DNA from: Fulvia fulva
Lineage: Eukaryota > Ascomycota > Dothideomycetes > Mycosphaerellales > Mycosphaerellaceae
Reading direction: 5' to 3'
DNA: 64,000 nt
Assembly (NCBI RefSeq): GCF_020509005.1
Contig: NC_063012.1
Location: forward strand, 4,898,001 to 4,962,000
In this document: positions 1 through 64,000 of the stretch, piece by piece
Numbering within the stretch: position 1 is the stretch's first letter
Layout of the letters: the number at the start of each line of letters is the position of its first letter
The notes under the pieces: model-generated
The model's database searches: none
Seen by the model: the letters and a program-made list of their open reading frames with translations, nothing else
Told to the model about the DNA's origin: nothing
Program-made: the position numbers and the translations under genes

Positions 1-440
1 GATGTCGTTGTATTAAGATACCGTCGTAATTAAAGTGGAAGTAGTATAGTTCTTAGCAAAAGTAGCCCGCTCGGTAGTATAGCCCGCTCGGTAGTATAGC
101 CCGCTCGGTAGTGAAGTACGTTATCCTTAGTAGGATTATAGAAGAAGATGAATTTAAGCTTAAGGGCTTATATAAATCTAGAAGAGCTACTAAGAAGTAG
201 GTGTATCTCTAGAATAAGTATAGCTAGGTGCTACTAACTTATATATATAAGCTTATAAAGTAATTTGTGACCTTTAAGATAAGTAAAGCGTTCACTATTA
301 GATCTGTATAGACATACCTAGTTTCTCTTAGAAAAAGGATTACTAATATTGACCTAGAGGGTCAGTATTATAGGAAAGCTAATATAAGGATGACCTAGCT
401 CTTAAGCTTACTACTACCTAACTACTATATAGTTAGGGAT
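1..440 (+). mobile_element. Copia1 relic, gag segment (RIP-degraded)
   Basis: RIP-mutated remains of a Ty1/copia gag on the plus strand. Translating around 120-425 with stops ignored gives fragments that line up with the gag of the intact Copia at 17428-22128, for example a segment matching its KIQQLLAALP region followed by an IVRD/SIRD match. The frame is full of TAG/TAA codons, so nothing is expressed. The reading continues at 2128 after the LINE inserted at 441, and the target duplication 426-440 closes this segment. The 5' LTR and gag start must lie left of the window. Confidence 0.7.
64..114. repeat. Three-copy 17-bp tandem repeat
   Basis: The unit agcccgctcggtagtat occurs at 64-80 and 81-97, with a third copy at 98-114 differing only in its last three bases. 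It lies inside the degraded Copia1 gag and is probably a local slippage expansion. Confidence 0.85.
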
Positions 441-2127
441 CCCCTAGTAGGCAACGACGTTCGTCTACTCCTTTCTCTAGGAACGGACGACATACCTAGT
501 CCTAGGAAGGTATACGTCCGACCCGGTAAAGGCAGAGACTAGAATACCTTAGGGATCTACTCTCTCCCCTATCCTGTTTCTAATATTTATGTCTGATCTA
601 ATCCCCCTACTCACCTCTCCGCAAACCTTAGTATCGGGGTTCGTAGACGACACAAACATCCTAGCCTAGTCAGACTCGATAGAAGAGAACTGTCGCCTCC
701 TCGAAGATAGGCATAAGAAATGCGAGGAGTAGGCAAAGAAGCATAGTGCCTAGTTCGCCCCTAAAAAGTACTAACTTATACACTTCAGTAAAGCGAGAAC
801 ATACTATAATATAAAGGCGGCGGTAAGAATCTAAGGCTACGAGACAAAGCTATTAGCGGACCTACGAGTACTAGGGATCTAGCTCGACCCGAAGCTAAGC
901 TGGAATGTATAGGTTAAGAAAGCCTAGAGTCGAGTATAAGTCAACGAAGCCTCGATAAAGAGACTTACGGTATCTATATAGGGAGTAACATTCGACAAGG
1001 CAAGAGTAATGTATAAGGCGATCGTTAGACTAGCTATGCTATACGGGGCATAGATTTGGGGAACAGGAGGCGTAGGCAAGCCGATCCCGAAACGGATAGA
1101 GCAACCCCTAAACAGGATATAGGTAGGCAACCTACGTAGGGTACTAGGCGTATATAAGACAACGTTAATAAGCACGGTAGAAATAGAGACAGGAACACTA
1201 CTAATCGGCCAGTACATCCGGGGAATAAGAATTTAATACGCGGTAAGGACGACAGGTTACCTAGTATAAACTACGATCTAGGAGGCAAAGAATAAGATAG
1301 AAAGCCACTACCGGAGAGGGGCCGGACATAGGACAAGCCAAAAAGAGGATGACCTTACTACCTTTACGGCTATATAGACAAGCACCGAATAGCTAGCACG
1401 AAAAGAGGAGGAGCGTAGGACTCGCTAGGCCGGCGGGAGCAAGGCTAAGACCTAAAGCCTAGCGGAATAGATAGCGAGCTACCTATAGGAGCAGGACTAG
1501 AAAAAGAAGCCCCCTAAGACAACAGGCCCGATAGCGCTCCGAGCCTTCTAGAGACACAATTACTAGCTATATAGGGACCTAACAAGGGCCGAGGCAAGCA
1601 TAGCGATCCAAATCAGGTCCGAATATATTAGGTTAAGGGCCTACCTATTTAGAAGACGCGTACTAGACATCTATAGCCCAGCCTACTAGTGTGGCTACCT
1701 ATCGCAAAACCTAGAACATATGCTACTACGATGCCCGTAGTAGGCGAGAGGTAGGGGAAATTGGAGGCACTAAGCGGGAAGGAGAGACTATAAGTCAATT
1801 ATTAGGGACAAAGGCAACATTCGCCGAATCTCTCGGTAGATACTATAGTAGGGATACCTCTAGTAGTTTATCCTCGCTAGCGAGACGGAGGAGTGGATAG
1901 ATAAGAGGCGGAAGCTAGGGGGTAGCAGATAGGGTAGTCATTAGGGTAGGCCTATGACACTAGCGTACCCCTAATAAGGGAAAATTAAGACAACAACTAG
2001 GAGGAAAAGATAGGCGGGAAGGAGGAGGGGTTTTCACTAACACGGTTTCCCCTCTATATATACGAAAACAAGATAGTATAGCTGTATAGGCCAAAGGGCA
2101 CTACAACAGCTTAATGAAATATCTATC
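441..2127 (+). mobile_element. LINE A' relic, 5'-truncated Tad-like LINE
   Basis: The 3' part of a LINE in plus orientation, RIP-degraded. It aligns with the second half of LINE A ORF2. The FVDD box followed by N-I-L-A is near 640, the MYKAIV..AMLYG block near 1010, and the terminal Cys/His motif near 1690. It ends in the same type of tail, an (ATCT)n tract around 2120-2127. It is flanked by 15-bp duplications at 426-440 and 2128-2142 that differ at one C/T position. The element begins inside the reverse transcriptase, as expected for incomplete target-primed reverse transcription. It interrupts Copia1 gag. Confidence 0.85.
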
Positions 2128-5100
2128 TATATAGCTAGGGATACTATTATAGCTTAGCTAAAGATGGATTATAAAAGGACCTTCAAGATCCTTAAAGCTT
2201 AAGAAGCTAGGTTAGATCCCTCTAAGGCTAAGTATAGTATAGTAGCCACCTAGGTTAAGCCCTTAGGTCTAGTAAGACTACTCTCCTACCTTCTCTATAA
2301 GAAGGATTATCTAATTAAGGACTGCCCTAGTCTACTTAAGGCAAGAAAGGTCCTTAGATCTCATTCCTAACTACTATCTTCCTAGAATATAATATATGTT
2401 AAGAAGAAGAGAACTCTACTACCTACTTTAAGGAGGACACTAAGAGAGAAGTCCTCTATAGAAGAACTTAAGAAAATGGTAAAGAAACTCAGCTCTAACA
2501 TACTATTACTCTAGAAGAACTAGGCCTAGTCTTATACCTCTAAAGTAAAGAAGACTAGAAAAGATTTTTCCGCCTAAGAGTCACGTGACTTGTATAGCTC
2601 ATCCCTAGAGACAATGTCTAATGATAATAAGTATTATAAAGTGGCTTACTTAACTATAGAAGTCTAAGGCAAGTTCCCCTCGTTAGAGTAGTTACTTAAC
2701 TCCTATACTTCATCCTATATAACTGACTAAAGCTACCTCTTTCGATCTATAACTCCTTTAATAAGGAAGAAATAGATCAAAGTAGGAGGTAGGTTCTTAT
2801 TAGCTACTTATATTAGGAATGTAGAGATAAGTAGGAGAGCTAGTAGAAAAGTTGTTTTAGAAGATGTCCTACTTATACCTAAGCTAGGAGTAAACCTGGT
2901 TTTATAGAACTAGTTTAGTAAGCATTTTAGTGTTTAACCTCTATCATTTTCTCTTGTTTCCCCCTCTAGTAAGACTATTGTCTAGACAAAGCTCCTTAGG
3001 GAGTTCTATTTATTAATAAGATTTCTCCTCTTCTATAAGAACGGGCATATTACTCATTATATACACTACTAATAGAGAATGCTTTTGTGACTACTTAATT
3101 AGAGACCGACCTAAAGTAGTAGGAGCTTTAGTATAGAAAATTTGTATACTTTGGGAAGAATTTGCTCTAGAATCTTTATAAGGTAATAGACTTAAAAGAA
3201 CCTATTCCTATCCCTAAGGATAGCTTTCACTAGTATAGAGTATGTTTAATAGTAAAGATGAAGAAGTATAAAGGCAAATTTATAGAGAGAAGACCTAAAA
3301 GACTTATACTTATATCTATTAATATATATGGCCTACTACTAATCTTAAGACTAGGATTCAAATACTAGCTGAAGATTGTTAATAACTTCTCTAGGAAGAA
3401 GTAGACCTTTCCTCTTAGGAAGAGAGAAGATGCTCTAGTTGCTCTCTAGAACTAGAAGATTAAAGCAGAGAGGAAATTATTAGCGTATCTGAAAGTAGTA
3501 AGGCTTAATAATACAAAAGAACTTATTATATTAGTAAAGTAGTAGGAGAAGGATTTAGGGATTAGGCTCGAGCCGACTAAGGTATATAACTCTCTAAAGA
3601 ATAGACTAGTTAAGAGGTCAATACAAACCTTAGAGGACTCTATAAGGGCAATGCTTAAAGAGGCTAAAATGCCGGTTGAATTTTGGCCTAAAGCACTAGA
3701 GGCCTAAACTTATATAAGGAACAAACTACTAAATAGCCCGGATTACGATAGGTTGAAGGTTTCACTAGATAAGGCTTTTAATAGTATTAAACCGACTATC
3801 AACTATTCGAAAGTTTAGGGATACAAAGCTATTGTCTATATAGACACAAGATCCTAACCTTAATAGGTAAGAAGTGATAAGCTAATAAATAGGGGTAAAG
3901 AAGTAGTGTTTGTTAGGTATATTAAAAACATAGCTAAAGCCTAGCTCTTTTAGGAACTAGACATAAGAGCTGTTAAACAACATATATATATAGACTTCTT
4001 TAAGTACTAGCCTAGAGGTAATATAGGTCTTAATGTTCTAACATTGAATCTACTAAGCAGTATACTAGCTAGGAAGCCCTTAGGAAGGCCGAGGAAGAAC
4101 GTATCTTTAGGACAATCTACCTACTATTTAGGCGTCTATTAAAGTACCCCCGAAATAGATCAGCTAATTAAGAGCCCTAAAGTCGCTTAGCCGAGAAAGC
4201 TATTTATATAACTTCCCTAACCTCCGGAGAACGTAAGGGAATTTCAGAAAATCGATTAGCTAACTAAGACAAGCTCCCTAGATCCCTAGGAAATAGACGT
4301 TACTAGGTTATAAGTAACGGTCCCTAAATCATCGCTTAGAAAGAGAAAGGCTGACTATAATGTTAAGGGCTATAATATAAAACAGAAAGCCCTAAAATCT
4401 ATAGTCTCTAAGCCCGAACTAACTACTAAAGTAGGAGAAGCAGTAGACCTCTTAGAGAACCTTACTACTTTTCACTAAGCTTTCTTTATAGCTATACAAT
4501 TAGTAGACAGTTCAATACTATAGGATAGCGAATTCCTAGAAGAAGTTAAGGAAATGGCCTTTATAGTAACTATAGAAGCTATTATATATAAGTAAGAGGT
4601 CCTAATTCCAAAATCCTATAAGGATGCTATAAATAATAAGAAATGGGGACATATTTAGAAGGAAGCAATCCAAAAGGAACTAGATGCTCTATAGAGTAAT
4701 AATACCTAGGAAAATTCTGTTCTACTAAAAGGAGCAAATCTAGTTATATTAAGATGGGTCTTTGATATTAAGAGAAGCATTAGTAGAGCTATTGAAAAGT
4801 TCAAGGCTAGACTAGTTATAAAGGGCTTCTTATAGAAGTTTAGTGTTGACTTTATAGAGACATTTATACCTATAGTAAGATAGGACACCCTTAGGGTGTT
4901 TATAGCTATTATATATAAGAAGGATCTTTATCTTCACTAAGTGGATGTGAACAATGTATTTATAGAAAGCACTCTCTATAAAGACATCTTTATGTTACTA
5001 CTACTAGGAGTTGAGCTTCTACTAAATATAGTGTTCAAAATCCTTAAAAGCTTATATAGACTTAAGTAAGTAGCTAGAGATTAGAATCAACTCTATGTAT

Positions 5101-5190
5101 TAAAGCTTAGAGAGATTAGATTCATATAGTCAGAAGTGGATCTATGCCTACTTATCTATAAGAAGAGGGAGATCATAATCCTTATATATA
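2128..5190 (+). mobile_element. Copia1 relic: gag end, protease, integrase, start of RT (RIP-degraded)
   Basis: Continuation of Copia1 on the plus strand. With stops ignored, the translation follows the intact Copia in order: gag zinc-knuckle region near 2300, protease region near 2690-2720, integrase near 3300-3800, and RT near 4620-5190. The block near 4800-4960 reads as FKARLV..GF followed by VDVNN. The coding sequence stops at 5190, just before the RT Asp-Asp box, where LINE B copy 1 begins. The missing remainder is found inverted at 12635-13729. It is a related but distinct family from the intact Copia, since its LTR is 136 bp rather than 234 bp. Confidence 0.85.
5176..5190. repeat. LINE B target-site duplication in Copia1 (left partner)
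   Basis: TAATCCTTATATATA sits directly before the (GATA)n tail of LINE B copy 1. Its reverse complement occurs at 13715-13729 beside the 5' end of LINE B copy 2, not at the other end of copy 1. Confidence 0.9.
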
Positions 5191-8100
5191 GATAGATAGA
5201 TAGATTTGTCATTCCCCTGTTCTATAACCCTATCCGGCCTATATAGGTATATATCTATTGTTATGTACAAAGGGAAACCCAAATAGGTGAAAACCCTTCC
5301 CGCCCCCGACTACTCCTTATCTAGTTTAGCTTTCCCTCTAAACGTACGTAGTCTATGTTACTACCCCGTTAGCCCCCGCTCCTAGCCGGTCTCGTCGCGC
5401 TACGTCGTATCCTCTCTTCCGGTACTGCTCCTACTAGGCGGTACTGTTCTAGCTAGCCCTTCTCTAGTATCTAGTTCGTAATGCGCCGTAGGTCCTTAGC
5501 GTTGTTAAGAAGTGCCCTAATCGTCCGGTTCCTCGCCTTTACTATCTACTCCCCCCTTCCTAGCGACTACCTCGGATAGACGAGGAGTACGTACCGTACG
5601 TTCTAGGAGCGATAGCCGTAGGGGCAGCTAGTATTCGTGTATCCTAGAACCTTCCTCTATAATAGGTACCCCTAGAGGCCGATGTGTTCGCTTCGTAGTT
5701 AGGTTACTATACTACTCTATACCCTCGTAAGGCGGTAGTAGATAAGCTTCGGGGGGTGCTTGACCGCGGATTTTGTAGCTAACTATTCCTTAGGTTGTCC
5801 CGCTAGCTAAGGGCGTCTACTATGCCCTATAACCTAGTTGTTCTACCTCTCTTTCTATAGTTGCTCTATAAACGATTTCTTACCTTCCTATTATATTACT
5901 AGCTATTCGTCCCTTGCCCGGTAGTTCGGCTCGTTTCCGGGTCGAATGCCCCTATACGCTAGTACTAATTCGCGGGCCCTTACGACTGTACTAGCGATAA
6001 CCTTCTATACTAGGTACTGTGCCGACTTGCCTAAGTAGGAGGTCCGTAGTCCCTAGATATATAGGTCGATCGGCGGTATAGCGGTCTCGTACTTAAGTAT
6101 CCTCGTTAGTGTCGACTTATATGCCCCGGTAACCTTCCTTAGGCATTAGTTTTGGATCTTCGCTAGCGGCGCGACGAGTCCCTTCGATAGGTAGGCCCTC
6201 TCGCCTAAGGACTATACTTGGCTACTATAGGTAAGGACTGGCCGTATAATAGCCGTATATAGAAGTCGTGACTACCGGAAGTCCGCCCCCTATATAGACG
6301 TAGTGAGCCTCTAGTATAATGCTATATTCTGTTTAGCTTTCCGTAATATTGCCTATACGTACTTCCTCTACCGTAGCGCCGGGTCTACCTATAGTCCGAG
6401 GATCCTAAGCTAATTTGCCGGGTTAGTCGTATACCCCTATATCTAGATAGAAGCTTATATATTATAGAACCGTAGCCGGCGCGTAAATTGTATTAGATTG
6501 TACTTTTCTAGGGCAAACCGAGCCCCGTGCCTCCTAGCCTAGTCCTCGTAGATCTTATACTTCTCTTCTAGTAGCCTATAGTTCTCCTTAGTCGAGGAAG
6601 ACTACGCTAGGATATTTATGTCGTCTACGAAGCCGCTCGTAGCGGTGTTCTAGGATTCTAGGGCTAGGAGCAGCGTCGCTATAAAGAAGAGGAACAGAAT
6701 AGGTACTAGCGTTAAGCCTTACGGGATTCTAGTATAGACTGCTTGAAATAGGCTTCTATACTAGCCGACTAGGATCGACGTACTACGGTTTTAGAGGTAG
6801 GACCTTACGAAGTTAACAAGCCACTTAGAGAGTCCCTTCGACCTTAGGATATAGAGTAGCCGCGGGTATAACACGTAGTCGAAGGCTCCCGATATGTCTA
6901 GGCTAAGTAAGGAAGCTACCTTGTCCCTATTCTTATACTAGATAGCCTTTACCTAAGAGGTGATAAGTTCTATCGCGGATAGCGTCGATCGCTATAGGCG
7001 CGTACCTATCTAGGTGTCCGGGAGTAGGGAGTGTTCCTCTACCGCCTCGGAGAGTCTCGTTATAACTAGCTTCTTAAGCGCCTTCCTAAGAGTGTTAAGG
7101 AGCGCAATTAGGCGGTACGACTTCACCTACGTATAGTCTTCCTTCTACGGCTTACGTAGGACTACTGTCGTCGATTGTTTAAAAGCTATCGGGTGGTATC
7201 CGGTCTATAGGCAGGCGTTAAAGATCGCTATAACTACTAGGGCTAGTTGATCTCTACACTTCTTTAGTAGCTCGTTTAGGATCCTATCCGGCCCCGGGGC
7301 TTTCTTCGCCGGCAACTTCCTTAGTATAGCGGCAACTTCTCCCTCGGACACCTCCTATTAGACCGCGATACTAGGGGCTAGGGGAGTAGAGCTGTTTATA
7401 TCGCTTAGATTAGCCTCGACTAGGGGCGGGAAGAACTTGCTAGCTAGTAGACGCGCCTTAGCCTCGGGGTCGCTAACCGGGCTACTAGGCGATTGTAGCG
7501 CTAGGATAGAGAAGGAGGGGCCCTGTATAGGGTCCTATCGGGCCCATTTCGCTAGCTTCTACATCCTCTCTAGCTTGCCGGCGATTTCTTCTACTATAGC
7601 CCTCTAGCCGACTACTTTCTCCCTTCGTATTATAGCTTTCTTCTATTAGTATGCCTCCCTATATACGTTCTAGGCCTCCTCGCTATAGCTGCTCGTCTAT
7701 ACCCGGCGGGCTCTCCTTGCTTCTCTTACTACCGTAGTATACTCCGGCGTCTAGTATAGTTTAGACTATATCGTTAGTTAGGCAAGCGGAACGTAAAGTA
7801 AGGTCGCTTTTCTTATTTCGTCTATTAACCCCTAGACTACTTCGTCTCTCTCGTCTTTACTGTTGTATTACTACTACGCGATCTGGACTAGCCTCTTAGA
7901 GTCATCGAGGTACGCCTAGATGTTGGCCTAGTGGGCCTTTCCCTAGTTTAGCTTAGGGGTTCTCGCTAGTATACGTTATATCTATGTCGTAATAGAGGTC
8001 CTGACTAGCATATGGTCTAACGACGCCTCGAGTTTATATTCGATCCTATAGTAGGTTACCGTGTAGTAGTAGCTATCTAAGATCTAGGAGAGGTCGATCG

Positions 8101-10186
8101 TGCCTTAGAGTCCCCCTCTCTTCTAGGTGCCTAGGTCCTTCGGGGTATTAAGGGCAATTACGTTACTCGCTATCAAGTCGAGTACTTCGTCGGCTATAGG
8201 GTGCGGCTATATAAGGCTTTCCTAGGAAGGGTGGTATATATTAAAGTCTCCTACTACGATGTGGCACCCTTGTCTTTTAAGCGTACTGTCTAGGTGTCTA
8301 TAGACCCCTAGGTCGCGGCTAGACCTCGAGGCTAGCGGTTATATATATAGGTTATGTATCTAGGTACTACCTACGTAGAGGGAGGTAATATCGCCCCCGC
8401 CTTCTTCGTCTACGTAGTACACTACCTCCTAGTCGGATTCTAGTATGTCCTTACTAATATAGAAGCACGTACGGGGTCTGCCGTCGCCTCGTAGGCATGT
8501 CGTATAGCCTAGTAACTTGTAGGTCGTTAGTCTCTTATAGTGCGGGTTAATCTATAGCTCCTAGATTATAAGGACGTAGTAGACGCGCGGGTCCGCCTCG
8601 TGTAGGAAATAGTTCTAGACTATATCCTTGCTATAGTTAACGTTATACTAGATGATACTAAGCGTGTCGAGGCTAGTTATCGGTATCGACAATCATTTCC
8701 TCTATATCGTCCTATGTCCTACTGCCCTATACGTCCTAGTCTACGCCTATCGGCTATATACTAAAGGGGAGCCGGGCCTAGTTAGATTCCCTCGCCGTAG
8801 CTAGTAGAGCACGTGGCCTTCCGTACGCCCTAGGTTACGTATCCTTTATATCGTTCTTAGCCCTAGGGCGCTTATACCCGACCGCCGCTAGTTAGTTCCG
8901 GTATAGGCTAGCCTTACGGTTGCCGTAGAATCTTAGGGCGACGGTTCTGTTTATGATTACCTTGTTTTTCGCTAGTTTCCGCTATAGGCATTCCGTACTA
9001 TACGATAGGTAGTGCCCCGGACAGTTCGCGTACCGTCTCGTAGTCGATATATAGTCCCTAGATATATAGTCTCCTATATAGTTCGAGGAGGCCTACTTGT
9101 TTATACACGTGTAGGTTTAGTGTCTATACTATTAGCATTTGAAGTATTAGAGGACACGAAAGGATAAGGAGTGCTTTTCTACTATCTTAAGGCTATATTG
9201 CTAGACTAGGCCTTATTCTATTACTAGATCCGCCGCTTTCGCGTCTTATAGCTATACTATTAGCGCCGAGGCCTTCTTACCTTCTGGCCATTTCCTATAG
9301 AGCCAAGTCGCCTTCTAGATTAGAGAGTTAAGAGTGACCGGGTTGTCCTCTTAGAGAGCGCGTAGGTGACCCTAGTTAGTTAGGTCAAACTCCTTAGGCA
9401 TATCGTAGACTAGGATCGTGAATTGTTTCGTTAAGACCTTCGCTAATGCCGTAACCTTAGATACCTACTATAGCTGTGCCTCTAGGTGCCTCCTAGTAGT
9501 AGTAGAGCTAGTATAGATCTATAGAGTGCCGTTAGACTGTTAGTTTACTACGACCACCCCTAGTTAGTTAATTCGTTAGGCGAGCTCCTTGTTCGATAGC
9601 TTCGTAACTTCGGCCTAGTCTTCCTTTGCTATAATACGGATCGTAACTACATCGTGCGTTAGGCGGGGGCCTAGTATCGATGCCGCGACCGATGCCTAGC
9701 TATAGGGGTGTTGATTCCGGGTGGCCTTACTAAGCGCCTAGGACGTCGTCCTTATTTCTTATTGCCCTCGGTAATACGACAGTACAAGCGCCGTACGTAG
9801 CTAAGTGATCATTACCTATAGAGACCGGTAAGGGAGCTAATCGTTAGTTTCTATACTTTTTACGTCCTCTATAAGTTGCTACTAGTTGTCTTAGGGGGGC
9901 TTCGCCTATAGGGCCGTAGGCGCCGTTAGTACCGTAGCCTAGGCTACTATTGCCTAGGAGTTGCCTAATGTAGCTAGGCACCTCCGCGGCGTTTAGAGCT
10001 AAAGAAACAGGGTGAGGAGAGCTTCAAGCTATCTAGATTAAATAAGGTAGAACTCCCTTAGTCCTAGGGGTAGTGGCCTGCTTTATATATCGTTAGAATA
10101 GCCTTAATAAGAGCTTTCGAATGTGTCTTATTTTGGCGTAGAGATCAGCTCGTGGTAATACTATATCCCTCGAAGTTATTATATAT
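5191..10186 (-). mobile_element. LINE B copy 1, Tad-like LINE (RIP-degraded, about full length)
   Basis: A 5-kb non-LTR retrotransposon on the minus strand. The 3' end is the (GATA)n tract at 5191 (an (ATCT)n tail in sense), and the 5' end is at about 10186. In sense order it has an ORF1 with a CCHC-type Cys/His region near 9150-9000, an apurinic endonuclease with a GDFN..HP box near 8240, and an RT with its Asp-Asp box near 6625. It is near-identical to the copy at 13730-24246, with differences that look like scattered C-to-T/G-to-A changes. Multiple stops make it inactive. No RNase H was recognised. Confidence 0.88.
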
Positions 10187-10200
10187 ATATAAGAGATATA
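10187..10200. repeat. LINE B target-site duplication in Gypsy A (right partner at copy 1)
   Basis: ATATAAGAGATATA adjoins the 5' end of LINE B copy 1. Its reverse complement is at 24247-24260, next to the 3' tail of LINE B copy 2. Confidence 0.88.
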
Positions 10201-11028
10201 CTAATACTTACGATAGTAGATAGCCTTAGTATAAGTAGTCTAAGCTAAGTACGTAAACTAGACGCGTATACCTATACTACGGTACGCCGAAGGCGACGAA
10301 GTATAGGTAAGTACTAAGAACTAGACGATAGAGAGACCTTCTCGTAAGATAGACGTAAAGTAGTCTAGACCGTACGTAATTACGGAGGTACTATCGGGCA
10401 ATACTTATAAAGTAGAGCTCCTACCTACTTTAAATATTAATAATTGCTTCTACTTATACCTTCTTATACTAGTTTATCCGCCGATTATAGGACAGACATA
10501 ACCCGTACTACTACCGATCAGAATTATTAACGACGAATAATACGAAACCGATCCCGCCGAACCCGATTAATAGGAAGTTAAGCAAATTCTAGACTATAAG
10601 AAGAGATGGCCGCGAGGACTAATACCGGTAGGAGGCAAGTAGCTATATTAGGAATACTTAGTAAAATATATTAGATATAATAAGCTATCCTAGAAAGCTA
10701 CGGACTAGGTTATCGAGACTACTACCGCCTCCGTAGCCGACTTTTACTATAACTACCCGAGAGCGACTAAGCTACCTAGTTTTTAACTACCTATAGACTA
10801 GATACCGAATAAGAATGCTATAGGTATACGTATAGCGCGCTAACTAGTATAAGTAGCGATAGCTCTAATACCGGTAGGACTAGGCCTCCGGGCTTATAAG
10901 AAAGAGAGCGATATACGTAGTCTAATAGATAATAAGGTATTTACGAAGGTAATAAGAGATATAATAGATACGACAGATATAAGAGGAGAGGAGAGTGCTC
11001 CGGAGCGTACTCTAAGAGGAGGGGGTAG
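10187..11028 (+). mobile_element. Gypsy A 3' part: integrase C-terminus and chromodomain (RIP-degraded)
   Basis: The end of a Ty3/Gypsy pol in plus orientation. Around 10560-10790 the translation reads like an integrase chromodomain: EVKQILDYKK, then EYLVKYI.YNK, then a W/T region and DFY.NYP. Just before the LTR lies a polypurine tract, AGAGGAGGGGG, at about 11015-11025. The upstream half of this element is on the minus strand at 24247-30245, so this piece is inverted relative to it. The chromodomain marks the element as a chromovirus. Confidence 0.75.
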
Positions 11029-11213
11029 TGTTACCGTACCGGCGTATATTTACTTAAACCTATAGGTACGTACCTAGACCCTACGCCCGCTAACTAATCT
11101 GACTAGCGGCTTAGCGCCCGTATATAACTCTCGCGCCCTCCGCGCCTCTCTTAGATAGAACATCTATTCGACTTATACCTTACCCGACTACGTACTTATA
11201 CCTACTTATAATA
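11029..11213 (+). repeat. Gypsy A 3' LTR
   Basis: A 185-bp LTR starting TGTTACCG right after the polypurine tract and ending CTTATAATA (from AACA by C-to-T). It matches the reverse complement of 30246-30430 end to end with RIP-type differences. The flank at 11214-11218 (tagag) does not match the flank of the other LTR, so no target duplication is visible. Confidence 0.88.
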
Positions 11214-12498
11214 TAGAGTACGCCTATTATCTAGGTATAGCTTCTTTCCGATATAGCTAGTCTACGTAAGATAGTCTAAGTAGCTATTACCGACTCTATA
11301 CTAAACGAGGTCTTCCTAATAGAGCCTAGTAACGCGAGTAATATATATTATATTTTAAAGAGCGATCTATAGCTATTTACAAGACTATTGCTATTTACTA
11401 TCTATTCGAGAGTAGAGTTAAAGTAGATCTACTACTACTATAGAGAACTATATATAACTTCGTTATTTACCGAGCCGTTACTACTAATAGTATAATACGA
11501 CTAATCTCGTAGACTTATCTAATCCGCGGAGAGCTCGAGTTAATATAATATAGCCGTCGCCGCCTACTAGAGCTATTTCTTATTCTACTCGCTAATAGTA
11601 ATATAAATAAGGTTATCTTATCGCTATTCCTATTATTCTTAGACGCTTTCGGACTCTATCGCGGTATATACCGCTCGCTAATAGAGATATATCTTATTCT
11701 TACCGGACTGTTACTATAAGAGCGTAACCGCGTATCGAATATATTACCGCTATTGCTTAGCCTATATAGTAGTAATACCTAAGAGGTTCTTAATATCCTT
11801 ATACTATATCTTACGACCCTCGACGAAGGTAAGATCGTTACTCTACCGGATAGATCTAAGGCTATACTCTACGCCTCTACGTTTATACTTATCGGCGATT
11901 TACTATAGTAGTAAGAGAATAGTAGTATACTCGGTCCTATATCCTCTATATCCTCCCGCTACTACTATATTATAAGCGAGGATCGAGGTAACCTTATAGT
12001 TAGCGTCTCGGATCTACGGTATTATTACGAGAACGAGCGTATACGGAAGTCTATATTCTATATATCCGTATTAGCGAGAAAGGTACACGGATAGAAGTAC
12101 GATATACTTCTAGATTCGCTAGCTATTTAGCGTATTCTACCGGTACTAGATACTATTATTACCCGCCTATCTAATCTAGTATACTTAGAATCTTAGGGTA
12201 TATTACTAAACGTAGACCTCCTTATCCTAGGTAAGATACTTATACCGGATAGCTTAATCCCTTATAGAAAGACGCTTTATATCTTCTTACGTCCGCTAGA
12301 CTAGAATAAGCTATAATCTTATAACTATATCGAGAGCTATAGCTTATCTAAGAACGGACGTTAGTTAATCTAGGTTCTAGTATAGATAAGAATATATCTT
12401 ATTAAATAGGTACGGGTAGATAGTAGCGGAGTAGAGTAAGAGATCAATCTTTAACTAACTAATAGTACGAGTATAAAGCAATATATTAGGAACCAATA
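11214..12498 (+). pseudogene. RIP-degraded relic resembling a fungal DDE (Tnp2/Plavaka-like) transposase
   Basis: Plus-strand translation with stops ignored gives a long coding-like stretch around 11400-12450. It includes IGDLLQQQENS near 11900, then IISEDRGN and a string of Leu-rich segments. This layout recalls the fungal transposase family with a GD(M/L)PQQQ.NSG block (Tnp2/Plavaka type), from memory only. No termini or target duplication are recognised. It sits between the Gypsy A 3' LTR and the Copia1 3' LTR and lies within the inverted segment. Confidence 0.4.
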
Positions 12499-12634
12499 TG
12501 TTGATTGTGTTAGATGTCTATCTAAGCTAAAGGGTAGAGAAGGTATCTCCCTATAAGCTAAGTTATTGTAGATGCCTTAGGCTACTAGATCACTTCCTAA
12601 TTATTAACTCCCTTTGAGATGCTATATCTTAACA
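12499..12634 (-). repeat. Copia1 3' LTR (136 bp)
   Basis: On the minus strand it reads TGTTAAGATATAG...CAATCAACA, with matching TGTT/AACA ends. It is preceded in sense by a short purine tract (GAGTAGGAG) equivalent to the PPT of the intact Copia. Its position directly after the RNase H end of Copia1 supports the call. The 5' LTR is outside the window. Confidence 0.7.
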
Positions 12635-13729
12635 CTCCTACTCATCTTATATAGGAGGTTATAGTCTGCTCACTTCCTGTTAATAGTACTTAGACCTTTC
12701 TATAATAGGTTAAGCTAGCTTATAAACCTCTAGAAGTATAGACTAGTCTTTGGTTTTATAAACCCGTCTATAACTATCTCAGAGGTTAGAGTGTACTTAA
12801 TAGTAATAAGCCTCCTCTACTAAAGTTTCCTAATAGCGTTATAGGCAATGTCAATGTACTTCGACTTGTTATAAACATATATATCTTTTACTAGAGTAAG
12901 GGTAGCTTGATTGTCACCTCTAAATTAGACTGGTCTTAAATTTGATATAGTCTCCTAGTTTCTAGTGATTCTTAGTTAATAGGAATAGTCTCCTACTAAT
13001 TCTAGACAATCCATTTCTCTTAGTAGTAAAGCTAGGAATTAGGACTACCTTATATATACATTTATAGCTATATATTTAGCCTTTATTATAGATGTTGCTA
13101 CAGACTTTTGCTTCTTACTTATCTAAGAAACTAGTGCCCTATAGAGGAAGAAGACATACCTAAGGATTAAGACTCTATCTACTTTGTCTATTATATAATC
13201 AGAATTATAGTATCTAATAAGGTGTCCTTTTCTAGAATTTAAGAACTAAAGTCCTAGATCAGGGTATGATCTTAGGTACCTAGTGATCTTCTTTAAAGCC
13301 TTTATATAGTAGGTAGATAGGTCACTTACAAATGAGCTCATCCTTCCTAGAGCAAAAGCAATGTCTAGCCTTATAATTGTTACTAGCTATATCTAAGTAC
13401 TATTAATACTCTAGTACTCTGCCTTATCACACCTCTTATCTATATAGCTTAAAGGTTTGAGGGCCTTATAGCTGTCTATAGGTGAGTGTATAGGTGCTGC
13501 CTTCTTATAGTTCATTCCTATCTTAGCTAGGCTATCCCTAACAAAGTGTCCTTAGTCAAGTTTTAGGATTCCTCTCTTCCTGTCCCTTATAACTCTTATA
13601 CTAAGGATCTTTTTAGGTTCACCTAGATCTTTGATCTTAAAGATCTTACTAAGTTCTCTTTTGAACTAGAGAACATCTATTAACTTTAGTATAGCAATTA
13701 GAATGTCATCTATATATATATAAGGATTA
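12635..13729 (-). mobile_element. Copia1 relic: end of RT and RNase H, inverted
   Basis: The C-terminal part of the Copia polyprotein on the minus strand, aligning with 17428-18440 of the intact element (RNase H and the region after the RT Asp-Asp box). It begins in sense at the exact point where the plus-strand Copia1 stops at 5190, with a shared 15-bp duplication. It is therefore the missing 3' end of the same element, now in the opposite orientation. Confidence 0.85.
13715..13729. repeat. LINE B target-site duplication in Copia1 (right partner)
   Basis: TATATATAAGGATTA is the exact reverse complement of 5176-5190. It adjoins the 5' end of LINE B copy 2. Confidence 0.9.
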
Positions 13730-16700
13730 GTAGCCTAAAACGCTTATCGATCTCTACGCTAAAACAAGACACATTCGAAAGCTCTTATTAAGGCCATTCT
13801 AACGATATATAAAGCAGGCCACTGCCCCTAGGACTAAGGGAGTTCTACCTCATTTAATCTAGACAGCTTAAAGCTCTCTTCACCCTATTTCTTTAGCTCT
13901 AAACGCCGCGGAGGTGCCTAGCTACATTAGGCAACTCCTAGGCAATAGTAGCCTAGGCTACGGTACTAACGGCGCCTACGGCCCTATAGGCGAAGCCCCC
14001 CTAAGACAACTAGTAGCAACTTATAGAGGACGTAAAAAGTATAGAAACTAACGATCAGCTCCCTTACCGGTCTCTATAGGTAATGATCACTTAGCTACGT
14101 ACGGCGCTTGTACTATCGTATCACCGAGGGCAATAAGAAATAAGGACGACGTCCTAGGCGATTAGTAAGGCCACCCGGAATCAACACCCCTATAGCTAGG
14201 CATCGGGCGCGGCATTAATACTAGGCCCCCGCCTAACGCACGATGTAGTTACGATCCGTATTATAGCAAAGGAAGACTAGGCCGAAGTTACGAAGCTATC
14301 AAACAAGGAGCTCGCCTAACGAATTAACTAACTAGGGGTGGTCGTAGTAAACTAACAGTCTAACGGCACTCTATAGATCTATACTAGCTCTACTACTACT
14401 AGGAGGCACCTAGAGGCACAGCTATAGTAGGTATCTAAGGTTACGGCATTAGCGAAGGTCTTAACGAAACAATTCACGATCCTAGTCTACGATATGCCTA
14501 AGGAGTTTGACCTAACTAACTAGGGTCACCTACGCGCTCTCTAAGAGGACAACCCGGTCACTCTTAACTCTCTAATCTAGAAGGCGACTTGGCTCTATAG
14601 GAAATGGCCAGAAGGTAAGAAGGCCTCGGCGCTAATAGTATAGCTATAAGACGCGAAAGCGGCGGATCTAGTAATAGAATAAGGCCTAGTCTAGCAATAT
14701 AGCCTTAAGATAGTAGAAAAGCACTCCTTATCCTTTCGTGTCCTCTAATACTTCAAATGCTAATAGTATAGACACTAAACCTACACGTGTATAAACAAGT
14801 AGGCCTCCTCGAACTATATAGGAGACTATATATCTAGGGACTATATATCGACTACGAGACGGTACGCGAACTGTCCGGGGCACTACCTATCGTATAGTAC
14901 GGAATGCCTATAGCGGAAACTAGCGAAAAACAAGGTAATCATAAACAGAACCGTCGCCCTAAGATTCTACGGCAACCGTAAGGCTAGCCTATACCGGAAC
15001 TAACTAGCGGCGGTCGGGTATAAGCGCCCTAGGGCTAAGAACGATATAAAGGATACGTAACCTAGGGCGTACGGAAGGCCACGTGCTCTACTAGCTACGG
15101 CGAGGGAATCTAACTAGGCCCGGCTCCCCTTTAGTATATAGCCGATAGGCGTAGACTAGGACGTATAGGGCAGTAGGACATAGGACGATATAGAGGAAAT
15201 GATTGTCGATACCGATAACTAGCCTCGACACGCTTAGTATCATCTAGTATAACGTTAACTATAGCAAGGATATAGTCTAGAACCATTTCCTACACGAGGC
15301 GGACCCGCGCGTCTACTACGTCCTTATAATCTAGGAGCTATAGATTAACCCGCACTATAAGAGACTAACGACCTACAAGTTACTAGGCTATACGACATGC
15401 CTACGAGGCGACGGCAGACCCCGTACGTGCTTCTATATTAGTAAGGACATACTAGAATCCGACTAGGAGGTAGTGTACTACGTAGACGAAGAAGGCGGGG
15501 GCGATATTACCTCCCTCTACGTAGGTAGTACCTAGATACATAACCTATATATATAACCGCTAGCCTCGAGGTCTAGCCGCGACCTAGGGGTCTACAGACA
15601 CCTAGACAGTACGCTTAAAAGACAAGGGTGCCACATCGTAGTAGGAGACTTTAATATATACCACCCTTCCTAGGAAAGCCTTATATAGCCGCACCCTATA
15701 GCCGACGAAGTACTCGACTTGATAGCGAGTAACGTAATTGCCCTTAATACCCCGAAGGACCTAGGCACCTAGAAGAGAGGGGGACTCTAAGGCACGATCG
15801 ACCTCTCCTAGATCTTAGATAGCTACTACTACACGGTAACCTACTATAGGATCGAATATAAACTCGAGGCGTCGTTAGACCATATGCTAGTCAGGACCTC
15901 TATTACGACATAGATATAACGTATACTAGCGAGAACCCCTAAGCTAAACTAGGGAAAGGCCCACTAGGCCAACATCTAGGCGTACCTCGATGACTCTAAG
16001 AGGCTAGTCCAGATCGCGTAGTAGTAATACAACAGTAAAGACGAGAGAGACGAAGTAGTCTAGGGGTTAATAGACGAAATAAGAAAAGCGACCTTACTTT
16101 ACGTTCCGCTTGCCTAACTAACGATATAGTCTAAACTATACTAGACGCCGGAGTATACTACGGTAGTAAGAGAAGCAAGGAGAGCCCGCCGGGTATAGAC
16201 GAGCAGCTATAGCGAGGAGGCCTAGAACGTATATAGGGAGGCATACTAATAGAAGAAAGCTATAATACGAAGGGAGAAAGTAGTCGGCTAGAGGGCTATA
16301 GTAGAAGAAATCGCCGGCAAGCTAGAGAGGATGTAGAAGCTAGCGAAATGGGCCCGACAGGACCCTATACAGGGCCTCTCCTTCTCTATCCTAGCGCTAC
16401 AATCGCCTAGTAGCCCGGTTAGCGACCCCGAGGCTAAGGCGCGTCTACTAGCTAGCAAGTTCTTCCCGCCCCTAGTCGAGGCTAATCTAAGCGATATAAA
16501 CAGCTCTACTCCCCTAGCCCCTAGTATCGCGGTCTAATAGGAGGTGTCCGAGGGAGAAGTTGCCGCTATACTAAGGAAGTTGCCGGCGAAGAAAGCCCCG
16601 GGGCCGGATAGGATCCTAAACGAGCTACTAAAGAAGTGTAGAGATTAACTAGCCCTAGTAGTTATAGCGATCTTTAACGCCTGCCTATAGACCGGATACC

Positions 16701-17158
16701 ACCCGATAGCTTTTAAACAATCGACGACAGTAGTCCTACGTAAGCCGTAGAAGGAAGACTATACGTAGGTAAAGTCGTACCGCCTAATTGCGCTCCTTAA
16801 TACTCTTAGGAAGGCGCTTAAGAAGCTAGTTATAACGAGACTCTCCGAGGCGGTAGAGGAACACTCCCTACTCCCGGACACCTAGATAGGTGCGCGCCTA
16901 TAGCGATCGACGCTATCCGCGATAGAACTTATTACCTCTTAGGTAAAGGCTATCTAGTATAAGAATAGGGACAAGGTAGCTTCCTTACTTAGCCTAGATA
17001 TATCGGGAGCCTTCGACTACGTGTTATACCCGCGGCTACTCTATATCCTAAGGTCGAAAGGACTCCCTAAGTGGCTTGTTAACTTCGTACGGTCCTACCT
17101 CTAAAACCGTAGTACGTCGATCCTAGTCGGCTAGTATAGAAGCCTATTTTAAGTAGTC
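13730..17158 (+). mobile_element. LINE B copy 2, 5' two-thirds (RIP-degraded)
   Basis: The plus-strand copy of LINE B. It has the ORF1 Cys/His region near 14750-14880, the endonuclease GDFN..HP box near 15648, and RT motifs from about 16560. It is the inverted partner of 5191-10186. The first 20-40 bases differ from those of copy 1, so the two 5' ends were not identical. The coding sequence is interrupted in the RT by the intact Copia and resumes at 22696. Confidence 0.88.
17154..17158. repeat. Target-site duplication of the intact Copia (left)
   Basis: TAGTC is repeated at 22696-22700. The homologous position in LINE B copy 1 reads CAGTC, so both duplicates carry the RIP-changed T. Confidence 0.93.
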
Positions 17159-17392
17159 TATTAAACAGGTACGAGTTGCGTAGCAGTGGAAGACGGCGGA
17201 TCACACGAAAGACGAAGAAGGACCTAATGGGATAGCGTGTATCTACATACAGTATCGCCGGTGTTGGTGTAGGTAGATGCTAGGTGTCCGGATGTTGGCC
17301 AGCCTATAGGCTGGCAAACCCTAGTCACGTGATCTAATCACATGACACACCCACACCTACATGCTTGTCCTGCGGCCTGTATGTTCTCAACA
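17159..17392 (-). repeat. 3' LTR of intact Copia
   Basis: 234 bp. In sense it starts TGTTGAGAACA and ends TTTAATA; the terminal CA has become TA through the change at 17160. It contains a palindromic CCAGCCTATAGGCTGG. It differs from the 5' LTR only at 17160 and 17181. Confidence 0.95.
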
Positions 17393-17402
17393 CTCCCACT
17401 CA
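17393..17402 (-). promoter_or_regulatory. Polypurine tract of intact Copia
   Basis: In sense GAGTGGGAG directly precedes the 3' LTR start TGTTGAG. This is the expected plus-strand priming site. Confidence 0.7.
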
Positions 17403-17427
17403 GGCCACATGGTCTCCTACAATCCCT

Positions 17428-20400
17428 TTACGCAAGCTGGAGCTGCCTTACAAAGTTTTGGAACTGCTGGCCATTGAGGGGCTTTGTTAACCCATCAGCA
17501 GCCATGTCCTTTGTATGGCAGTAGTCCACTGCAATCTTCTTCTGCCACCAGAGATGTCTGACATAGTTATATGCAACATCAATATGCTCTGACCTTTCAT
17601 GCACATGGGCATCTTTGACAAGTGTCAAAGCGGCTTGGTTGTCACCCATGAGCTTGACTGGCCTTAGCTCGTCAACAGTGCCCTTGCTTGCCCTTACACT
17701 CGGCTGGAAAGAGCTCTTTCCCACCAGTTCTGGGCACCCCATTTCCCTGAGGACAGCAGCAAGAAATTGTGACTGCTTTGCGGCTGCGTTCATAGCCATG
17801 AACTCAGCTTCCATTGTTGATGTTGCAACAGACTTCTGCTTCCTACTCATCCAGGACACAGGTGATCCACAAAGGAACCACACGTATCCCAGAATTGAGA
17901 CTCTATCCACTTTGTCCATAGCGTAGTCAGAGTCCGAGTATCCCTGGAGATTGCCCCCTCCCTTTCTATACATAAGACCTAGGTCTGGGTACGACCGCAG
18001 GTATCGGGAGAGCTTCTTCAAAGCCTTCATATGCTGCTGCGAGGGATCAGCAACAAATGAGCTAATTCTTCCAAGGGGGAATGCTAAGTCTGGCCTTGTC
18101 ATTGTCATTGGCCACATCCAGGTACCATTGTGGCTCTGGTAATCCTGTTTGTTGCACCTCTCATCCATAGGTGCCGTAGGCACTAAATGCTCGTAGCTCT
18201 CCATAGGTGAGTGGGTTGGCGTAGCCTTCTCTCTAGCCATGTTCATCTTGGCTAAGTTAGCGTGGACATAGTGTCCTTGATCAAGCTTCAAAGTGCCTTG
18301 GGACCTGTCTCTTGTAATCCTCATTCCAAGGATCTTCGTAGGTTCACCAAGATCTTTAATCTTAAACACTTTTCCAAGCTCAGCCTTAAACCACTGAACA
18401 TCTGACAGCTTCGGAGCTGCAATGGGTATGTCATCCACATGGGTAAGGACCATAAGGTCTCTATCCGTATGGATAAGTAGGCATGGATCTACCTGGGACT
18501 GGGTAAATCCAATCTTCTCTAGCTTCGCAACACAGAGCTTGTTCCAGTCTCTAGCTGCTTGCTTAAGCCCATAAAGGCTTCGTAGGACCTTGAACACCAT
18601 GTTTGGAGGTGCTTCAACTCCTGGGGGTGGGATCATATAGATGTCTTCAAGAAGGCTGCTTTGGGTAAAAGCATTATTCACATCCACTAGGTGCATCTCG
18701 AGATCTCTCTCACATACTACTGCCATGAATACTCGGAGAGTATCATGTCTAACAGTAGGTGCAAAGGTCTCTTCGAAGTCAACCCCATATTTCTGTGAAA
18801 ACCCTCTTGCAACTAGTCTTGCCTTGAACTCCTCAATGGCTCCACTAATCATTCTTTTCACATCAAAGACCCACCTAGAAGTAATTAGATTCGCACCCTT
18901 TGGCGGTACAACTGCTTCCCAGGTGTTGTTGCTTGCTAAGGCAATAAGTTCGTTCTCGATTGCCTCTCTCCACATATGTCCCCATTCGGGGTCTCCTACG
19001 GCTGCCTTATAGGACTTTGGGATTGGCACTTCCTGCTGATAGGCTATGGCCTGCCCAACAGCAGCAAATGCATGTTCTTCCACGTCGTTCAGAATCTCCT
19101 CTACCCAGCTCATTGTAGGGTCTAGATGGAACATCTGGGCGATAAGAGCCTTATGGTGTTTAGCCTCATGCTCTTCAGAGTTATCATCTCCGTCCCCCCT
19201 TGACCTCTTGTTGCCTGCAACCTGAGGTGGCGCTAGGTGTTCGGATGGGTCGAACTGAACGACATCTTCTTTTTCTTTCATTGGAGTACCCTGATCTCCA
19301 AACTTCTGGTATTCCCCAATGTCCTTTGGGGGAGGGGGAAGTTGCACAAACAGCGGTTGCTGTGGTGTTGATGACTTGGGTAGGTTCTGTACAGATCCAC
19401 CGTTATCGGCCTTCGACAGTGTTGAAACCGCCTCAATATTTTCTCCTGGCCTTCGTAACGGTGTCTCTGATAATCCCCTATCGGAAAATTTCGCCCCAAA
19501 GGGCTTCCTCCCAACAGGATTGCGCTGTGGCGCTCGACTCGGCTGGTTAGTGAAGGTGATACCAAGATCCATATCTCCCCCCTTCTCATTCTCAAACCAG
19601 TCGACGTGACTATGCGCTTTTATTGCTTTCATGTCGGGATCCCAGAACAGCCATTGTTTTGTGGTGTTTTCTGAGTAGCCCACAAACACGGCTTCTTTTC
19701 CTCGGTTCATCAACTTGTCTCTCCTCAAGCCTTGAGGTTGGGCTCTTGGGTCTACATAGACCACAGCTTTGCATCCCCAGACGCGGAAATGGTCGACTGA
19801 CGGTACTTGGCCAGTAAAGGCTTCTTCTGGTGAAAGAGCAATACCATCAATGATCGGACCATTAGGCAGTCTGTTTCTGATCACAGTCTGTGCTTGCAAA
19901 GCTTCTGGCCAGAACTCAACTGGCATGCCAGAGTCTTCAAGCATAGCCCGGACTGTGTTCTCAGAGGCTTGAATTGACCTTTCCACAGGTCCATTTTGAA
20001 GAGAGTTGTAGGCATCAGTTGTGTCCATCTGAGTGCCAAACTCCTTCTCCCACTCTTTTAGCAAGGCGAGAATTTCCTTTGCACCATCACTGCGGATCGC
20101 AGACAGAAAGCACCTTGACTGCCGTTCTGCCTGGACCTTCCAATCCCGTAGGGCTGCAGGAGCGTCGCTCCTGGCCTTCAAAGGGATTACCCACTTCTTC
20201 CTAGAGAAGTTGTCTACAATCTCAAGCCAATATTTGTATCCTAGCCTAGAGACTGCGTCCTGAAAAGGCCCACAGATGTCAATGGAGATGAGGGCCAGCC
20301 TCTCCCCTTTCCTCTCTGTGGCAGGTCCTTTGAACTTCCTCATGTTTGCAAGGGAGCAGACCTTGCAATTCTGGTGTTCAGAAGGAACAGGAATGGGATC

Positions 20401-22128
20401 TTTCTTGTCAGTGACTCTATGCAGGTTTCTTAGCAGTCCCTTGCCAAGGTGTGCACATCTTCTATGCCATAGCTCCCACTGATCTTCGGACTCAGTGTTA
20501 GCCATAGCGGTACCGTCACGTTCTTGAGAGCGTATGCCAGCATGCTGTGGCTCAAGAATTTCCGAGATCGAGTGGATAAACGGTACTCCTCCTCGAAGTT
20601 TGGTCTGGACAACGGGTTTACCAGACAAGGATTTTAGGGTGAAACTGGGTGGTTGGACAGCAAACTGTTGGCTGAACTGATTCCACGAAACAAGACTAAC
20701 TCCAAGGCCAGGAACAAACAGGACATTTTCTAAGACAATTTGCTTTCCAGAAGGACCACCCATTACTGCACTTCCCATATGTGTAGCTTGTAGATAGCCA
20801 CCCCCAACCTTGATCCACTTCCTCTTTTGAAGAGGCTTCAGTGTCCTGAATAGTGAATCTTGGTCAGTCATATGTGATGATGCACAAGAGTCAAGCAACC
20901 ACTCGGACGAGGGGTACTTGCCTTTGGCTTCCACAGTGGAATGGGCAACCTCATCAACATCATCATCTCCTGATGGTATCTCAGGGTCTGATGCGTCTTC
21001 CTGGGTCGCATGGGCCCTTGCAGGCTTACTAGAGGAGGCCTTTGGCTTGCGGCTCTCCTTCATCTGCTTTGCAAGGTCCGTCATCACCTTGAGGACATCA
21101 CGAAGGTTTGGTGATGATGACCTCCTACGAGGTGGTGACGGTTGTCTCTTAGCAGGGTAGGTAACCCTAGCTAGTTTGTCCTTGTTCCTAACAGCCTGCT
21201 GAGCTGCAGAAAGGTGTGGGCACTTGCTCATAAAATGGTCACCACCGCAGAGATGGCACGTGAGCTTGCCCTGGAAACCCTTCTTAGCGAACATGGCTGT
21301 CCCTTGATGAATCATTGATTCTTGCTTCTCCCTAAGAATTGCAAGAATGTCTTGTGGTAAGAGATTCACCTGGGCATCAATTGCATCGCGAATTGAGCCA
21401 AATGAGTCTGGCAGAGCTGCTAAGAGTTGCTGGATCTTTCTGTCCTCAGTCTTGATGTCTTGGAACTGAGGCGAGATTGAAACAGCCCTCCTTGCAATTG
21501 AGCTAAGCTCCTGCCAGGCGTCATCTATAGACTGGTCTTCTGTCATCACGAAATTGGTGTATTGCTGAAGCAAACTTCTTCCAGTAGCGAGAAGTCTTCT
21601 CTTATATTTAGCTTCAGCCCATTCCCACAACTCCTTCGCATGCCGGATCTCGTATGTCATCTCTTGGTCATCTGTCGACAGACAGATGTACATCTCATAC
21701 AGGGCCGTTGCATTGTGCCGTCTGTACGATGCCTTCCTTATCGCTTGATCCAAAGGAAGGGATGACTCCGATGATGCAGAGGGTGTCGCTATAGATGGGG
21801 TTGCAGCGGGAATGTCCGTGATGATGTCTTCGAGGACCCAGTCAACCTGCTTTGATACCAGGTGTATTCTCATCAGCTTGAACCATGTTTCGTGGTTCTC
21901 TCTTGTCAGAAGAGGTGCTGCTCTCTTTCTTATAAACCCAGTCTCGTTCTCCATTTTTTGTAAGTTGAGGGACAGGTTGGCTGCCCTCAGGTAAAAGGAT
22001 GTATTCGGTCGTACGCGATCGGATCGAAATGGGATAAACCGAACGCGAGGTTGATAGCGGAGAGGATGGCTATCCGCCGGGAAGAGGAGGAAAGTCGGTC
22101 GGTAAGGATCGTGTTGGTGCTGAGACAC
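17428..22128 (-). CDS. Copia gag-pol polyprotein, intact
   Basis: A single 1566-codon frame encoding all Copia functions in the Pseudoviridae order. Gag (about 60-290) leads to a CCHC knuckle (CHLCGGDHFMSKC, 291-303), then the protease DSCASS motif (413-418), which has Cys where Gly is usual after Asp-Ser. The integrase zinc finger is H555/H560/C588/C591, and the integrase triad is D617, D681, E716 with the typical D-35-E spacing. RT (about 1068-1310) has HVDD at 1230-1233, and RNase H (about 1390-1530) has SDSDYA, TMEAEF and GDNQA. The first 58 codons look unlike gag, so Met59 (21954) is the more likely start. No stop or frameshift is present. Protein made from a genomic-length LTR transcript is expected to be self-cleaved. 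Confidence 0.95.
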   Translation of the reverse strand: MSQHQHDPYRPTFLLFPADSHPLRYQPRVRFIPFRSDRVRPNTSFYLRAANLSLNLQKMENETGFIRKRAAPLLTRENHETWFKLMRIHLVSKQVDWVLEDIITDIPAATPSIATPSASSESSLPLDQAIRKASYRRHNATALYEMYICLSTDDQEMTYEIRHAKELWEWAEAKYKRRLLATGRSLLQQYTNFVMTEDQSIDDAWQELSSIARRAVSISPQFQDIKTEDRKIQQLLAALPDSFGSIRDAIDAQVNLLPQDILAILREKQESMIHQGTAMFAKKGFQGKLTCHLCGGDHFMSKCPHLSAAQQAVRNKDKLARVTYPAKRQPSPPRRRSSSPNLRDVLKVMTDLAKQMKESRKPKASSSKPARAHATQEDASDPEIPSGDDDVDEVAHSTVEAKGKYPSSEWLLDSCASSHMTDQDSLFRTLKPLQKRKWIKVGGGYLQATHMGSAVMGGPSGKQIVLENVLFVPGLGVSLVSWNQFSQQFAVQPPSFTLKSLSGKPVVQTKLRGGVPFIHSISEILEPQHAGIRSQERDGTAMANTESEDQWELWHRRCAHLGKGLLRNLHRVTDKKDPIPVPSEHQNCKVCSLANMRKFKGPATERKGERLALISIDICGPFQDAVSRLGYKYWLEIVDNFSRKKWVIPLKARSDAPAALRDWKVQAERQSRCFLSAIRSDGAKEILALLKEWEKEFGTQMDTTDAYNSLQNGPVERSIQASENTVRAMLEDSGMPVEFWPEALQAQTVIRNRLPNGPIIDGIALSPEEAFTGQVPSVDHFRVWGCKAVVYVDPRAQPQGLRRDKLMNRGKEAVFVGYSENTTKQWLFWDPDMKAIKAHSHVDWFENEKGGDMDLGITFTNQPSRAPQRNPVGRKPFGAKFSDRGLSETPLRRPGENIEAVSTLSKADNGGSVQNLPKSSTPQQPLFVQLPPPPKDIGEYQKFGDQGTPMKEKEDVVQFDPSEHLAPPQVAGNKRSRGDGDDNSEEHEAKHHKALIAQMFHLDPTMSWVEEILNDVEEHAFAAVGQAIAYQQEVPIPKSYKAAVGDPEWGHMWREAIENELIALASNNTWEAVVPPKGANLITSRWVFDVKRMISGAIEEFKARLVARGFSQKYGVDFEETFAPTVRHDTLRVFMAVVCERDLEMHLVDVNNAFTQSSLLEDIYMIPPPGVEAPPNMVFKVLRSLYGLKQAARDWNKLCVAKLEKIGFTQSQVDPCLLIHTDRDLMVLTHVDDIPIAAPKLSDVQWFKAELGKVFKIKDLGEPTKILGMRITRDRSQGTLKLDQGHYVHANLAKMNMAREKATPTHSPMESYEHLVPTAPMDERCNKQDYQSHNGTWMWPMTMTRPDLAFPLGRISSFVADPSQQHMKALKKLSRYLRSYPDLGLMYRKGGGNLQGYSDSDYAMDKVDRVSILGYVWFLCGSPVSWMSRKQKSVATSTMEAEFMAMNAAAKQSQFLAAVLREMGCPELVGKSSFQPSVRASKGTVDELRPVKLMGDNQAALTLVKDAHVHERSEHIDVAYNYVRHLWWQKKIAVDYCHTKDMAADGLTKPLNGQQFQNFVRQLQLA

Positions 22129-22442
22129 TGTAGCGTAACTCTCTCAGCAGAGGGGGTTTCTGAGACACTGCGGCTCTCTCAGATGGAACAGTTAGTCGAT
22201 GCGAACGCGATGTCCGGAGAGCGACTCTTCTCAGTAAGCTCGCCCACTTGTCTGAGGTATTGGCACAGGCTCCCTGACTCGGAGTCTGACAGTGCCTCAC
22301 TAGGCTCTTTCACGTCTTATATGCACCTACAGCGCGGCTGTAGCTTCCTGTGCAATGCGGGTGCGGCCTCCAGTCTGCCTTCCTTTTGTTCTGAAGAGGA
22401 ATAACTCCAATACGACTTTGTCGAGGGTGAAACACCGAGTTG

Positions 22443-22461
22443 CTAACCCGGGCTCATAACC
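22443..22461 (-). promoter_or_regulatory. Copia primer binding site, half-tRNA-iMet type
   Basis: Immediately inside the 5' LTR the sense strand reads GGTTATGAGCCCGGG. It is complementary to GGGCUCAUAACC, the anticodon arm of initiator tRNA-Met, rather than to a tRNA 3' CCA end. Drosophila copia uses the same arrangement, in which a tRNA cut in the anticodon arm primes minus-strand synthesis. The match is seen in the sequence; use of the half tRNA is inferred from the family. Confidence 0.75.
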
Positions 22462-22695
22462 TGTTAAACAGGTACGAGTTGCGCAGCAGTGGAAGACGGC
22501 GGATCACACGAAAGACGAAGAAGGACCTAATGGGATAGCGTGTATCTACATACAGTATCGCCGGTGTTGGTGTAGGTAGATGCTAGGTGTCCGGATGTTG
22601 GCCAGCCTATAGGCTGGCAAACCCTAGTCACGTGATCTAATCACATGACACACCCACACCTACATGCTTGTCCTGCGGCCTGTATGTTCTCAACA
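22462..22695 (-). repeat. 5' LTR of intact Copia
   Basis: 234 bp with intact TG..CA ends (on the plus strand TGTTAAACAGG...TCTCAACA). It should carry the element's promoter. Confidence 0.95.
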
Positions 22696-24246
22696 TAGTC
22701 TATACTAGAATCCCGTAAGGCTTAACGCTAGTACCTATTCTATTCCTCTTCTTTATAGCGACGCTGCTCCTAGCCCTAGAATCCTAGAACACCGCTACGA
22801 GCGGCTTCGTAGACGACATAAACATCCTAGCGTAGTCTTCCTCGACTAAGGAGAACTATAGGCTACTAGAAGAGAAGTATAAGATCTACGAGGACTAGGC
22901 TAGGAGGCACGGGGCTCGGTTTGCCCTAGAAAAGTACAATCTGATACACTTTACGCGCCGGCCACGGTTCTATAGTATATAAGCTTCTATCTAGATATAG
23001 GGGCACACGACTAACCCGGTAAATTAGCTTAGGATCCTCGGACTATAGGTAGACCCGGCGCTACGGTAGAGGAAGTACGTATAGGCAATATTACGGAAAG
23101 CTAAACAGAATATAGCATCATACTAGAGGCTCACTACGTCTATATAGGGGGCGGACTTCCGGTAGTCACGACTTCTATATACGGCTATTATACGGCCGGT
23201 CCTTACCTATAGTAGCTAAGTGTAGTCCTTAGGCGAGAGGGCCTACCTATCGAAGGGACTCGTTACGCCGCTAGCGAAGATCTAAAACTAATGCCTAAGG
23301 AAGGTTACCGGGGTATATAAGTCGATACTAACGAGGATACTTAAGTACGAGACCGCTATACCGCCGATCGACCTATACATCTAGGGACTACGGACCTCCT
23401 ACTTAGGCAAGTCGGTACAGTACCTAGTATAGAAGGTCATCGCTAGTGTAGTCGTAAGGGCCCGCGAATTAGTACTAGCGTATAGGGGCATTCGACCCGG
23501 AAACGAGCCGAACTACCGGGTAAGGGACGAATAGCTAGCAATATAATAGGAAGGTAAGAAATCGTTTATAGAGTAACTATAGAAAGAGAGGTAGAACAAC
23601 TAGGTTGTAGGGTATAGTAGACGCCCTTAGCTAGCGGGATAACCTAAGGAATAGTTAGCTATAAAATCTGCGGTTAAGTACCCCCCGAAGCTTATCTACT
23701 ACCGCCTTACGAGGGTATAGAGTAGTATAGTAACCTAACTACGAAGCGAACACATCGGCCTCTAGGGGTACCTATTATAGAGGAAGGTTCTAGGATACAC
23801 GAATACTAGCTACCCCTACGGCTATCGCTCCTAGAACGTACGGTACGTACTCCTCGTCTATCCGAGGTAGTCGCTAGGAAGGGGTAAGTAGATAGTAAAG
23901 GCGAGGAACCGGACGATTAGGGCACTTCTTAACAACGCTAAGGACCTACGGCGCATTACGAACTAGATACTAGAGAAGGGCTAGCTAGAATAGTACCGCC
24001 TAGTAGGAGTAGTATAGGAAGAGAGGATACGACGTAGCGCGACGAGACCGGCTAGGAGCGGGGGCTAACGGGGTAGTGATATAGACTACGTACGTTTAGA
24101 GGGAAAGCTAATCTAGATAAGGAGAAGTTAAGGGCGGGAAGGGTTTTCACCTATTCGGGTTTCCCTTTGTATATAACAATAGATATATACCTATATAGGC
24201 CGGATAGGGTCCTAGAACAGGGGAATGACAAATCTATCTATCTATC
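22696..24246 (+). mobile_element. LINE B copy 2, 3' third (RIP-degraded)
   Basis: Resumes the RT exactly where 17158 left it, after the duplicated TAGTC (22696-22700). The Asp-Asp box (GFVDD..NILA) is at about 22803-22832, and the C-terminal region and 3' UTR follow. The (TCTA)n tail runs to 24246, then comes the duplication 24247-24260. Joined with 13730-17158 the copy is about 4.98 kb, like copy 1. Confidence 0.88.
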
Positions 24247-24260
24247 TATATCTCTTATAT
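24247..24260. repeat. LINE B target-site duplication in Gypsy A (left partner)
   Basis: TATATCTCTTATAT, an exact reverse complement of 10187-10200. Confidence 0.88.
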
Positions 24261-27200
24261 CTTAGCTATAAACTTGTCCGCGGACTCGGCGTCTAGTCGC
24301 TATTTATATAGTATTAGTAGTATAGGTAAGCCTAAGTCGAACTTAGAGAACCTTAGATTACGCCTAGTATTAGTATAGAACGGTAAGACGCCTATTATTA
24401 CGGACACTATATTGTTTACTATAAACTTAGCTAATAGAGTCTAATCTAGCTAGTCGTCCTAGGTATAGTTAACAAAGATACGTAGGTATTACTCTATTAC
24501 TTTGTTCGTATCCTCCGACTATCTATCTATTTCTAAGTAGAATAACGAAGATAGCTTTCGACTAATACTAAGTAGCGCGTATATCCTACGCTAGAATACG
24601 GAAACCTATTACGTACTACGATCCGAGACAATAGACTTCGGGAGCCTATGTCTACTAAACATGTACTTAAGGAATACTAGTACGTAACGCTCTACTATTA
24701 TCGAGGTAATAGCAATAATTTATTGCTTCTTAGTTAGGCGGTATATAACGGTTATAATATTCTCGTACGTTTGTCCGTCGACTACGCTTGTTCCCTTCGG
24801 TAGTTTAACTACGAAGTTAATAGAGATATCCTCCTAAGCGCTAAATAGTACTAGTAGCGGTCTTAATAGCCCTAGGTACTAGATGTTAGTGTTCTTGTTC
24901 GTACGGTAAGTACGGTAGGTACGTATATAGCTCTTAATAAATCGTACGATACCTAGCTAGGTATAGTTACGAGCTACTAATCTATATGTCTTCTCGTCCC
25001 CTAAGTAACTAGCTACTATATAGTCGTAGAAAGCCTATACGATACGAGTACGTACCGGGATTTCACCTTTATCTAGATTGTCTTCTAACTCCGGAGGAAC
25101 GAATAGGCTATAACCACTATATATATTCTTAATATATATTATACCTCTGACTAGGACTATATAACGGTTATCGATATAGTGCTTCCTTAGTAAGGTATAT
25201 AGATTATCTCGTTCTAGCTATTAAACGGCTTCCTTAGCTTCTAGTTACGTATAGAGTCTAAGAATAGCGGTCGTAAGCGGGGTTATAACGTTATTATTAT
25301 ATACCGATAACACTCTAGTAGATAATAGGTTTAGGATGCGATCTAGGCCTAGTAATACCTAATACTACTATTATTTTCGTAGGTTATCTAGGTCTCTAGG
25401 CTTCGGTAAGTCCTATAAACGTCGGGTTAAGCTGTCTAGCTTAGTACCTTAAACTCCTAGCCTATAGACGATCTTATAGAAGAACTACGAGAGAAACTCG
25501 GCCTAGCGAGCTTGTCTACGGTTCAATTGCTTCGTACTTATAAACTATTCGAGGTTCTTATAATCGGAGTATATAAGCCTCGGCTTGTCCTTCGATTCCG
25601 GGTCTAGTAAATTCTTATAATCGTCGGTGCCGTATTCGTTAATAGTTAGCTCCGGTCGCTATTCCTCGAAAGCTTATATAATAGCTAGGAGCTCCTTATC
25701 GTAGATGTCGTAGTTATATTACTAGGGATCTATCTTCTAAGATATATAAGCGATAGGATATAACGCTCCTCGCTCGTTATGTTATAAGAGTACTACTACT
25801 ATTACGTAATCTAAGGTATCTGTTTCTAGAATAGTCTCTCGCCCTAGGTAGAAGTGTTTTAAGGTAGGCGTATCGATAAATGCTTACTTTAATACCTCGA
25901 ACGCCTATTAATATACTAGAGACTAGTCCTATAGGACATTCTTCCTCGTAAGCTTCGTTATAGGTAAGTAGATCTTACTAAAATCCTTAATAAACCTATA
26001 GTAGAAGTTAGTAAACCCTATAAACGACAAGATGTCGGTGACATTCGCGGGTATAGGCTAATTCTTAACGTATTTAATCTTAGCTAGGTCTATCTAAATG
26101 CCCTTATTTATAATGATGACACCTAGATAAGTGGTCTCGTGTCTAAAGAACTCGTATTTGTTAATATCTAACTAGAGCCCGGCGGTATCTAGCTTTCGTA
26201 GGACCTTTAGGGTATATTAGATATACTCTTCTCTTGTCTTACTAAAGATAAGTGCGTGATTAAGGTAATATAACACGAAGTCATCTAGAAACTCCCTTAG
26301 TATATCGTTTATAAATAACTAAAACGTTCCTAGTATATTATATAGTCTAAAAGGCATAACTACGTACTCAAACTGCCTATATCTAGTAGTAAAGGCCGTT
26401 TTCTACTCGTCTCCTACTATAATACGGATACGATTAAACGTAGCGATAATATCTAGTTTAGTGAACTATTGCGCGCTAGTAATACGATCTAAGGTCTCTT
26501 AAAATAGTGGAATCGGGTAGCGACTCTTTGTCGTAAGCGCATTTAGAGCTCTATAGTCTACGTATACTCGTAGCCCTCTACCCGGCTTTTTAACTATTAG
26601 AATAGGTACTACTACTAGTAACACGCTTCTCTAGATAAAACCTTTCTTAAGTTAGTCGTCGATCCACTTCTTAATCACCTCGTTCTCTCGTATAGAGAAG
26701 GAGTATAGTCTTCGAAATAGCGGTGTCTAACTATTCTTTAGCTTAATCTTATAGTCTACGCTAGGCCGTCGCGGTGAGACCTTATCTACTTCCTTACGGC
26801 TAAATAGCCTAGCCATTTCCCTAAACTCTACTAGTAATAAAGAGATAGGATCCTAGTCTTTGTCCTTACCGTTTATAAAATGTTAATAGTCGTTAGCTAA
26901 TATAGTAGAAGCGTTAAGTTGCCGCTAGGTATAGTTACCCTAGGGCTTCTCCTATCTATCTATATTTTCTTAAGTATTAGTATCTACTAATATCGCCGCG
27001 CTACCTCCTAGTACTAGCTTCGCTCTTATACCGAAAGCCTTTAGTATATACGCGGATAGCGGGTCTCGCGCGACTTACTTATTAGGATTTTCTTTCGGGT
27101 TAAATATCTATATTATATATACTTTATAGCCCTTCCTCCGGCTTATACGCCGAAGTGCTTCTATATTAAGAGGCTTGATATCGATCTCCGGCTTAGTCTC

Positions 27201-30200
27201 GACCTTTAGTTCTTTCTTCGTTCGACGCGCTAGGCGCTTAAGTGTTTTAACCCTATCGGCGGGTAGTAGCTAGCGGACGTAGTAAGACGGTTCCGGTTTA
27301 TCGTAGGTGTCGACGGTATGTCGTATTACTACCTTCGTCGTATACGTCTCCTATACTACTATAGGTTCGTCTTTATCCTCTACGTAGGGTTTAGCGTAAT
27401 TAGATAGAGCTTAAGGTCGCGAACTCTCTAGTACTAGTATCTCGGTCTAAAGAACGCCTCTTAGTATAATATCCTTATCGTTAATAGACTATAAGTATAC
27501 TAGTTCAGTTCCGAGTATATAGTTCTGTCGACAATATAGTAAGAATAGGGTTATAGTTTCTAACGTATAGTAGAACGTAGATTAATACTCGTCGTACTAG
27601 GGACGGCCGAGGACTATATCGTATTCTAGTAATACGTAGTAGCTAGACCTAGTCTCTACGTAGTTACCGATCTGAATCTGTACCGTTGTTCTATAAGTAA
27701 TAAGGTTACTAGTAGGTCGGCTATCTACTAATATTAGCCCTAATAGATTAGGTAGCTATATTATATTAAGGTTATTCTTATACGTAAAGTCGATATTAAA
27801 GTACGTAGAGTTAGTACTATTATTATAAAGAGTTTAAGTAGGGATCTTTCTATTCACTATATATAGTATAACTAGATAAGAAGCTATTACCGGATTGTGT
27901 TTATCTATAGAGTAGTTTATAGCTAGTAGGGAGTATACCAATATACTTAAAACCTTACCTCTCTTAGGAGGCCTATATTTATGTTTATACTTTTTCTCGT
28001 TTTCTCGTAACTCTAACTCGTACGGTCTACTACGTATTACGCTTACGGAGTAGACTAGGCGTTTTCCGCGCCGCCGGTATTATTAGCGTTACTACTATTA
28101 CTACCGTTACGGCGGTTATTACTAAGGTTATAGTCTAGCGTAAATAGGCGGCGGGCGACATCTCGAAGGGGGTACTAATCGGTATCGACACGGCGGTAAC
28201 CTTCTTATTCGTACTTTAAGTACCGATTCTAATCGATATATTCCTAGGCGCGAGTAGTATCTAAAGGTTAGATATACTAAAATGCCTAAGGTCGATTAGC
28301 CTACTTAGTCTTAGCGTTCGGATTAGTATTGTTACCGCTACTACCCGAAGCCGTATCCTTCTTATCGTCGTTACTCTTAGTAGTCTTCTTATTACCTTAG
28401 GTCTTATTACTATTACCGGTCTTACCGTACTTAAGGTCGAACGCCTTAAACTTGTCCTCGTAGTTATATAGCGTAGACACGACTTGCTTAAGGGTTATAT
28501 TAACTATGTCCACGTTTATAATACGGTTGTTGTAGCGCGAGTTTAACTTACGGAGTAGGAAGTCCTTCTCGAATTTCTTTTCCTTCGCGCCGTTATTAAG
28601 GTTAACGATATCGGCGTTCTTACGGAAGGATAGGTAGAAGTCACTAAACTTCTCCTTATTACCCTACTATAGACTATTAAGCTTAGTTATAGTATTAGTA
28701 TAGGCATTACGGGTACCGTAGCGCCGGGCTAGATCTTCTATTATCTTATCTATAGAAGCGTACTAAGTAGTCGTACCTTCCGTAGACTTAGTAAGACTAG
28801 GGATCTTTAAGTCGATATAGGTCTATATACCGTTCTTTAACTAGCTCTAGACGTTCTAAAGGGAGTCCTTTACGGTACGGTACTTAGAAGCTTAGAGCTT
28901 AGCTTCGGTAGTACGCTACTACTCTTAGAACTTAATATCGTCGCTCTTTAGATCGAACTTAGTAGGGGCCTTTAGCTCGTTAGAGAACTTAATACTAGTA
29001 GTTATATCGGCGTCGTAAGTCCTATATACGGAGATAGGGTTACTATCTAAGTCGGTACTCGGGCGATTCTTCTTATCCTTACGGCTACCGTCCTTACGGC
29101 TATTCTTACGGCCCTTATTACCGTCGTCCTCGTCGTCTAATAAGTCTAATAAATCCGGGTCCGACTTCTTCTTTCTAGGCTTATCTCTATTCTACCGACG
29201 CTCTAGTAACTCTTTTGACTCGGTTCGCTAAGGTAGTAGGTCTTACTTTTCCTTAGACCGGCTACGGTCCTTCTCTTACTTCTTAAGCTTAGTAATACGC
29301 TTCTCGGCTACTACGAGCTTAGTCTCGGTCTCTACTAGCTTACTCTCCGCTACCTTATACTACGTACGGTATACCTTCTTTATATCTTTAGCCCTCGTAA
29401 GCTCGTCTAGGTCGATAACGATAGTATTATCGCGCTTAGTAATCTCCTCCTTTAGTCGCGTAACCTCCTCTTCTAGGGACTATCTAGTCGCCTATTCCGT
29501 ATCGATTATATCCTCGAGTCGGTCTATCTAGTCCTTAGTATCTTACGCCTTACGGAGTTTAATACGGTTAGCTATATCGAGCGTAGTATTAAGTTTATAC
29601 GTACGTTAGTAATCGGACTCGATATTATAGAGGATCTTATAGATCTACTAGGGATAATCATTAACCGTCTTCTTAAACTTGTCTATATTTAACCCGTTTT
29701 ACGAGTCGAAGGCTTCCTAGAAGTCGTCGATAGTAACTCTCCTCTTTCTCGGTGCCTTAGTACCCTTATCTTCTATCTTATCCTCGATAAACTCCGCCCT
29801 ATATAGGTTAGCTTAGTTTAGCTCTATCTCGACCTCCTCTTCCTTAATTGCCTTGAGTTAGTCGAACACCTTCTTTTACTACTTACGGTACTAGTTATTC
29901 TCGTCGAGGAGCCTATTTACGATATCTTCTTTAGGTCCTTAAGTCTATATCGCCGGGTTCGCGCTATCGTTATTAGGTAGATCGGATAGTAGGGTAAAGA
30001 AGGATAATCTATTAAGGGACGCGCAATAAACGCGTCTATTAGTATTCTCTATACTTACGCCTAGTACGCCGGTACCGGTCTATCTCGCTATTATTACTAT
30101 ATTAGCTATAATCTACTTTAAGGTACGACTTAGTAAGTACGATACCTAATCTTAGTACTTCCTCGTATACTATCGCGGTTTCTCTATAATCTCCCGAATA

Positions 30201-30245
30201 TAGCTTCTCGTGTCTCTCTATACGTTAGTAATAATCTATTCGAAG
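24247..30245 (-). mobile_element. Gypsy A 5' part: gag, protease, RT, RNase H, integrase start (RIP-degraded)
   Basis: Ty3/Gypsy internal region on the minus strand with near-complete loss of CpA/TpG. In sense, a long charged gag region comes first (about 30200-28050), followed by pol. An RT block reading FLDDFVLYYL...LIFSKTREEY is at about 26300-26200, and RNase H and integrase follow toward 24300. It stops in the integrase at LINE B copy 2; the remaining integrase and chromodomain are at 10187-11028 on the other strand. Every frame is closed by many stops. Confidence 0.78.
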
Positions 30246-30430
30246 TGTTATAAGTAGGTATAAGTACGTAGTCGGGTAAGGTATAAGTCGAATAGATATT
30301 CTATCTAAGGTAGGCGCGGAGGGCGCGAGAGTTATATACGGGCGCTAAGCCGCTAGTCGGATTAGTAAGCGGGCGCGAGGTCTAGGTACGTACCCGCGGG
30401 TTTAAGTAAATATACGCCGGTACGGTAATA
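30246..30430 (-). repeat. Gypsy A 5' LTR
   Basis: 185 bp, reverse-complement match of 11029-11213. The sense start is TATTACCG (TG mutated to TA) and the end is CTTATAACA. The adjoining five bases (30431-30435) do not pair with those after the other LTR. Confidence 0.88.
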
Positions 30431-33400
30431 GCCGACGCTTCTCCTAAGTAGCGGGAGGAGCGTAGAGGCGAAGAAAAGGAAGAGGATTAGAGAGAGCGAT
30501 AAGCCCTACGGGATTCCCGTTTCTATAGGCCGTATCTAAGGTTTACGCTACTCCCCTAGGACGAGCTACGTAGACCGGTTACTAAGGAAGGACTTAACGA
30601 ACGCGACGAGCTAGCTAGGTAGACCTTTCGCCCGGAGGTTATAGAGTAGTCGGGCGTAGGAAATTTTATCGAACGCCCCCGAGATATCGAGGAATAGTAG
30701 GGTAGCGACCTATTATCGGCGTATTACCTAGATTATATAAACCTATTCTATAACGAGTTCGAGGGCGGTCGTCGTAGACCGCCCTAGTCGGGCTCCTATC
30801 TACTCGGCTAGGAGGAGCTAGTACTCCTCGGCTAGCTTAGAGATATAATTAGCTACGATACGCTCTAGCGCCTTACCGATCGTACTAAGTAGAGCTATTG
30901 GGCGGTAGGCCTTCCTAACGTCGTATCTAGCCTTACCCTCCTTACGGAGGACGACTATACTCGAGTACCGGAAGGGGGTCGGTACGTATAACTACTAGAG
31001 ATATACCGTAAATAGCCCTACGAGGTACGGGGCGAGCGTCTAGCGGTAGTACTTAAGGAATCGGTTAGGGATCTTATCTAGTCCTAGGGCCTTGTCTAGT
31101 AGCGCCGCTTTTAGTACTATTAGTACCTCCGCCTCCGTTACTTCTTAGCTAGTCTCGAGCTCCGTTAGGTATATAAAGCCTTCGATATTGTCGAGTCGGG
31201 TAGTAACCGGAGGAGGGAAGAACGCCTCTACTAGCGCGTCGGCTCTACCTTACTAGGCTTCCTAGAGGACCCCTTACCTATTACGGATAGGTAGGAACTA
31301 TAGTAGTAGTAGCGGCGTCTCTAGCTTCCTTATACGCGCCTACTTAGCGAGCTTCTAGACCTTACTTCGGTCTCCTATAACTTTACGGACGGCGTTACGC
31401 TACGTAATATTACCCTAGTACCTAATAATCCTACCCTTCTCGTTATCTAGTCGGTAGTATCGGGCGTATATAGCGTCCTATCTTATCTCGTTCTACCGGC
31501 GCTACGCCGCTACCGTTATACGGACTACGTCTACGTATTCCTACGACTAGGCTAGCGACGCGTACTTCGAGGGTCGGGTATAGAGGCTCTTATCCCGGAT
31601 TACTCTTACTATATACTACTATAGGCTACCTACCGCCGCGTCGATTTCCGCCTCTAAGCGGAGAGGTACCGGCGGTACGAGAGCCGTTATTCGTTCTTTT
31701 AGTACCTTATTAATCTCCTTCTAGTCCGCTCTCTTCTACTAAGGCCGTAGTTCTAGGGCTAGTAGCGCCTATAGGTATATTATATCGAACGTCGTACGGA
31801 TAGCTAGGTAGTCTAGATAGCCGGTATCGAGTTCTAGGTACGTATCGTAGAAGATAGTCCGCTAGGCTATCTACTATATCGCGAAGGTTAGGTTAAGCGT
31901 CTAGGTCGTATTTTTCTACTAATATATAGCCGTGCCTACGGGAAGTACTAGCCTAAGGCCGGATACCTCTACTAGACTAATAAGCGCGTCTACGGCGCTA
32001 TAGGCCGAGAGTACGCTATCGCCTCCCTATCTTAGGTAGTAGAGGTTAAGGTCGCCGACTAGGATATATATATTAGCTTCCTCTTAGAGAGCTTCTTAGA
32101 GCTAGTAGAGAGTGGCCGACTAGCTATCGTCTACGTCATTATCGCGATTTCTTTACTTACGTAGAAGTAGACCCGCGCTACCGGCTAGTTACCTTAGGGT
32201 ACTATAAGGTAGTATCTCGGGTCTACGAGTATCGTCTTTCCGTTTATCTACTACTCTTAGATAGCAACTATATAGTACCGGCTAGGGTGTAGTAGGCTAA
32301 GGAGTAGCTTCTAGGCCTTGTCCTTACTCCTATTAGCGTTATACTATATAATAGTTAGCTAGGTAAGCGTACTATTTATAGTTAGACTATTATATTAGCT
32401 ATAGTTCCCTATTCTACCTCCGTAGGTTTACTACTATATTGTCGTTCTCGTCGCCCTCGCCCTCGCCTTAGCTATCCTATCGCGGGGCCGGCGTCGCTAG
32501 CGTAGCTACCGGTAAGGGCGCGCTACCTCTATAAGGGCGGAATATCGTCGTATCGAGGCGCGTCTATCCGAGGCCCTAAGCCCGGGGGTCGGGAAGCGCT
32601 AGTCGGCCCGCTCCGTATATTAAGCGTCTATCGCTATTTAGCCGCCTCTTCTTACTCCTATATATAACCGGCTAGAAGCCGTTAGCGTCGACTCTTAGAC
32701 GGTATAGTACTATCGCTATTCCTCCTCTTCCCTAGCGTATACCTAGGCGTGCTCCTACCGCCTATTCCGCTACCTACCTCTTTACTCTATATCCGCCTAT
32801 CTACGCCTTATAGTCCCCGCCGTAGTTAGCGTACTTACTTATCTTAGGTTAGAGGTATTCGCGGGTATTATATACCTTCGCGTAGTAGCCGTAGTAGGTC
32901 TCCTACAGATAATACTTTATAGTATACCTAAATCCCTAGTACCGGAAGTACTAGGTTACTATATAGGTATAGTCGTGCTTTTTAACGTAGTAGTACGAGT
33001 AGGCTAGGACTAGTCCCTTCTCTATAGCCTAGATCCTCTAACTATTATACTTAAACGTAAGTACGAGCGACGAGTATTTCCGCTCTATTCGTTCCGGCTT
33101 CTTTAGCTAGTACGCCCGGCTAATAACGAGGCCTAGGATAGTGGCCTAGTTATCCTTTATAATAGCCTCTCCTATCGCTACCGGGCTAGTATCTACTAGG
33201 AAGGTATTAACTCGGATACCGTATATAAGGGCCTAGTATACTAGCGTAACCGGCGTTACGCTCTTCGCGTTTAGTACCTCGACCGCCTAGGCTACGCTCT
33301 ATAGTAGCGTCGGTCTCCCCGCTATAGTTACGAGCGTATAGCGTACGTCTCTACTCTTTAGCTTCTAGGCTATAATAATGTCTTATTTACTAGCCTAGCG

Positions 33401-34000
33401 CGCCTACTCTACGAGGCGTTAGTACGATAGTACCGCTACCCGCTCTCTTTCTTTAGGGTTGTCTATATATATCGTGACCTCGCTCTAAACTAGCCTAACG
33501 CGGTACGTTAGTTACTCTACGGCTACTATAGCCGCTTAGGTATATATCGCCGGCCTAGCTCTTCCTAGCGCCTAGATCTCCCGTAGGAGGTCCGCGTTCG
33601 TCACTTCCTTTACTAGCGCTAGCGCCTTCGTCGCCCGTAGTAGCTCCTAGATTACTTTAGCTAAGCTCTCGAGGAGGCTACGGATCGCGCGTTTATAGGG
33701 CAGACTAGCGCTCGCGAGGATAGCTATAATTTCGTATATAATCGCGGTATATTCTACCGTATCTATACCGTGTTTCGTATACTAGTTCTTCTAGTTAGTA
33801 GCTTATAGTTATTATAGTCGTTATAGTAGATAGTCTCCGTATTCCGTTTCTCCCGGGCGCGTCGTCGCTCTACGCGTCCCCCTTCGTTCGCCGCCCTTCG
33901 AGGGCGCTCTTTACTTTTACGACGCTATCGCCCCTTCGTTTATCATTCCGTATTTCGGGAGTAGTCTATCGGTTATATACTAAAGGGGAGCCGGGCCTAG
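30431..34000 (-). mobile_element. LINE C relic, 3'-truncated (RIP-degraded)
   Basis: Non-LTR element on the minus strand. In sense, an ORF1-like region (about 33900-32500) is followed by endonuclease and an RT. The RT shows LFLDISGAFDK at about 30695-30665 and GIP.G at about 30520-30505. It ends in the RT at 30431, lacking the Asp-Asp box, C-terminus and tail. LINEs are not born 3'-truncated, so a later event removed the end; Gypsy A abuts there. Its 5' edge joins Gypsy B RT at about 34000. It is a different family from LINE A and LINE B. Confidence 0.7.
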
Positions 34001-35839
34001 AAAGGATTATATATTATAGAAGCTCTTAGGCCGTAGCTACTCCTCTATTACGGCTACCCTACTCCTATCTATTAATACGCCGTCGGCGCTTATAATAAAC
34101 CCGAGGAACTCTACCTCCTTCTAGAAGAAGTAGTATTTCTTAGGGTTAGTAAAGAGTATAAACTTACGTAGTCTTTAGAGTACCTCGCGTACGGCTCGTA
34201 CGTAGGCCTTACGCGTCTTACTATAGATAAGAATATTATCTAGGTATACTACGTAGGTATTATCTACTAAGCTAGCTAAGGTACGGTTAATATACTCTAA
34301 GAAGGTAGCTAGGGTATTAGTAAGCCTAAAGGATATAACTATATACTCGTAGTATCCGTATCGCGTACGAAACGTAGTCTTCTACTTATCGCCTATCTTA
34401 ATAGAAATATAATAGTATACGTCTATTAAGTCGATAGTCGTAAAGAATACTAAACCCTAGAGCCTATTAAGCGTCTCTCTTATAAGGGGTAGAGGGTAGC
34501 GGTTCTTTATAGTAATCTTATTTAGGCCTCTATAGTCTATATAGAGCCTAAGAGTACCGTTCTTCTTAGGTACGAATAGGATAGGCGTACCCGCCTTACT
34601 TATAGAGCGCCTAATCTACCCTTTCTCTATTGCCTCAGCAATATACTTCTTTAAGGCCTCTAACTTAGTTATCGACTAGTAGTATAGCGGCTTAAATAGA
34701 GGCTTCTTACTATCTACGAGATCTATCGTGTACTTAACCCCGTCGGGTATCTTACGCTTCGCCTACTTATTAGGTACGTAGATATCTCGGAAGTCTATAA
34801 ACTCCGGAGGCTACTTAGGAACCCCCTTATTAGCTTTAATTAGCCGGATACTTATAGTAAAAACTTACTTAGAGTCGTCGAGATCCTCTATAAACTCGCG
34901 TACGCTACGCTACTATACCGTATAGGTCTCGATACTATAGAGCTACTAGTCCTTCCGATCGATCTTAATAACACGATTACGATAGCGCTAGGGCCTACCT
35001 AGAATTACTAACGGCCTACCTATAGGCGCTACGTAGTAGATTACGTTACTTACACGTTCTACTTCTATATTATTAGTAAGCCGTACTCGTAGCGTATAGG
35101 TACTATAGTAGTAGCCTTAGTCCTACGTATACGACTCTAGTTTTAGGAGCTTTACCCTACTAATAGGCTATAACTAATACCGTAGGACGTACTTATACGA
35201 TACGAGGCTAATATTAGCGTAATTATTAGAGAGGAACGTAGCTTCTATAAAGCCCTTCTACGTCTCGACTACTCCCTATAAGTATCTAGCCTTTATAGTA
35301 TTAACTTATATCGTTAGGTCGACTAGGAAACAATCCTTAGCTAGGCTCTTCTCTTTTCCCGACCCCTTCTTCCTAGTTAGTACCTCGGCGGCTTCTATTC
35401 TACGGACTAACTACGAATCGCGGTCTTTCTCTTAGTACCGATTCGGATAGTTAGGACTCTTATAGCCTATCTTATAATAGCTAAAGTATCTTATATTACT
35501 TATATCTCTAGCGCTACTACCTAACTCTCTACTACCTCGCGGGCGACCCGTAGGTATTTCGCGTAGAGCCTAATCTAGTTTCTAGTACTTAGGGTCGCGC
35601 TCATTCCGCTTATATACGCCGCTAGCGCCTCTCTTACGAGAACGGTTATATCTACTACCCCCGTCGCTACTACTACTACTACGCTCTATACTCTCGATAC
35701 GTAAGGCTAGGATTACTAGTTCTTCTCTAGTTATTAGGATATCGTATAACTTAATAATTATGGAACCTAGGTAAGGTATAAGCTTAGCGAGTAGGTACCG
35801 TATACGCTACGCCTCCGTAGAGTCTCCTAACTAATACTC
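34001..35839 (-). mobile_element. Gypsy B relic: RT back to gag zinc knuckle (RIP-degraded)
   Basis: Minus-strand Ty3/Gypsy. Near 34150-34000 the translation reads FTNPKKYYF, then EVEFLGFIIS, then RPKSFYNI, the classical end of a Gypsy RT. A degraded zinc knuckle (Y/C..Y/C....GYKSPNYPNRY) is at about 35490-35440, with gag further upstream. The rest of pol (RNase H, integrase) and the 3' LTR are missing beyond the LINE C junction. Stops throughout. Confidence 0.75.
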
Positions 35840-36073
35840 TATTAAATAGGTACGAGTTACGTAGTAGTAGAAGACGGCGGATTACACGAAAGATAAAGAA
35901 GAACCTAATAGGATAGCGTGTATCTATATATAGTATCGCTAGTATTAGTATAGATTAATACTAGGTGTCCGGATATTTACTAGCCTATAGGCTAGTAAAC
36001 CCTAGTTACGTAATCTAGTTATATAACACACCTATACCTATATACTTAACCTGCGGCCTATATGTTCTTAACA
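35840..36073 (-). repeat. Solo LTR of the intact Copia family (RIP-degraded)
   Basis: Exactly 234 bp, collinear with 17159-17392 and in the same orientation, but with many differences that are nearly all C-to-T or G-to-A. No internal Copia sequence adjoins it, so it is a solo LTR left by LTR-LTR recombination. The flanks tactc (35835-35839) and tcctc (36074-36078) are an imperfect 5-bp duplication with 4 of 5 bases matching. Confidence 0.85.
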
Positions 36074-36334
36074 TCCTCTATAATATCTAGCTTAGTTATA
36101 AACTACCTCGCCGTCTAGTTATTCTTCTACTTTACCGCCTTATATTTGAGTATAGTATTTGATACGCGGTTTATAGAGTGACCGTATACGTTCTAATAGA
36201 AGACTTTAAAGTTACTATAGGTATATCTCTCTAAGTCTATAACGTTATAGTTTATATACTATCTCTCGCTTACTTCCTCTATTAGGAATATAACTCTATA
36301 TAGGACCTTACTCCTATTAATTATATACGTAGCG
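36074..36334 (-). mobile_element. Gypsy B relic, gag segment
   Basis: Continuation of Gypsy B gag between the solo LTR and LINE A. The last 13 bases (36322-36334) are the LINE A target duplication TATATACGTAGCG, repeated at 41205-41217. Confidence 0.65.
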
Positions 36335-36346
36335 AAAAGGGACACG

Positions 36347-37606
36347 ATGATAGCGATCGCAGGAAACGACCAGGAGCAGGAGAGTAACGAGTGGAAGGAG
36401 GTCTGCAGGAAGGCAGAAACAATGACAATGGCAGGAGATGGCGAGCACCCAGAAAGAGCACTTAAGGGGATGATTTTGGAGCTCCTTGGAGGGCTAAAGG
36501 CACTAAGGAGCCAAACAGGACAAATCATTAACAGGACAGTAGCAGCAGCAGCAAAGAAGAGGACACAGGAAGGCCAGAAACCAAGCCAACCAACCTGGGC
36601 AGCAATTGCATCCCAAAACCCTCCCCCCCAGAAAACAGCTATCAAGATCTACATTTCCGACCAGCAAGAGCAGAAAGAGATTGAGGGCCTGTCAGGCAAG
36701 GAGATCATACAGAAGATTGGGATACAAGGCATCATTGGAGCCAGGAAAGAGAAGGGAGGTGTCCTTAAGCTGTTCACAGCACAGGAGCAAGACAGGAAGA
36801 GGCTAGAGACACAGAAGGAGTGGACAGTCAAACTAGGCAAGACGGCTAAGGTCTCACACCAACAAAATATGGTTATTGCCCATAGGATGACCACAAAGTT
36901 TGACATTGAAGGAGACCTTAAGAGGCTGCAGGACCAGAACCAGGCTGTATGCCCAGGGCTACAGATCACAAAAGCAGCATAGGTCAACAGAAAGACAAAG
37001 GACACAAAGAGAGAGTCTTCTCTAGTGCTCTGGATAGGCACTGCAGAACAGGCAAACACCGTGCTTGACAAGGGCATCTTCTAGGAATGTGAAAGAATGG
37101 ACACAGAAATCTATAGAAGCACCCACAGACTACTGCAATGCTTCAAGTGCCAACAGTATGGTCATATCTCTACTAGATGCCCAAGCCAAAAGGACACTTG
37201 TTCCCACTGTGCTGGTAGCCACAAAGTACAGAATTGCACAGCCCCAAAGAGTGAAGCCAGATGTGCATGCTGTGGAAAGAAACACCCTTCCTGGTCCCAA
37301 GACTGCACAGCTAGGATTGAGGCAAAGAGGAGGGCAAGAGAAGCCAGGATCAACACCCCTATCAGATTCCAGACAGGGACAATCACCCAAGAACCCCCAA
37401 GGACTGTCTACAACCCTCTAAAAAGAGGCAGAACAGAAGAGACCACACAGGCCCAAGGCCACCCTGCCATAGGTAGACCAAAGTCAATTATGGTTGCAGG
37501 AAGAGACCCGTCACAAAGCAGGCTCAACCTTACCACAATCCCAAATAGCAGCCAGCAGCAGGAAGCACGAGAAGACCAGCAGGAGACCAGCATGGATGAG
37601 TCATGA
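36347..37606 (+). pseudogene. LINE A ORF1 (gag-like) with two in-frame TAG stops
   Basis: One 420-codon frame interrupted at 36980-36982 and 37082-37084. Both stops fall where Tad-type ORF1 proteins have Trp; the second precedes ECE, matching a family WEGE-like motif. TGG to TAG is the expected product of RIP. The N-terminal part (36347-36979) has Gln/Lys-rich and helical regions. The C-terminal part (37097-37606) carries three Cys/His knuckles: CFKCQQYGHISTRC, CSHCAGSHKVQNC and CACCGKKHPSWSQDC. The stop codon overlaps the ORF2 start (ATGA at 37603-37606). The known role of this protein is RNA binding in the LINE ribonucleoprotein particle. Confidence 0.9.
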
Positions 37607-40600
37607 TTGAGACACCCAATCTTACCACTATCCAGTACAATGTCAACAAAAGCCAGCACAAGGTCCAGAGAAGCTTTCTCCAAGCACTGGACCCAAAGAA
37701 ACACCTAGTCATTGCAGTCCAGGAACCTTGGATTAACAGCAAATCTAACAGACCATCTACTGCTAACGACCCAAGGTATCACACACTCCTAGCCAAACAA
37801 GGCACCCCTAGAACATGCATGTACATCAGCAAAGAGATGGCAACAGACAGCTGGGAACAAATCCAACAGGAAGGGGGAGACATCACCTCAGTCAGACTCA
37901 ACACCAACCAAGGCAGCATCCACATCCACAGTGTATACAACCCACCCCCTAGCTCCAGAAGCAGCACCCAGCTGGGCACACTACAACAGCTGCCAGACAT
38001 CTTGCAGAGTGACTCCCAACACATCGTGCTGGGAGACTTCAACTTGCACCATCCTACATGGGGATCAGACTTTGCACCTGCCCATCACTTCCTAGCTAAC
38101 AGACTCCTCTCCACTACCCAAAGCAACAACATGCACCTAGTTACCCCAAAGGGCCTAACTACCTGGTCACAGAGAGCAAGCTCAAGCACCATTGACCTGT
38201 GCTTTGCATCACATGACCTGCAGCAGAAGGTCACCAGATGCTGGGTTAACCAGGACTTGGAGTCCTCATCAGATCACCTCCCAATTCAGGTGGAGTTTGA
38301 AACACAGACACAGCAGGAAGGAGACCTAGAACCTCAGCTGGCCTGGAAGGCAGCCAACTGGGAACAGATCAGACAAGACCTGGAACAGAAGCTAGCTGGA
38401 CTAGAGACCAGGAGACTGGAAACAGCCTTAGACATAGACCAAGCAGTGGCAGAACTGGTTAGAACAATGCAGGAAACTGCAGCAGCCCACACTAGAGAAA
38501 AGAAACAGTCACTGTACCAGAAGCCATTCTGGACAAAGGAATGCTCAGAGAAGGTCAAGGCAGCCAGGCAGGCCAGGAGAGCCCTTACCCAGAGTCACTC
38601 CCAGGAAGCATGGGACAGATACAACCAGGCAACCAGAGACAAGAAGGCCCAGATCAAGAGGGACAAGATGCTGGAGTGGAGGTCAACAGTTGGATCCATT
38701 ACCCAGAATCCTGAGAAGATGTGGAAACTAGCAAAGTGGGCAAGACAACCTACACAGGACAGAAACATACTGCCCCAGTTTCCAAACATTGAAGACCAGG
38801 AAGGAGTAATCCAACACACTCTCCTAGGAAAGGCACAGGCATTGGGGAAACATTTCTTTGGCACACAGGTAGAAGCTGACCTGCAGGATCTGGAGGGCAG
38901 TGTGTATCCAACACCACTAGAGCAATCCTGCATAGTGGGAGAGGGAGAGATCAAGAGCATCATTAAGAGACTCTCAGGAAACAAGGCCCCAGGACCAGAT
39001 GGGATTCCAAACTTGTTCATCAAGACATGCAAGGACCAGATCTCCCCTGCACTGTCAAACATCTTTTCACAGTGCATGGCCCAAGGACACTGCCCTAAAC
39101 ACTTTAAGGAGTCACTGACTGTGGTCTTGAGAAAACCACAGAAAGAGGACTACACAAAGCTAAAGGCATACAGACCTATTGCCTTGCTCAACACACTAGG
39201 CAAACTCCTGGAAAAGATCATAGCAGAAAGGCTGACAAACCTAGCTGAAGAACATGGAATCCTTCCTGAAGAACAGATGGGAGGCAGGAAACAAAGATCA
39301 ACACTAACAGCTGTAGAACTTATCACAGAGCAGATCAAGACCCTGTGGCACTTTGGGAACAACAAAGCAGCCACACTCCTCTCACTGGACATATCAGGAG
39401 CCTTTGACAATGTCTCACACCAGAGGCTGATCCACATCCTGAAACAGAAGGCTATCCCCAACTGGACAGTCCAGTTCATCCAGTCCTTCCTCAGAGGCAG
39501 AACCACAAGACTAAGACTGGGCAGATACAAATCTGACAGCATGCCTACAGAGACAGGAATCCCACAGGGATCAACAATGTCTCCAATCCTGTTTCTCCTC
39601 TTTATAGCAGACCTGCCAGCAAAGCTAAACTCTAGAAACACATCAACCTCAGGGTTTGTGGATGACACAAACATCCTAGCCTGGTCAGACAGCACAGAAG
39701 AGAACTGTAGAATCTTGCAGAAGAAACACGAGGAATGTGAGGAATGGGCCAGGAAACATGGAGCCAGATTTGCCCCAGAGAAGTATCAACTCATCCACTT
39801 CAGTAGAGCCAGAAACAGACACAATATGCAAGCCCCAATCACTATTCAGGGACACACAACAGAACCCTCAAGTGAATTAAGGGTGCTAGGAATATGGCTG
39901 GATCCAAAGCTTAGCTGGGGACCACAGGTCAAGAAAGCACAGGCAAGAGCAGACAACAACAGGCAAGAGCAGACAACAACAGGCAATCAATTGACAGGCT
40001 TACAGCCTCCACATGGGGAGCCACATTTGCGAAAGCAAAGGTTATGTACAAGGCCATTGTGAAGCCAGCTATGCTATATGGAGCCCAGATCTGGTCAGCC
40101 CAAGACAAGATCCCAAAGAGAATTGCAGATCCTATCAGCAGAGCCCAAGCCTCCTGTCTGAAAAAGGTGCTTGGAGCATACAAGTCAACTCCAACAAGGG
40201 TGGTCGAAATGGAGTCTAGCTCCCCACCAGCCAAGCTCTACCTTCAAGGGTTGAGATACCAGTATGCAGGAAAGACGTCTACATACCCAGCCCAGCTAGT
40301 AATCCAGAAGGCAGTCAACAAAATCAGGAGCCAGTGCACAAGAAGGCACAGACAAGCAAGACCCAATCCAGCCCCACAGAAGCAGCAGGACCTGCAGAAG
40401 TTCAAAGAACTAACAGAACAGCTGCACCTAGCCCAGCAGGAACAGGACAGAGGGGCTCAGGGGAGAGAATCAGCAGCCAGCCAAGGGAAGAAGCAACAGT
40501 CTCTAGCTGAAAGGATGGCAGGACTCCTCTGGAAGACTGAATGGACAAGAACCCCACAGAGGCCAGGAACCCCAAAGGCACTCCAACAGTTTGGTAGCCA

Positions 40601-41009
40601 CAACTACCTACTGTACTCAGACCTGACTAGGTCAGAAGCAAGCATAGCAATACAAATCCGCTCTGAACACATCGGAGTCAGGGCATACCTGCATCAGAGA
40701 AAAGTCCCAGGTATCGAAGACAAGAGTTGCCCATGCGGCTACCTGTCCCAGAATGTCGAACATAGACTTCTGGTTTGCAAAGAATGGAGTACAGGGAGAG
40801 GTGAATGGAGGGCAAGGGCAAGGAACAGAAACTTCCAAGCCATGATCAGCAATAAGGGAGACCTCCAGAGAATTACAAGGTGGATCATCCACCAAGGATT
40901 TTTGGAGCAGTTCTCTCTTACTAGGGAAACAGAGAGATGGATTGAGGAGAGAAAGAAGGAGGAGGAGAGCAGGAAGAGGGGGACAACTCTAGGGTTGCAG
41001 ACAAGGTAG
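37603..41009 (+). pseudogene. LINE A ORF2 (endonuclease-reverse transcriptase), frameshifted
   Basis: The N-terminal apurinic-type endonuclease (residues 1-225) shows VQEPW, GDFNLHHP at about 144 and SSDH. RT follows with NKAPGPDG, LLSLDISGAFD, GIPQGS and FVDD at 685-688. The frame ends at 40062 because of a 20-bp tandem duplication (39941-39980). The remainder is open from 40044 to 41009 in another frame, with the MYKAIVKPAMLYG block and a terminal CPCGY...H....C motif typical of LINE C-termini. With one repeat copy removed the protein would be about 1128 aa. No RNase H was recognised. Confidence 0.93.
39941..39980. repeat. 20-bp tandem duplication disrupting LINE A ORF2
   Basis: AGGCAAGAGCAGACAACAAC occurs at 39941-39960 and again, identically, at 39961-39980. 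Twenty bases shift the frame. The related LINE A' has no second copy at the homologous site near 940. Confidence 0.97.
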
Positions 41010-41204
41010 TCAGAGGCTAACCACCATGACACTAGTGCACCCTAATGGAAGGAAAACTGAGAACTCATGGCAAGGAAGCTATTAGAGAAGGAGAGGAGGT
41101 TTTTACCTAGGAATAGGTTTCCTACCTTATGTAGTAACATATATAGACATAAACCCGCATGGGCCGGAGGGCACCACAACGGGTAAATGAATCATCTATC
41201 TATC

Positions 41205-41996
41205 TATATACGTAGCGTTAGAGAGGGCGAAGGTAATCGTAAGCTCTCGTAGAAATACCCGGGCCTTCTTAATAGAATTACTCTTAAAGGGCGTAGGTTC
41301 TTTAAGACGTAGATAGGTCGCTTACTATATCGCGGCGTCTATTACTACCTTATTATCGTTAGTAATAGTACTTAGAGTTTTAGAGGGCGGGTATTTACTT
41401 AAATACGGAGTACCTTTACTTCTACTATATAGACCCGGGTCTTTGGTTATATCTCGCCGGCGCTATAACTATACGACCTCTCTCTCTAAGGCCTACTCTT
41501 CGATCTCTTCTCGTAATACTTCTCTTCTCGTAATAAGAGCTTCTCTATATAACCGCTATTAGGTTCTAGGGCTCGGGCGAGGCTTAGGCGAGTCGCTTAC
41601 GGAATTGTTTTAAGGCTCTATTTTAGCGTATATAGATTATAACGATAAGAAGCTTTAGAACTATAAGAGTAGAGACATCGTAATATATAGTACGTCTACG
41701 ATTCTCTAAATCGTAGATAAACTAAAGCTTACTTTATTTCTTAAGGCCGGTATTTCGTAGATAAGTCGTAGTATACGTTACGTACGGCTTCCCTACGTCC
41801 CGTATAGTCCGAAGAACCCTAATATTATATATAGATAGCCTTATACTAAGGCTACTATTATAGGTAGTAAGGTAGTAGCTAAGTAATAACTTAATTAGTA
41901 TTAGTAACTTAAGTAGATCTAGTAGCTAGATATTTAAGCAGTAGTATAGTAGTTAAAAGCGATATCAGTAGCTATATATAGATCTAGCGGACGACA
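41205..41996 (-). mobile_element. Gypsy B relic: 5' gag and probable 5' LTR
   Basis: RIP-mutated DNA resumes after LINE A (duplication 41205-41217) and ends abruptly near 41996. In sense (minus strand) the edge reads TGTCGTCCGC, a plausible LTR start, after which CpA/TpG return to normal. The first few hundred bases inward are non-coding, consistent with a 5' LTR and leader. Without a second LTR in the window its length cannot be fixed. Confidence 0.55.
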
Positions 41997-42158
41997 ATTA
42001 GGTAAAAGGGTCATCCGCCGAGTGAATCAACAACTCACCTTGCTAACGGCTATATAGCGATTCAAACACCACCTGCTACTCAAATTGCGACATCAGCTAC
42101 TCAGTAGCAGAGACACACCCTAGGACCGCGCTAAGGTGTCATTCACCTCTCCTCAGCT

Positions 42159-42735
42159 ATGACGTCGTCTCTCGACATGACGATAGAGGAACATGCAACC
42201 TCGCCGCCTATACTCCCTATGACTTCTTACCGCTGCTCAAGTATGGAAGAACTGAAAGGGCTCAAAGACTACCTCAAGGCCAGTAATGCCGAGGGCACTC
42301 ACATTATGGAAGCGACGACAACGTAAGCGAGGTCATCTACGGATGCCACTATGGGTTGACCGAGACGATCTCTCGATCCCCGTGGCTTGTATCGCCTCTG
42401 CTGAGTAACTTATTTTATTCAGGTGGTGTTCGCAATGCAAAGCAATCCAGCCTTTTGTGGACAAGATGATTGCTAAGTATCCGGATGCAAAGTTCTACCG
42501 ATACGATACCGATACTGCTCTAGGTGCGTTGCAGCCTGTTGGCGGTCTGTTCCAACAAGAAGACTGATGTCTCGCAGATATCGCTCAGGAGCTCGGTGCC
42601 AACTCCATGCCAACGTTCCATATCTTCAAGGACGGCGATGTCAGGGACAGCGTGACTGGCGCGAAGGCACAGGCTTTAGAAAAGGCGATCAGCTCGAACT
42701 ACGACGACAAAGTTGTTGATGCACCATCTGAGTAG
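42159..42735 (+). CDS. Thioredoxin-like protein
   Basis: Small thioredoxin-fold redox protein assembled from three exons: 42159-42322, 42423-42523 and 42578-42735. The introns are GTAAGC..CAG and GTGCGT..CAG. It is 140 aa, or 120 aa if Met21 (42219) is the start, which is the usual thioredoxin length. The active site reads WCSQCK, a CXXC with Ser-Gln in place of the common Gly-Pro. The MPTF cis-proline segment follows, then IFKDG. The protein is expected to reduce disulfides in cytosol or nucleus. The changed dipeptide should alter redox potential or partner choice. It is the first host gene beside the transposon island, with only about 160 bp between the RIP boundary and the first ATG. Confidence 0.85.
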
Positions 42736-43132
42736 ACATCTCTGAACGCACCAATCCTCGCAAAGAACTGCTTTTGAGTGGAGTGCAAGTGTCGCCGAGT
42801 GCAGTCTGTCGCGTCTGGGTGCACCAATGTAGGAGTAATAATGCTCCGCAGGAACCGCAGCACTCTGGGTGAAAGGCAGATTGTGTTTCATCAATACTGT
42901 TACCATCACGATCGGATCTGTCGAAGGCAAGCTACAAGTTTTGCTTGTTGTACCAGGACCACGATGGTGTTGTAGACGATGATAAAATCCACACCTCTCC
43001 GAAGCAAGCAGTAAACAGTCGAGAGCACGACCAGCCGTGAAGACGTGGAGACAGCTCCCTCAGCGAACCATTTCACCTCTGATTACCAGGCTCATGCACG
43101 GATGTCCATATCCGCGCAGCGTATCTCGCCTC
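42736..43132. other. Intergenic, thioredoxin to F-box gene (convergent)
   Basis: About 400 bp of normal composition between two converging 3' ends. No gene, RNA or repeat recognised. Confidence 0.6.
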
Positions 43133-43470
43133 TTACTCAACATCATCCAACTCTCCGTGGTCAACTTCCTCGCCCACATCGTTCTCCAGCGCAGCTTGTT
43201 CGCCTACCGCAGACCCTGGGCCATTCTGACCCTGGACTACAGCACTAGCTTCTCCTTGAGGCTGACCATTGCCTGCTGGAGGGTTTGTTGGGAGTCCATT
43301 CGCACCCAAGCCATTGAGGAATTGGCTCAGAGGAAAGGAGACACCCTGCGCGCCCCAGCCTGCCGGTGGAGGACCGCCAGGGAAGGCTGCACCATGCAGT
43401 GGAGCTGTACCGTTGAGAGGACCGACTGTAGAAGCTGCAACGCCCTGGAAAACCCCACTCAGTTGGTTGA
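43133..43470 (-). pseudogene. Coding-like tail of the F-box gene in a shifted frame
   Basis: On the minus strand, from about 43470 down to a TAA at 43133-43135, an open frame encodes about 108 residues. They are rich in Gly, Pro, Asn, Gln and Ala and end in an acidic EVDHGELDDVE. This composition continues that of the upstream exon (PVPGAAANQNLGIPAATQ), but the two are out of register by one base near 43477-43484. One added base there would join the frames through INQLSGVFQGV. It could be a real frameshift, an assembly error or an unseen intron. Confidence 0.5.
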
Positions 43471-45453
43471 TTTAGTCTGAAGGGCCTGCGTAGCTGCAGG
43501 AATGCCGAGATTCTGATTTGCTGCAGCCCCTGGAACTGGTGCAGCGACCGGCATGGTACCAAGTAGACCGCCCACAGGACTATTGACGCCTGCGCCGAAC
43601 ATTCCGAACATGTCGTGGAGTGAGTCTTCGCTTGCGATGTTGTGCTCCTTTATCAGCCTTGGGATTTGAGCATGTACCTCGTCGTCTTGGAGGCAAATGA
43701 AGTATCCTCGTTCTCGAGAGTGACCGCATGGTATCTTGAAATCCGGACCAGTGTAATGTTTGCAACTTGGCGTGGGCTCGTCTTCTGCCATGAGTGACGG
43801 CTCAGCAATGAGTGAGGAGGAAGACTCATCGTTCTCCCCATCTGGGCCACAAGACTCTTCTTCGACTGTGTGGTCCAATGGGAGTAGTTCTGGGGGCTCG
43901 CCGTCGCTGCTGCTCTCGCCATCAGTATCCTGCCACTGTCCATCTTCGTATCCAGCGTCAGCCATTGGATCACCTCCAAAAATGTAGGTAGACATGGGAT
44001 CAGCCATGCTCGCTGAAGCTGGATCAAGTTGTTCCAAGAAGTATGTCTTCTGACCACCTGCCAAACAGAGGGTGTTAGCTATGCTTGAGGACCACGTGGT
44101 ATTATCTAAGCAGTTGGTATCTGGCATGTCTGAGACACAGAGGATGCCTTCTACCCTTCAGTACTTACCTGAGGTCACATAGAAGATGTGCAGGTGATCA
44201 AGTAGAGGGAGAGCTTGTAGTACCGTCAGAATGGACACCCAGGACCCATCGCGGAGATCGACAGTGTCGAATGTAACCATCCGAGCGCAAGTAAGGTTGC
44301 ACACAGCCTTTGCGAGCGTGAGGCACTCGATGGCGACGCCATGCAGGTGGAAGAAGCTCAGCCTGCTTAGCTGCACGCCGCTCAACATAGAGCAGCAGAT
44401 GTCGCCGGACGGTGCGCTACCATCGAACGAAAGCTCCAGTCTGGTGATGTTTTGCAGTGCACGCGTGAATTTGACAACTCTACGTCCTGCGCGGGCAATA
44501 TCGGCTGTATTCGCTATTCAGTCTGTTAGCATGATGACCGCATTGCTCATATGAATAAGGCACTTACTCTGGAGGCTGACAGTCCGCAGCTGTAAATTCA
44601 CCTCTTCCAGACTTGCAAAGGCCTTGATCAGCTTCGTGATGGTGGCAGTCGAGAAGTTCAGGTCCAAGAGTGGCGAGAGTGCATATTGACCAGCGCTGGC
44701 CTTCGATATCGAATTGATACCAATCTTGGTGATGGTGGTAATGCCACTGTCAGCAACAGCGAGGATCATGGTCCGAAAAGTATGTGAAAGCCACTCGTGG
44801 TAGATCTCAATCAGCTCCCGGCTAAAACCACCATAAACATCGTCTGGTGGCGGACATGTTGAGATGGTGTGGCTCCCAGTCTTTCGACGGAACTTGTTGA
44901 GGCCGTGCCATTGAACATCGTCCGGAAGCAACTTGGCATGGTCGACGAGCATAAGTGTTCGCAACGATGGCAGCTGCTTGAAGGCTTCGACCAGTAGCTT
45001 CTTGCCACCGTCTTGATCGTGACGAAGGGCGCGCTGATCTGCTGCGTACGAGGCATACGCTCGCTTTTGACGTGGGTCCAGCGCTGAGCAGCAGTCCTGT
45101 CTGCTCTCCGGGAAATGCCCAGTCAAGATGTAGACATGTCGAAGGAAGTGGCGAAGCTTGATGCTGCCAGCTATACCCACCAGCGCTGCTAGGCTTTGTG
45201 TGGCGAAGATGAAGCACTTGGTGCCGATATGCTGGGTGGCGAATTCGTGCAGCGTCTTGACTTCGATGTCGCGGCAGGTGAGGCGAAGGTTGAGGAGATC
45301 ATCGGAATCAAGGCGGCAGGCCACGTTGGAGAGGATCTCTTCAGGCAAGGTTGCCAGGCGGGTGGTGGTGGTGGCGGTGGTTGTGGCGGAACTGGCGTCG
45401 TCGCCGGGAGTGGTGGTGCTGCCAGAGGAGCTCTCAGTCGCCGTGATTGCCAT
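43459..45453 (-). CDS. F-box protein
   Basis: Three exons: 45453-44568, 44513-44169 and 44057-43459. The introns are GTAAGT..TAG (54 nt) and GTAAGT..GCAG (111 nt), both with GCTAAC branch sites. An F-box lies at residues 32-76 (LATLPEEILSNVACRLDSDD, then LNLRLTCRDI). A Leu-rich region with LRR-like spacing follows, then an acidic linker (ESSSDGEPPELL) and a short domain with C..H..C..H residues (CKHYTGPDFKIPCGHSRER). Known family role: substrate receptor of an SCF ubiquitin ligase, bound through Skp1. The frame stops at 43459, giving 609 aa, but about 108 further residues appear in another frame. Confidence 0.85.
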
Positions 45454-46583
45454 GGCTGTCGCAGGCGCTCAGTGAGAGAAGCTGCGATGAGGTTGGTGGC
45501 GGAGGTGATGCAGGTTGCAAGAGGCTTCCGTCAGCGCGCGGAAGAGTTGTAGGCGGAGGTCAAGAGTGTTCCGGTTTGTTGATGCAACTGAGACTGCACA
45601 CAGGCGCAGAAGCAGCAAGAAGCGGGAGTCGCCGAGTCAACTCGTGACAACAATTTCAGAACTTGGCAGAACTCGATCGAACCACTGCGCCGGTGGACCA
45701 GTGAATGCGCATTGCTGCTGCTCTTAGCGGTGCAAGCAATGCCAGTTCCATGGAAATCAACACCGCTCACCAGACAGGCCCGAGCTGAAGCAAGCACATC
45801 CGTCTCGACGCAAAGACTGTTGCAGAGGCCAATGCGCCGTCGTCTCGTGCCATGTCCCGTCTCGTCGCCGATGCATCAAGCATGTCTCGATCGTCCTCTA
45901 CTCGCTGCGCACTGGCTCGTGACCCCATATACTCGAACCACCAGCCGTGTGGGAGGTCATCTTCGGCCACATCCATCCAGTTCAAAAGCGCCTCCGATCA
46001 CGCAAACATCACGAAACTGTTTCTGGCTATGATGATCTTCACAAGACCTGTTACTGCCGTCAGTGCTGGTCGACTGGAACGCGGATGCGACGGCCTGCAG
46101 TCAGATCCATACCTACCCGCGTGATGTCGTCCGAGACAGTGTACACGTAGATCGTGCCCCTCGAGAGACTAGTAGCAGCAACAACTACCCTCTGCGCAAA
46201 GCCTACGTACAAAAGAAGTTGCCCCTTTCAGCCAGCTCAGACGTCTCCTGACGATGGGGACAGCGATGCATGCAGCTGGCACATGTGCCGTTGAAGTGGA
46301 AATGCGCGCTTCAAGCGCCTCGAATTGATCGTTCTCAATCGTTGTTTTCCAGCACGGTGGCCGTTTGTTTGGCCCACACAACTCTTGTTCCTGCTTATGC
46401 TCGGCCTGTGGAATACGAACGGTACAGATCATGCTAGTGCATCTTCATTCCGCGTCGAAGTCAGTCAAAATTGGGAACGAGGCCAACGTCACCTAGGCGG
46501 CCGAAGAGAAGTTGGAGAAGCTGGGCATGAGGTAGCTGCTAGTATGTAAGAAAGCAGCCTCAAGAACACGAAGCTCAAGCTTG
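45454..46583. other. Intergenic, upstream of the F-box gene
   Basis: 1.1 kb between the F-box start and the 3' end of the WD40 gene. It should hold the F-box promoter. Short frames on both strands show no domain or coding pattern. No repeat or RNA gene seen. Confidence 0.6.
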
Positions 46584-49500
46584 CTATTGGATGTCTCCTC
46601 TCGCGAGCAAGTATGACAGTAGATCACGCACCGTGATGACAGCTTCCTGGTTCCCACCCGCCCGCTCCACATCGTTTTGCTGGGTTATTCTGTAGTGGTC
46701 ATGCATGCGCTTTCTGGAGCGGAGTCCGTTTGGAGCAATGTATTCCTCATCCTCAGCTGCTTCACGCTCTTCTTGGGAGGGGGCCGGAATTGCATGCCCA
46801 GATGACGTTGTCTCCTGATCACTCGTAGTCTGACGTCTCCGTCTTCCAATCCGCACAGGCCACGCAATAGAGCTGAAAGAGGACGCATCATGCGCAGTAA
46901 TCCCTCGACCAAGCCGCGCAACTTCTCTTTGTCGAGCGTCCGGGGAGAAGATCTTGATGGTATGATCGATGCCAGAGACCGCTAGCATAGTTTCGTGTCT
47001 AAGAGCAAAGGGTCCAAAGTCAGCAGATGTCTCGGACACATAAAGATCAGTTCGCTTACGGATGGCCTTGAATAACATTCACCACCTCTCCGTCGCCTTC
47101 CAGGATATTGATCAGTTCAGAAGTTCTCCGGTCCCATATGAAAATGTTCCCACAGTCACTGCCGGACACTACGTACTCGTCGTCAGGGCCGAAATAGTTG
47201 ACATCCTTGACGGTCCTCACGTTGCAGTGCCCACGGTATTGTCGAGTGGCCCGCGAGCACTGTGTCTCCGCTTCGACTTTAGGGCGCAATTTACGGCGCT
47301 CGAAGCCTGTCCGATAGTACCTTGGCGCGATGTTCGGTACACCGTCTTCTTCATCCGGCTCCGAGCTTGAGTCTGATTCATCCCTTCTGTCCTCGCTGCC
47401 ATCATCGCCGTAATCACCCAGATCTTCGTCGCTACTTTCGTCGTCGTCTCCGTGATGGTAATCATCTTCGGCCCCGGAGTGCTCCTCTAGGAGTAATGGA
47501 TCGTGTTCTGCCCGGGCTCCGGTTTGTTGAACATCACCGGTAGTACTAGCGCTTTCATGCCGCCTCGCCTCTCTGACAGCCAGAGCTATGTCATCCCCAG
47601 TTGCTCCATCAACGACATCACCATTCGCATCCATGACCTCCACAGCACTCATAACGTCATCTTCAACGTTTTCTTCCTCGTTAAGCGCGCCATCAATTGC
47701 TTCTTCAGCCGCAACTTCCCGTATTACCCTGCCAAGGCCGCCGAAGGCACGGTCAACGACAACGAAATTGAGCCCTTCTGCAGCTTCAAGCAGCAGACCA
47801 CGAGCAACTTTACGACCCCAGAACGTGTGGGCAGCGGAACGGTCTTGAGCCTGGACAGTTCCGCCTCCTTCTGCTAGCGCTACGGCCGAAGAAAGGTCCG
47901 CGAAAGGTATCTTTACTGCGGCGGCGAAGGCAAACACCGCGGCTTTCTGATCTGCAAAAAGACGTCGACTCTGCTCGGTTTCGAACCTATTACTCTCGAT
48001 GTTGATGATGGGATCGTCTCCTGCCTTCGAAAGAAGATAAGGTATCAGGTATTCGTCAATGGCTTCTGTGCCAGCATCCTGTTCTGGTATTGGGAGCCTG
48101 TGAGCAGCCTTGCTCCCAGCTGGCATATCGCTTGGTCGTGTGAAACCTTCGATCAAGCGCCCCACGCCGGAGTCTAACCATAGCAATAGAGCTTTTAGAA
48201 AGTCGTAGAGGAACTCTTCGTCTTGTGCGAGTGGAAGCTCGCTGTTCCGGGTCTCAATCGCGAGGTATGGTTCGAGCATTGGGCTTGCGATGCCGGATGC
48301 TGTCTGCAGCTTGCCACCGAGTACTCTCGCAAGCGTGCCAGCACCTTGAATAAATCGACGCGTACCTTCGCGTTGTCGCCTTAGTGTTTGCTGCACGTTC
48401 ACTGCATCGGGTTCGGGATCTAAGGGATAACCCCAGTCTCGGACCACCTGATCAATATCTGGCATTATACTAGCCGCCTGTCCTAAGGCTGTGGTAAATT
48501 GACTGGTTGCAGGAGAGGTGGCTTGGATCCCAAACAACGAAGTGCGAACTTTCACTGATGCTCTGGCGATGCGCTGTGCATCTTTCTGCCGCTCTGTCAG
48601 TGTCTGGGGCACATTGGGTAAATCGATGTCTTCGGTCTGCCCATTCTGGTAACGGATTCTGAGAGCTGCTTCGAGGCCTTCAGCGCGTGGGCGCGATGAA
48701 GCCCTTGCGTCTTGGCCAAAGGATGCCTCGCTACCGGCTGCCTGTCTCTTCCGCTTCCTGTCGCGACTTTCGTTTGTTTTGCTACTTCGCAAAGCTCCAA
48801 TACTATCCTCTTGATCAACTGGTAGATCTCTGATCAGATCGAAGCTATAGATGTGATCGCCGCTCCACGACGCGATCAATTCGTCCGGCCTAGCATCGCT
48901 AATTTTGCAAGCCGTAATGTGGCCATTGTCCGCCCTCTGCATCTTTCGCTGTCCTTTTGGCGCGAATTTCCTCACGCACTGCGTAGCTTGGGCCATCAGC
49001 TCTTGCTCGTCGTGAGAGAGGTGATCGATAGGGGACAACGATCGACCCATTTCTGCGAGCCTGTCTCTACCGGTCATCCGGCGATCATGAAGAAAACAAT
49101 GCAGATGAGCACCTCCAAGAGCAATGTAGTGTGGTTGGCTTGCCGAGCAGGATATTGTGTTTAGGTCCAGACCGTATCGCTTGTACGAGATAAGCGGCGG
49201 TGGGATGTTGCTGTGATGAGAGCGGCTGGGTGGTGGGTACGCTGATGAAGGCTGCCTCAAGTCCCATTGTCTAATCTTGTGTCAGTGCGTGATGGGGTCC
49301 TTGATCTTAACGACTTTACCTGACTTCCCCGTCCTCACTGCAAGTCAAGAACAAATGCGGCGAGGATTCGGTGACAATGCGCTTGACACGGTCTCCGTGA
49401 GATCTGTAGACTCGTGCGTTTGTATCACCATCGCTCAAGTATGTCACTCCATCGTAGATATTGTTTCGACCTCTTCTTCGTCCCTCAGACGCACTGTGCG

Positions 49501-50008
49501 AAGCATGAGAGGCTCCACTACTCTGACCAGCATACTCTAGATCAAAGATGCGGACCTGGGCGTCGCCTGCAGCTGTAACAACGGTGCGATCGTTGCTATG
49601 TGGCATGAACTTGACGGAAAAGATGTTCTGAGTGTGCCCAGTCGCAACGGTGGCGGTGAGCTGGAATTGGTCGACTGCATTCTCCGGTTGGTACGTGTGA
49701 ATGTTCAAATGTTGATCGTCACTGCCGCTAGCAAGTAGACGACCTGACTTCGACCAGGAGAGTGCGTTCACACAGCCTGAGTGACCGTCCAGCTCGTTGA
49801 CGATGTCGAGATCATCGATCAATCGGCGGTTGGCGTACAGCTTGCGGTAGCTGGCGGAACGTATCGCGACATCGTCGATCTCGCGAGTGTGCAATTTGGT
49901 GATGAAAGAGTCCTTCATGGCCGGGTGTCGTGTTCCTGGTCGGCAGCTCGACCGTGTGAGGTTGCCGCGGTCAAGTGTCTCAGACGCGATTGCTTGTTGA
50001 GGCTTCAC
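46584..50008 (-). CDS. WD40 protein, DCAF8/WDTC1-like
   Basis: Three exons: 50008-49320, 49270-47060 and 46998-46584. They encode 1104 aa, or 1074 aa from Met31 at 49918. N-terminal WD repeats include HSGCVNALSWS..GRLLASGSDD, GHTQNIFSVKF..D..V..AAGD and SCSEDGEVRQWDLR-type blocks. A long low-complexity region with an acidic stretch (DDDESSDEDLGDYGDDGSED) follows, then C-terminal repeats (GHCNVRTVKDVNYFGPDDEY, then FIWDRR). Two WDxR motifs (WDLR, WDRR) are the hallmark of DDB1-binding CUL4 receptors. The expected role is substrate receptor of a CUL4-DDB1 ubiquitin ligase. It shares a 320-bp divergent promoter with the Rdx gene. Confidence 0.85.
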
Positions 50009-50327
50009 AGGATCCGCTTGTCTTTGCCCTCAGTCCGGTGCTTGTGGCATGCCCGGCAGTTCCAGTGCAGACACAAGCAGCATGGCAATAAATCAAGCAC
50101 TTGTTGGTGCTGCCGCTATGTGAAGGTGAAGCTTCTGGCCCCATGATGATGCGTATGCTCGCGTCGCAGTGGGGAGCGGCAGGGGCGGGCCGAGATTGGC
50201 ACAGGGCATGTGAAGCTGAAATGATAATGGAGCGACAACGACATCTTGGTGGGAGACATTGACGATCGGTTTGTTCAAAACTGCTCGTTTGGAGTAAATG
50301 TGCGGATAAAGCTATACACCATCCGCC
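50009..50327. promoter_or_regulatory. Divergent promoter region, WD40 gene / Rdx gene
   Basis: 319 bp between two divergent start codons, so it must serve both genes. No TATA box or repeated element stands out. Confidence 0.6.
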
Positions 50328-50916
50328 ATGACTGATTCAGCTCCAACACTCGCGACAACATCTGTCCAATTGCCTCGAGTGGCCATCACTTGTGAGCGTA
50401 GCTGGACTTCAATGGGATATCAGTCGCCATGCTAATGACTTCTTGAAGATTGTACTCAATGCAAGTGGTTGTTGAGGTAGGTCGTGTCGAACCTTTCGAG
50501 GCTGTCTAGTACTGAGTCACAAGTTCAGAGCTGCATACTTTGCCCAGGAACTACTATCGACATTCGGGACAAGCATAGGAGAGATCGCCCTGATCCCTGC
50601 CACCGGAGGGATCTTCACAGTCTACGTCACTCATGTCCGTACTGGCAGCGATGGCTCCAATGCGAACAGCGATGCCGCCGAGGTCATGATATGGGATCGA
50701 AAGGCTGAAGGTGGATTCCCGGAGACGAAAATCCTGAAGCAGAAATTGAGAAACCTTATCGAACCAGAGAAGAATCTTGGTCATTCTGATACTCCATCTT
50801 CGAAGCCAAAGGCGGTGACTGCAGGGAAAGATGAAGGAGTTGCGGTTCCACATCCACAAGCAGTAGCGACAGCATCCACAGCTGTGACCGCCGAAGAATG
50901 CAAGGACTGTACTTGA
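50328..50916 (+). CDS. Rdx (SelT/SelW/SelH)-family protein
   Basis: Three exons: 50328-50391, 50449-50476 (28 nt) and 50529-50916, giving 159 aa. The translation shows the family core VAITYCTQCKWLLRAAYFAQ, in which CTQC (23-26) replaces the Cys-Sec pair of selenoproteins. It is followed by ELLSTFG, IALIPATGGIFTVYV and WDRKAEGGFPETK. The thioredoxin-like Rdx fold is thought to act in thiol redox chemistry; its substrate is unknown. The C-terminal 60 residues are an Ala/Val/Lys-rich extension ending in ECKDCT. The internal ATG at 50686 is not the true start. Confidence 0.9.
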
Positions 50917-51236
50917 GGGCCAAGCCTTCATGACATGCACACTCCAACAACGTATCTCGACATGGTCTGTACCCTCAGGTAGTCCGTTCGACGGGGACAG
51001 CTGCGGGCACCAATGGTCCATCATCTTGTGTCGCGGAGGCTGGCTTGATTGTGTCGTGACAGGATGCTCTCAGTCGGATCGGCACAGCATCGAAGAGTCG
51101 ACCTAAGATTCCAGATAGCGAAGGATTGTAGGCATTGCACGTGGTGCTACATTCGAGACCGCTGTTATTAGATGTGCAAAGCTTCAATGCAACCCCTGAC
51201 TCCATCGCTGTCCAGCCATGAACCCGCTGATCCCTC
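50917..51236. other. Intergenic, convergent 3' ends
   Basis: 320 bp between the Rdx gene and DPM2. Nothing recognised besides expected 3' UTRs. Confidence 0.6.
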
Positions 51237-51626
51237 TCATTGCGCCTTCTGTGCTTGAGCCTTTTGCTTTGCCTTCAACGCCTTCTTGCGATTGCTCCTT
51301 ATCATAACAACACTAAGGAAACTGCCGACTACTGCGCCGCCTAATAGGAGGAGGATTACTGGGATGCGGATCGCCCACACTCGGGGTGGGAACAGTGTTT
51401 GGATCGGATGGCCGCTGTCAACGAATGGCTAATGACGGTCAGCAAACCGAGTGAAGACTTATGCATGCAGCCATGTACCATCAACAGAGTCCAAGTGGTG
51501 TAGTAGAGGAAGACGGCAGACGCGAGGATGAGCATTGCGAGGCCAACGACGCGATCGAGCTGGCAAGAGTTAGCGTGATACGCGACGAATTTGGCATAGT
51601 ATACCTACGAGAGTGTTGGCAGCCAT
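51237..51626 (-). CDS. DPM2: Dolichol-phosphate mannose synthase regulatory subunit (DPM2)
   Basis: Three exons: 51626-51609, 51559-51479 and 51428-51237, separated by 49- and 50-nt introns and giving 96 aa. Two hydrophobic helices are visible: LDRVVGLAMLILASAVFLYY (roughly 7-26) and VWAIRIPVILLLLGGAVVGS (about 52-71). The PFVDSGHPIQ.LFPPR loop between them matches DPM2. The tail is Lys/Gln-rich and cytosolic. Known role: an ER membrane subunit that stabilises dolichol-phosphate mannose synthase and supports N-glycan, O-mannose and GPI synthesis. No single open frame shows this gene because exon 1 encodes only six residues. Confidence 0.92.
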
Positions 51627-51922
51627 TGTTGTCGTGTTTTGTTCAAGGGAGCGTGCGTAGTGTTGTCACAAGGATTACGTACAGTATGTGTAGCATTGAA
51701 TCGAAGACGGCTTTCGGAGGTGGCAGAACTGGTGCCTGAAAGATGCCTTAGAAGTACAGGGTCTAACAACGCTGATCAACTTCCATTCAGTACATGTAAC
51801 CTCGACAACACCTGTCACCACCACCACCACCACCACCTCACTTCACTTCACACTCGCACTACACCGACTAGACACCACCACACCACCTTCCATCATCAAT
51901 CTTGCGCACGTCCGGATCAGCC
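51627..51922. promoter_or_regulatory. Divergent promoter region, DPM2 / SAR1
   Basis: 296 bp between the two start codons. It contains an uninterrupted CAC/CCA microsatellite at 51816-51837 followed by C/T/A-rich DNA toward SAR1, typical of a strong fungal promoter and 5' UTR. Confidence 0.65.
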
Positions 51923-52609
51923 ATGTGGATCGTCGACTGGTGTACGTTTCGGATGCGCATCAACTTCGGACATGGCATGTGAACAGTACAGCTGACATGC
52001 TGCAGTTTGGGACCTGCTGGCCAATCTTGGCCTGGCCAACAAGCATGCCAAGCTACTGTTCCTCGGTCTCGACAATGCTGGAAAGACGACTGTGAGCCGA
52101 AGACAGTCTCCACCTTCTCCCACACCCGCTAATCCCTTTTACAGCTCCTTCACATGCTCAAGAATGACCGCGTAGCGATCCTTCAACCCACTCTGCACCC
52201 AACCTCAGAAGAGCTCAGCATCGGCAGCTGTCGCTTCACCACCTTCGATCTCGGCGGCCACCAGCAAGCACGACGATTGTGGAAGGACTACTTCCCCGAG
52301 GTCTCTGGCATTGTCTTTTTGGTAGATGCCAAAGACCCCGAACGCTTCGCAGAGAGCAAGGCTGAGCTCGATGCACTACTCAGCATGGAAGATCTGGCCA
52401 AAACACCGTTCTTGATCCTCGGAAACAAGATTGACCACCCTAACGCGGTGTCCGAGGATCAGCTCAGGCACGAGCTTGGGCTATATCAGACCACGGGCAA
52501 AGGCAAGGTCCCACTCGACGGCATAAGGCCTATTGAGATCTTCATGTGCTCGGTTGTGATGAGGCAAGGTTACGGAGATGGTATTCGCTGGCTATCGCAG
52601 TACGTTTAG
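51923..52609 (+). CDS. SAR1: Small COPII GTPase SAR1
   Basis: Three exons: 51923-51941, 52006-52091 and 52145-52609, giving 189 aa, the normal Sar1 length. The N-terminus [16 protein letters not shown] is the Sar1 amphipathic helix. The GTPase boxes are GLDNAGKTT (P-loop), [10 protein letters not shown] (switch I), DLGGHQQAR (switch II), NKID, and a CSVV box near the C-terminus. Known role: on GTP loading by Sec12 it inserts its helix into the ER membrane and recruits Sec23/24 to start COPII budding. Introns fall after codons 6 (phase 1) and 35. Confidence 0.96.
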
Positions 52610-53164
52610 ATGAGCGGAAGAGCAAGGACCGGTCGCGAAGCTTCACAAGAGATATCAAGAACCAATGCACTCGCGAATAAAGGTAGTGGTGGTATTCATG
52701 GGGCTAGGCGTTACTACAATGATATGCTGAGCGTGGTACAATCGCCATCACGCAAATCATGAACATACTCCAGGATGTTTCTCTAAGCACCATCTGTCGG
52801 TATGCCTGATGCGCAGCTCAGTCTATCCTTTCGGTGATCAAGGCTGTTCTCAAGAGACTTTCCGCGTCTCTGTCGTTGCCTTAGATTCGTAGAAGCTCTC
52901 ACTCTGAAGAAGTGTTCCTCTACATAAAGACAGCGTTCTATCAACACGTGAACCTACGTCCGGTCGAATCCTGCTTTGACTCTCATCTCACCCGGAGGCA
53001 CCACGAGACAACACGGGCTTTATTGTTCATACTCCGGTAATACCTAGCAGCCATAGCAGGAGTTGAAGCGCCAGGATTACTGCTATCTTGCGGAGTGCTC
53101 TGCTGCCATGCGAAGAAGTTGCGCTTACAGAAATCTATCGAAGCGCCTGTGCGCAGGTCAACAT
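52610..53164. other. Intergenic, convergent 3' ends
   Basis: 555 bp between SAR1 and threonine aldolase. Normal composition; no gene, repeat or RNA recognised. Confidence 0.6.
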
Positions 53165-54472
53165 CTATTCAGTCGTAATTTGCATCCTCTCAACATCGTG
53201 CACAACGCTGCCATTAAGCTGTTTGCCCTTCAACACCGCCTGGGCAAGCATGTCCACTCTCTCCAGTGCCTCGTCCCCGATTTGATAGTGTACAACCAGT
53301 CTACCTCCCAACAGCCGCAGTCCAACTCTCTGCCCTGCCTCGATGAAGTCTTTCGCCGTGATATTAGCAGCTTCAATGTCAAACCATACCATGTTGGTCT
53401 CCACGGGATTTGTTGTCTTGCCGCCGTACTTTGACCAAATCTTCTCGATCTGCCGTGCCCGCTCGTGACATTCATTCAACTTCCCGCCTAGAAACGTATC
53501 TTCCACAGCGACCCTTGCTGCAGCAGTGAGAACACCCAGCTGCCTCGTCCCACCACCGATCGCCTTCCTCACCCATCTTGACCTCTTCACAAAAGCCTTC
53601 GTTCCCACGATCACGGATCCGATCGGTGCTCCTAATCCTTTACTAAAGCACAGCGACACCGAATCGAAACAGTCACAAAACTCCTTCAAAGTTCCGGCTT
53701 GGGCAGCAACAGCTTCCCATAGCCTCGCACCATCCAAATGCATCACAATACCGTTCTCCCGTGCCCACTCACTGATCCTTCTAGTCTCCTCCAAAGGCAT
53801 GATCGTCCCTCCCAAGGTATTCTCCAAAGATATCAACTTCGTCGGACATCCATGCACATCATCCCTCAGATCCGTAACTTTCTTGACGTCCTCCAAGGTA
53901 ACATAGCTCCTTCCTGCACTAGGGACCGCACCTTTTATCAGTGCTCCACTGAGCGATGCAACACCTCCAGCCTCCCACTCAATGATATGTGCCCTATGGT
54001 CTGCCACGACACTATGTGGCGGGCCCTGGAGATGAGTTCTGATCGCGATTTGGTTCCCCATGGTGCCGGACATGACGAAGAGGCCTGCCTCTTTGCCCGT
54101 GAGCTTTGCCATGAAAGTTTCGAGGTTGTTGGTCGTGGGGTCCTCTTGGAAGACATCGTCGGCGAGTGTTGTAGCAGCTATAGCGGCGAGCATGCGTGCG
54201 TTCGGGGTGGTGATTGTGTCGCTGCGGAAATCAAAAGCCGAGGGCGAGGGAGAGGCCCAGGCATTGATAGAAGTGGAGGTGCCATTGGCGAGGTGCTGTG
54301 CTTCTGCTTCGATGCGCTGGGCTGAGATGCCGGAGGCCATGGTGCTGGATGTGGTGTGGATGGAGCTTTGGGTGTGGTGGTAAGGGGAGAGAGGTGGGCT
54401 TGGGAGGTATGGAAGTGGACAGGAAAAGCTGCTTCTACTTATCCTCTGCAGGAGAGCAGATCTGGAAAGCAT
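53165..54472 (-). CDS. L-threonine aldolase
   Basis: PLP-dependent enzyme of the beta-eliminating lyase family, splitting L-threonine (or allo-threonine) into glycine and acetaldehyde. Intronless. The family opening FDFRSDTITTP is followed by ADDVFQEDPTTN, MSGTMGNQIA, the D of HLDGAR, and the PLP lysine in SLCFSKGLGAPIGS. The frame is open upstream to 54592 (475 codons). Met41 at 54472 gives an Arg/Ser-rich leader without acidic residues, a possible mitochondrial presequence. Met85 at 54340 gives 391 aa, the size of yeast Gly1. Alternative starts could send the enzyme to two compartments; this is not shown. Confidence 0.92.
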   Translation of the reverse strand: MLSRSALLQRISRSSFSCPLPYLPSPPLSPYHHTQSSIHTTSSTMASGISAQRIEAEAQHLANGTSTSINAWASPSPSAFDFRSDTITTPNARMLAAIAATTLADDVFQEDPTTNNLETFMAKLTGKEAGLFVMSGTMGNQIAIRTHLQGPPHSVVADHRAHIIEWEAGGVASLSGALIKGAVPSAGRSYVTLEDVKKVTDLRDDVHGCPTKLISLENTLGGTIMPLEETRRISEWARENGIVMHLDGARLWEAVAAQAGTLKEFCDCFDSVSLCFSKGLGAPIGSVIVGTKAFVKRSRWVRKAIGGGTRQLGVLTAAARVAVEDTFLGGKLNECHERARQIEKIWSKYGGKTTNPVETNMVWFDIEAANITAKDFIEAGQRVGLRLLGGRLVVHYQIGDEALERVDMLAQAVLKGKQLNGSVVHDVERMQITTE

Positions 54473-54608
54473 TTGGTACACGATGCATCCCGTGGCATGG
54501 CAGCTGCCTGAGGTAGTGTTGAAATGCGAGCTTCGGCGAGGTAGACGATATCGATAGGGCGTGATCCCGCAGCGCCGGCGCAGCGTGATCATCGGTTCGA
54601 TCTATCTT

Positions 54609-54670
54609 ATAGGGTAATCACCACCAAGTTATAGGGTAAGTATAGGGTAAACGTGATGAACATAGGGTAA
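54609..54670. promoter_or_regulatory. Four-copy ATAGGGTAA repeat upstream of threonine aldolase
   Basis: ATAGGGTAA occurs at 54609-54617, 54631-54639, 54642-54650 and 54662-54670, all in one orientation. It lies in the 211-bp gap between dynein intermediate chain and threonine aldolase. The spacing is irregular, so this is a motif cluster rather than a simple tandem array. A transcription factor site cluster is the likeliest explanation. Confidence 0.6.
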
Positions 54671-54803
54671 TGAGTACCACAGTGTTACCGTGATGAGCAG
54701 GATGTTGCAGGTCATAAGCAGCAAGAGATTTGCGTGAAGTCAAAGACCCGTGGTCTTGCTTCGCATTGGGCAATTTGCAATGAGTATCTCGAATCAAATC
54801 GCT

Positions 54804-56887
54804 TTACACTTCAACCTTGGTCTTGGTCTGTCTCCCAACCCACTTCTTGACACCGACCCACGAGTCCTGCTTCGTATCTACGCCTCCGAGCTCGCTTCCG
54901 ACCTCGAACACTGTGGTAATGCCGTCCAGCCCGCCAACAGCTACATGGCGTCCCTGACTCTTCTCCCACGCGAGCTTGTTGAGGCTCTTGAGTGAGTAAA
55001 CATCCTTCTCGACATGGCTAGGTCTTCCGCCCCCAACCGGGACTTCTGAACTCGCGTTCATGTCGTATATGTCGAGCCGACCACCACCATCTACGCAGCC
55101 GAAGATGCCAGGCTTGGTAGGGGACCACTTTACATCGTACACGCTGTCATCACGATCAATGGAAACAAGCGGTCGAATAACCTCTGCATTTCCGGAGATT
55201 GTAGCGCTATTGGTCGTGGGCGGTCTCGCGCGCCATACCTTGACGCTCCAGTCCAGCCCGCAGCTGACGAACAGATCGCCCAGATCAATCTTGCCGCGGG
55301 CCGGATGGAAGTCTATGCCAGTGACGGGTGCTTCATGGCCTTTGTAACTCGTCCTTGCGTCCACGCCAGATTTGGCACCCGCACGATCGTATCGATGTAC
55401 TGGAAAGATACTGCCTTGTTCTGTCCCAGCAAGGAAGTATGTCGGATCGGAAGCAGGAAACGAGATGCAGCTTGGTGCCACATCGTCAGTCTTGTATGCC
55501 GATGGGTTCGGCGCATGTAGTTCGAGGTACTCTTGAGGTTGAGTGAGAATGTCGGTTGACCAGGCGCAGACTACGCCATCGGTAGACACCGACACTACCG
55601 AGGATGCGTTTTGTGTGCCAACCACCGACAGGCTGTAGATGGGATGTGCGTGTCCTGTCCGCCCACCTGTGAGGGGTGTCTTTTGTACAGGCTCGCCTGT
55701 CCGTTGATTACGTGCGCGAGTGTCCCACAGGCAGAGTTGACCACTGTAGGTACCCCCGAGTATGAGCGATGGATGGTAAGGATGGAATTGGCAAGACAGC
55801 AGGTCTGAAGTGGCATGCAAGCTGTATTCCGGCCGTCCCTTGAGGTGCATGTTCCATACATTCAACAGGCCTGGCGGTGTGTGAGGAGATCGCGCTGATT
55901 TCGTGTAGGCGGTGCAGAAGAGTTCCGGGAATTTTGGACTGAAGTCGATGTCGCTGATGATGCGCTTGCCACCCATCACATCATCCAGATCGAATTGCGC
56001 CACCTCTTTGACTCTTCGCCCTCTCCTGCCCACGTACTCGTCGTCTTCTACCTCGCGAGACTGCAAGGCGTAGTCTGCCAACACATCGTACTCCTCATCT
56101 AATGCCCGCTCTATGACTTTGCTGCTCCTTTCCACAAAGTCCAGAAGGTCATTGCTACTGATCACAGCACTCAATTCCTCTGGTGCGAGTGCCCGTGCTG
56201 GAAACCTCTCCCTCTCTGGTTGCGCCGCCTCATCCAGTTTGAGCGCTTTCAGCTCCTCTTCAATTTCCTGTCGCAGCTTCTGTCTGATCTGTTCCTCCTC
56301 AAGTTCTCGTTCGCGCTGGCTCAACTTTCTCCGTCGTCTAGAAGGGCTTCGATCTGCGCTGTTTACCTCACCAGAGTCTTCACTATCCGGATCCGGCTGC
56401 CAATGCTGCTCCGTCTGGACGCCTTTGCTGTAGGATATCACCTCTGGCTTGGACTCCACGTGTATCTCGTAGACGGTGGTCAGGCTAGCGAATGACAACG
56501 TCTGCGGCTCGGTTGATGCGTCCTGGTATGTCACTGACGGTGTGCTCGCATCGTCGGAGGATTGATCAATTCTGCTACTCCGCTTCTTGTTGGTCGGTGT
56601 GCCAGGGGTTGTGGATGAGGGTCGATCGACCAGGGAGGATATAAGGGACTCGATGTCTTCTCGTTTCGTGGCACTGGAGCTCCTCGGGGACGGTGCGACT
56701 AGCTTGGAGTAAGTCAGCAGTCCGTAGAGTACTTTCACTTTCACCGGCGAGCCCGTACCTCGGGGGCATCGAGACTCTGCCTGTTGGTGGTGAAGTCCTT
56801 CTGGCGCAACTCGCGCTGTCGCTTGAGCTCTGCGAGCTTGGCCTTCTTGGCGAGGATCTCGTCTTTGCGTTGCTGTATGGACGACAT
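54804..56887 (-). CDS. Cytoplasmic dynein intermediate chain
   Basis: Two exons, 56887-56759 and 56702-54804, joined over a 56-nt intron (GTACGG..CAAG, branch GCTGAC), giving 675 aa. Exon 1 encodes the charged N-terminal helix (MSSIQQRKDEILAKKAKLAE) that binds p150-Glued/NudE in this family. At 136-140, KGVQT within SYSKGVQTE matches the LC8 light-chain site. A coiled-coil-like RRRKLSQRERELEEEQ segment follows, then WD repeats (such as SDIDFSPKFPELFC, GGTYSGQLCLWDTR and FVSCGLDWSVKVW). The C-terminal propeller binds the heavy chain. It serves minus-end transport of nuclei and endosomes in hyphae. Confidence 0.93.
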
Positions 56888-57229
56888 GTTGCAGTAGGCA
56901 AGTGTGCACGGCTGCACCGAGAGGTGTCGATGTCGATGTTAATGTCGATGTATGCAAACACACGCGCTGCACTGATGAGTACGCGCTTCGGCTGGCTGGC
57001 TAGACTAGAACTACAAGCAAGGGTCGGTCCTCCTTCTCCGAGGCGCGCCGAAAAGTCAAGCTCACCTCTTGAGCAGCAACACCCAACCACTGACTGCTGC
57101 AACGCCCAAGGCCCTTCCCGCCACATCACCCTCTCTCGCGCACCCTCCACTCCATTCAGCAGCATCTCGTGGCTGTCGAGCGTATTCTCGCACCAACTTC
57201 CGGTCTTTCCTCGATCTCTACCTCCCGCG
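56888..57229. promoter_or_regulatory. Divergent promoter region, dynein IC / ATP synthase e
   Basis: 342 bp between divergent start codons, with C/T-rich stretches toward the ATP synthase gene. No conserved box recognised. Confidence 0.55.
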
Positions 57230-57696
57230 ATGGCTTCCTCGTCGACAGGAGTGAATGTAAGGACCGCCCTGATCCGAGCCATTGAGCTGCGCACATCGCA
57301 TCGAAAGGGCTACGTACTGAGCAGAATCGCACACAGGTCCTCCGATGGGGCGCACTGGTCTTCGGCGTCTTTTACGGCTTCTCACACCAGCAAGCCATCA
57401 GTTCGAGAGACAAGGCCGCAGCAGCGCAGCACGAATGGGATCGCAAGCAGAACCTCATAAACGAGGCGAAGAAGCAGTTTGCGGAGAAGCACTCCTCAAA
57501 GAAGAGCGGTGATGGCGGTACGTGCATGTCCATAGAGAACAGGACCACTGGAAGAGGCATTGGCAGACCGCATGGCCGGACGAATACCTGTTGGGATACG
57601 GCGGAGATGCTGACGATGGCTTTCACAGTGATAACAAATCCAGAGGACCCCAAGTTCGACCTCGAAGCGTACTTCAAGAAACTTGAAAGCTCTTGA
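57230..57696 (+). CDS. Mitochondrial ATP synthase subunit e
   Basis: Three exons: 57230-57256, 57337-57517 and 57629-57696, giving 91 aa. The product starts MASSSTGVNVLRWGALVFGV and contains a single transmembrane helix with the GVFYG (GxxxG) motif that links F1Fo dimers. A Lys/Glu-rich helix follows (EWDRKQNLINEAKKQFAEKH), then the family ending PEDPKFDLEAYFKKLE. Known role: an inner-membrane subunit (Tim11/Atp21) needed for ATP synthase dimerisation and crista shape. Its short exons hide it from ORF finding. Confidence 0.9.
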
Positions 57697-58505
57697 ACGC
57701 ACCAGGAGAAGTAATGATCACACAGGGACAATACGGGACAAGCGAGATGAGATGCCAGCGCAGAGCATCACGGCATCGATACGGATACGAGAGAGCGAGT
57801 GAGGCATGCTTTGGTCTCGCTAACACGATAGAAGCTTGCAGCTCCAATGCTCTGGAGATACCCAGCGCATCTTCGCCAAGCAAAAACTTCTGTATATATC
57901 CCCTGTACAACAACACGACATTTGCTGCGTCCGTGGGCGCAACTCAAGACAAGTGCTACTGCCACACGAAAGTGCGTCAACACAGGCATCGATGAGCACA
58001 ACTCTCGAGCAGGGAAGAGCTCGCAGAGCATGAGATCACGTGAACTTATGCGTAGGGCTCGATTCCGACTTGCTTACCATCGCTCAGGAATCCGGATCTT
58101 CTTGTTCCCACTTGGGCTCATGATACCGGCTGACATTGGGACAGCAAATTGACTATATTGTGTAGGCTCCGAGCCGGGAAAAGCCTGCCACTACTTTCTG
58201 AGAGTCGCAAACCTAGCGCGGGCACATTCGCGGTGGGAATGATTGCTTTTTGCGAATGGCGCGGTGTCGTGGAAGGCTTGGGGGAAGGAAGAGAAGAGTT
58301 GCAAGGATTTTTGGACCGGAGGGCAGGGTTGAGGTCAAGGAGGATCACGCGCCAGAGAATGGGAGGAGAACGATTGTGCATGAGTTAGCAGGAGCTTCAA
58401 AGGGTGGTTTGGACGCAATTAGTGATGCGCTTAGTGCGTTTATGAGTGCGCCGCCGCCGGCAGTGTGGATCCGGCAACGTTGTTTGGAAGTGAGCTATGT
58501 ACTGA
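57697..58505. other. Intergenic, convergent 3' ends
   Basis: 0.8 kb between ATP synthase e and the GW-repeat gene. Overlapping short frames have no recognisable domain. Nothing else seen. Confidence 0.55.
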
Positions 58506-61500
58506 TCACCAACCAGCATCGGCCCAGCCTTGTGATAGCTTCCCATCACCAGCAGTCTGCAAGCCTGGATCATCAGGAGCGAAGTGTGACTCGGACCTGC
58601 TGCTGGCCTTGTCTTTGCCAGCACCATTCGCCGCCCACTGATCATTTTCACCTGCGGCCGGAGCAGCATCCCAAGCACTGACTTTGCTTTTCTGCTTCTT
58701 AGCTTCGTTCTTCCTACTCTGCTTGTCGTGTTGGTTCCAAGCATCGCCGCCATTGTCGTTCTTCCCCGAATCCCAGCCACCGTCATTTGCTTTGGACTTT
58801 GCAGCGGCCCAGACGCCACCGCCACCATCGCCGCGCTTCACCGATGTGTGGTTACTGACAGAGTCGCTTGGCTTGACATCATCCCTCTGCTGGTCACCAC
58901 CCCAATTGGCCTGAGATGGCGCCTTTACACCCCAGCCAGTGTTTGATGGTGCAGTTGGTGCTGAGGCTGGCTTGGTACCCGAACTGGACGGCTTGAGTCT
59001 CATCTTGAGCATCTCCTGCACGAGCTCATCCTTTGGCAATCGCATCAACTTTTCCTTCTCTGCCTCGTCGACCGCCCGCTTAGTGTCACTGGTGTCGATC
59101 TTACGCCTCAAAAGTTTCTCCAGTGTGGACTGGCTCCTGTACTTGAAAGTGAAAATGGCGTAGGGCTTGTCCATAGTGTCGAGATACTCTGGCCGGAAAG
59201 TCTTATGGGCATAGTCGGCGCCTCTTCCTGCTTGCACGCCATGACTCAGGTCTCTCGCTCTGCCCGATGGTGCTAAGACGGTTGCTGGTGGCGGATATTC
59301 GTACGGGTCGCGCGGTTGCGGCCTTGGTCGACTTGTGCCCTGTTGTGGCTTATCCCAGTCTGCCCAGTATGGCTTGATTACAGGCTCGAGAGCGACGGAT
59401 GTGGTGGTTCGAGCTGGACGTCTGCTTGATGCGTGGGATCGGGCTTGTCCCTCACCAGCACCGACTTGATTCCAACCGCCGTTACCGCCTTGTTGCGTCT
59501 TGGCCTGACTCTGATTGCCCCAGGCGGCTGATTGAGATTTCTGGTTGCCTTTCGCCCAGCTATCAATCTTACTTTTCGCCGTCTGGCTTTTGTTGTCCTT
59601 GGTACTTTGGGCCCATGCATCATTGTTCTGGCTTCGGCTTTTATGGGACCCAGCACCATCATTGTTGTGCCAGCCCGCCGTCTTCGATCTGGTGTCGTTG
59701 TTATCTCCTCCACCGCCCCAATCGCCTCCATCCTGCTTCGAATCGTTCTTGTCGTTGTTCGCGCCCCAGCCGTTATCTCCCTCGTTGTTAGACTGTCCGT
59801 TGTCGTTCGCTCCCCAGGCGCCGGTTCCGTCCTTTTTGGACTCACTCTTGCTGTCATCTTTGTTCTGGTCGTCATTTCCACCGGCTGCGCCACCCCAAGC
59901 ATCACCTGCTCCGCCGTCATTGGCTTGATTGTCGACATCGTCGGTGGCCCAATTGCCACCTCCTTTCTGGGAGCTAGCACCCCATCCATCTCCCGCCGGC
60001 TTCTGGATAGAAGATCTGGCACTGTGGGCACCTGACTGCTTCCTCATCTGCTTCTGTTGTAGCCCGCCGTTCGTCTCGCCATGTCCTTGTTCCTCCCAGC
60101 CGTCGTTAGATCTAGGGTTGTGGCCTGTACGGTCATCTATAGCACCGCTCGTTCGGGTCGTTCCAAGCTCAGGCGATTGTAGATGTTGCTGTAGTCTCGG
60201 GTCAGGCCATTGTTGCATGTGCGGGTCGTTGGGACCAAAGAGTCGAGCTTCCAGAACCAAGAAATCTCTCGTGTACTGCCAGGTTTTTGGGTCCATTCTG
60301 CGCATGCGTGCGTAGATAGCCTGGCGCATTGCAGTGAGCTGTTCGTCGGCCTTTCCCAGTTCTTGCTGCTTGTGTCGAAGAGCCTTCATGGCGCTTAGAT
60401 ACATCTCCGGATCATTTTCCCATGCGTGTGCCTCTTGGGCTAGCTCTGCACACTTCTCCCTCTCACCGAAGCTCAGACGGTAAAGGCCGTCCATTTCTTT
60501 GCAAGTTTCCAGTACGAAGCTGAAGCCTTCGGGAGCACTGACGCGTGGCAGAAGAGACGAGGGTGGAGCTCGAGGAGTATACGCATTGTGTAAAGGACGA
60601 TTTTCATGCCGCTGCGTTGGTGACTGTTGGACTGTATGTGGGACAAATCGACGGCGCTGTTGGAAGTCATACCCTGCGTGTGGTGTAACAGGAAGTGCGT
60701 AATGGTCGTTGGCAGTTCTTGGTCGAACATCGTACGCATGGGCTCGCACATCTCCTGCATTGCGATCGCCAGAATCGCCGTGAACCGTGAATGGCCGCGG
60801 TGAGTAGCGATTGTCATTGCGAAGATCTTGACGGTAGCGTGGCAAGGGGGAGCGATGATCATAGCGACCAGGCATGTGGCGCCTGTAGTCTGGATCGTCG
60901 CCAGCGCCGTCGAAGAGACCAAACATACCACCACCAAGTCCATCGTCGGCTGCTACTGAAGGCTCCTTTGCCGGCGCCTTTGGTGCTGGCCTGGCAGAAT
61001 CCCTCGCCTTCGCTGCAGGGGCCGAATGCGCTACAGATGGCGCTCGAGATGTTGCGGCGAATCCGGTCTCGTCGCCACCATCAATTACCGTCTCTGCAGG
61101 GCCATGCAAAGCGTCTCCCTTACATCGGAGGATGACCACCTCGATAGTGCCGACGTTCTTCGCAAAGGCAGGGTTCGTATCGGGCGCCTGGTCGGCGTTG
61201 CCTGTGCGAGTTAGTCACGGCCTGTCGCTCCAAACCTGCGCGACTCACCAGTCTTCAGCTCCGCGAACGTCCACTCTCGAGCCACGAAGCTGCCTTCAGC
61301 TGTTTTCTCCTCCTTCTGTCGCAGTCTGAAATCCACTTCATAGTCGCGCGTGCCCATGCCCGGTGCTGGTAGCTGGAGGTTTTGCCGATTGCGGTTGCAC
61401 TGATACTGGCCGTCGATGAACACATAGGCGGCCAGCCCAGGCGCAATGTAGCCACTGCTCCTCACGCGTACATTGAAGGGCACCTTCGTATCGGGCACTG

Positions 61501-61609
61501 CGATGAAGGCCTCGACCCCGCCGTCCGTGAAGCGGTGGCCATATTCTTTCAGCTTGGTGTCGCTCGGGCCCAGCTGTATGCAGCAGGTGATCTGCTTGAG
61601 AGTGGGCAT
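58506..61609 (-). CDS. Large disordered GW/WG-repeat protein with DUF7918-like N-terminus
   Basis: Two exons, 61609-61249 and 61201-58506, with a 47-nt intron (GTGAGT..ACAG, branch GACTAAC), giving 1018 aa; Met at 61639 adds ten. Residues 1 to about 150 form a compact domain: ITCCIQLGPSDTKLKEYGHR, AFIAVPDTKVPFNVRV, GYIAPGLAAYVFIDG and DFRLRQKEEK, ending NVGTIEVVILRCKGD. This matches my memory of the fungal DUF7918 family. A helical region lies mid-protein (GEREKCAELAQEAHAWENDP). A long Asn/Gly/Asp/Lys-rich tract follows, with about twenty Trp, many in GW or WG pairs (GWGA, AWGA, DWGG, AGWH). Such tracts can bind Argonaute, but that is inference. Confidence 0.8.
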
Positions 61610-61639
61610 GGCGACGGCGGTATTGTTGGAAGTCCGCAA

Positions 61640-62603
61640 GCGGCTACTGGTGTGCGCGGTACTGTGAGAAGGTGGTCTAGGTCAGGTTGAGGTGCATCTT
61701 GGTGGGGGGTTTGCGGCGTGCTGTTGACTTGGAAGAGCGTGAAGAATTGGTGTTGGGTGTGGATGCGAACTGTGCCCCGCCATCACGAAGACGAAGGCGC
61801 GAGTGAGTGTAAACGCTGGTTACATGTACTTGACCACATCGGCCCCTTCGTGACGCGAGTTCAAGGACAGCTTCATCGCCTGCTCTCATCTGTCGACACC
61901 CTGCACGAACCATCGTGGCTAGTCTTAGTGCTGAGTCTTGTACGACATGCCTCATTGGCTTCACGCGGTAAGTACATATGTACGCGCACAATGCGGTCGA
62001 ATATCTGTCGAGAGGAGAGGATGATGGAAGACTTCCGGAACGCTGTACATGTAGACACGACGGGAAGAAGTGAGGTATACCTTATCATTTCGCTACACCG
62101 GCACAGCGCGGACCGAAGAGCTAGCATTCAAGGTTACATGTACCACCCGACATTATACATAGGCTATAGCCTTCTTGCCATCACCCGCAGCGCCGCAGCA
62201 AGCAGCAGGAGTGCCAGTGTAGGCATCGACAACGACAACAACAACACGACCTGCGCGTGCCTTTGCTATGCACGCAACCTGTGCAACGGCGAGCACAATG
62301 ATTCCAGGTTGTGGTGGAGAGTGGCCGCTTACATGTACGCTTGGCGCACCTGTACAGCAGGTGACGACGATGACATCTGAAGATGCTCTGACAGCTCGAC
62401 ACGTCCGCAACGCTCTTCCGCCATCACCATTTATTTGCTCTTTGTTTCTGCCACCTGCGAGTCTTGTCTCCCTGGGCGCGCAATCTTTCGCACACACCTA
62501 CCCCTACAGCACCTCTTGCACCTACTGTAGTATTGCACTGCTTCTTTGTATTGCACTCTGACACAAGCTGCCCTCCACTCCCGACTGCTCGGGCTGTGGC
62601 ACC
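61640..62603. promoter_or_regulatory. Divergent intergenic region, GW protein / AMP deaminase
   Basis: 0.96 kb holding both promoters and the AMP deaminase leader. The last 100 bases are C/T-rich (ACCTACCCCTACAGCACCTC), as in fungal 5' UTRs. A 220-codon plus-strand frame (61718-62380) has no domain and is not accepted as a gene. Confidence 0.55.
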
Positions 62604-64000
62604 ATGATGCAGCGAAGCGCCATGCCTCCCTCCCTCTCGGCGCATCATATAGTACATGATCCGGACACAGACGACGAAGACCTCGACGACGCTGCAATCT
62701 CTTCAGACGGCGAAGACGGCGGCAGCGAAGCCGATCCTCGAGAGCACGCCCATGAGTCGACGGGTCTCGCGAGGCGGGCGTCCAAGGAGATCGAGAGCCT
62801 TGGTCTCAGAGATGTTGCCGCACTGTCAGGTGAATCGGCTGTTGAAGAGGCGGAGCCACAGGGCATGCTCGCAAGAGACAAGCAACGACGCACCACCACA
62901 TACAACTACCAGCTGGAGAAGCAAATGTCGCATGTAGAAGCCAAGCAGTTCTATCAGCAGCAGCAGAGGCAGAACACCATGTACGATGAGCAGACTGCCA
63001 CGCCCCTTACCGGCAGCCCCATCATTCGCTCCAAGACGTTTGGCTCGCACATGGGAGAACCCTTCCAAAGAAGCGGCAGCACCCGCAGTATGAACAGCTT
63101 CAAAGAGCCAGGCTTTGCCTCTGCGCTTCCCGTGGGCCTCAGTGACCCTCAGAAGGACCCGAACAGTTCTACTATTCAATCGCCGGGTATTGGACGCTTC
63201 GAGGGTGCGAATGGCATTCATTCTGCTGCAGTGAAAGACGAGGATCCAGCCGTGGCCGACAAAGCTGCACGAGCCCATGCGCTACACCCAGGCTTGCCGC
63301 ATGAGTCCAAGCCGATGCTGGAGCAGGAAGGCATGCATGGTGCAGGAGCAGGCATTGGTCAAGATGCGCCGAACGACTCCAGTGTTACGACGGAGCTTAG
63401 CGCCATCTATTCTAACATCCAGAAAGTCCTCGATCTGAGACACAAGTACATCCGTCTGTCCCTACAGGGCCCTCATGACAACCCAAAGGATGATCCGGGA
63501 TGGAATATCTACCCTCCACCGCCCGAGCCGGTATGGCACGAGAACAAGCAGCGGACGGACAAGCATGGCGAGCCAATTGACGAGGATGTCAAAACGCCAG
63601 TTACTCCCAGGCGAAAACAACGTAAAATGGGCCAGGAAATTGGCGAGGACTTTGATCTTGACGACTGCCTGCCGGTGCCAGAAGCTGGGGAAATGTCTTT
63701 CAGGCTGGACGACAAGGGAGTATACCAAGTATACGAGTCTGCAGCCGCTGTTGAGCTTGGGGAGCCCATCTTGCATGTACCGGATATCAGGGAGTATTAC
63801 ATGGACCTCGACAGCATACTCAGCATAGGCTCCGATGGGCCGAGCAAATCGTTCGCTTATCGTCGCCTGCAGTACCTGGAAGGGAAATTCAACTTGTATG
63901 TTCTTCTGAACGAGTATCAGGAGATTGCAGACACAAAGGCCGTGCCGCATCGTGACTTCTACAACGTGCGAAAAGTCGATACTCACGTTCACCATTCTGC
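62604..64000 (+). CDS. AMP deaminase, N-terminal part (cut by window end)
   Basis: An open frame of 465 codons from the ATG at 62604 (a second ATG follows directly) to the end of the window. The first about 290 residues are the variable, acidic and Ser/Gln-rich regulatory region of fungal AMP deaminases. Then come LSAIYSNIQKVLDLRHKYIR, GWNIYPPPPEP, GVYQVYES, IREYYMDLDSILSI and KSFAYRRLQYLEGKFNLYVL. The last residues YNVRKVDTHVHHSA hold the first two zinc-binding histidines (HVH). The enzyme converts AMP to IMP and ammonia and is allosterically regulated in the cytosol. The catalytic TIM barrel continues beyond 64000. Confidence 0.95.
   Translation, partial: MMQRSAMPPSLSAHHIVHDPDTDDEDLDDAAISSDGEDGGSEADPREHAHESTGLARRASKEIESLGLRDVAALSGESAVEEAEPQGMLARDKQRRTTTYNYQLEKQMSHVEAKQFYQQQQRQNTMYDEQTATPLTGSPIIRSKTFGSHMGEPFQRSGSTRSMNSFKEPGFASALPVGLSDPQKDPNSSTIQSPGIGRFEGANGIHSAAVKDEDPAVADKAARAHALHPGLPHESKPMLEQEGMHGAGAGIGQDAPNDSSVTTELSAIYSNIQKVLDLRHKYIRLSLQGPHDNPKDDPGWNIYPPPPEPVWHENKQRTDKHGEPIDEDVKTPVTPRRKQRKMGQEIGEDFDLDDCLPVPEAGEMSFRLDDKGVYQVYESAAAVELGEPILHVPDIREYYMDLDSILSIGSDGPSKSFAYRRLQYLEGKFNLYVLLNEYQEIADTKAVPHRDFYNVRKVDTHVHHS

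Follow-up and report, generated by a model that had tools for sequence, protein, structure and literature searches.

Crossed target duplications and a near-identical tract point to a small inversion by recombination between two LINE copies in Fulvia fulva

Why do two retrotransposons in the genome of Fulvia fulva, the fungus of tomato leaf mould, each break off at the edge of a LINE copy and resume, in the opposite orientation, at the edge of a second one? We examined this question in a stretch of 64,000 nucleotides (the window; NC_063012.1, positions 4,898,001 to 4,962,000), in which two LINE copies in opposite orientation are bordered by parts of a Copia element (Copia1) and of a Gypsy element (Gypsy A). 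A preliminary description of this DNA had attributed the arrangement to homologous recombination between the two LINEs. The LINE copies and the short duplications at their ends are as follows.

5176-5190, plus strand: 15-bp target duplication, first copy, TAATCCTTATATATA, an exact match to the reverse complement of 13715-13729
5191-10186, minus strand: LINE copy 1, 4,996 bp, with a reverse transcriptase (RVT_1)
10187-10200, plus strand: 14-bp target duplication, first copy, ATATAAGAGATATA, an exact match to the reverse complement of 24247-24260
13715-13729, minus strand: 15-bp target duplication, second copy
13730-24246, plus strand: LINE copy 2, split by a nested Copia element
24247-24260, minus strand: 14-bp target duplication, second copy

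The elements have the features of a non-LTR retrotransposon (RVT_1, target duplications of variable length and a simple 3' tail of ATCT units), and LINE/Tad1 elements are reported to make up 29.2-31.0% of the repeats in four C. fulvum isolates (PMC10823647). The preliminary description held that the flanking duplications pair between the LINE copies and not around each of them, and both its coordinates and this crossed pairing were confirmed. A matching duplication at a copy's own two ends, which the same description had named as speaking against its reading, was seen in neither copy: the ends shared 9 and 8 bp, lengths reached in 34 and 79, respectively, of 240 mismatched LINE flank pairs, which is chance level. 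The crossed pairs were exact over 15 and 14 bp, a length equalled by none of the 240 mismatched pairs, whose maximum was 13 bp. As a control for duplications at a copy's own ends we took the first 20 of 28 other LINE loci and dropped 4, leaving 16 with both ends located; 10-15 bp were common to the two ends in 12 of these and only 6-8 bp in the other 4. Target duplications exchanged between two homologous copies that lie in opposite orientation at both breakpoints are what is looked for in an inversion by recombination between transposable elements, and LINE copy 1 would be recombinant if the crossed duplications are read in this way.

We then considered the host elements, beginning with Copia1.

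Starting at window coordinate -2421, outside the window on the left: probable Copia1 5' LTR (L101)
439-2126: LINE-like sequence, left of the Copia1 internal part
2127-5190, plus strand: Copia1 internal part, the left host element, RIP-mutated and cut inside the reverse transcriptase
12395-12399, minus-strand reading: Copia1 flank AGATA
12400-13729, minus strand: Copia1 3' part with the 3' LTR (12400-12634), inverted relative to 2127-5190

The reverse transcriptase domain of Copia1 (PF07727, RVT_2) was matched left of 5190 over profile positions 11-166 (68 bits) and on the minus strand from 13719 over positions 166-242 (25.1 bits, E 1.6e-5, below the Pfam cut-off of 31.6). The split domain picks up at the same profile position across the inversion, as expected of an element interrupted at 5190 and resuming the opposite way at 13729, the second piece being weak. 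When the two sides were joined as if the segment had been turned back, the resulting empty site was uninterrupted in 28 of the 29 Copia loci cut out, each with a gap of 2-4 bases in a TA run (24 of 25 once near-identical loci were merged). The empty site of LINE copy 1 as it now stands was present in 0 of 103 loci. The 5-bp motif AGATA precedes the probable Copia1 5' LTR and follows the 3' LTR inside the inverted segment, and it was the 3' flank of none of 21 other Copia copies. It is probably the Copia1 target duplication, pairing across the inversion. The final ~35 bp are missing from the probable 5' LTR, and between it and the Copia interior lie ~4.3 kb of other sequence; it may therefore be part of another copy, and the AGATA match could be due to chance.

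The Gypsy side gave a similar picture at the LINE junctions and a different one at the outer ends of the element.

10187-11213, plus strand: Gypsy A 3' part with the 3' LTR (about 11031-11213), in the opposite orientation to the remainder of the element
11214-12399, no strand assigned: stretch inside the inverted segment, containing the AGATA flank, with no other match in the genome
24247-30430, minus strand: Gypsy A 5' part with the 5' LTR (30248-30430), reverse transcriptase, RNase H and a weak integrase H2C2 match

The two Gypsy A LTRs are in inverted orientation within the window, and the recombined empty site was uninterrupted in 7 of the 7 Gypsy loci cut out. Together with the Copia result, this gave no sign that the halves of either host element come from different subfamilies. 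The preliminary description placed the Gypsy A break in the integrase. In agreement with this, an H2C2 integrase zinc-binding match (23.8 bits, cut-off 25.5) lies upstream of the point where the half at 24247 ends, although no match to the integrase core was detected. The LTR ends of Gypsy A are flanked by TCGGC and TAGAG, which do not match, whereas the flanks of control Gypsy copies matched in 3 of 3. A search with two exact patterns for a swapped partner of these ends returned 0 hits, and no near-identical Gypsy copy stood out (best 96-97%; best 96% in a search over 25800-29600). It had been claimed that turning the segment back restores both elements and gives each LINE a normal duplication. 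The exact 15- and 14-bp pairs bear out the second part, and the Copia and Gypsy junctions much of the first; the mismatch of the Gypsy A terminal flanks after restoration counts against complete restoration. A LINE at C3:2904804, whose match extends as far as base 1260 of the query, does not lie in a Gypsy element. On C3, a Copia end next to a Gypsy-like one proved unrelated, being a Copia inserted in Gypsy sequence.

These observations bear on a reading without any inversion, in which the halves derive from different Copia and Gypsy copies and independent LINE insertions hit the same nucleotides. The mismatched Gypsy A flanks and the incomplete Copia1 5' LTR would fit such a history, as would the one Copia locus of 29 (L014/L069) in which another LINE occupies the identical nucleotide, a sign that the insertion site is somewhat preferred. 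Against it stand AGATA at both Copia1 ends, the finding that none of 39 other full matches to the Gypsy side runs on into a LINE (40 of 677 candidates scored) and a near-identical tract, described below, that links just these two LINEs. We consider independent insertion extremely improbable and favour inversion through the LINEs.

The preliminary description proposed aligning the LINE copies to locate the crossover, and the alignment revealed a near-identical tract at copy coordinates 594-3062.

7125-9593, minus strand: near-identical tract in LINE copy 1
14302-16770, plus strand: near-identical tract in LINE copy 2

The two copies differ at 5 of 2,469 bp in the tract and at 78 of 2,487 bp over the remainder; the log-likelihood gain was 38.9, compared with at most 9.5 in 200 random placements. 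Between copy positions 594 and 2640 there are 2 differences in 2,047 bp, whereas the next closest of 435 LINE pairs differs by 2.35% and the median pair by 3.57%. The tract extends over ~2.3-2.7 kb, and for most of its length these two copies are the closest among the 435 pairs. Strand exchange is expected to leave such a scar, and the restriction of the tract to this pair supports a direct exchange between these two LINEs. The crossover probably lay in the 5' half of the LINE, inside the tract or at its edge. With ~5 differences beside 97-99 CpA/TpG sites still present, RIP appears to have been hardly active on the tract since the event. The LINE family is star-like, and the tract therefore stands in for an exchange of parental or subfamily variants as the sign of chimerism. 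A near-identical LINE stretch occurs elsewhere without an inversion (0.47% over copy positions 1201-1800), so the tract alone is no proof of a crossover.

L044 and L059, an inverted LINE pair lying 26 kb apart on contig C6, were considered as a second inversion and rejected: L044 has its own 14-bp duplication, and crossed matches were at most 7 bp. The 572-bp stretch that this pair shares includes a deletion of ~0.16-0.18 kb in L044 and, by a rough estimate, is only marginally significant.

The inversion could also have arisen by end joining or replication-based repair, with the LINEs homogenized separately by non-crossover conversion. The C6 pair, in which a stretch without substitutions occurs with no crossed duplications, lends this route some plausibility. 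For this, however, each of the two breaks would have had to occur within homologous LINE sequence with nothing lost, and the four outer LINE ends and all four duplications are intact. We regard this route, too, as having next to no likelihood. The duplications, empty sites, AGATA and tract together give good support to homologous recombination between two opposite LINEs, and inversion by ectopic recombination of this kind is very probably the correct explanation.

LINE copy 2 is itself interrupted by a further element.

17159-22695, minus strand: nested Copia element with one open frame of 1,571 aa and no RIP signs

Its target duplication, TAGTC, lies at 17154-17158 and 22696-22700, and it is not part of the inversion mechanism. 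Its LTRs have 2 differences in ~234-235 bp; set against the tract (2/235 versus 2/2,056, Fisher 0.055; or versus 5/2,469, Fisher 0.12), this leaves the relative age undecided.

We propose that Copia1 and Gypsy A originally held one LINE each and that ~1.2 kb of DNA, apparently single-copy, separated the two host elements. A crossover between the LINE 5' halves, at about copy coordinates 594-3062, would have flipped the 5' part of each LINE together with the Copia1 3' part, the 1.2-kb stretch and the Gypsy A 3' part. Gene conversion over ~2.3-2.7 kb alongside the exchange would have erased the ~3% earlier divergence there. If the exchange took place within the LINEs, the segment turned round would measure 4.7-9.6 kb; the 3.5 kb given in the preliminary description covers the non-LINE part only. 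The event may, less securely, have been mitotic, as the species is described as almost exclusively asexual; RIP-type SNP hotspots between isolates, which show recent RIP activity in some regions of the genome (PMC10823647), speak against this step. More speculatively, the two near-identical inverted LINEs may now flip the segment repeatedly, and the mismatched ends of Gypsy A may record a second ectopic exchange, earlier or later, at the same place. The locus would then be a hot spot of serial, mitotic, post-RIP rearrangement in an almost asexual fungus, with recombination undoing RIP divergence; we think this extension rather unlikely.

The preliminary description called the inversion proved. 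This is too strong, as the case rests on one assembled genome, and the LINE copies could have been joined the wrong way round in assembly, with no inversion on the actual chromosome. On general grounds, a wrong join is likely where 5-kb repeats lie inverted and genuinely share a 2.5-kb near-identical tract. A plain misjoin, however, predicts ~3% divergence throughout and a collapsed consensus predicts identity, neither of which fits the differences counted in the tract. The published C. fulvum Race 5 assembly used PacBio reads with a mean of 14.6 kb at about 125x (PMC9453070), and an average read is long enough for the 5 kb of copy 1, the 3.5-kb segment and flanking sequence. Its authors report two structural-variant calls without Illumina read support and agreement with Hi-C; their structural-variant, coverage and Hi-C checks point to essentially no major misassembly, small repeat inversions not being among the points discussed there (PMC9453070). 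We judge an assembly artefact to be very unlikely and retain the inversion as our reading.

Because the inversion keeps both exchange products adjacent, the locus offers a direct measure of an ectopic crossover and a probable conversion tract between ~97%-identical, RIP-mutated transposons in a filamentous fungus. If our reading is correct, ~3% divergence is no bar to such exchange, and comparing own with crossed duplications, together with a local identity tract, would provide a simple rule for genome-wide counts of such events.

Events of this type are known, and it is the preservation here that is unusually good. In C. fulvum itself, two inversions of 654 kb and 1.2 Mb have been described, and two LINE/Tad1 copies border an Avr5 deletion in one isolate; those copies are on one strand, and the outcome was a deletion, not an inversion (PMC10823647). 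The 3.6-kb MAT inversion of Sclerotinia sclerotiorum is likewise small, fungal and bounded by inverted repeats, and crossing over has been proposed for it, but its repeat is a 250-bp piece of a mating-type gene, progeny show 1:1 segregation of the inversion and the abstract names no transposon (PMC3574095). Inversion 2z3 of Drosophila buzzatii, generated by Galileo, shares the opposite orientation, the exchanged target duplications and breakpoints inside the elements (PMC2775673). Galileo is a DNA transposon, and parental variants placed that exchange within 141 bp, whereas here the LINE family is star-like and the exchange probably lay in a long converted tract. Further close parallels are human and chimpanzee inversions through recombination of inverted L1 or Alu pairs (Lee et al. 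2008, PMC2603318), which show opposite non-LTR elements at both breakpoints, chimeric copies and non-matching duplications from which the ancestral state was read. That study also checked the ancestral state by BLAT and PCR, whereas our comparison was with Copia and Gypsy copies that stand uninterrupted elsewhere in the genome. The main text of that study does not use the term "gene conversion"; here a tract was measured. Crossed duplications from recombination between transposable elements are already known in Drosophila and primates, and the present locus adds another case.

We read the four LINE junctions directly and found that the 14-bp and 15-bp duplications, which pair crosswise between the two LINEs, are both exact. 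The features involved are as follows.

5191-10186, minus strand: LINE copy 1
13730-24246, plus strand: LINE copy 2, split by a nested Copia (17159-22695)
2127-5190, plus strand, and 12400-13729, minus strand: Copia1, host of one LINE insertion
10187-11213, plus strand, and 24247-30430, minus strand: Gypsy A, host of the other
5176-5190 and 13715-13729: 15-bp crossed duplication
10187-10200 and 24247-24260: 14-bp crossed duplication

The preliminary description had claimed that the duplications are crossed and that the flanks do not pair around each copy, and both claims held. For the window LINEs, the matches between a copy's own ends are 9 and 8 bp long, and the crossed matches 14 and 15 bp. 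The controls came from 28 other LINE loci in the genome (67,169,167 bases in 14 contigs; the window is C1:4898001-4962000, in a contig of 11,362,290 bases), of which we used the first 20. Four were dropped because the 3′ end was not found, leaving 16 with both ends. Own ends shared 10-15 bp in 12 of these and 6-8 bp in four. Among 240 mismatched pairs of flanks, sharing of at least 11 bp occurred twice and the maximum of 13 bp, reached once, lies below both crossed values. The LINE core common to the copies begins at GATCTCTACGC, and the leaders between target duplication and core differ (window copies and loci L041-L068), with lengths of 7-63 nt in the 12 copies whose duplication is clear. 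Some leaders recur in several copies (AAAACGCTTAT; CTCGACGCGTCGGCTTAT); others, such as that of copy 1 (10147-10186; copy 2, 13730-13748), are unique among these loci. These leaders may reflect different transcript starts or template jumps.

Turning the segment back was said to restore both host elements; both insertion sites do join, but the terminal flanks of Gypsy A do not match. The joined Copia site is crossed by 28 of 29 other Copia loci, each with a gap of 2-4 bases in a TA run. The 29 were extracted from a list of 39 further full matches (the best 40 of 1,024 first-look candidates were scored), and because L011/L012, L021-L023 and L029/L030 are near-identical, they represent 25 distinct loci, 24 of them crossing. 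The remaining locus (L014/L069) carries another LINE at the identical nucleotide, in the same orientation as at 5190, marking a TA-rich position that LINEs somewhat prefer. Along the Copia reverse transcriptase profile, the match stops at position 166 and continues from there in a second piece, which scores below Pfam's cut-off. In element direction, AGATA comes directly after the Copia1 3′ LTR, whose end is at 12400 (plus strand). A 200-bp match to this LTR begins at window coordinate -2421, at the LTR start, preceded by AGATA; 21 other Copia 3′ flanks were compared and all read differently. The AGATA pair would be the Copia1 target duplication, as support rather than proof, because the final ~35 bp of the left LTR are missing and ~4.3 kb of other sequence lies between it and the Copia interior at 2127. 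LINE-like sequence (439-2126) adjoins the Copia1 interior; among 39 other matches listed for the junction region 1900-2127, one, C9:1213774-1215176, also has this LINE-like sequence at that Copia position.

All seven Gypsy loci extracted from a list of 39 further full matches (best 40 of 677 first-look candidates scored) cross the joined Gypsy site. Once the segment is turned back, the Gypsy A LTRs (11031-11213 and 30248-30430) have complete ends. Their 5-bp flanks (11214-11218 and 30431-30435) differ, reading TCGGC and TAGAG, whereas flanks match in three of three control copies (GCTAA, CGGAA and GTATA; nine end pieces were fetched, six forming these pairs and three being single ends). Two exact patterns and a near-identical Gypsy search of the genome found no partner for the Gypsy A ends. 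Perhaps a further ectopic exchange gave rise to Gypsy A; if not, its flank was altered in some other way. The mismatch leaves the LINE junctions untouched. No other genome match was found for 11214-12394 or 30431-30700, which, given the search's warning, does not prove rarity; both are useful anchors for PCR or other isolates.

The suggested alignment of the LINE copies with their RIP differences revealed a near-identical tract at copy positions 594-3062. Excluding gaps and the unrelated leaders (first 40 bases of copy 1, 19 of copy 2), 5 of 2,469 aligned bases differ inside the tract and 78 of 2,487 outside; 4 and 51 of these, respectively, are CpA/TpA-type transitions. This was the best two-rate segment (gain 38.9; 200 random placements gave no more than 9.5), with starts at 510 or 594 and ends at 2937-3183 within two log units. 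Among 435 pairs of 30 LINE copies (the window pair and 28 other loci), the window pair was the closest over 594-2640 (2/2,047; next 2.35%, median 3.57%) and ordinary over 41-593 (17/553). This profile, near-identical in the tract and diverged elsewhere, excludes simple recent transposition of one copy from the other. Another inverted LINE pair, L044 (C6:414113-418903) and L059 (C6:444990-449951), 26 kb apart, is close over 1201-1800 alone (0.47%). It has a 572-bp substitution-free stretch containing a deletion and no crossed duplication; L059 lacks any clear target duplication.

The tract corresponds to 7125-9593 in copy 1 and 14302-16770 in copy 2. If the crossover lies within it, the inverted segment is therefore 4.7-9.6 kb; the earlier figure of 3.5 kb is right for the LINE-free part. 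The nested Copia sits outside the tract. It is free of RIP signs within a RIP-mutated LINE and has a single 1,571-aa open frame and LTRs differing at 2 of 234 positions. In Cladosporium fulvum Race 5, 39.2% of the genome is described as RIP-affected (PMC9453070). CpA/TpG loss is strong in the LINEs, inverted segment and Gypsy A, weaker at 1-4500, and absent from the nested element and from 36-42 kb. A ~60% relative of the LINE-like sequence found at 439-2126 lies in this second stretch free of RIP signs (36000-42000). For one gene in the window, the closest named relative belongs to Dothistroma septosporum (89%).

Together, the simplest account is a crossover between the inverted LINEs, with conversion accompanying the exchange. 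The exchange may have been mitotic, given that the tract shows few new RIP-type changes despite retaining 97-99 CpA/TpG sites, and that the species reproduces almost exclusively asexually, according to PMC10823647. The same paper reports RIP-type SNP hotspots between isolates, so RIP may still have acted recently. It also counts 718 structural variants, most of them by far INDELs, between Race 5 and 0WU; this inversion may be among them. We found no earlier report of the inversion in the literature searched or in the sections consulted of PMC9453070 and PMC10823647. Recombination between transposable elements with exchanged duplications has already been described in Drosophila (PMC2775673) and primates (PMC2603318).
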